Positions 1 through 36,477 of a DNA stretch of 36,477 nt are shown here, in pieces. This stretch comes from Mycolicibacterium chubuense (GTDB lineage Bacteria > Actinomycetota > Actinomycetes > Mycobacteriales > Mycobacteriaceae): the NCBI RefSeq assembly GCF_001044255.1, contig NZ_JYNX01000036.1, forward strand, positions 156,771 through 193,247, given 5' to 3'. The stretch's first letter is position 1. Each line of letters opens with the position of its first letter. The notes beneath the pieces were generated by a model. The model did not search any database. It had not been told where the DNA came from and saw only the letters and a program-made list of their open reading frames with translations. The position numbers were made by a program, and so were the translations under genes.

Positions 1-57
1 GGGGCCACGCCTGACGTTGAACGACTGCGACGCCCCCACGGCAAGAGGGAGGGACGA

Positions 58-171
58 ATGCCACTCTCCGATCATGAGCAGCGCATGCTAGACCAGATCG
101 AGAGCGCGCTCTATGCCGAGGACCCCAAATTCGCGTCGAGCGTTCGAGGCGGAACTCTGCGGGCGCCCTCG
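58..171 (+). pseudogene. DUF3040 protein, N-terminal fragment only
   Basis: The reading frame begins with MPLSDHEQRMLDQIESALYA and continues to about RAPS. This is the conserved N-terminus of the small actinobacterial DUF3040 membrane proteins (Rv2169c-like in M. tuberculosis, from memory). A strong ribosome binding site (GAGGGAGGG, about 46-54) precedes the ATG. After roughly 35-38 codons the similarity stops: the two transmembrane helices expected next are absent, and the frame runs on as meaningless sequence to a stop at 306, antiphase to the isomerase gene. I read this as a gene start left at a rearrangement breakpoint or an assembly join. The exact breakpoint, about 155-172, cannot be placed because both sides fit the GC-rich bases there. 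A short peptide could still be translated from it. Confidence 0.7.
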
Positions 172-191
172 ACCTCGGCGCCCTGCCCGGC

Positions 192-893
192 GTGTGCGAC
201 CACGTGCCCTACGTTCTGGACGACGATGCCGTCCGCACTGTCGCGGCCGCCGTGTCCGGCTCCGGCGTGCGGGTCCGCTCGATCAACGGCGACATCGGCG
301 ACCTGAACGCGCCCCTGACCCCCGACGAGACGGCGGCGCGCCGCCGGCACCTCGACATGCTCGTCGCGCTGGCCGCCGCCACCGGGGCGCGCGCGCTCGT
401 GCTGCCCTGCGGGGGTCTGGACCACGAACCGGTCGCGTCACTGGACGACGACCTCGACCGGGTGGCTGACGAGCTCATCGCCGCCGCGCACGTGGCCGCC
501 GCCGCGCGCGTCGAATTGTGGACCGAGTCGCTGCACTTCTACCGGCTGTGCTTCGACATCGACCGCGCGCAGGCGCTCACGAGCAGGTTCGGCGCCGAGG
601 TGGGCATCGTCATGGACTTCAGTCACATCGTCGCCTCCGGCGGTGACCCGCTCGACTACGTCGCCCGCTTCGGCCCGCGCATCGCCCACGTCCACATCCG
701 CGACGCGGTGCCCGGGAACATCAACCTCTCCGTCGGCAACGGCGCCGTGGACTTCGGCCGCGGCCTCAAGGCGCTGGCCGACGCCGGCTATCACGGCCAC
801 TTCTCGCTGGAACTCGAGACCCGGGACATCGGCGACGACCACCGACCCGAGGCGACGGCCGCTGCCGCGCACCTGATTTCCGAACTGATCTAG
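192..893 (+). CDS. Sugar phosphate isomerase/epimerase-like TIM barrel protein, 5'-truncated
   Basis: The 233-residue frame matches the xylose-isomerase-like TIM barrel superfamily (AP endonuclease 2 fold). Candidate metal ligands are visible: Glu112 (LWTES), Asp142/His145 (MDFSH), His168 (HVHIRD) and Glu207 (ELE). Family members usually have about 270-290 residues, and the first beta strand and helix are missing. The frame remains open upstream to position 78 with plausible isomerase residues (AGALDLGALPGV, about 159-194) but no start codon other than the GTG at 192. The original 5' end therefore seems to have been replaced by the DUF3040 fragment. The stop TAG overlaps the ribosome binding site of the next gene, so the two form an operon. 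Substrate is unknown; the truncated protein may not fold. Confidence 0.7.
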   Translation: MCDHVPYVLDDDAVRTVAAAVSGSGVRVRSINGDIGDLNAPLTPDETAARRRHLDMLVALAAATGARALVLPCGGLDHEPVASLDDDLDRVADELIAAAHVAAAARVELWTESLHFYRLCFDIDRAQALTSRFGAEVGIVMDFSHIVASGGDPLDYVARFGPRIAHVHIRDAVPGNINLSVGNGAVDFGRGLKALADAGYHGHFSLELETRDIGDDHRPEATAAAAHLISELI

Positions 894-905
894 GAGACAC
901 CTGAC

Positions 906-1667
906 ATGAGAACCGCAGTGATCACCGGCGCCACCTCCGAGCGCGGCATCGGCATGACCGTCGCGCAGCGTTATGCCCGCGAGGGCTGGGCCGTCGTCAT
1001 CCTCGACCTCGACGGCGAGAGGTCGGCCAAGGTGGCCGCCGACATCGGCAACCAGTACGCGGTGCCCGCCTTCGGGTGCGCGATCGACGTCACCTCCGAG
1101 GAGTCGGTGGACGCCGCCCACGAGGCGGTCGCCGCCGAGGTGGCGTCGGGCAACCTGCCGCCCGTCGGCGCTCTCGCCAACATCGCGGGGATCACCTCCC
1201 CCGTCCCGTTCCTGGAGACCACGCTCGAGCTGTGGAACACCGTGATGGCCGTCAACGCCACCGGTACCTACCTGGTGACCCGCGCGTTCCTGCCGGACAT
1301 GATCGCCCACGGCTGGGGCCGCATCGTGAACATGTCCTCGGTGTCCGCACAGCGCGGCGGCGGGGTGTTCGGCAAGGTGCCCTACTCGTCGGCCAAGGCC
1401 GCGATCCTCGGCTTCACCAAGGCGCTGGCCCGCGAGATCGCCGACACCGGCGTCACCGTCAACGCGGTCACCCCGGGTGCGGTCGACACCAACATCCGGG
1501 TCGGCTCCACCGACGAGCAGGAGGCCAAACTGGCCGCCGACATCCCCGTCGGCCGGACCGCGACCACCGAGGAGGTCGCCGCGGTGATCACCTTCCTGTC
1601 CGGTGACGACGCGAGCTACCTCACCGGGACCACCGTTGACATCAACGGAGGCAGCCACATTCACTAG
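906..1667 (+). CDS. Short-chain dehydrogenase/reductase (SDR), FabG-like
   Basis: This is a 253-residue classical SDR that would oxidise or reduce a hydroxyl/keto substrate with NAD(P). The cofactor motif TGATSERGIG is at residues 7-16, the NAG-like motif (NIAG) at 92-95 and Asn117 in the VNATG turn. The catalytic Ser lies in MSSVS (143-147), with Tyr160 and Lys164 in YSSAK. Asp34-Asp36 at the end of strand 2 favour NAD over NADP. AGGAGA (892-897) precedes the ATG and overlaps the stop of the isomerase-like gene, so both are co-transcribed. The permease begins 10 bp after the stop. The pairing suggests oxidation of a polyol or hydroxy acid, but no substrate can be named. Confidence 0.9.
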   Translation: MRTAVITGATSERGIGMTVAQRYAREGWAVVILDLDGERSAKVAADIGNQYAVPAFGCAIDVTSEESVDAAHEAVAAEVASGNLPPVGALANIAGITSPVPFLETTLELWNTVMAVNATGTYLVTRAFLPDMIAHGWGRIVNMSSVSAQRGGGVFGKVPYSSAKAAILGFTKALAREIADTGVTVNAVTPGAVDTNIRVGSTDEQEAKLAADIPVGRTATTEEVAAVITFLSGDDASYLTGTTVDINGGSHIH

Positions 1668-1677
1668 AGTCTCGCAG

Positions 1678-2967
1678 ATGCCCGTCACCTGGAAACGTGT
1701 CGACTCGCACGCCGATCCCGACGCCGTCGTCGCACCCGACGAACGGCTGAGCTGGCCCCGCACCATCGGGCTGGGCGCCCAGCACGTCGTCGCGATGTTC
1801 GGCGCCACCTTCCTGGTGCCGGTCCTGACCGGGTTCCCGCCCGCCACCACGCTGCTGTTCTCCGGTGTCGGCACGCTGCTGTTCCTGCTGATCACCGGCA
1901 ACCGGCTTCCCAGCTACCTGGGGTCGAGCTTCTCGGTGATCGCGCCCATCACCGCGGCGGTCGCCTCGGACGGGGCGGGCAGCGCGCTGGGCGGCATCAT
2001 CGCCGTCGGGGTGCTGCTGATCCTCGTCGGCGTCGTCGTGCACGTCGCGGGCACCCGCTGGATCGACCTGACCCTGCCGCCCGTCGTGACGGGCGCGATC
2101 GTCGCGCTGATCGGGCTGAACCTGGCGCCAGTGGCCAAGACGAACTTCGAGAAGGGCCCGGTGCTGGGCCTGGTCACCCTGGTGCTGCTGGTGGCGGTGC
2201 TGGCCTTCTTCCGCGGCATGATCGGCCGGCTGGCCATCTTCCTCGCGGTCGCTGCGGGTTACGTGCTGGCGCTGGTGCTCGGCGACGTCGACACCTCGGG
2301 CATCGCGGCCGCCCCGTGGATCGGGCTGCCGGAGTTCCAGGCCCCGACGTTCTCGCTGTCGGTGCTGCCGCTGTTCCTGCCCGCCGTGGTGGCGCTGATC
2401 GCCGAGAACATCGGCCACGTCAAGTCGGTGGGGCAGATGACCCAGCGCGACATGGACCCGCTGATGGGCCGCGCGCTGGCGGCCGACGGCGTCGCGACGA
2501 CACTGGCCGGGTTCGGCGGCGGCTCGGCCACCACCACCTACGCCGAGAACATCGGGGTGATGGCGGCCACGCGGGTGTACTCGACGGCGCCGTACTGGGT
2601 CGCGGCGGCCGTCGCGATCCTGTTGTCGTTGTGCCCCAAGGTCGGCGCCGCGATCTCGGCGATCCCGCCCGGCGTGCTCGGCGGGGCGACGGTCGTGCTG
2701 TACGGACTGGTCGGCATCCTCGGCGTGCGGATCTGGCTGACCAACCACGTCGACTTCTCCCAGCCGGTCAACCAGATGACCGCGGCCATCCCGTTGGTCA
2801 TCGGTATCGCCGACTTCACGTGGACCGCAGGCGATCTCCAGTTCACCGGGATCGCGCTCGGATCGATCGCCGCGCTGGTGATCTATCACGGCATGCGGCT
2901 GCTCGGCTTCAGACCGGATCGAGCAACGCGGCCGGACCCCGATTCATCAGTTGACGCCCCACGATGA
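1678..2967 (+). CDS. NCS2 family nucleobase:cation symporter (uracil/xanthine permease-like)
   Basis: A 429-residue integral membrane protein with about 12-14 hydrophobic helices, of the UraA/RutG type. The family signature is visible as AENIGHVKSVGQM, corresponding to the conserved glutamate in the substrate site, and as GGGSATTTYAENIGVMAATR, the second conserved Glu loop. A cytoplasmic N-terminus (about 25 residues) precedes the first helix, with GLGAQHVVAMFGAT as the typical opening motif. I use the ATG at 1678, 10 bp after the SDR stop, because the longer frame from 1603 would overlap the SDR by 65 bp. It probably imports uracil, xanthine or a related base by proton symport. Its 3' end overlaps the convergent acyl-CoA dehydrogenase by 59 bp. 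Confidence 0.9.
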   Translation: MPVTWKRVDSHADPDAVVAPDERLSWPRTIGLGAQHVVAMFGATFLVPVLTGFPPATTLLFSGVGTLLFLLITGNRLPSYLGSSFSVIAPITAAVASDGAGSALGGIIAVGVLLILVGVVVHVAGTRWIDLTLPPVVTGAIVALIGLNLAPVAKTNFEKGPVLGLVTLVLLVAVLAFFRGMIGRLAIFLAVAAGYVLALVLGDVDTSGIAAAPWIGLPEFQAPTFSLSVLPLFLPAVVALIAENIGHVKSVGQMTQRDMDPLMGRALAADGVATTLAGFGGGSATTTYAENIGVMAATRVYSTAPYWVAAAVAILLSLCPKVGAAISAIPPGVLGGATVVLYGLVGILGVRIWLTNHVDFSQPVNQMTAAIPLVIGIADFTWTAGDLQFTGIALGSIAALVIYHGMRLLGFRPDRATRPDPDSSVDAPR

Positions 2968-4084
2968 GGCGCTGAATCTCGCTGGCGCCCTCCCAGATCC
3001 GCTCCACCCGCAGCTCCCGAAACAGCCGCTCGGCGACGTTCTCCCGCATGTAGCCGCGGCCGCCGAAGATCTGCACCGCCCGGTCGGCCGCCCGGCCCGC
3101 CATCTCCGAGCAGTACAGCTTGGCCATCGACGCCTGACCGTGCAGCGTCTTGCGATCATGGCCGGCGTCGATGGCCCGGGCCACCTCGTAGAGCATCGTG
3201 CGCGCGGCGAACAGTTCGGTGGCGCTGTCGGCGAGCATGCCCGCGACGAGTTGGTGCTCACCCAGCGGTCGGCCGCCCACCATGCGCTCCTGCGCGAACA
3301 CGGTGACCTCGTCGAGCAGACGCTGCGCCGCGCCGACGCATCGCGCGGCGACCATCATCCGTTCGAAGCGGAACCAGTCCTGCGTGAAGGTCATCGGGCC
3401 GCCCTCGGTTCCCACGAGGTTGTCCACCGGCACCCGCACCTCCCGGAACGCGACGATCGGGTGCTCGTCGGCGATGTTGTGCGAATACTTGGGCGAGCGA
3501 ACGACTTCCACCCCCGGCCAGGGCAGGTCGACCACGAGCAGCACGTGGTCGCCTGCATGCGGGCCGTCGGGCAGCACCGCCTCGACGAAGACGTAGTCGG
3601 CGAGGTTGTACGAGGTGACGTGCCACTTCACCCCGTCGATCACGTACTCGTCGCCGTCCCGGCGCGCGGTGGTCTGCAGCGCCGAGGTGTCCGAGCCGGC
3701 GAACTCCTCGGTGATCGCGTACGCCTCGTGCTTTTCACCGCGCACGGTCGGCAGCAGCCAGCGCTGCATCTGGTACTCGGTCGCGACGTCGGGCCACCAC
3801 TGCGGTGGGGTCGCCATCACCCAGCCCAGCCCGTTGGTGACCCGGCCGCACTGTTCCTGCACCAGGATCTGCTGCAGCGCCGTGCATCCCGCGCCGCCCA
3901 CCGAGGCCGGCATGTTGGTCGCGTACAGCCCCCTGGCCAGTGCGCGCGCCCGGTGCTCGGCGGTGACCTCCTTGGGCAGCATGCCGCCCGCGAGCTCGGC
4001 CTCCACCTCGTGGGGCATCAGCGATTCGACGAACTCGCGGGCCGTGTCGCGGATGCGCAGATCCTCGTCGGTCAACCCGTACAT
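2909..4084 (-). CDS. Acyl-CoA dehydrogenase family protein
   Basis: A 391-residue FAD enzyme with the full acyl-CoA dehydrogenase architecture: an N-terminal helical domain, a middle beta domain (YAITEEFAGSDTSALQTTA, VIDGVKWHVT) and a C-terminal helical domain. The C-terminal motifs include QIFGGRGYMRE and RIWEGASEIQRL, whose Glu is at the catalytic base position of medium-chain enzymes. It would introduce an alpha-beta double bond into an acyl-CoA. The start at 4084 has AGGAGAGG 8 nt upstream. A palindrome at 4102-4121 lies between it and the divergent oxidoreductase and carries a TAGACT -10-like box reading towards this gene. With the acyl-CoA synthetase further on, it suggests the carbon skeleton of the cluster's substrate is degraded as a CoA ester. 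Confidence 0.92.
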   Translation of the reverse strand: MYGLTDEDLRIRDTAREFVESLMPHEVEAELAGGMLPKEVTAEHRARALARGLYATNMPASVGGAGCTALQQILVQEQCGRVTNGLGWVMATPPQWWPDVATEYQMQRWLLPTVRGEKHEAYAITEEFAGSDTSALQTTARRDGDEYVIDGVKWHVTSYNLADYVFVEAVLPDGPHAGDHVLLVVDLPWPGVEVVRSPKYSHNIADEHPIVAFREVRVPVDNLVGTEGGPMTFTQDWFRFERMMVAARCVGAAQRLLDEVTVFAQERMVGGRPLGEHQLVAGMLADSATELFAARTMLYEVARAIDAGHDRKTLHGQASMAKLYCSEMAGRAADRAVQIFGGRGYMRENVAERLFRELRVERIWEGASEIQRLIVGRQLMNRGPAALLDPV

Positions 4085-4101
4085 CCGGCCCGCCTCTCCT
4101 C

Positions 4102-4121
4102 TTGACTGAGCGTTCAGTCTA
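4102..4121. promoter_or_regulatory. Operator palindrome, site 1 (candidate TetR box)
   Basis: The plus strand reads TTGACTGAGCGTTCAGTCTA, a perfect GACTGA-N4-TCAGTC inverted repeat. It sits in the gap between the divergent acyl-CoA dehydrogenase and FAD oxidoreductase genes. On the minus strand it begins TAGACT, a good -10 hexamer for the dehydrogenase, so bound repressor would block RNA polymerase directly. Nearly the same 20-mer occurs at 12576-12595 (one base different) and a close relative at 9329-9348, next to the TetR gene. Confidence 0.75.
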
Positions 4122-4138
4122 TGTCAGCGTTCCGTACT

Positions 4139-5350
4139 ATGACCAGCTTCGGAAGCGCGGACGTCGTGGTGGTCGGCGGTGGCACGGTTGGGGCGTGGAC
4201 GGCCGTCCTGCTCGCCGAGAACAGCGATCTCGACGTCGTGCTGCTCGAGGCGCGGACGCTTGGTGACGGCGCCAGCAGCCGCGCGGCGGGCATGGTGCGT
4301 GCACAGGGCGGCACCGAGACCGCGATCCGACTGGGCCTGCGCACCCAGGAGTTCTATGCCGCGAGCGGCGACCGGTTCCCCCTCGACTGCGGCTTCGTCG
4401 CCCAGGGCTACCTGATGCCGTGTTTCAGCGACGCCGACGTCGCGGCCGCACACGATCGGATCGCCCTGCAGCGCTCCCTCGGACTCGACGTGGAATGGCT
4501 CTCGAGCGACGATATCGACAGTCGCGGAACAGGTCTCGCCCCCGGGGTGACACGCGGTGCGTCGTACGCCCCCGGCGACGGCTACATCGACGCCCCACGC
4601 AACGTGCTGGCCTACACCGCCGCGCTGACCGCCTGCGGCGTCGACGTCCGCGAACGCTGCGCGTTCACCGGCCTGCGAGTCTCCGCCGGCCGGGTCGTCG
4701 GGGTGGACACCTCGGACGGGCCGATCGACACCGCCCGGGTGGTGCTGACGGGCGGTCCGCAACTCGCCGACGTCGGGGCGCGGGCCGGCGCCCGGATCCC
4801 CGCCGGCGGTACCCGGCACCAGGTGGTCGTCACGTCACCGTTGCCGGACGTCGACGTGGACACGCTGCCGATGGTGTTCGACGTGACCTCCGGCATCTAC
4901 TGGCGACCCGGCGAGGCCGGCGGATTGCTCTGGGGGATGAGCAACCCCGACGAACCACCGGGTGTCGCGACGTCGTTCGACAACGCCTACTACCACACCG
5001 CGCTGGCCCGTCTCGAGACGTTGTTCCCCGCAGCGGCGGGGGTGGGCCTGCGTCGGACGTGGGCCGCCACGATCGACTACACCGCCGACCACCTCCCGAT
5101 CCTCGGGCCGTTGCTCACCGACGACGGACCGGTGGACGGCACCGTGGTCGCGAGCGCTGCCGGCCACGGCATGATGTGGGGCCCGGCCGTCGCGCAGGTG
5201 GCGGCGGATCTCGCGCGGGACGGCGCGTGCACTTGGCTCGATCTGACCGATCTGGGGCTTGACCGCTTCGACGCGGACGGACACAGTCGGGTGGCGCCCG
5301 AACCGATCTCCCTGCCCTTCCCCGAGACCACGGAGGCTCTTGCCCGATGA
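4139..5350 (+). CDS. FAD-dependent oxidoreductase, DAO/sarcosine oxidase beta-like
   Basis: About 403 residues. The N-terminal dinucleotide-binding motif VVVVGGGTVGAW is followed by an acidic end of strand 2 (LLEA) and by ASSRAAGMVRAQGG, typical of the D-amino acid oxidase / glycine oxidase / sarcosine oxidase superfamily. The C-terminal FAD loop (DHLPILGPL, AAGHGMMWGPA) also fits. These enzymes oxidise primary, secondary or tertiary amines with FAD. In-frame starts exist at 4121 and 4139; I prefer 4139 because the ATG at 4121 overlaps the end of the palindrome, which is conserved at another locus where that ATG is not a start. Neither has a clear ribosome binding site. The stop overlaps the cupin start as ATGA. 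Confidence 0.85.
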   Translation: MTSFGSADVVVVGGGTVGAWTAVLLAENSDLDVVLLEARTLGDGASSRAAGMVRAQGGTETAIRLGLRTQEFYAASGDRFPLDCGFVAQGYLMPCFSDADVAAAHDRIALQRSLGLDVEWLSSDDIDSRGTGLAPGVTRGASYAPGDGYIDAPRNVLAYTAALTACGVDVRERCAFTGLRVSAGRVVGVDTSDGPIDTARVVLTGGPQLADVGARAGARIPAGGTRHQVVVTSPLPDVDVDTLPMVFDVTSGIYWRPGEAGGLLWGMSNPDEPPGVATSFDNAYYHTALARLETLFPAAAGVGLRRTWAATIDYTADHLPILGPLLTDDGPVDGTVVASAAGHGMMWGPAVAQVAADLARDGACTWLDLTDLGLDRFDADGHSRVAPEPISLPFPETTEALAR

Positions 5351-5694
5351 CGAACGCCATCCTGACCTCGCTGCTGCCCGGCGCCGCCGACGCCGAACTC
5401 GAGGACTGGGGTCCGCTGGCCGAGGCCACCGAAGGTCCGATGACGGTGCACGGCGTCGAACTGTGGGTCGAAGGTGCGCAATCGGCAGGCATCTGGCAGT
5501 GCAGCCCCGGCCCGTCGTACTGGCGCCAGGACGAGAACGAGGTGATCTACGTGCTGTCGGGCCGGATGACCGTCACCCCCGACGGCGGTGAGCCGCTCGA
5601 GGTCGGCGCCGGGGACATCGCGGTGTTCCCCCTCGGCTGGACGGGCACCTGGGTGATCCACGAAACCCTTCGCAAGGTCTACGTGGTGTTCTGA
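5347..5694 (+). CDS. Small cupin-domain protein (cupin_3/DUF861 type)
   Basis: A 115-residue single-domain protein. Residues about 50-113 form a cupin barrel: WQCSPGPSYWRQDENEVIYV with conserved Glu, then GRMTVTPDGGEPLEVGAGD and AVFPLGWTGTW. This is the (S)-ureidoglycine aminohydrolase / EutQ-like cupin_3 subgroup, many members of which accompany amine or sarcosine oxidase-like enzymes without a known reaction. The usual metal-binding histidines are mostly absent, so catalysis by metal is uncertain; a binding or regulatory role is equally possible. It starts inside the stop codon of the oxidoreductase (ATGA), indicating translational coupling. Its 3' end overlaps the convergent acyl-CoA synthetase by 16 bp. 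Confidence 0.85.
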   Translation: MTNAILTSLLPGAADAELEDWGPLAEATEGPMTVHGVELWVEGAQSAGIWQCSPGPSYWRQDENEVIYVLSGRMTVTPDGGEPLEVGAGDIAVFPLGWTGTWVIHETLRKVYVVF

Positions 5695-7688
5695 TCCCCG
5701 CGCTCGACGGTGAGCACGTCGACCGCGATCGCCCCGCCGGGCGACACGATCACCGGGTTCGCCTCCACGGCGGCGTAGCGGTCCGCGAGGTCGACGGCCA
5801 TCTGACCGAAGCCGACGACCACGTCGGCCAGCGCGTCGACATCGGCGGGCGGTGCGCCGCGCCAGCCGTCGAGAAGCGGGCGAATCCGCAACGCCGCCAG
5901 CAGTTCCCGCGCACGATCTCGCGACAGCGGCGGGCAGGCGAGCACCCGGTCGGCGAGCAATTCGACCAGCGTGCCGCCGGCGGCGACGACCACCAGCGGC
6001 CCGAACGCCGGGTCACAGACGAAGCCGACCGACACCTCCACCCCCGGGGCCGCCATCGCCGACACCGTCACCGCGGGTCCCAGCCGGGCGAGGTCGCCAT
6101 AGGCTTCGCGTAGGGCCGACTCGTCGGCGATGCCGAGACGCACTCCCCCGACATCGCTCTTGTGCTGCACAGCAGCGGTTTTCGCCACCACCGGGTAGCC
6201 GATCTGTGCGGCCGCCTCACAGGCGGACTCCACGCTGTCGATCGTGCGGGTCGGGACCACCGGGATGCCGTAGTGGCCCAGCAGGTCGAACCCCGTCGCC
6301 GCCGTCGGCCCCGGCCCGGCGGTCGGTGCGCGATCGATCGGCCGCGGCCACGCCGCCAGGTGACCCATCGCCGCCAGGCCGCTGCGCAGTCCCTCCAGAA
6401 CGGGAATACCGTTGTCACGCAATTGTTGCGCGGTGGGCCGGTCGATCGCCGAGGCGACCGAGGCGAGCACCGCCAGCGGCGCATCGGTCTGCTTGGCTAC
6501 GTCGGTCACGGCGTCGGCGTAGGCCGTGTCACCGTCGAACTCGGTGACCAGATCCACCGCCAGCGCGGTGACCGCCACCGTGGGATCCTCGGCAATCGCA
6601 CGCAGACACCCCCCGAACAGGTTGCGGGTGTCGGCCCCGGTGCCCCAGACGTCGAGCGGATTGGTCGGCGTCAGCCCGTCGTCGAGCAGCGCGGCGACCG
6701 TCTCCGTCGTGTCGGGCGTCAACGCCGCGAAGTCCACCCCGAGATCGTCCGCGAGGTCGGCCGTGAGCGCCCGTTCGGCACCCGAATCGTGGACCGTCGC
6801 GATGCCGCCGCCCCGGGAGCGCCGGCCCGACGCGAAAAGCTCGATGGTGTCCGTGAACTCGGCCATGTCGGTGACGTGCACGGCACCGGTCGCGGTGCAG
6901 AACGCCTGCCATGCGGCGCGGCCGCCGGCGAGCGCTCCGGAGTGCGCGGCGACCATCGCGCTGCCTCGTGGTGAGCCGCCGATGGTCAGGATGATCACCG
7001 GGACATCGGCGTCGGCGGCACGCACCAGCGCCGCGCGCAGTCGGGGCACCGAGCGCGGCGTCTCCAGGAGCAGCGCGATGAGCCGGGTGCCGTCGTCGCG
7101 CAGCGCGTGATCGACGTAGTCGGCGGTATCGGTGACCAGTTCCTGCCCCGACGACACCGCGAGCCGGAAGCCGAATCCGCGACGGGCGCGCAGCAGAGTG
7201 GAGAACGCCGAGCCGGAGTGGGTGACCAGGCTGACCGGCCCGGGCGGCAACGGATCGGGCTCCAGATATCCGAGTGCCCGCACACCGTCAACGGAGTTCA
7301 CGAACCCCATACATCCCGCTCCGCACACCGCCATTCCCGCGGCCCGCGCCACCTCGGCGACCTGCGCGCGCCGTCCGTGCGCGGAGCCGAACACGACCGC
7401 GGAGCGAGCCCCCGCGTCGGCGGCGGCGCTGAGCTGCTCGACGAGCACGGCGTCCGGGACGCCCAGCAGCACCAGATCGACAGGCTCGTCGAGGTCGGCC
7501 AGCGTTGGGGCGCAGCGGTGTTCGCCGATCCTGTCGTAGCGTGGGTTGACCAGGTGGACCCGCGCGCAGCCCCGGAAAGCCTCGGCCACCATCCGCGCAC
7601 CGAAACTGTCGGGTCGCGGGCTGGCGCCGACCACCGCGATCGACCGGGCCCCCAGCATGGTGGCGACGGCCTCGGCGCGAGCACTCAT
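5679..7688 (-). CDS. Acyl-CoA synthetase (ADP/NDP-forming), fused alpha-beta type
   Basis: A 669-residue enzyme converting an acid, CoA and ATP to acyl-CoA, ADP and phosphate. The N-terminal CoA-binding domain has SIAVVGASPRPDSFG. The middle succinyl-CoA-ligase-like domains contain VTHSGSAFSTLL and MVAAHSGALAG, whose His is at the position phosphorylated in the family. The C-terminal ATP-grasp domain contains GYPVVAKTAAVQHKSDVGG and VEANPVIV. The length is near the ~700 residues usual for fused forms. The start is the ATG at 7688, which overlaps the stop of the upstream PYROXD2-like gene as ATGA; a longer frame to 7760 would read into that gene. It probably activates a short carboxylic acid released by the cluster's oxidases. 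Confidence 0.88.
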   Translation of the reverse strand: MSARAEAVATMLGARSIAVVGASPRPDSFGARMVAEAFRGCARVHLVNPRYDRIGEHRCAPTLADLDEPVDLVLLGVPDAVLVEQLSAAADAGARSAVVFGSAHGRRAQVAEVARAAGMAVCGAGCMGFVNSVDGVRALGYLEPDPLPPGPVSLVTHSGSAFSTLLRARRGFGFRLAVSSGQELVTDTADYVDHALRDDGTRLIALLLETPRSVPRLRAALVRAADADVPVIILTIGGSPRGSAMVAAHSGALAGGRAAWQAFCTATGAVHVTDMAEFTDTIELFASGRRSRGGGIATVHDSGAERALTADLADDLGVDFAALTPDTTETVAALLDDGLTPTNPLDVWGTGADTRNLFGGCLRAIAEDPTVAVTALAVDLVTEFDGDTAYADAVTDVAKQTDAPLAVLASVASAIDRPTAQQLRDNGIPVLEGLRSGLAAMGHLAAWPRPIDRAPTAGPGPTAATGFDLLGHYGIPVVPTRTIDSVESACEAAAQIGYPVVAKTAAVQHKSDVGGVRLGIADESALREAYGDLARLGPAVTVSAMAAPGVEVSVGFVCDPAFGPLVVVAAGGTLVELLADRVLACPPLSRDRARELLAALRIRPLLDGWRGAPPADVDALADVVVGFGQMAVDLADRYAAVEANPVIVSPGGAIAVDVLTVERGDQNTT

Positions 7689-9307
7689 CTCGACCTGAAG
7701 CGCTTCTTCTTCGTGTCCGCCAGCGCCGCCCGCGCGGCCTGCCAGCCCGGGATCCCGCACACGCCGCCGCCCGCGTGCGTTCCGGAGCTGCCGTTGTACA
7801 GCCCGGAGATCGGCGTGCGGTAGTCGGCATAGCCGGGGGCGGGCCGCATGTGAAACAGCTGCTCCAGGGAGAGCTCGCCGTGGAAGATGTTGCCGCCGAT
7901 CAGCCCGTACTCCTGTTCCATCTCGTGCGGGCCGACGATGTCGCGGTGCAGGATCGAGGCCTTGAAGCCCGGGGCGACCTGGTCGTAGAGATCGATCAGC
8001 CGATCGGCGTACGCGTCGAGTTCCTGGGTGTGCGGCGCGTTCGCCCAGTCAGCGGGCACCCACTGGGTGAACAGCGACATGATATGCGTGCCATCGGGAT
8101 TGAGCGTCGTGTCCAGTGTCGTCGGGATCACGCCGTCACTGAACGGCATCAGTGCGGGGCGTCCTGCCCGGGCGTCCTGGAACGCGGCCTCGATGTACTC
8201 CATCGTCGGCGCCATCTCGACCGAGCCGGTGTGATGCTCGGCCTGCCCGCTGCTGGGATCGGCGGTGAAGTTCGGAAGCTCACCCAGTGCCAGATTGATC
8301 TTCACCACGCCGCTGCGAGTCTTGAACCGCTCGATGTCCGTGACGAAGTCCTCGGGCAGCTCGGTGCGCGGAACATGCTCGAGGAAAGCCGTTTTCGGGT
8401 GCAGCGTGGTGACCACCAACGGCGCGGTGATCTCCTCGCCGCTGTCGAGGACGGCGCCGTGGACCGCGCCGCCGCGGACGAGCAGCCGTGCCACCCGGGC
8501 GCGGGTGCGGATCTCGGCGCCGAAGCTGCGCGCCGACGCCGCGATGGCTTCCGACACCGCACCCATCCCGCCCTCGGGGTAACCCCAGCTGCCGAGCTGA
8601 CCGTCGCCGACGTCGCCGATCGAGTGGTGGGCCATCACGTATGCGGTGCCCGGCTCGTAGGGTCCGGCCCAGGTGCCGATCACGCCGTTGACGGCCAGCG
8701 CGCCCTTGATCTGGGGGGATTCGAACCAATCGTCGAGAAGGTCGGCGATGCTCATAGTCAACAGCCGGGTGACGTCGGCAGTGGTCCGCACGGTCAGCCC
8801 GCGCTGGCTCCACGCCAGCTTGGCCAGATCGAGCAGGTCGGACGGCCGGCGCGAGCCGATGGCAGGCGGCACCTGGGTGAGCAGGGGGCCCATCACATCG
8901 GCGATGCCCTCCAGCCACGCGTTCCATCTCGGCCACGCCTCGGCGTCCTTCTTCGACCACCTCGCCAGCTGCTCGTAGGTGCGCGCCGGGTCGTCCTCGT
9001 AGATCGTCAGCGAACCACCTTCGGGAAACGCCTGATAATAGGGACCCATCGGGTGCACCTTGTAACCATGGCGTTGCAACTGCAGTTCCCGCACGATCGT
9101 GGGCGGCATCAGGCTCATGACGTAGGACAGCCGCGTCACGCGCAAATGGGGAGCCTCCTCCCACGGTGCCTCCGTGGTGGCCGCGCCACCGAGCGAACCG
9201 CGCGACTCGAGCACCAGCGTGCGAGCCCCGGACCGGGCCAGATAGGCCGCCGACACCAAGCCGTTGTGACCGCCGCCGATCACGAGAGCGTCGTAGTTGT
9301 GGGACAT
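7685..9307 (-). CDS. NAD(P)/FAD-dependent oxidoreductase, phytoene desaturase / PYROXD2-like
   Basis: A 540-residue flavoprotein of the phytoene dehydrogenase-related superfamily. DALVIGGGHNGLVSAAYLAR near the start is the FAD-binding motif, followed by LVLESRGSLGGAA. The C-terminal segment with ISGLYNGSSGTHAGGGVCG closes the flavin site. Homologues of this type (PYROXD2-like) are widespread in actinobacteria with few known reactions. The neighbouring genes suggest dehydrogenation of an amine or an alicyclic intermediate rather than carotenoid synthesis, as no other carotenoid genes are present. GGAGAGG precedes the ATG. It is divergent from the TetR gene across operator site 2 and is translationally coupled to the acyl-CoA synthetase. 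Confidence 0.88.
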   Translation of the reverse strand: MSHNYDALVIGGGHNGLVSAAYLARSGARTLVLESRGSLGGAATTEAPWEEAPHLRVTRLSYVMSLMPPTIVRELQLQRHGYKVHPMGPYYQAFPEGGSLTIYEDDPARTYEQLARWSKKDAEAWPRWNAWLEGIADVMGPLLTQVPPAIGSRRPSDLLDLAKLAWSQRGLTVRTTADVTRLLTMSIADLLDDWFESPQIKGALAVNGVIGTWAGPYEPGTAYVMAHHSIGDVGDGQLGSWGYPEGGMGAVSEAIAASARSFGAEIRTRARVARLLVRGGAVHGAVLDSGEEITAPLVVTTLHPKTAFLEHVPRTELPEDFVTDIERFKTRSGVVKINLALGELPNFTADPSSGQAEHHTGSVEMAPTMEYIEAAFQDARAGRPALMPFSDGVIPTTLDTTLNPDGTHIMSLFTQWVPADWANAPHTQELDAYADRLIDLYDQVAPGFKASILHRDIVGPHEMEQEYGLIGGNIFHGELSLEQLFHMRPAPGYADYRTPISGLYNGSSGTHAGGGVCGIPGWQAARAALADTKKKRFRSR

Positions 9308-9328
9308 CGATGACCTCTCCAGAGCATC

Positions 9329-9348
9329 CTGACTGACTGTTCAATCTA
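9329..9348. promoter_or_regulatory. Operator palindrome, site 2 (candidate TetR box)
   Basis: The minus strand reads TAGATTGAACAGTCAGTCAG, matching the sites at 4102 and 12576 in both half-sites with one change in the left arm (TAGATTGA for TAGACTGA). It lies between the divergent TetR gene and the PYROXD2-like oxidoreductase. The left arm supplies a TAGATT -10-like box for the oxidoreductase. Its position next to the regulator gene is what links the whole set to this TetR protein, through autoregulation. Confidence 0.7.
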
Positions 9349-9360
9349 ACGAAGTGTTAG
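9346..9360. promoter_or_regulatory. Second dyad beside site 2
   Basis: CTAACGAAGTGTTAG is a perfect 5-bp inverted repeat with a 5-bp spacer, immediately next to and slightly overlapping operator site 2. It does not resemble the TAGACTGA half-site. It could bind another regulator or be chance; its last six bases (TGTTAG) could also serve as a weak -10 box for the TetR gene. Confidence 0.35.
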
Positions 9361-9404
9361 CCTCCAGACAAGGGCTGCGCCGCACACGATGGGAGGATCA
9401 CCGC

Positions 9405-10014
9405 ATGGCAGAACCTGCGCCCGCGACCGAGCAGAACGAGGGTCGCCGGATCGAAATGCTCCGTGCGGCAGCCGAGCTGATCTGTGAGCGGGGCTTCGGC
9501 GACACCCGGATCGCCGACGTGGCCAAGCGCGCCGGCGTGAGTTCGGCGCTCGTCATCTACTACTTCGGCACCCGGGACCGGCTGCTCGTCGACGCGTTGC
9601 GCTTCTCCGAGGAATCTTTCTACGAGGCGGCGGAGAAGATGCTCGCCGAGGTGCCCTCGCTGCGCGACCGCCTGTCCCTGCTGATCCGGTGGACGTGTGT
9701 CCCCGGGACCGATGACGAGATCCCCGGCGCCTGGGGACTGTGGTTCGATCTGTGGGCACAGGCGTTCCGGCACAACGAGATCAAAGCCGGGCGGGTGGAA
9801 CTCGACGCGCGATGGCGCACGATGATCGTCGACGCCGTGCGGTCCGGCGCCGATCGGGCCAGTGTCGATCCGCGGATGTTCGCCCTCGAGTTCGCCGCGC
9901 TGCTCGACGGGCTGTCGATCCAGGTCGCACTCGAGGACCCCGAGATCGATTCCGAGGTCGCCTACGACATCGCGATGCGCTTCGCCGAGCGGGAACTCAA
10001 CCTCGAGCCCACCG

Positions 10015-10028
<14 letters not shown>
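9405..10028 (+). CDS. TetR family transcriptional regulator, BetI-like
   Basis: A 207-residue repressor. Residues about 14-60 form the TetR helix-turn-helix: [20 protein letters not shown], then [20 protein letters not shown]. The C-terminal ligand domain ([30 protein letters not shown]) resembles the BetI-type C-terminal domain of regulators of amine and choline metabolism. The start at 9405 has GGGAGG 8 nt upstream; the frame is open to 9354 but there it overlaps the promoter dyads. It is the only regulator in the 14-kb cluster and lies beside one copy of the repeated palindrome, so it is the natural candidate to bind all copies. Its 3' end overlaps the PotA-like gene by 14 bp. Confidence 0.9.
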
Positions 10029-11154
<1,126 letters not shown>

Positions 11155-11167
11155 CAGACCGGCACCA

Positions 11168-12553
11168 TCAGTGCGACGCGGCGACCGCCGCGGCGAACGC
11201 GCCGAAGTTGCGCGCGAACCTGTCGACATCGTCGACCGTGTGCTGAACCGACAACAGCCATTGCTCCACCTTCCCCCATGGCGGGAGGAATACGCCACCG
11301 TTGTGTTGCATGAGCCAGTGCAGGTGGCCTAGCCGCGCGTCGATCTCGAGGAAGTCGCGGAACTCCCGCACCGGCTCCCGCCGGAAGGTCACACAGCCTT
11401 TGGCGCCCAGGGCCACCACGTGCCAGTCGAATCCGTGCTCGGCGATCACCGCCTCCAGGGCGGCACGCAGTCGCGCCGACAGGGCGTCGAGGTGGGCGTA
11501 GTTGTCGGCCGTGAGCACCGCCGACAGCGTGGCGCGGGTGGCCGCCATGGCGAGCGGATTGCCGTTGAACGTGCCGACCTGTTCGTACCGGCCGTCGGCG
11601 ATCGCCGACATCACCGCGGGGCTGCCTCCGATCGCGGCCACGGCGATCCCGCCGCCCAGCGCCTTGGCCAGGCACACCATGTCCGGCACCACCCCGCTGC
11701 GTCCGGTGATGCCACCCGGTCCGGTGGTGAAGCCGGTCTTCACCTCGTCGTAGATCAGCAGGGCCCCGTGAGTGTGCAGGAGGTCCTTCAGCGCGGCGAG
11801 GTAGCCGTCGTCGGGCGGGATGATGCCGGCGTTCATCATCACCGGCTCCAGGATCATCGCGGCCACCTGCCCCCGGTACCGAGTCAATTCCCGCGCCACC
11901 GCGTCGACGTCGTTGAACGGGACCACGATGACCAGATCGCGAATCGCGCGGGGAATGCCGGTGTTTCCGGGGACCGGGATGGGTGCGTCGCGCGGTCCCA
12001 CCTCGTCGGCCTCGGGCAGTACCGAGACCTGCACCGAGTCGTGGTGGCCGTGATAGCAACCCTCGACCTTGATGATGAGATCCCGCCCGGTGACCGATCG
12101 GGCGAGGTGGACCGCGTCCATGGTGGCCTCGGTGCCGGAGTTCGCGTACCGCCACAGCGGCACGTCGAAGCGGCGCGCCAACTCCCCGGCGATCCAGATC
12201 GCGTCCTCGGTCGGCTGCGCGAAGTGGGTGCCGCGGCGAACGCGGTCGCTGACGGCAGCCACGATCGCCGGATGGGCATGTCCGGCAATGGATGCGCCGT
12301 AGCCGCCGTGCATGTCCACGTACTCGGTGCCGTCGACGTCGTACACCTTCGAGCCCTCGCCGTGACTCATCCACACCGCCTGCGGTTCGGCGATCTGCCA
12401 GTTCGACGTCGCGCCACCGGCCAGGTGCGCGCCTGCGATCTCGATCAGTTCGGCGCTGCGCGGCTGACGGCGCAGGAAGATCTCCTCCTGTTCGGCGATC
12501 AGGGAGTCGAGGGACCTCACAGAGTCGAAGCGGGCCGTCATCGTTGCAGCCAC
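11168..12553 (-). CDS. Class III PLP-dependent aminotransferase, GSA-aminomutase-like
   Basis: A 461-residue fold type I PLP enzyme most like glutamate-1-semialdehyde aminomutases and related omega-aminotransferases. [13 protein letters not shown] and [15 protein letters not shown] (phosphate-binding region) are followed by YDEVKTGF (Asp binding the pyridine nitrogen) and by the Schiff-base lysine in CLAKALGGG. The true HemL of haem synthesis is normally encoded elsewhere, and the surrounding catabolic genes point to transamination or isomerisation of an amine substrate. The GTG at 12553 has GGAGG 6 nt upstream; an ATG four codons later is possible. Operator site 3 lies just upstream, with a TAGACT box reading into this gene. 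Confidence 0.88.
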
Positions 12554-12575
12554 CGCGAACCTCCGGTCGTGTCGG

Positions 12576-12595
12576 TTGACTGAGCATTCAGTCTA
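12576..12595. promoter_or_regulatory. Operator palindrome, site 3 (candidate TetR box)
   Basis: The plus strand reads TTGACTGAGCATTCAGTCTA, differing from site 1 by a single base in the spacer; the next two bases (TG) also match. It lies between the divergent aminotransferase-PotA and PotDBC-Rieske operons, so one bound dimer could control substrate import and metabolism together. The minus strand again begins with TAGACT, positioned as a -10 box for the aminotransferase. Confidence 0.75.
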
Positions 12596-12643
12596 TGCGA
12601 GAGTCCTACCAGCGACAAGACGCGAAATCAATGGGGAGGCCCG

Positions 12644-13879
12644 ATGCCAGAGCCCAGCACCCGACGTCAGTTCCTGACGCGCGCAGCGATTCTGGCCGCG
12701 AGCGCACCCACGCTCGGCGCGTTCCTCGCCGCGTGCGGCGGCGGATCGGATTCCTCGGGCCCGGGTGCCTCCCCGACGCTCAAGCTGGCCTCGCCGGACA
12801 GTCCGGTCACCTGGGACATCCCCGAGGACAACAAGCCGATCGCCGACGGCCTCGCCCCCGAGATGGGCACGCTGAAGCTCTACACCTACGCCGACTACGT
12901 CAGCCCCGATGCCGTGAAGTCCTTCGAGCAGAAATACGGAGTGACGGTTGAGATCTCGACGTTCAACGACGGCGGGGAGGCACTGACCAAGCTGCGCAGC
13001 GGCGTCGACTTCGACATCTACAACGCCAACTACACCGAGATCAGCCGGCTGGTCAACGGCGGGCTGTTGCGACCGCTGAACCACTCCTACATCCCGAACA
13101 TCTCCAATGTCTGGCCCAGTTTCACCAACCCCTGGTACGACCAGGAGTGGCGCTACAGCGTTCCGTACACGATCTACACCACCGGCATCGGCTGGCGCAC
13201 CGACCAGGTGCCCGCGGACATCGGAGCGCTCGGCAATCCCTACGACGCCTTCTGGGATCCCGCCTACAAGGGCAAGACCGCGGTCCTCGACGACTGGCAC
13301 ACCACGATGGGCATGGTGCTGCTGCGCAACGGCATCACCGACATCAACACGTCGTCGGAGGCCGACCTGAAGCTGGTCGGCGACCAGCTCAAGCAGCTGG
13401 TGGCGGCCACGTCGCCGAAGGTCACCATCACCGCCTACAACGACCTGCCGGCCGGTCAGCTGGGGCTGGCCCAGATGTGGTCGGGCGACATCATCAACGC
13501 GCAGTCCTACCTTCCCGAGGGCACCGGGCCGGAGGTGCTGCGCTACTGGTTCCCCGCCGACGGCAAGGGCATGGTGGACAACGACATGCTGGTCACGCTC
13601 AAGGGCGGCAAGAACCCGGTGCTCGCGCATCTGTTCCTCGATCACATGCTCGACACCGAGGTGGCCATGCAGAACTTCTCGGCGATCGGCTACCAGCCAC
13701 CGCAGAACTCGATCAAGCCCGACGCGTTGGTATCGGACGGTTTCATCCCGAAGAATCTGTCGACGGCGATCGTCAAGCCCGAGTGGTTCGACGCCGGGTA
13801 CCGGATTCTGGAGTTGGATCCTGCCAACGACGCTGCTTGGCAGAATGTTTGGCGCACGTTCAAGGCCGGCGGGTCCTAA
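12644..13879 (+). CDS. ABC transporter substrate-binding lipoprotein (PotD/PotF-like)
   Basis: A 411-residue extracytoplasmic binding protein. The N-terminus has a twin-arginine motif (STRRQFL, about 5-11) and a lipobox ending LAAC with the lipidated Cys at 31, so it should be exported folded by Tat and anchored to the membrane. The mature part follows the spermidine/putrescine-binding family (LKLYTYADYVSPDAVKSFEQ, DIYNANYTEISRLV, GLAQMWSGDI). Ligand specificity cannot be read off; many PotD-like proteins bind betaines, opines or other cationic amines. GGGGAGG lies 5 nt before the ATG. It is the first gene of the transporter operon, followed after 9 bp by PotB. Confidence 0.9.
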   Translation: MPEPSTRRQFLTRAAILAASAPTLGAFLAACGGGSDSSGPGASPTLKLASPDSPVTWDIPEDNKPIADGLAPEMGTLKLYTYADYVSPDAVKSFEQKYGVTVEISTFNDGGEALTKLRSGVDFDIYNANYTEISRLVNGGLLRPLNHSYIPNISNVWPSFTNPWYDQEWRYSVPYTIYTTGIGWRTDQVPADIGALGNPYDAFWDPAYKGKTAVLDDWHTTMGMVLLRNGITDINTSSEADLKLVGDQLKQLVAATSPKVTITAYNDLPAGQLGLAQMWSGDIINAQSYLPEGTGPEVLRYWFPADGKGMVDNDMLVTLKGGKNPVLAHLFLDHMLDTEVAMQNFSAIGYQPPQNSIKPDALVSDGFIPKNLSTAIVKPEWFDAGYRILELDPANDAAWQNVWRTFKAGGS

Positions 13880-13888
13880 GCTCTCCCC

Positions 13889-14794
13889 ATGTCCAGCAGG
13901 TCCGACCGGTCCCGCGGAATATGGCCCGCGCTCGCGGCGCCCGGAGTGGTCTGGCTGCTGCTGTTCTTCGTCGCACCGATGTACGTGGTGCTGTGCATCG
14001 TGTTCGGTAGGCTCGATCCGATCTTCCGCACCGCGGTGCCGATCTGGAATCCCGTGCAGTGGGATCCCACCCAGTTCCTCTACGTGCTGTCCCACATCGT
14101 CGGAGCGGACGGGGTGTTCGGCCCGGCGCTGCTGCGCACCGCGGTGTACGTGCTGACCGCCAGCGCGACCTGCCTGCTCATCGCCTTCCCGGTGGCCTAC
14201 TACGTCGCGCGGTTGTCCGGGCGACGCAAGGGTCTGCTGCTGACGCTGCTGATCGCCCCGTTCTGGATCAGCTACATGATGCGGATGTTCGCCTGGGTCA
14301 ACCTGTTGCAGGACGACGGTCTGGTCAACTCCGTGCTCGGGTTCGGCGGGCTGTTCACCCCCGACATCGACTGGCTGACGGGCCAACCGGCCGTCGTGAT
14401 CCTGGGCCTGGTGTACGGCTACGTGCCGTACATGATCCTGCCGCTCTACGCGGGCCTGGACCGGCTCCCGCAGCCGGTGCTCGAGGCATCCCGCGATCTC
14501 GGCGCCGATCGTGCGTCGTCGTTCTGGCGGGTGACGCTGCCGCTCGCCCGGCCGACGATCGTGGCCGCGGTTCTGCTGACGTGCCTGCCGATGCTGGGTG
14601 ACTACTTCACCAGCGACATGCTCTCCGCGTCGCCGAAGACCGCGATGGTCGGCAACCTGATCAACGACAGCGTGCTCACCCCGGGCCAAACCGGCCAGGC
14701 CGGCGCGTTCGTGCTGCTCGTGTTCCTCGCCGCGTTGATCCCGATGCTCTACTACATCCGCGTCACCGGCCGCCGCGACGAGGTGGCCTCGTGA
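13889..14794 (+). CDS. ABC transporter permease (PotB-like)
   Basis: A 301-residue inner-membrane permease with six or so hydrophobic helices, the first at about residues 12-38. The cytoplasmic EAA coupling loop is visible as EASRDLGADRASSFWRVTLP, which docks to the ATPase. The family is the binding-protein-dependent transport inner membrane component, PotB/PotH branch. There is no strong ribosome binding site upstream of the ATG, and the 9-bp spacing suggests coupling to PotD translation. The last codons overlap the start of the PotC-like gene as GTGA. It forms a heterodimeric channel with that protein. Confidence 0.92.
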   Translation: MSSRSDRSRGIWPALAAPGVVWLLLFFVAPMYVVLCIVFGRLDPIFRTAVPIWNPVQWDPTQFLYVLSHIVGADGVFGPALLRTAVYVLTASATCLLIAFPVAYYVARLSGRRKGLLLTLLIAPFWISYMMRMFAWVNLLQDDGLVNSVLGFGGLFTPDIDWLTGQPAVVILGLVYGYVPYMILPLYAGLDRLPQPVLEASRDLGADRASSFWRVTLPLARPTIVAAVLLTCLPMLGDYFTSDMLSASPKTAMVGNLINDSVLTPGQTGQAGAFVLLVFLAALIPMLYYIRVTGRRDEVAS

Positions 14795-15672
14795 GGAGCC
14801 CCGTCACCTGGTGGAACGATCCGTGGCGGCCGCCCCGGATCCTGGTCGCGGTGACCGTCGGCTACCTGCTCTGGTCGCTACTGCCGGTGCTGATCGCGGT
14901 GCTGTTCTCGTTCAACGCGGGCCGGTCGCGCACGGTGTGGCAGGGCTTTTCGTTCCGCTGGTACTGGGGTGACCAGACGCTGTCGGTGTGGCACGACGCG
15001 ACGCTGCACGACGCGCTGCTGCAGACGCTGAAACTCGGCGTGCTCACCACGCTGATCACGGTGCCGCTCGGTGTGCTGTTCGCGCTCGGCATCGACCGGT
15101 GGCGCGGCCGGCTCCCGTCGGGGGCGAACTTCCTGATGCTGCTCGCGTTCGTACTGCCCGAGGTGCTGCTCGCGGTGGCGCTGCTGTTCGTGATCACCAC
15201 CGTCGCGCTGCCGATCGAGCTCGGCACCACCGCGCAGGTGATCGGCCTGATCACCTTTCAGGTCTCCTATCCCGCCGTCCTGGTCCGCGCCCGGCTGGCC
15301 ACGATCGGACCGCAGTACGAGGAGGCCGCGATGGACCTGGGCGCCTCACCGGTCGGCGCGCTGCGCCGCGTCATCATGCCGATGCTGATGCCCGCGATCT
15401 TCGCCAGCACCGTGCTGGTGTTCGCCGACGTCATCGACGACTTCGTGATGGTGCGGTATCTCTCGGGCGGGGCGTCCTCCGAGCCCGTCTCGGTGAAGAT
15501 CTACAACACCGCCCGCGGTGCCCCCACGCCGGCACTCAACGCCCTGGCGACGCTGCTGCTGCTCACCGCGCTCGCGGCGGTCACGGTCGGCTATCTGGTG
15601 TTCCGGCGGATGACCCGCAACGACGACACCACCGCCGACCGCGGTATCGGCGCGTTCGCCGGGGAGCTGTGA
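14791..15672 (+). CDS. ABC transporter permease (PotC-like)
   Basis: A 293-residue second permease subunit, with helices beginning at about residue 15 (ILVAVTVGYLLWSLLPVLIA). The EAA loop is EEAAMDLGASPVGALRRVIM. The length and order match PotC/PotI. It starts at a GTG inside the PotB stop codon (GTGA), giving strict translational coupling. With PotA (10015-11154), PotB and PotD it completes a four-component importer for a small charged nitrogen compound. The Rieske oxygenase begins 41 bp downstream and may be co-transcribed or use its own promoter in that gap. Confidence 0.92.
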   Translation: MRSPVTWWNDPWRPPRILVAVTVGYLLWSLLPVLIAVLFSFNAGRSRTVWQGFSFRWYWGDQTLSVWHDATLHDALLQTLKLGVLTTLITVPLGVLFALGIDRWRGRLPSGANFLMLLAFVLPEVLLAVALLFVITTVALPIELGTTAQVIGLITFQVSYPAVLVRARLATIGPQYEEAAMDLGASPVGALRRVIMPMLMPAIFASTVLVFADVIDDFVMVRYLSGGASSEPVSVKIYNTARGAPTPALNALATLLLLTALAAVTVGYLVFRRMTRNDDTTADRGIGAFAGEL

Positions 15673-15701
15673 TGGTCTGGACCGACAACCACCCACGACA
15701 C

Positions 15702-15721
15702 TAGACTGACTGTATGTTCAA
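15702..15721 (+). promoter_or_regulatory. Leaderless-type promoter with partial operator, site 4
   Basis: TAGACTGACTGTATGTTCAA contains a perfect left half-site (TAGACTGA) of the shared palindrome, while the right half is degenerate (4 of 8 positions). The TAGACT box ends exactly six bases before the A of the Rieske ATG at 15714. Transcription would therefore begin at the start codon, the geometry of leaderless mycobacterial genes. No ribosome binding site precedes that ATG, which agrees. The operator role is less certain than at sites 1-3. Confidence 0.5.
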
Positions 15722-16886
15722 ACAGCACGATCCGGCCCCGCTGCCGCCCGACGGAGTCGCCGCGGCGTTGGCGCCGTTCGGCCGGTCCCGGATGCTGCCC
15801 CGCGAGGCGTACGTCGATCCGGCCGTGTTCGCCTGGGAACAGCGCAACATCTTCTCCGGATGGTCCTGCGTCGGGCACGCTTCCGATCTCGCCGCGGTCG
15901 GCGCGCAGAAGGCGGTCGGCAGCGGCGCGAACGGCACCCTGCTGGTGCGCGGTGACGACGGCGTGATCCGCGCGTTCGCCAACACCTGCCGGCACCGTGG
16001 TCATGAGCTGCTGGCCTGCGGCGCGTCGGCGCGAGGGAGAAGCATCGTCTGTCCGTACCACGCGTGGTCCTACCGGCTCGACGGAAGTCTGCGCAATGCA
16101 CCGGGTTTCGCGGACGTCGACGGCTTCGACCCCGCGGAGTCCGGGCTGGCCGAACTGCGGTTGGTCGACTGGCACGGCTGGCTGTTCGTGGATTCCGGCG
16201 GAGCCGACGTGGACTTCAGCCGGCACGTCGCCGGGTGGGACGACGTCGTGGCCCCGTACCGGCCCGAGGATCTCACGGTCGTCGCGCGCCACTCCTACGA
16301 GCTCGCCACCAACTGGAAGGTGATCGCCGAGAACTACCAGGAGTGCTACCACTGCCAGAGCATTCACCCGGAGCTGTCCCGGATCAGCCCGCCCACCAGT
16401 GGGGAGAACCTGGACCGGGACGGCGCGTGGATGGGCGGCTGGATGTCGATCGTCGACGGCGCGGAGACCATGTCGCTGACCGGCAGGAGCGGCGGGGTGA
16501 CCATCGCGGGCCTGTCCGAGCACGAGCGGCGCACCGTGATGTACGTGGTGGCCTACCCGAACCTGCTCATAAGCCTGCATCCCGATTATGTGATGACGCA
16601 CCTGATGACGCCGCTGGCCGCCGACCGCACCCACGTCGAGTGCGCCTGGGCGTTCCCGAAAGACGTTGCTGCGCAACCGGATTTCGACCCCTCCTACGCG
16701 GTCGACTTCTGGGATCTGACCAATCGTCAGGACTGGGCGGCCTGCGAGTCGGTGCAGCGCGGGCTCAGTTCACCGCACGCGCGCCCGGGGCCGCTCGCCC
16801 CGGACGAGGACGGCGTCTACCAGTTCGTCACACGGGTGGCTAGGGCGTACGCCGGTTCCGCTGATCGTGCGCCGGAACCCCGTTGA
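15714..16886 (+). CDS. Rieske non-haem iron oxygenase alpha subunit, quaternary-amine-type
   Basis: A 390-residue aromatic-ring-hydroxylating-type oxygenase. The Rieske [2Fe-2S] ligands are in CRHRGHELL and, 17 residues after its His, CPYHAW. The mononuclear iron site lies in NWKVIAENYQECYHCQSIHP (two His), with an Asp expected in WDLTNRQDW. In the bridging position between the centres this protein has Glu (QEC) where most members have Asp; from memory, Glu is a mark of the carnitine, glycine betaine and stachydrine oxygenases. That favours N-demethylation or C-N cleavage of a methylated or quaternary amine. No reductase partner is encoded in the window. Its 3' end overlaps the convergent peptidase gene by 47 bp. 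Confidence 0.88.
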   Translation: MFKQHDPAPLPPDGVAAALAPFGRSRMLPREAYVDPAVFAWEQRNIFSGWSCVGHASDLAAVGAQKAVGSGANGTLLVRGDDGVIRAFANTCRHRGHELLACGASARGRSIVCPYHAWSYRLDGSLRNAPGFADVDGFDPAESGLAELRLVDWHGWLFVDSGGADVDFSRHVAGWDDVVAPYRPEDLTVVARHSYELATNWKVIAENYQECYHCQSIHPELSRISPPTSGENLDRDGAWMGGWMSIVDGAETMSLTGRSGGVTIAGLSEHERRTVMYVVAYPNLLISLHPDYVMTHLMTPLAADRTHVECAWAFPKDVAAQPDFDPSYAVDFWDLTNRQDWAACESVQRGLSSPHARPGPLAPDEDGVYQFVTRVARAYAGSADRAPEPR

Positions 16887-18306
16887 CGCCCTCGATCGAC
16901 TGCGCGTAGCCACCCACTGCGAATGCGGCCGTGGACGCCATGATGGTCAGAGCATCCCGGTCGACGTTGTCGATGGTGTCCGCGCGGGTGTGGTAGTTCG
17001 GGTCGAAGGCGACGCCCGCCTTGCCACCCCAGATCCTGGCCTGGACCTCGGATTTGCGCTGCGACGTGCCGGTCGTGACGCCGCCGACCGGAACCCCGGC
17101 GGCCAGGAAAGCGGCGTAGTCGGTGCCGCGGGTGAGCGGCATGTCCGCCGGCCGCACGCCGTGGGCGTACAGCCGTCCCGCCAGGGTGCGCTCGATGCCC
17201 GCGGATCCCTGCGGCAGAGCCGGAACCGTCGTCGCCGTCTGCGCGGACTGGTCTCCGTCAACGGTGAAGTAGCCCGCATTGGTCGACCCGAGCACGTCGA
17301 AATCCAGGTACAGCGCGATCGCGTCGAGTCGGTCGGCGTCGAGTGACCGCAGATAGCTCATCGACCCGTCGGCGGACACCTCGCCGGCGCCCCAGAACGC
17401 GAACCGGACGGCGTTGGCACCGCCGAACTCGGGACCCATCTGGAGGGCTGTCTCCAATATGGTGGCGACCCCGGTTCCGTTGTCGTTGATGCCGGGCCCC
17501 GAGCTGACGCTGTCGAGGTGCGCGCCGGCCATCACGACGCTGTCGGGGTCTCCGGAGCGGGTCTGGGCGATCACGTTGCGCGACGTCGTCATCACCGGCT
17601 TGTTGTCCAGCACCAGTGTGACCGGTGCGTCGGTGCGGCGCAGCGCGGCGTCGGCCGTCGGGTCGATGACGCCGACCGGGATCGTCATGCTCTGGTAGTA
17701 CCCGGGGGTGAACAGGCCGGGCGGGGCGCCCACCGGTCGGGCCGGCGTGGCCTGGCTGACCACGAGCACCCCGACGGCGCCGCGCGCCACGGCCGCATCG
17801 TGTTTGGCCACGATCGAGCACGAGGTGTCGTCGACCACCGCGATGGCGCCCTTGACCGCCGCGGAGCCGTAGTCGGCAGCCGTGCACCCCGCGGGCGTGC
17901 GGGGGCGCAGGGTGATCGCCCGCAGGCCGCCGGGCTTGGTGGTGATCAGCAGCGACGCCTGGTCGGTGCGGTAGCTCCGTCCGGCCACCGTCAGCGCCGG
18001 CTTCCCGCCCCGCGATCCGGACAGCCGCTGGAACTCCGGAGTCTGCACGTCGAAACCTTTGTCGCGCAGCAGTTTCGCTACGTAGTCCACGCTGGCCTGG
18101 TAGCCGGGAGTGCCGTCGGCACGGTTGCCGTCGTGAGCGTCGGCGATCTTCTGCAGCTCCGTCAGGTGCCGGAACACCCCGTCGACCGTGACCTTCCCGG
18201 CCAGGTCGGCGGCCAGGTCAGACGGCGGTGCCGGGGTGTTCGACGAGCAGGCCGTCAGCACACAGCACAGCAGCGCCAGGGCGGCGGCGACGTGCCTGCG
18301 CGTCAT
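16840..18306 (-). CDS. M28-family lipoprotein peptidase paralogue, probable inactive form
   Basis: A 488-residue lipoprotein: signal peptide with lipobox LTAC (Cys20), a protease-associated insertion (about 115-235), then an M28 zinc-peptidase domain. Zinc ligands of the family are present: His263 (GAHLDS), Asp275 (GINDNG), Glu309, Asp337 (DFDVLG) and His in NYHTRADT. The catalytic Glu that normally precedes Glu309 (WGAEE in family members and in the neighbour LpqL) is Gly308 here (WGAGEV), confirmed from the DNA. It may bind zinc and peptide without hydrolysis, or use another base. It starts within the stop of lpqL (ATGA) and is clearly a tandem duplicate of it. Confidence 0.85.
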   Translation of the reverse strand: MTRRHVAAALALLCCVLTACSSNTPAPPSDLAADLAGKVTVDGVFRHLTELQKIADAHDGNRADGTPGYQASVDYVAKLLRDKGFDVQTPEFQRLSGSRGGKPALTVAGRSYRTDQASLLITTKPGGLRAITLRPRTPAGCTAADYGSAAVKGAIAVVDDTSCSIVAKHDAAVARGAVGVLVVSQATPARPVGAPPGLFTPGYYQSMTIPVGVIDPTADAALRRTDAPVTLVLDNKPVMTTSRNVIAQTRSGDPDSVVMAGAHLDSVSSGPGINDNGTGVATILETALQMGPEFGGANAVRFAFWGAGEVSADGSMSYLRSLDADRLDAIALYLDFDVLGSTNAGYFTVDGDQSAQTATTVPALPQGSAGIERTLAGRLYAHGVRPADMPLTRGTDYAAFLAAGVPVGGVTTGTSQRKSEVQARIWGGKAGVAFDPNYHTRADTIDNVDRDALTIMASTAAFAVGGYAQSIEGVNGVPAHDQRNRRTP

Positions 18307-19829
18307 GACTCGGGCAGTTGATGGCGGGTGCGGTCCTCGCGCACCGGAATCCCGTTGCGGCCGCGCTGATCCTGGGCATACAGGCCCACCGAGTACGCCA
18401 CGCCGCTGCCGTGGATCTGCAGCGCGGTGCGATCGATGTGATCGAGCGTGTCGGTGTCCTTGTGATAGTTCGGGTCGAACGGCTGATCGGCGGCGCCGCC
18501 CCAGATCTCGGCCTGGCGGACGGACTTCTTCTCCTCGGCTCCCGAGAACAGGCCGCCGGCAGGCACTCCCGCCTTGGTGAAGTCGTCGTAGTCCGACCTG
18601 CCGTCGAAGGACGTGTCCTGCGCCGGCTTGCCCGCGCGGTCGAGGTAGCCGACGAGGACACGCTCGATACCGGCCGAGCCCTCGGGCACCCGCGGAACGC
18701 CCTGCTGCGGGCCCGGCGCGGTGGACTGATCGCCGTCGTAGGTGAAGTACCCCGGATTGGGCGAGCCGAGCATGTCGAAGTTCAGATACAGCGCGATGTC
18801 CTTGAGGGCCTCGACGTCCAGCGATCCGACGTAGTTGCTCGACCCCAGCAGGCCCAGCTCCTCGGCGCCCCAGAAACCGAACCGCACGGCGTTGGTGACC
18901 TGGGGCGAACTGCCCAGCTGCAGAGCGGTTTCCAGGATCGCGGCGACGCCGGAGCCGTTGTCGTTGATGCCGGGCCCGTCGGGCACGCTGTCCAGATGCG
19001 CGCCGACCATCACGACATCCGACGTCGAGCCGGTCTTGGTCTGGGCGATCACGTTGCGGGTCTTCTCGACGCGGACGCCGGCGTTCATGACGATCGTGGC
19101 CGGTGCGCCCGCCTCGCCCCGCAGTCGCGCCCCGTCGGCCTGGGCGACGCTGATCACCGGGATCTTCACATCCGTGTTCTCGCCGAGCGTGCCACCGCTC
19201 ATCTCACCCTCTTGGTTGTTCGCGACGATCAACGCGACCGCGCCGCGCGCCGCGGCGGCGGTCTGCTTGTCGCCGAACGGGCATGACCCGCGATCGACCA
19301 GCACCACCGCACCCTGGGTCGGCAGCCCGTCGTAGTCCTGGGCCGTGCACCCCGGGGTGTCCTCGGCGGGTGCCGCGACGATCGGTCCGGACACGCCGCC
19401 GCCGGGCGCACCCGCCGTGTACTCCAGGGGCTTGGCGGAGATCTTGTCGCCGGCCACGGTCAGGGACGGGGCGTCGGCCCAGGGCAACCTCACCTCGAAT
19501 TCCGGCGTCGCAACGTCGAAACCCTTGTCGCGCAATGCCTTGGCGACGTAGTCCACGCTGGCGTCATAGCCCGAGGTGCCGAGTGCGCGGTTACCGCCGT
19601 TGCCGTTCGCGATGTCCTGAAGAGCGCGCAGATGCGTCATCGTCGCGTCGACGGTGACCTTGCGCGAGAGCGCGTCGGCGAAGTCGGCGGCCGCGCCCAC
19701 ATCGGCCGACGGTGGCGGTGACGAGGGGGCGGGCCCGCTGTCGCGGCCACAGCCGCTGATGGCCAGCAGCGCGACGGCGAACAGGGCAGCGAGCCGAGTC
19801 GCCGGTCGGGTGGGGGTCACGGGCACCAC
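18303..19829 (-). CDS. lpqL: LpqL-like M28 lipoprotein aminopeptidase
   Basis: A 508-residue exported lipoprotein with a hydrophobic signal and lipobox ISGC (Cys27). A protease-associated domain lies in the middle, followed by the M28 catalytic domain with every key residue: GAHLDS (zinc His), GINDNG (bridging Asp), WGAEELGLLGS (catalytic Glu and zinc Glu), NFDMLG (Asp) and NYHKDTDT (His). It would remove N-terminal residues from peptides at the cell envelope. In M. tuberculosis lpqL directly follows thiG; here about 4.8 kb of other genes lie between them. The start is one of two adjacent GTG codons, 1 bp after the hydrolase stop, so it is probably transcribed from the ethA promoter. Confidence 0.88.
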   Translation of the reverse strand: MVPVTPTRPATRLAALFAVALLAISGCGRDSGPAPSSPPPSADVGAAADFADALSRKVTVDATMTHLRALQDIANGNGGNRALGTSGYDASVDYVAKALRDKGFDVATPEFEVRLPWADAPSLTVAGDKISAKPLEYTAGAPGGGVSGPIVAAPAEDTPGCTAQDYDGLPTQGAVVLVDRGSCPFGDKQTAAAARGAVALIVANNQEGEMSGGTLGENTDVKIPVISVAQADGARLRGEAGAPATIVMNAGVRVEKTRNVIAQTKTGSTSDVVMVGAHLDSVPDGPGINDNGSGVAAILETALQLGSSPQVTNAVRFGFWGAEELGLLGSSNYVGSLDVEALKDIALYLNFDMLGSPNPGYFTYDGDQSTAPGPQQGVPRVPEGSAGIERVLVGYLDRAGKPAQDTSFDGRSDYDDFTKAGVPAGGLFSGAEEKKSVRQAEIWGGAADQPFDPNYHKDTDTLDHIDRTALQIHGSGVAYSVGLYAQDQRGRNGIPVREDRTRHQLPES

Positions 19830-19830
19830 G

Positions 19831-20730
19831 TTAGCGCGCGCCGAGATGGTCCAGCACAGCGTCGGCAGCGAGCTGGGGCTCCTCGATCTGCAGGAAGTGC
19901 CCGGCCGTCGGAAGCGTGACCACCCGGCTGCCCGCCGGCAGCACGTCGGCCACCGATTCGGCGTAGTCCGCCAGCATCGCGCCGTCCTGCAGTCCCTGCA
20001 GGTGCAGGATGGGCACCCGCGGGAGTTCCAGGCCCCACCGGTGCAGGTCGGCGTACCGCGCCGCGGGCCGCGACGGTCGCACCATCGCGCGGTAGTAGCC
20101 GACCGCCGCCCGCCGGTGCGCCGGGCTCGGCAGGGCGGCCAGCGCGGCGTCGAGTTCGGCGTCGGTCGCGAAGCCGGGCGGCCCCCAGTCCCGCCACAGT
20201 CGCGGAATCACTCGCGACAGAACGTTTTCCGGGACGGCGGGGAGTTGAAAGAACAGGATGTACCAGCTGTTGCGCAGCTGCCGGGGCAGCATCCGCAGCT
20301 GCCGGCCGGCGTCGCCGCGGGTGCGGTTGATCGCGCCGATCGGCGCGACCGCCATCGTGATGTGGGTGGCGAACGGCGAGTCCGGCGATGCGGCCAGCCC
20401 CGCCGCGGTGAACGCGCCCCAGTCGTGCCCGATGAGCACGGCGTCCTCCGGCGCGCCGAGGGCGCCGTGGACCGCCAGCGCGTCGTACATCAGCGCGCCG
20501 ATGTGATAGTCGCCGTCGGGAGCGGGTCCGGTCGGCGCGTAGCCGCGGGAGAACGGCGCCACCACCCGCAGGCCGTGTTCGGCCAGCAGCGGCGCCATCT
20601 TCTGCCACCCCCACGCACTGTCCGGGAAGCCGTGCAGACACAGCACCAACCGGCCGTCGGCCGGCCCCCAAGACAGCGCGTGGATCGTCAGGTGAGGGAG
20701 GTCGAACACCAGCCGTTGCGCAGTGGTCAC
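19831..20730 (-). CDS. Alpha/beta hydrolase, epoxide hydrolase-like
   Basis: A 299-residue alpha/beta hydrolase. The oxyanion-hole motif is LCLHGFPDSAW, the nucleophile elbow is GHDWGA with an Asp nucleophile (as in epoxide hydrolases and haloalkane dehalogenases, not Ser esterases) and the catalytic His is in TAGHFLQIEEP. A helical cap domain occupies about residues 135-225. The GTG start lies 12 bp after the ethA stop. Pairing with a Baeyer-Villiger-type monooxygenase suggests joint processing of a ketone or epoxide, though an Asp nucleophile fits an epoxide or halide better than the ester a Baeyer-Villiger enzyme makes. The true substrate is unknown. Confidence 0.87.
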   Translation of the reverse strand: MTTAQRLVFDLPHLTIHALSWGPADGRLVLCLHGFPDSAWGWQKMAPLLAEHGLRVVAPFSRGYAPTGPAPDGDYHIGALMYDALAVHGALGAPEDAVLIGHDWGAFTAAGLAASPDSPFATHITMAVAPIGAINRTRGDAGRQLRMLPRQLRNSWYILFFQLPAVPENVLSRVIPRLWRDWGPPGFATDAELDAALAALPSPAHRRAAVGYYRAMVRPSRPAARYADLHRWGLELPRVPILHLQGLQDGAMLADYAESVADVLPAGSRVVTLPTAGHFLQIEEPQLAADAVLDHLGAR

Positions 20731-20742
20731 CCCCTCATGGTG

Positions 20743-22236
20743 TCAGCCGCGCGACGACGCCTCCGCCAGGGCGCGGTTCCTGCTGAACTCCAGCGTGCCG
20801 TCGTCGATCTTGCTGTTGCGGATCACGCGCAAATCCACCAGGTAGTTCTGCTTGAGCCGCCACGGGGTCTTCGACCCCGACTTCGGCAGCTTGTCCAGCG
20901 CACGCTTGATGTAGCCGGAGGTGAGGTCGACGAACGGGAGCTGCTCGACGTCGTCGCCCGGGTCGCGCGGCACCACCGTGTCGTACCCCTTGCTGTCCAT
21001 GAAGTGCAGCAGCCGGCTGACGTACTCCGACGTCAGGTCGGCCTTGAGGGTCCATGACGCGTTGGTGTAGCCGAAGGTGAACGCCACATTGGGCAGACCC
21101 GAGAGCATCAGCCCCTTGTAGGCCATCGACGTCGACAGGTCCTGCGGTTCACCGTTGCGCAGCACCTGGGCGCCGCCGAAGAACTGCACGTTCAATCCCG
21201 TTGCGGTGATGATGATGTCGGCCTGCAGGTGCTCACCGGACGTCAGGGTGATCCCGTCGGCGGTGACGCGCTCGATGGTGTCGGTGACGACGTCGGCCTT
21301 GCCCTTGCGGATGGCCTTGAAGATGTCGCCGTTGGGGGCGAGGCAGACGCGCTGGTCCCACGGCTTGTAGCTGGGGCTGAAGTGCTTGTCGTAGTCGTAG
21401 CCGTCCGGCAGCCGCCGTTCGGCCATGGTGCGCAACGCCTTTCGGAAGACGCCGGGCATGGTGCGGGCGAGCTGGTACTGCGCGGTGGCCTGCAGGATGG
21501 CCTTCCAGCGCACCGCGGTGTAGGCCGTCTTCTCCGGCAGCAGCCGGAACGCGCGGGCGGCGAAGGGGTCCTTGTCGGGTAGCGACCCGATGTAGGTGGG
21601 GGTGCGCTGCAGCATGGTGACATGGCCGGCGCCGCTGTCGATCAGCGCGGGGATCAGCGTGATCGCGGTGGCGCCGCTGCCGATGACGACGATCTTCTTG
21701 CCCTGGTAGTCGAGGTTCTCGGGCCAATGCTGCGGGTGCACGATGGTGCCGCCGAAGTCCTCGAGGCCGGGGAACTCGGGTGAGAAACCCTCGTCGTAGT
21801 TGTAGTAGCCGCTGCAGGCCCACAGGAAGTTGGCGTGGATCTCGGTCTGCTCGCCGCCGCGATCGACGGTCAGCTCCCACCGGTGGTGCTCGTCGGACCA
21901 GTTCGCGGCCAGGACCTTCTGGCCGTAGCGAATGTGCTTGTCGATGCCGTTCTCGGTCGCGGCCTCGTTCAGGTAGTTCCAGATCGACGGGCCGTCGGCG
22001 ATCATCTGATCGGTCGCCCACGGCTTGAAGTGGAACCCGAGGGTGTACATGTCGGAGTCCGACCGGATGCCCGGGTATCGGAAGAGGTCCCAGGTGCCGC
22101 CGAGCTTCTCGCGGCGTTCCAGGATCACGTAACTTTTTTTGGCGTCCTGTCCGGAATACTGCTGTTGCAGGTGCCAGGCGGCGCTGATGCCGGAGATCCC
22201 GGCCCCGACGATGACGACGTCGACAAATTCGGTCAT
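20743..22236 (-). CDS. ethA: EthA-like FAD-containing Baeyer-Villiger monooxygenase
   Basis: A 497-residue flavin monooxygenase extremely close to M. tuberculosis EthA, the activator of ethionamide. MTEFVDVVIVGAGISGISAA holds the FAD motif (11-17), and GGTWDLFRYPGIRSDSDMYT is the family's conserved block. The Baeyer-Villiger fingerprint FGGTIVHPQHWP is at 161-172 and the NADPH-binding motif VIGSGATA at 184-191. These enzymes oxidise ketones to esters and sulfides or thioamides to S-oxides. The start at 2-3 residues before the FAD strand is the only good one. The operator pair at 22249-22283 is just upstream. A run of seven A residues (plus-strand T7 at 22134-22140) is a likely slip site for mutation. 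Confidence 0.93.
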   Translation of the reverse strand: MTEFVDVVIVGAGISGISAAWHLQQQYSGQDAKKSYVILERREKLGGTWDLFRYPGIRSDSDMYTLGFHFKPWATDQMIADGPSIWNYLNEAATENGIDKHIRYGQKVLAANWSDEHHRWELTVDRGGEQTEIHANFLWACSGYYNYDEGFSPEFPGLEDFGGTIVHPQHWPENLDYQGKKIVVIGSGATAITLIPALIDSGAGHVTMLQRTPTYIGSLPDKDPFAARAFRLLPEKTAYTAVRWKAILQATAQYQLARTMPGVFRKALRTMAERRLPDGYDYDKHFSPSYKPWDQRVCLAPNGDIFKAIRKGKADVVTDTIERVTADGITLTSGEHLQADIIITATGLNVQFFGGAQVLRNGEPQDLSTSMAYKGLMLSGLPNVAFTFGYTNASWTLKADLTSEYVSRLLHFMDSKGYDTVVPRDPGDDVEQLPFVDLTSGYIKRALDKLPKSGSKTPWRLKQNYLVDLRVIRNSKIDDGTLEFSRNRALAEASSRG

Positions 22237-22248
22237 GATGTAAAGCTA

Positions 22249-22283
22249 TCAACATTGTGTCGACGTGGTCAACAGTGTGTTGA
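22249..22283. promoter_or_regulatory. Two EthR-like operator dyads upstream of ethA
   Basis: Two 15-bp dyads with 20 bp between centres: TCAACATTGTGTCGA (22249-22263, one mismatch between arms) and TCAACAGTGTGTTGA (22269-22283, perfect TCAACA-N3-TGTTGA). They begin 13 bp from the ethA start. On the minus strand TTGACC and TAGCTT are spaced 18 bp apart as a possible promoter running through the dyads. From memory the minus strand resembles the ethA-ethR operator of M. tuberculosis, including a GTTGATAGC element. A 20-bp spacing puts both sites on the same DNA face, suited to cooperative TetR-type binding. Confidence 0.65.
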
Positions 22284-22312
22284 GTAAATCGACAGACTGT
22301 TCACCAACCGGG

Positions 22313-23004
22313 TCAGGCGTCGCGGCGGTTCACCACGATCACCGCGGCCGCGAACACCACCGCGACGAGCGCGGTGAAGTACCCCAGCGAACCCGCCGTG
22401 CTCCAGTGCCACCCGTAGCCGGGGAAGAGCCACTGCACGTCGAGGAACCGGAACATGTTGGCGAACGGGAGGTACGGCCCGACCTGCGGGCCGCGGCCGG
22501 GAAGGTTGCCCACCAGCGGCTCGACCAGCAGCGGCCACAGCAGCAGCACCGACACCGCGCCGGCGCTGTGCCGCAGCAACGCCCCCACCCCGACGCCGAG
22601 CACCGCCGCCAGCGCCGCATACAGCGCGATCCCCGCCACCGCGCGCGGCGTGAGCGGCTCCCCGGCGACCAGAAACGCCCCGATCACCATCAGCCCCGCC
22701 GACAGCCCACAGAACACCGCGGCGACAACGGCTTCGCACACAGCACCACCGACCGGGCAGGCGTGGCCAGGAACGTCGTCGCGATCATCCGGGTGCGGTA
22801 CTCGCCGGTGACGGTCAGTGCGGCGACCACCATCAGCACCGGCACCCCGAACGCGGCGACGCCGAGCGCCGCGGTCCGGGGCGCCGTCGCGGCCAGGCCG
22901 ACGCTGAGCGCCGCGGCGAGCAGCACCGACCACAGCGGCGAGCGCAGCGTGGTCAACTTGATGCGCTCGGCATTCAGTGCGGCCAGCGCCGAGGACGCCG
23001 TCAC
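22313..23004 (-). pseudogene. ABC transporter permease (ABC-2 type), frameshifted
   Basis: The gene starts at a GTG overlapping the ATPase stop. It reads well for about 90 residues (MTASSALAALNAERIKLTTL, then helices and VTGEYRTRMIATTFLATPAR, the typical ABC-2 motif) as far as VVLCAK. The continuation, AVVAAVFCGLSAGLMVIGAF to the stop at 22313, is in another frame. Joining the two needs one extra base at about 22732 (AAG-GCC reduced to AAGCC). The restored protein would have ~230 residues and six helices, as expected for a drug- or peptide-export permease. There is no slippery heptamer, so this is a mutation or sequencing error rather than programmed frameshifting. The first frame alone ends about 15 residues after the shift. 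Confidence 0.8.
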
Positions 23005-23899
23005 AGCGCCGACCGGTAGGTGACGTCGGCGGCGGTCGACGAGAGATAGGCCTGTTCCAGCGACGCCTGCTCGAGCCGCAGCTCGTGCACCACGATCGCG
23101 TGCCGGGCGGCCAGCTCGCCGACGGCCTCGGTGCTGGTGTGCGCGACGAGCAGCGCATCGCCGTCACCGGTCACCGTCATGCCCGCGGCGGTCAGCGCTT
23201 CGCGCAGTGCGGCGGCCTGCGGGCTGCGCACGACCACACCGCCGCCGCTGGAGCGGCCGACGAACTCGCCGACGGTGGTGGACGCGATCAGCTTGCCCCT
23301 GCCGATCACCACCAGCCGGTCGGCGGTGTCGGCCATCTCGGAGAGCAGGTGACTGGAGACGAAGACGGTGCGGCCCTCCCCGGCCAGGGTCCGCATCAGC
23401 GACCGCACCCAGTGGATGCCCTCGGGGTCCAGGCCGTTGACCGGTTCGTCGAACAGCAGTACGGCCGGATCGCCGATCAACGCCGCGGCGATGCCCAGCC
23501 GCTGGCTCATGCCCAGCGACAGTGCGCCGGCCCGGGTGCCGGCCGCCGGCGTCAGCCCGACCATGTCGAGCACCTCGTCCACGCGCCGGGCCGGGATCCG
23601 GTTGCTCGCCGCGATCCAGCGCAGATGGTGGCGCGCCGAACGGTTCGGGTGCACCTGCCGGGCGTCGAGCAGCGCGCCGACGGTCCGCAGCGGGTGGGCC
23701 AGATCGGAGTAGCGGCGGCCGTCGATCCGCGCGGTGCCCGCGGTCGGCCGGTCCAGCCCGAGGATCATCCGCATCGTCGTGGTCTTGCCCGCGCCGTTGG
23801 GCCCGAGGAACCCGGTCACCACGCCCGGCTCGACCGTGCAGGTCAGCCCGTCGACGGCGCGGGTGGCGCCGAACGTCTTGGTGAGCGCGTCGAGTTCGA

Positions 23900-23903
<4 letters not shown>
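23001..23903 (-). CDS. ABC transporter ATPase, drug/ABC-2 export type
   Basis: A 300-residue nucleotide-binding protein: Walker A GPNGAGKTT, signature LSLGMSQRLGIAAAL, Walker B VLLFDEPVNGLDP and a switch His in VSSHLLSEMAD. The C-terminal ~80 residues form the extension seen in exporters of the CcmA/BcrA/NatA group (LEQASLEQAYL near the end). It pairs with the downstream permease to export a small molecule or peptide. The ATG at 23903 overlaps the SGNH gene stop (ATGA), and its stop overlaps the permease GTG. It is thus the fifth gene of the riboswitch-led operon, unless internal promoters exist. A thiamine role is not implied by sequence. Confidence 0.92.
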
Positions 23904-25611
<1,708 letters not shown>

Positions 25612-25615
<4 letters not shown>

Positions 25616-26631
25616 AGCCTCACCCCTTCCCGCACCCTCAGCTCCGCGGCGATCGCCTCAGCGGTCCAGGGCGCCAACAGGAATCCCGACCGGCCGTGCC
25701 CGGTCGCCACCAGCGTGCGCTCGTCGAGCCGGCCGACCAGCGGGATGTTGTCGGCCGTCATCGGACGCAGCCCGGCCGCGCATTCGGCGAGCTCGTATTC
25801 GCCCAGCGCCGGCACCACCGCGCAGGCGTCGTCGAGGAGCTCCCGCACCCCGGTCACCGTCGGGGCGGTGTCGCGGCCGTGCTCGTACTGGGTCGCGCCG
25901 ACCACGACGCCGTCGCGGCGCGGGACCAGGTAGACCTGTCTGCCGTGCACCCGGGCGCGGATCACCCGCTGCGGGATCGGCAGGCAGCCGCGCCGCCAGC
26001 GCAGGCGCAGCACCTCCCCCTTGACGGGCCGGACCGGCAGACCGGGCCACAGCGAGGGCGCGTCGATGCCGTTGGCGATCACGACGGCGTCGGCGTCGGC
26101 GACCTCGCTCAGCGCGGCGACCGGCGGCGCCCATTCGACGCCCAGGCGTGCGGCGTGCGCCGCCAGCGCGTCGACCACCGCCCGGTTGTCCACCGCGAGC
26201 TCGGTCTCGGCGCGGAAGCCGTGTCGGATACCTTGGGCGAGAAGGGGTTCGACGTCGCGAGCGGCGGTGGTGGGGGTGACGGGATGACCCTGGGCCGCCA
26301 GCCACTCCCCGACCGTCTTCAGGTCCGCGACGTCGGCCCGGTCGACGGCGACCACCAGCGACTCGCGTGCCGTGACCACCTCGGGCGGCAGGCCGTCGAG
26401 GAATCCGCCGTGCCACAGGTCCAGCGACGCCAGCCCGAGCCGCAGCAGCTGTTCCTCCCCGGGCCAGCCCTCGCTGTGCGGGGCGAGCATGCCGCCGGCC
26501 ACCCAGGAGGCGCCCAGCGCCGGGGCGCGGTGCACGCGCACGCGCCAGCCGTCCTGCGCGGCGCGGCGTGCGACGGCGAGCCCGATGACGCCGCCGCCGA
26601 TGACGGCAAGCCGCTGGACGGGATCCGGCAC
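25612..26631 (-). CDS. thiO: Glycine oxidase ThiO
   Basis: A 339-residue FAD enzyme that oxidises glycine to the dehydroglycine used by ThiG. The FAD motif is [17 protein letters not shown], followed by [15 protein letters not shown], and the C-terminal loop contains [14 protein letters not shown] and [14 protein letters not shown] place the start at the GTG at 26631, seven codons after the ATG at 26652. That ATG is part of the conserved 3' arm of the TPP aptamer, and AAGGGAG, also in the aptamer, lies just before the GTG as its ribosome binding site. It is the first gene of a six-gene overlapping operon. Confidence 0.94.
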
Positions 26632-26635
26632 TGCT

Positions 26636-26722
26636 ACTCCCTTCGCCGGCATGACCCGGATCAGGTGCGACGGTCAGAGCCGGCGGGCTCACTCTCAGTC
26701 CCCGTACCCGGGACTCCCGTGT
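26636..26722 (-). promoter_or_regulatory. TPP riboswitch (THI element) upstream of thiO
   Basis: Read on the minus strand, the region contains the conserved TPP aptamer: ACGGGAGTCC at the 5' end, CTGAGA (plus 26693-26698, pyrimidine-sensor helix), ACCTGATCCGGGTCATGCC and GGCGAAGGGAG at the 3' end. The ribosome binding site of thiO (AAGGGAG) is in the 3' strand of the closing helix, so thiamine pyrophosphate binding would hide it and stop translation. No terminator follows the aptamer, fitting translational control. A TAGGCT hexamer about 20 bp upstream (plus 26742-26747) is a possible -10 box. Confidence 0.92.
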
Positions 26723-26775
26723 GGTCGGTGTTGTCGTTCCCAGCCTACGTCCGCAGCCGCGCTACCGTTCGCGGT

Positions 26776-27432
26776 GTGCGTGACGCCCTGCTGTACCTGT
26801 GCACCGACGCCCGCCGGGAGCGCGGCGACCTGGCCGAGTTCGTCGACGCCGCGCTGGCCGGCGGCGTCGACATCATCCAGCTGCGGGACAAGGGATCGGC
26901 CGGTGAGCGGGAGTTCGGTCCGCTGGAAGCCGGTGCTGAGCTCGCCGCGCTGGAGGTGCTCGCCGACGCCGCGCGCCGCCACGACGCGCTGATCGCCGTC
27001 AACGACCGCGCCGACATCGCGCGCGCCGCGGGCGCCGACGTGCTGCACCTCGGCCAGGGCGATCTGCCGCTGCCGGTCGCCCGGGAGGTCTTCACCGGCG
27101 TCGTAGGGCGGTCCACCCACGACATCGACCAGGTCCGCGCAGCCATCGCCGAGGACGCCCCTGGCGGCCCGGACTACTTCTGCGTCGGTCCGTGCTGGCC
27201 CACGCCGACCAAACCCGGCCGGGCGGCACCGGGCCTGGACCTGGTCCGCGCGACCTCTGCGCTGACGCCGAGGAAGCCCTGGTTCGCGATCGGGGGCATC
27301 GACGCGGCCCGGCTTCCCGAGGTCGTCCAGGCCGGCGCGCGCCGGGCGGTCGTGGTGCGCGCGATCACCGCGGCCGACGACCCGACGGCCGCGGCCGCGG
27401 AGTTGAAGAAGATCCTCAGCTCTGCCCGTTGA
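26776..27432 (+). CDS. thiE: Thiamine-phosphate synthase ThiE
   Basis: A 218-residue TIM barrel enzyme that couples hydroxymethylpyrimidine diphosphate and thiazole phosphate to give thiamine phosphate. Family motifs are [60 protein letters not shown] and WFAIGGI (phosphate site). The GTG at 26776 is the start that gives the normal length; the frame runs on far upstream only because it is antisense to thiO. No ribosome binding site precedes it, so leaderless translation is possible. It is divergent from the riboswitch-controlled thiO operon and overlaps mutT3 by 17 bp at its 3' end. Confidence 0.95.
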
Positions 27433-27907
27433 CCAGCGGCGGGATGGCCGCGGCGACCTCGCGCAGCCGCGCCCAGCTCGCGGCGAACCCCGGATGCAGC
27501 GGCAGTTCGGCGACCTCGTCCTCGGGCACCCACCGCAGCTCCGCGCTCTCCCGGTTCGGCACCGTCTCGAGGAGGTGCTCGGCGTCGGCGATCACGGTCG
27601 TGTAGCTCCAGCCGCTCACCTCTGCGGTGACCACGGTGGTCCGCACGACCAGCCGGTGGGCCTGCAGTCCCGCCTCTTCGTGGGCCTCGCGCACCGCCGC
27701 CTGCTCCGGGGTCTCGTGGCTGTCGCGGGCGCCGCCCGGCAGACCCCACGTCCCGCCCTGGTGACTCCACGGCGCCCGGTGCTGCAGCAGCACGGCCAGC
27801 GAGCCGTCCGAACGCGGAGCTCTCAGCAACAGTCCGGCGGCGCCGTGCCTACCCCAGTAGGCCGCCCCGTCGGCCGATACCACCCAGCCGTCACCGTCGC
27901 CGCGCAC
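27416..27907 (-). CDS. mutT3: Nudix hydrolase, MutT3-like
   Basis: A 163-residue Nudix protein. The Nudix box fits the consensus exactly: [20 protein letters not shown] followed by EAGL. The order thiE-mutT3 is the same as Rv0414c-Rv0413 in M. tuberculosis, which supports MutT3, an enzyme reported to clear oxidised or 8-oxo-type nucleotides. An alternative is a general dinucleoside or sugar nucleotide pyrophosphatase; sequence alone cannot settle this. The GTG at 27907 gives the normal N-terminus [14 protein letters not shown]. It is monocistronic, with its start facing the glnX promoter region. Confidence 0.9.
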
Positions 27908-27984
27908 GCGTCCAGCTTAGGGAACGGATCTGGATATCGGGCGAGTCGCAGCCGGGAATCCCCACACTCCGGACGAGGAGCTCT

Positions 27985-27990
27985 TAGAAT
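27985..27990 (+). promoter_or_regulatory. Candidate -10 box for glnX-glnH-pknG
   Basis: TAGAAT is a good mycobacterial -10 hexamer in the 168-bp gap between mutT3 and glnX, about 85 bp upstream of the glnX start. No convincing -35 box is seen at the usual distance. Transcription from here would include the short leader frame at 28032. Confidence 0.35.
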
Positions 27991-28031
27991 TCCCTCAGAG
28001 ATTTGGCGCAGTTAGAGTTGGGCCAGTCGAC

Positions 28032-28079
28032 ATGACCGCCGAAGAGAACGAGACCGGGATGAGGTCCGCGCAAACGTGA
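28032..28079 (+). other. Possible 15-codon leader peptide overlapping glnX start
   Basis: ATG at 28032 opens a frame MTAEENETGMRSAQT that stops at TGA 28077-28079, within the GTGA that includes the glnX GTG at 28076. The arrangement is the one typical of translationally coupled genes. There is no ribosome binding site before this ATG. It may instead be chance, or the original N-terminus of glnX separated by a frameshift. Confidence 0.3.
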
Positions 28080-29395
28080 CTGTGGAGTTGGCGCACCCCT
28101 CGACGGAGCCTCTTGCGTCGCGGTCGCCGACGGCCACGGCGCATCCCCGGTGGTGGTTCCTGTGGACGACCCCCGGCCGGATCCTGACGATCGGGCTGGT
28201 GCTGGCCGCCCTGGTGATCGCCAGCGCGTTCGCCACGTCGACGACGATCAACGACCGCCAGCAGGCGCTGACCACCGTGCTCAACCGCACCGAGCCGCTG
28301 GCCTTCGCCGCCGGTCAGCTCTACACCACGCTGTCGGTGGCCGACGCCGCCGCCGCGACCGCGTTCATCGCCGGCGCCGAACCCCGCGCGGTCCGGCAGC
28401 GCTACGAGCAGGCGATCACCGACGCGGCGGTGGCCGTCACGCGAGCGTCCAGCGGGCTCACCGACGAGCCGCTGGTGCAGCTGCTCGGCCGGATCAACGC
28501 CCGGCTGGCCGTCTACACCGGGCTCGTGGAGACGGCGCGGACCAACAACCGCGCCGGCAATCCGGTCGGCTCGTCGTACCTGTCCGAGGCGTCGTCGCTG
28601 ATGCAGCAGCAGATCCTGCCCGACGCCCAACGCCTCTACGAGCAGACCTCGGCCCGCGTCGACGCCGAGACCACCGCCTCGACGCGGATCCCCGGGCCGG
28701 TGATCCTGATCGTGCTGAGCACGCTGCTGTTCGGCGCGTTCGCCAACCGGTGGCTCGCCAAACGCACCCGGCGGCGGGTCAACATCGGCTTCGTCGCCGG
28801 CGGCCTGGCCGTGCTGATCATGCTGATCTGGGTGGGCACGGCGCTGATCATCTCGACCACCGACAGCCGCAGCGCCAAGGAGACCGCGGCCGAATCCCTC
28901 AAGACGGTGACCACGCTGGCGATCACCGCGCAGCAGGCCCGCGCCGACGAGACGCTGTCGCTGATCCGGCGCGGCGACGAGAACGTCCGCAAGCAGTCCT
29001 ACTACCAGCGCATCGATCAGATGCAACAGCAGCTGAACCGCTATCTGGCCAACGACAACTCGATCGACAAGACCGGCCTGGCCGACGCCGACGGGCTGCT
29101 CAACCGGTGGCGGGCCGCCGACGACCGCATCACCGCCTACATCGCGGTCGGCAACTACCAGGCCGCGACGCAGGTCGCGCTCGGCGTCGGGGAGGACGAC
29201 GCGACCCCGGCCTTCGACAAGCTGGACGAGGCGCTGACCAACGGCATCGAGCAGAGCCGCGCCCAGCTGCGCAACGAGATCGTCAACGCCCGCCGCGTGC
29301 TCTCCGGCGCCACCGTCGGCGCCGCCGCGCTGTCGGTGATGGCGGCGATCGCGGTGGCGCTGGGCATCTGGCCGCGACTCAGTGAGTACCGCTGA
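28076..29395 (+). CDS. glnX: GlnX, transmembrane partner of the Asp/Glu-sensing GlnH-PknG pathway
   Basis: A 439-residue membrane protein, homologue of Rv0412c. Four hydrophobic helices are visible at about 35-55, 206-224, 237-260 and 411-431. They define two similar extracytoplasmic helical domains (56-205 and 261-410), each looking like a sensor four-helix bundle. In M. tuberculosis GlnX is reported to relay the binding of external aspartate or glutamate by lipoprotein GlnH to the kinase PknG. The GTG at 28076 is the only start in frame before the first helix, with GGATGAGG about 11 nt upstream. The three genes follow in fixed order, glnX-glnH-pknG. Confidence 0.9.
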   Translation: MTVELAHPSTEPLASRSPTATAHPRWWFLWTTPGRILTIGLVLAALVIASAFATSTTINDRQQALTTVLNRTEPLAFAAGQLYTTLSVADAAAATAFIAGAEPRAVRQRYEQAITDAAVAVTRASSGLTDEPLVQLLGRINARLAVYTGLVETARTNNRAGNPVGSSYLSEASSLMQQQILPDAQRLYEQTSARVDAETTASTRIPGPVILIVLSTLLFGAFANRWLAKRTRRRVNIGFVAGGLAVLIMLIWVGTALIISTTDSRSAKETAAESLKTVTTLAITAQQARADETLSLIRRGDENVRKQSYYQRIDQMQQQLNRYLANDNSIDKTGLADADGLLNRWRAADDRITAYIAVGNYQAATQVALGVGEDDATPAFDKLDEALTNGIEQSRAQLRNEIVNARRVLSGATVGAAALSVMAAIAVALGIWPRLSEYR

Positions 29396-29428
29396 TGAGC
29401 GCTGGCGCGAAGAAGAAACAGCTGGTGA

Positions 29429-32686
<3,258 letters not shown>

Positions 32687-32908
32687 GCAAACAACGGAAT
32701 CCGTTGCCGAAGTGTCTATACCTTTCGGCGCGCCTCCCGCGAGGTGACGGACGGCGGCAAAATTGACGCAGATGCGCTGGTGAGGGCCAGTCGGTGCGAA
32801 AATCAACGGATCATGGTCAAGGTACTGATTCCGTAGTATCGTCTACCCCACGCTTTAAGACCCTAGGGCTGTTTTCCCCTGACGGCATCCTCGCTGAGGG
32901 AGGCCTCG
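32687..32908. other. Intergenic region with two inverted repeats and STAS gene leader
   Basis: This 222-bp gap is the longest non-coding stretch. It begins with a perfect 6-bp dyad, CAACGGAATCCGTTG (32692-32706), followed by a 6-bp stem with 12-nt loop, GCCGAA ... TTCGGC (32706-32729). These may end or trim the pknG transcript, but there is no U-tract. Further down, TAGTAT (32834-32839) is a possible -10 box for the STAS gene, without a clear -35. GAGGGAGG (32896-32903) is that gene's ribosome binding site. Confidence 0.4.
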
Positions 32909-33340
32909 ATGAGCACACAACGGGTGTTCCGCCCGGACCCGACGTCGTTCGAGCTGCGTGAAGAACACCATCGCGCCACCTTCTCGGCGTGCGAACTGCC
33001 GCCGCACACCGTGCTGGTCACGATCCACGGTGAGATCGACGCGACCAACGCCATGGCGCTCGCCCGCTACATCGAGAAGCGGCTCGGCGGTTCCCGCAAG
33101 CTGATCCTCGACCTGCAGACCGTGGAGTTCTTCGCCGCATCCGGTTTCGCGGCGCTGACCAACATCGACGTGGTGTGCACCCGCGCGGGCGTGCGGTGGT
33201 CGCTGCTGGCGGGTTCGCATGTGCGGCGGCTGCTGCGCATCTGCGATCCGAAGCGGGAACTACCGGTCGCCGCGGCCGCCGCCAAGTACACCCGCACACG
33301 CCCGAGCGATCGCAAGCTCCTCGTTGGTGGGCACCACTAG
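32909..33340 (+). CDS. STAS-domain protein, anti-sigma factor antagonist-like
   Basis: A 143-residue protein whose residues about 20-115 form a STAS fold: [40 protein letters not shown], then a C-terminal helix. Such proteins bind anti-sigma factors to free sigma factors such as SigF and are switched off by Ser phosphorylation in a DSSG or DSTG loop. Here the loop reads AASG, so the Asp and the phosphorylated Ser are both Ala. It may be permanently active or have a different partner. No anti-sigma kinase or sigma gene is nearby. The last 27 codons overlap the 3' end of ackA on the other strand by 81 bp, beyond the expected end of the domain. Confidence 0.82.
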
Positions 33341-34420
33341 CACGGTCGTGCGCGCCCCGTCGGGGGAGATCCGCCGTGCTGCGCGGCCCGGGCTGTCGTT
33401 GAGGTGCTCGTCGATCTCGATCCCGAACGCGCCCAGCCCCGAGAGCGCGTCGCGGCGCACCAGTGCGTCGTTCTCGCCGACACCGGCGGTGAACGTGATG
33501 ACGTCGGCCCCGCCGAGCACGGCCAGATACGCACCGATGTACTTGCGGAGGCGGTGGATGTACACGTCGTAGGCCAGCTGTGCCGCCGCCTCACCGGCGG
33601 CGATCCTCCGGTGCAGCACCCGGAAGTCGATCTCGCCGCCGAGCCCGCGCACCCCGGAGTGACGGTTCAGCATGGTCTCGATGTCCTCGACGCTCATGCC
33701 GGCTTCGCGGACCAGATAGGTGATGATGCCGGGGTCCACGTCCCCGGAGCGGGTCCCCATCACCAGTCCCTCCATCGGCGTGAGCCCCATCGACGTCTCG
33801 ACCGGCCGGCCCCCGACGAGGGCCGACGCCGACGCGCCGTTGCCCAGGTGCAGCACGATCTGGCGCAGCGACGCGGCGGGCACGCCGAGGAACTCCGCGG
33901 CCTGCTCGCTGACGTACTGGTGTGAGGTGCCGTGGAATCCGTAGCGCCGGATGTGCCAGCGCTCGGCGATCTCGCTGTCGATCGCGTAGGTGGCCGCGGC
34001 CGCCGGCAGGTCGTGGAAGAACGCGGTGTCGAACACCGCGATGTGCGGAAGGTCGGGAAGGGCCTTGCGCGCCACCTCGATCCCGAGGATCGCGGGAGGA
34101 TTGTGCAACGGCGCCAGCGGCGCCAGCTCTTTCAGCCGCGCGATCAGCTCATCGTCGACGACGGTCGGCCGGTACAGGTCGGGGCCGCCGTGCACCACCC
34201 GGTGCCCGACCGCCACCAATCCGAGTTCTTCGAGGTGGTGGCCGTCCTCGGCGAGTGCTGCGAAGACGACGTCCAGTGCGGCACCGTGATCGGGCACATC
34301 GGCGGAGTCGCCGATCCGCTCGACGATCCCGTCGGCCACCGTCGCACCCGAATCCGGTTCGATCACCGAGTATTTCACCGAGGACGAGCCGGAGTTGAGC
34401 ACCAGGACCGACGAGGTCAC
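33260..34420 (-). CDS. ackA: Acetate kinase AckA
   Basis: A 386-residue kinase that interconverts acetate plus ATP and acetyl phosphate plus ADP. Conserved family motifs are [14 protein letters not shown] at the N-terminus (Asn and Ser of the active site), GHRVVHGG (Arg), [19 protein letters not shown] (catalytic His/Arg region), [12 protein letters not shown] (phosphate loop), GLMP-like [16 protein letters not shown] and FTAGVGEN near the end. The start is a GTG overlapping the pta stop (GTGA), so the pair is translated as a unit. Together they make or consume acetyl-CoA by way of acetyl phosphate. Its 3' end overlaps the convergent STAS gene. Confidence 0.96.
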
Positions 34421-36477
34421 TTCTCGCGCCCCTGCGCCTGGATGGCGGTGATCGCCACGGTGTTCACGATGTCTTCGACCAGAGCCCCCCGCGACAGGTC
34501 GTTGACCGGTTTGTTCAGGCCCTGCAGCACCGGCCCGATCGCGATCGCGCCCGCGCTGCGCTGCACCGCCTTGTAGGTGTTGTTGCCGGTGTTGAGGTCG
34601 GGGAAGATCAGCACCGTCGCGTGTCCCGCCACGGCGGAGTCGGGCATCTTCGTCGCCGCCACCGACGGTTCCACCGCGGCGTCGTACTGGATCGGGCCCT
34701 CCACCAGCAACTCCGGTTCGCGGGAGCGCACCAATTCCGTTGCCTTCCTGACCTTGTCGACGTCGGCGCCGGTCCCGGAGGTACCCGTGGAGTAGGACAG
34801 CATCGCGACCCTCGGTTCGATGCCGAACTGCGCGGCGGTGCGCGCCGAGGAGATCGCGATGTCGGCGAGCTGCTCGGCGGTGGGGTCCGGGACGATCGCA
34901 CAGTCGCCGTAGGCGAGCACTTCGTGGGCGAGGCACATGAAGAAGATGCTCGAAACCGTGCTGACGTCCGGCAGCGTCTTGATGATCTCGAAGGCGGGCC
35001 GCACCGTGTGCGCGGTAGTGTGCCGGGCGCCCGACACCATGCCGTCGACCATCTCGTTGTGCACCAGCATCGTGCCGAAATACGAGACGTCGTGCATGGT
35101 TTCGCGGGCCTGCTCGACGCTGACGCCCTTGTGCTTGCGCATCTCGGCGTACTGCTCGGCGAATCGGTCGCACAGCTCGCTGCGCTGCGGATCGAGGATC
35201 ACCGCATCAGAGAGGTCGACCCCGAGTTCGGCGGCGCGGGCCCGCACCTGCTGCTCGTCGCCGAGGATGGTCAGCTCGGCGACGTTGCGCTTGAGCAGCC
35301 GGCCGGCCGCCTTGAGGATGCGGTCGTCGTCGCCCTCGGGCAGCACGATCCGCTTGCGGTCGGCGCGGGCCCGGTCGAGCAGCTGGTAGGTGAACATCTG
35401 CGGGGTGATCACCGTCGGGATCGGAATCGCCAACTGCGCCAACAGATCCGCGGTGTCGACGTAGGTATCCATCAGGGCCAGCGCGGTGTCGACCTTGCGC
35501 GGCGAGTCCGCGGTCATCCGGCCGCGCGTGGCCGCCACCCGGCTCGCGGTCTCGAACGTGCCGAAGCGGGTCTGCAGGATCGGCAGGCGCAGGCCGAGAC
35601 CGGTCACCAGGGCGTCGACCGCGGGGTGCAGCGGCAGCCCGCCGTTGAGGATGGCGCACGACAATGACGGAAATCCTTCGGCCGCATGGGCGCTGAGCAC
35701 GGCCAGCACGACGTCGGAGCGGTCGCCGGGGGTGATGACGGCGACGCCCTCGGTCAGCCGCTCCAGCACGTGCTCGGCGGTCATGCCGGCCACCAGCACG
35801 TCTTCGGCCTCTCGTCCCAGCAGCGCCGGATCACCCTGGACCACCGTGCCCTCGACGGCGGCCTGTAGTTCGGCGACCGACGGCGCCACGAGCAGCGGCT
35901 CCTCCGGAAGGACATAACTGCGCAGCGGGAGGTCGTCGAGCGCGGCGGCGACGTCGGCCAGCTGCGCCGGGTCGCACCGGTTGACCACGACGGCGGCGGT
36001 GTGCGCGTGCTGCGCGGCGATCTCGTCCATGCAGAGCGCGACGACCTGCTCGACCTGCGCGGGCGTGCGGTCCTTGGCCTTGACCGCCAGCACGACGGGT
36101 GCACCGAGGTTGGCGGCGATGCGGGCGTTCATCGAGAGCTCACTGGGAGTGGCGACGTCGGTGTAGTCGCTGCCGACGATCAGCACGGCGTCGCACCGGT
36201 CCGCGACGTGGTGGAAGCGGTCGACGATGTCGGCCAGGGCCGCCTCGGGGTCGTCGTGCAGCTGCTGGTAGCTGACGCCGACGCACTCCTCGTACGGCAG
36301 GCCGGCGGTGGTGTGGGTCAGCAGGAGTTCCAGGATGTAGTCGCGGCCCTCGCTGATACGGGTGATCGGCCGGAACACCCCGACCCGGGCGACTGTCGCG
36401 GCGAGCCGGTGCAGGATGCCCAGCGCGATCGTCGACTTTCCGGTGTCCCCCTCGGGCGAGGCGACATAGATCGCGGA
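34417..36477 (-). CDS. pta: Phosphate acetyltransferase Pta (5' end outside window)
   Basis: 686 residues are visible and the frame is open to the window edge; probably only a few N-terminal residues are missing, as the M. tuberculosis enzyme has about 690. The N-terminal domain begins [20 protein letters not shown], a P-loop of the dethiobiotin-synthetase-like type. A DRTGG regulatory domain follows (about 220-330). The C-terminal catalytic PTA_PTB domain contains [62 protein letters not shown] and [20 protein letters not shown]. It converts acetyl-CoA and phosphate to acetyl phosphate. In M. tuberculosis fgd1 lies just upstream of pta, so it may lie just beyond this edge. Confidence 0.96.

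Follow-up and report, generated by a model that had tools for sequence, protein, structure and literature searches.

Introduction

In tetR/tetA, a single operator between divergent genes governs both the regulator and its target. BetI, the choline-to-betaine repressor, joins a TetR-type DNA-binding domain to a C-terminal domain of family PF13977 and serves a local catabolic gene set. The locus of Mycolicibacterium chubuense described here, in a window of 36,477 nt (the whole stretch of DNA that was analysed), resembles both: a putative operator in a divergent gap would serve a TetR-family regulator and a target, and this regulator has the two domains of BetI (TetR_N helix-turn-helix PF00440, 45.1 bits, cut-off 24) and lies within a catabolic gene set. 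Unlike in tetR/tetA, copies of the putative operator sit in three divergent gaps and a variant spans the start codon of a further gene, so that 12 genes would be served. Unlike BetI, the regulator scores below the cut-offs of the NCBIfam BetI models (85.2 vs 201.3 and 77.8 vs 118 bits), and in its 12-gene cluster Pfam and NCBIfam detected neither a choline dehydrogenase nor a betaine-aldehyde dehydrogenase family, and nothing of the betA, betB or betT type. No report of this motif or cluster was found among the matches listed in the open-licence literature.

The palindromes are very probably operators of the TetR encoded at 9405-10028, which would control the 12 genes of its cluster by occluding promoters in both directions and would be released by a ligand; comparison with relatives suggests such control of the whole set, a well-backed but ordinary type of local regulation.

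Gene content of the cluster

The following genes were delimited in the window (coordinates, strand, predicted product):

2909-4084, minus strand, acyl-CoA dehydrogenase (ACAD; PF00441/PF02770/PF02771), leftward of operator 1
4139-5350, plus strand, DAO-family FAD oxidoreductase, sarcosine-oxidase-like (PF01266; frame searched, 4121-5350)
5347-5694, plus strand, Cupin_3 protein (PF05899)
5679-7688, minus strand, acyl-CoA synthetase of the acetate-CoA ligase (ADP-forming) type (PF13380/PF13607/PF13549; longer frame to 7760 searched)
7685-9307, minus strand, PYROXD2/CrtO-like FAD oxidoreductase (Pfam and NCBIfam), leftward of operator 2
9405-10028, plus strand, TetR-family regulator with BetI-type C-terminal domain (PF00440 and PF13977)
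10015-11154, minus strand, PotA-like ABC ATPase (TIGR01187, 392.7 bits, cut-off 355.6; longer frame to 11298 searched)
11168-12553, minus strand, class-III aminotransferase, HemL-like (PF00202), leftward of operator 3
12644-13879, plus strand, PotD-like substrate-binding protein (profile matches)
13889-14794, plus strand, ABC permease, PotB-like (PF00528)
14791-15672, plus strand, ABC permease, PotC-like (PF00528)
15714-16886, plus strand, Rieske oxygenase alpha subunit (PF00355/PF00848) carrying the Group-V-like motif E-C-Y-H-C

The DAO and cupin genes probably form one operon, since their reading frames overlap by four bases; the ATG of the acyl-CoA synthetase gene at 7688 shares bases with the TGA of the PYROXD2-like gene. 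The label PYROXD2 is taken from the preliminary description; the top NCBIfam match of this protein is CrtO, at 233 bits far under the cut-off of 1000. A DAO start at 4121, the ATG at site position 20, was dropped in favour of 4139: of 35 relatives with site 1, five have this ATG in another frame than DAO, and in ten an in-frame stop comes after it.

Palindromes in the window and in the genome

Three copies of the palindrome TGACTGA-N4-TCAGTCA were located, each matching the consensus on the minus strand:

4102-4121, plus strand, operator 1, TTGACTGAGCGTTCAGTCTA, no mismatches, ACAD/DAO divergent gap
9329-9348, plus strand, operator 2, CTGACTGACTGTTCAATCTA, one mismatch, PYROXD2-like/tetR divergent gap
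12576-12595, plus strand, operator 3, TTGACTGAGCATTCAGTCTA, no mismatches, aminotransferase/potD-like divergent gap

Their positions, their placement in divergent intergenic gaps and the single-base difference between sites 1 and 3 agree with the preliminary description, as does the location of site 2 beside the only regulator gene of the cluster; by Pfam, tetR is the sole regulator among the 12 genes. When the window was shuffled 100 times, consensus matches at up to three mismatches averaged 0.01, with a maximum of one. At up to two mismatches, the whole genome of the strain contains the consensus at three places only, all in the cluster. Three mismatches add two places, which is below the backward control (six forward and five reverse at up to three mismatches).

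Distribution among relatives

The exact 19-base pattern was searched in 198 genomes of the genus, with the reversed pattern as control; 107 copies were found, against none for the control. All but one of them (106) lie shortly upstream of tetR (36), the PotD-like gene (36) or DAO (34), and the remaining copy adjoins ACAD at a contig end (L085). The concern raised at the outset, that the motif might occur at many unrelated promoters, was thus not borne out in the strain's own genome or in the genus. TetR and the pattern occur together in 36 genomes, TetR only in three, the pattern only in two, and neither in 157; TetR and sites are mostly linked, so that co-inheritance alone explains part of this co-occurrence, and p-values overstate independence because the sampled genomes are related. 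From the specificity of the motif and its co-occurrence with TetR we infer, in line with the preliminary description, that one TetR governs about 12 cluster genes.

The palindromes might instead be bound by a regulator encoded elsewhere, the local TetR having other targets. Such a distal regulator should leave sites in genomes that lack this TetR, but 157 of 159 are free of them. The two exceptions are incomplete genomes (89% and 63% complete), and the stretches read from them hold cluster genes and break off where tetR would come. Further, 68 of 71 relatives carry a site at up to two mismatches ahead of tetR, down to 53% TetR protein identity (L070), and in one genome (G054) an intact tetR and its operator persist, while DAO and the PotD-like gene are absent in a genome-wide search. 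For a distal regulator speak the three relatives without such a site upstream of tetR (L065, L074, L076), and a genome (G166) whose TetR is 73% identical and in which no site at up to three mismatches was found within the 19 kb read. Taken together, we consider a regulator encoded elsewhere very unlikely.

Binding by the local TetR is also consistent with the behaviour of sites where modules have moved. The DAO site lies more than 8 kb from tetR, or on a different contig, in 13 of 33 genomes that have both, and sites are carried by seven of nine stretches with separated or rearranged modules in Nocardioides-type genomes; comparison of these stretches shows that the sites stay with their genes. 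In G004, a split TetR is accompanied by a decayed site. Dozens of named species or isolates share the conserved sites.

Some PotD-like genes were left out as cluster members, namely those in two genomes without TetR (G184 and G032; 65% identity), in whose stretches (L090, L091) neither a further cluster gene nor a site at up to three mismatches was found, and a second, partial copy in G126 (L092). A possible covariation of regulator and operator was set aside because it concerns two cases only: in L074 and L076, position 8 of the site is G, and YYF in the recognition region is followed by Q or E.

Conservation and promoter-like elements

Mean information per position is 1.83-1.92 bits in the sites; the left flanks reach 0.19-0.35 and the right flanks 0.55-1.02. 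For site 1, 35 distinct sequences give 1.92 bits, with 0.35 to the left and 1.02 to the right, where the flank is partly coding. For site 3, 61 sequences give 1.83 bits, with 0.29 to the left and 0.55 to the right.

Elements resembling promoters coincide with the palindrome. The reverse arm, TAGAYT, is placed as the -10 of the leftward gene (TAGACT for ACAD, TAGATT for the PYROXD2-like gene), and the TTGACT arm as a candidate -35 of the rightward gene at two sites, e.g. for DAO at operator 1. Two rightward -10 elements are proposed:

4122-4130, plus strand, extended -10 of DAO; site positions 21-22 read TG, and 24-29 nAnnnT
9358-9363, plus strand, -10 of tetR, TAGCCT (site positions 30-35)

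For DAO, the TG and the pair A25 with T29 are each present in 34 of 35 distinct sequences, and for tetR, TAnnnT is found at site positions 30-35 in 60 of 68. All the promoter-like elements are post hoc, as the alignment in which they were spotted also supplied the counts. A TTG 17-18 bp ahead of the leftward -10 is present at sites 2 and 3, and in none of 35 sequences at site 1. The rightward -10 at site 3 was seen in 51 of 58 sequences with T1 and in one of three with C1, too few to use. In mycobacterial start-site maps, TANNNT is found at 73% of primary start sites, along with an extended TGN -10 (PMC3898074), and ANNNT at 79%, from -6 to -13 (PMC6448022); both maps report that there is no -35 consensus, which weakens the assignment of TTGACT as a -35.

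Because many invariant positions fall on the proposed -35 and -10 elements, the conserved sequence might be merely a shared promoter and no operator. However, positions 7, 8, 13 and 14 are near-invariant though outside both hexamers, and they pair symmetrically (pairs 7 and 8: 68 of 68 at site 2; 61 of 61 and 60 of 61 at site 3). The exact pattern, unlike a general promoter, is absent elsewhere in the 198 genomes, and at the Rieske gene conservation reaches into codons 2-4. A promoter without operator function is extremely unlikely, and the least probable of the alternatives weighed here. Outside the N4 spacer, only the pair 2/19 is never symmetric (0 of 164 sequences).

Fourth site at the Rieske gene

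A half-conserved copy had been reported at 15702-15721 (TAGACTGA). A fourth site near this position is supported by the relatives; its register is not, as the conserved unit in relatives starts at CTGACTG (15706), preceded by TANNNT, a -10 box with variable inner bases. What had been read as the palindrome is mostly the predicted -10 box of a leaderless-type promoter:

15702-15707, plus strand, -10 box TAGACT of the proposed leaderless promoter, covering -12 to -7 relative to the ATG
15706-15725, plus strand, operator 4 in corrected register, CTGACTGTATGTTCAAACAG, spanning the Rieske start codon, conserved in relatives

Symmetric outer pairs number five of eight in the corrected register, vs three of eight at 15702-15721; symmetry of at least five of eight pairs is common in the window (2,077 of 36,458 positions), and neither register is unusual taken alone. 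The case for this putative operator rests on conservation in relatives. The site lies between co-directional genes (PotC-like and Rieske) and in no divergent gap.

Among 50 Rieske sequences with the same N-terminus, TANNNT is at -12 in 46 and at -13 in four. Where codon 3 encodes Lys, it is always AAA (45 of 45), vs 58 of 334 Lys codons later in those genes. The fourth site is off the start codon in seven of 57 Rieske sequences, which counts against a TetR operator at this place. The fourth site of L096, at one point taken as non-coding, was dropped as such: it also spans the start codon (GTG, then F-S-Q), and A at position 19 is therefore open to a coding explanation. One fourth-site copy (L072) was found ahead of the reading frame; it also has A19, as a single case.

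Proposed regulation

A TetR dimer would bind the palindrome in each of the three divergent gaps; at the fourth place its target would be a weaker variant. Six predicted units would be repressed, i.e. ACAD; DAO-cupin; PYROXD2-like/acyl-CoA synthetase; tetR, autoregulated through operator 2; aminotransferase-potA; and potD-potB-potC. The Rieske gene would be repressed via its own leaderless promoter, for 12 genes in total. Every divergent operator would overlap both promoters, the TAGAYT arm being the leftward -10 and, at sites 1 and 3, the TTGACT arm lying 17 bp ahead of the rightward extended -10. With the operator lying on the proposed -10 and -35 elements, a single bound dimer could exclude RNA polymerase in both directions.

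Activators occur among TetR-family proteins, and NCBIfam names FasR of mycobacteria, a member of this family, an activator; the TetR might thus activate from these sites, or activate on one side and repress on the other. The sites, however, cover the proposed -10 and -35 elements and the Rieske start codon, the position expected of steric repression, and we see a very small chance for activation, between those of the two alternatives above. Repression appears to be the better reading of the site positions.

A more far-reaching reading, which we regard as evenly poised, combines these features: the 20-bp word would be operator, leftward -10 and, at two gaps, rightward -35 in one, the never-symmetric pair 2/19 being dictated by RNA polymerase rather than by the repressor; the variant operator would extend across a leaderless start codon and into the three codons that follow; and the regulon would serve an undescribed pathway of quaternary-amine catabolism in environmental mycobacteria and Nocardioides. 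The locus supplies a testable regulon of one regulator, four candidate operators and 12 genes, and the overlap of the operator with -10- and -35-like elements would make it a clean case of sequence sharing between repressor and polymerase in mycobacteria.

Rieske oxygenase and candidate ligand

TetR would be released by a substrate or intermediate of the pathway, and knowing this ligand would help to tell which substrate the unnamed catabolic pathway degrades. The ligand is possibly a quaternary amine, because the Rieske enzyme is predicted to be of Group-V type, or a betaine-like compound, imported by the Pot-type transporter. A quaternary amine as substrate is suggested, not identified, by the nearest solved relatives and by the gene content of distant clusters. 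In CntA, the E-C-x-x-C motif comprises Glu205, Cys206 and Cys209; the mark of Group-V enzymes is a C-x-x-C cysteine pair adjoining the bridging Glu of the mononuclear iron (PMC10952381). The cluster enzyme is like the Group-V enzymes CntA and Stc2 in this motif, and unlike them in that no reductase family was found among the 12 cluster genes. The motif, ECYHC from residue 210 of the Rieske protein in the window, is present in 54 of 56 relatives.

Predicted operators in the window and in the genome

The three palindromes of the preliminary description were recovered as consensus matches at 4102-4121, 9329-9348 and 12576-12595, with 0, 1 and 0 mismatches, respectively; shuffled window sequence gave a mean of 0.01 consensus matches at up to 3 mismatches.

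Copies of the palindrome in the window
4102-4121, site 1, between the acyl-CoA dehydrogenase (ACAD) and DAO-family oxidoreductase (DAO) genes; + strand reading TTGACTGAGCGTTCAGTCTA
9329-9348, site 2, between the PYROXD2-like gene and tetR; + strand reading CTGACTGACTGTTCAATCTA
12576-12595, site 3, between the aminotransferase and PotD-like genes; + strand reading TTGACTGAGCATTCAGTCTA

In the whole genome (5,945,009 bases, 96 contigs), the motif at up to 2 mismatches occupies these three places of the window; at 3 mismatches, two extra places appear, not above the backward control, where a tolerance of up to 3 mismatches yields 6 and 5 matches.

Genes of the cluster

As described by Pfam and NCBIfam, the cluster encodes an acyl-CoA dehydrogenase, a DAO-family oxidoreductase and a cupin, a CrtO-like oxidoreductase (labelled PYROXD2-like in the preliminary description) and an acyl-CoA synthetase of the ADP-forming type, a class-III aminotransferase and a PotA-like ATPase, a PotD-like binding protein with two permeases, and a Rieske oxygenase. 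The cluster regulator is a TetR with a BetI-type C-terminal domain, which scores under the NCBIfam cut-offs for BetI. The Rieske protein contains E-C-Y-H-C, in line with the motif of Group-V enzymes, whose substrates are quaternary ammonium compounds (PMC10952381). Mycolicibacterium chlorophenolicum (L006) has 16 genes in common with the window, in identical order and with 94-99% identity, which makes the source of the window a close relative of this species. Adjoining the cluster, at 16840-19829, are two M28 peptidases in tandem, with PA domains.

That these genes form a TetR regulon, a familiar kind of system, is well supported. In the best reading, TetR would be a self-regulated repressor acting through four operators on 12 genes, and a compound of the pathway would relieve the repression; TetR binding, repression as opposed to activation, operon structure, transcription starts and the ligand are inferred from the sequences.

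Co-occurrence of TetR and site in the genus

In 198 genomes of the genus, TetR (E <= 1e-40) was present in 39 and the exact pattern TGACTGANNNTTCARTCTA in 38; both were found in 36, TetR alone in 3, the pattern alone in 2 and neither in 157 (Fisher's p = 1e-33; the genomes are related and many also belong to the loci set, so the cases are not independent). The backward control of the exact pattern gave 0 matches across all 198 genomes. Of the 107 pattern copies, 106 are found no more than 142 bp ahead of the matched start of one of three genes, namely tetR (36), the PotD-like gene (36) and DAO (34); the remaining copy (G008, L085) is close to the end of a short contig and adjoins an acyl-CoA dehydrogenase gene. 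DAO occurs in 36 of the 198 genomes, 35 of these with TetR, the other being G111. Among the 33 genomes having tetR and a DAO site, 13 show the two separated by over 8 kb or placed on different contigs.

The two pattern-only genomes are 89% (G111) and 63% (G126) complete, and the contigs read carry cluster genes and stop where tetR would come next. In G004 (locus L078), a tetR relative at about 9874-10540 is split into two overlapping pieces in different frames; the operator has 3 mismatches, and cluster genes are absent within the 20 kb read. Genome G136 has tetR with a one-mismatch site and no cluster genes within the 20 kb read. The TetR of G166 (locus L080) is 73% identical, and the 19 kb of sequence read around it contain neither a cluster gene nor a match to the site; its targets may have changed. 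The most similar TetR of the genus sample (97% identity) is that of G054, where the locus (L081, G054:C1:355000-374900) keeps an intact tetR and operator and has lost the cluster except for fragments of three genes (ACAD, PYROXD2-like, potA); neither DAO nor the PotD-like gene was found genome-wide.

Proposed promoter elements overlapping sites 1-3

The alignment took sequences whose site has no more than 2 mismatches and was anchored on that site, a rule that slightly inflates the conservation of the site and costs few loci. Site positions 1-20 carry 1.83-1.92 bits per position, compared with 0.19-0.35 over the 60 bases on the left and 0.55-1.02 over those on the right. Promoter elements were spotted in the alignment first and counted in that same alignment afterwards. 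A rightward extended -10 (TG at 21-22, A25 and T29, 17 bp past TTGACT) is seen at sites 1 and 3: among distinct sequences, TG occurs in 34/35 and A25 with T29 in 34/35 at site 1, and in 57/61 and 52/61, respectively, at site 3. At site 2, TG is scarce (3/68) and TAnnnT is present at 30-35 in 60/68. The reverse-strand arm TAGAYT reads as a TANNNT -10 in 35/35 (site 1), 67/68 (site 2) and 59/61 (site 3), and TTG lies 17 or 18 bp before this leftward -10 in 67/68 at site 2, 55/61 at site 3 and 0/35 at site 1; other offsets (-3 to +3) gave TTG in 0 to 2 sequences only, bar one site-2 offset with 16/68. Pair 2/19 is the sole pair outside the N4 spacer that is symmetric in 0/164 sequences; T2 is part of TTGACT and T19 part of TAGAYT. 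Asymmetry is also frequent in pairs 1 and 5 of site 2 (symmetric in 29/68 and 9/68). Mycobacterial start-site maps (PMC3898074, PMC6448022) lend support to TANNNT or ANNNT as well as to the extended -10, and report no -35 consensus, which makes the -35 part of the promoter reading the weakest.

Fourth site at the Rieske gene

At the half-conserved fourth copy of the preliminary description, TAGACTGA corresponds to a proposed -10 box followed by the opening bases of the putative operator; the best placement of this operator is 15706-15725, across the start of the Rieske gene (15714..16886, + strand). The Rieske set comprises 57 sequences including that of the window; counts refer to the 50 whose N-terminus is M-F-K/N-Q or close to it, with 7 left out. 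Relative to the start codon, TANNNT occupies -12 to -7 in 46/50 and lies one base further upstream in 4, and positions -6 to -1 are GACTGT or GACTGC in 48/50. Where codon 3 is Lys it is AAA in 45/45, compared with 58/334 Lys codons later in the same genes. This pattern fits a leaderless transcript with a putative operator across the start. The fourth site also spans the start codon (GTG) in locus L096, and is located before the reading frame in L072. Upstream of the Rieske genes of L071 and L075, another, shorter palindrome of the type TTGAAYGGNCGTTCAA is in its place.

Sites in relatives

Among 71 loci (a set without L077, which has 29% identity), a site with no more than 2 mismatches precedes tetR in 68, the PotD-like gene in 60/61 (in L069 it is 519 bp upstream, beyond the 400 bp covered) and DAO in 35/37, the remaining two starting at contig ends. 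Outside the genus, 16 genomes of distant loci (that of L059 left out) were searched with a looser pattern, a single mismatch being allowed; all 16 had matches, in total 50 versus 4 in the backward control (some places counted on both strands). Nine further stretches (L093-L101) were picked from these matches, with those in G198:C1, G198:C2 and G204:C96 left out. The site directly precedes cluster genes in seven (L093-L099); L100 has no cluster genes beside the site, and in L101 the sole candidate is an oxidoreductase gene, 39% identical and more than 1 kb from the site.

Upstream of the PotD-like gene of L030 is a tandem pair of operators (13249 and 13272, 23 bp spacing). In L074 and L076, position 8 of the operators is G, not A, and in the recognition region of the TetR proteins the residue after the YYF motif is Q or E in place of G. 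A contig labelled Bifidobacterium breve (L044) has a tetR-potA-aminotransferase stretch with 74-82% identity to that of the window, which probably reflects a binning error.
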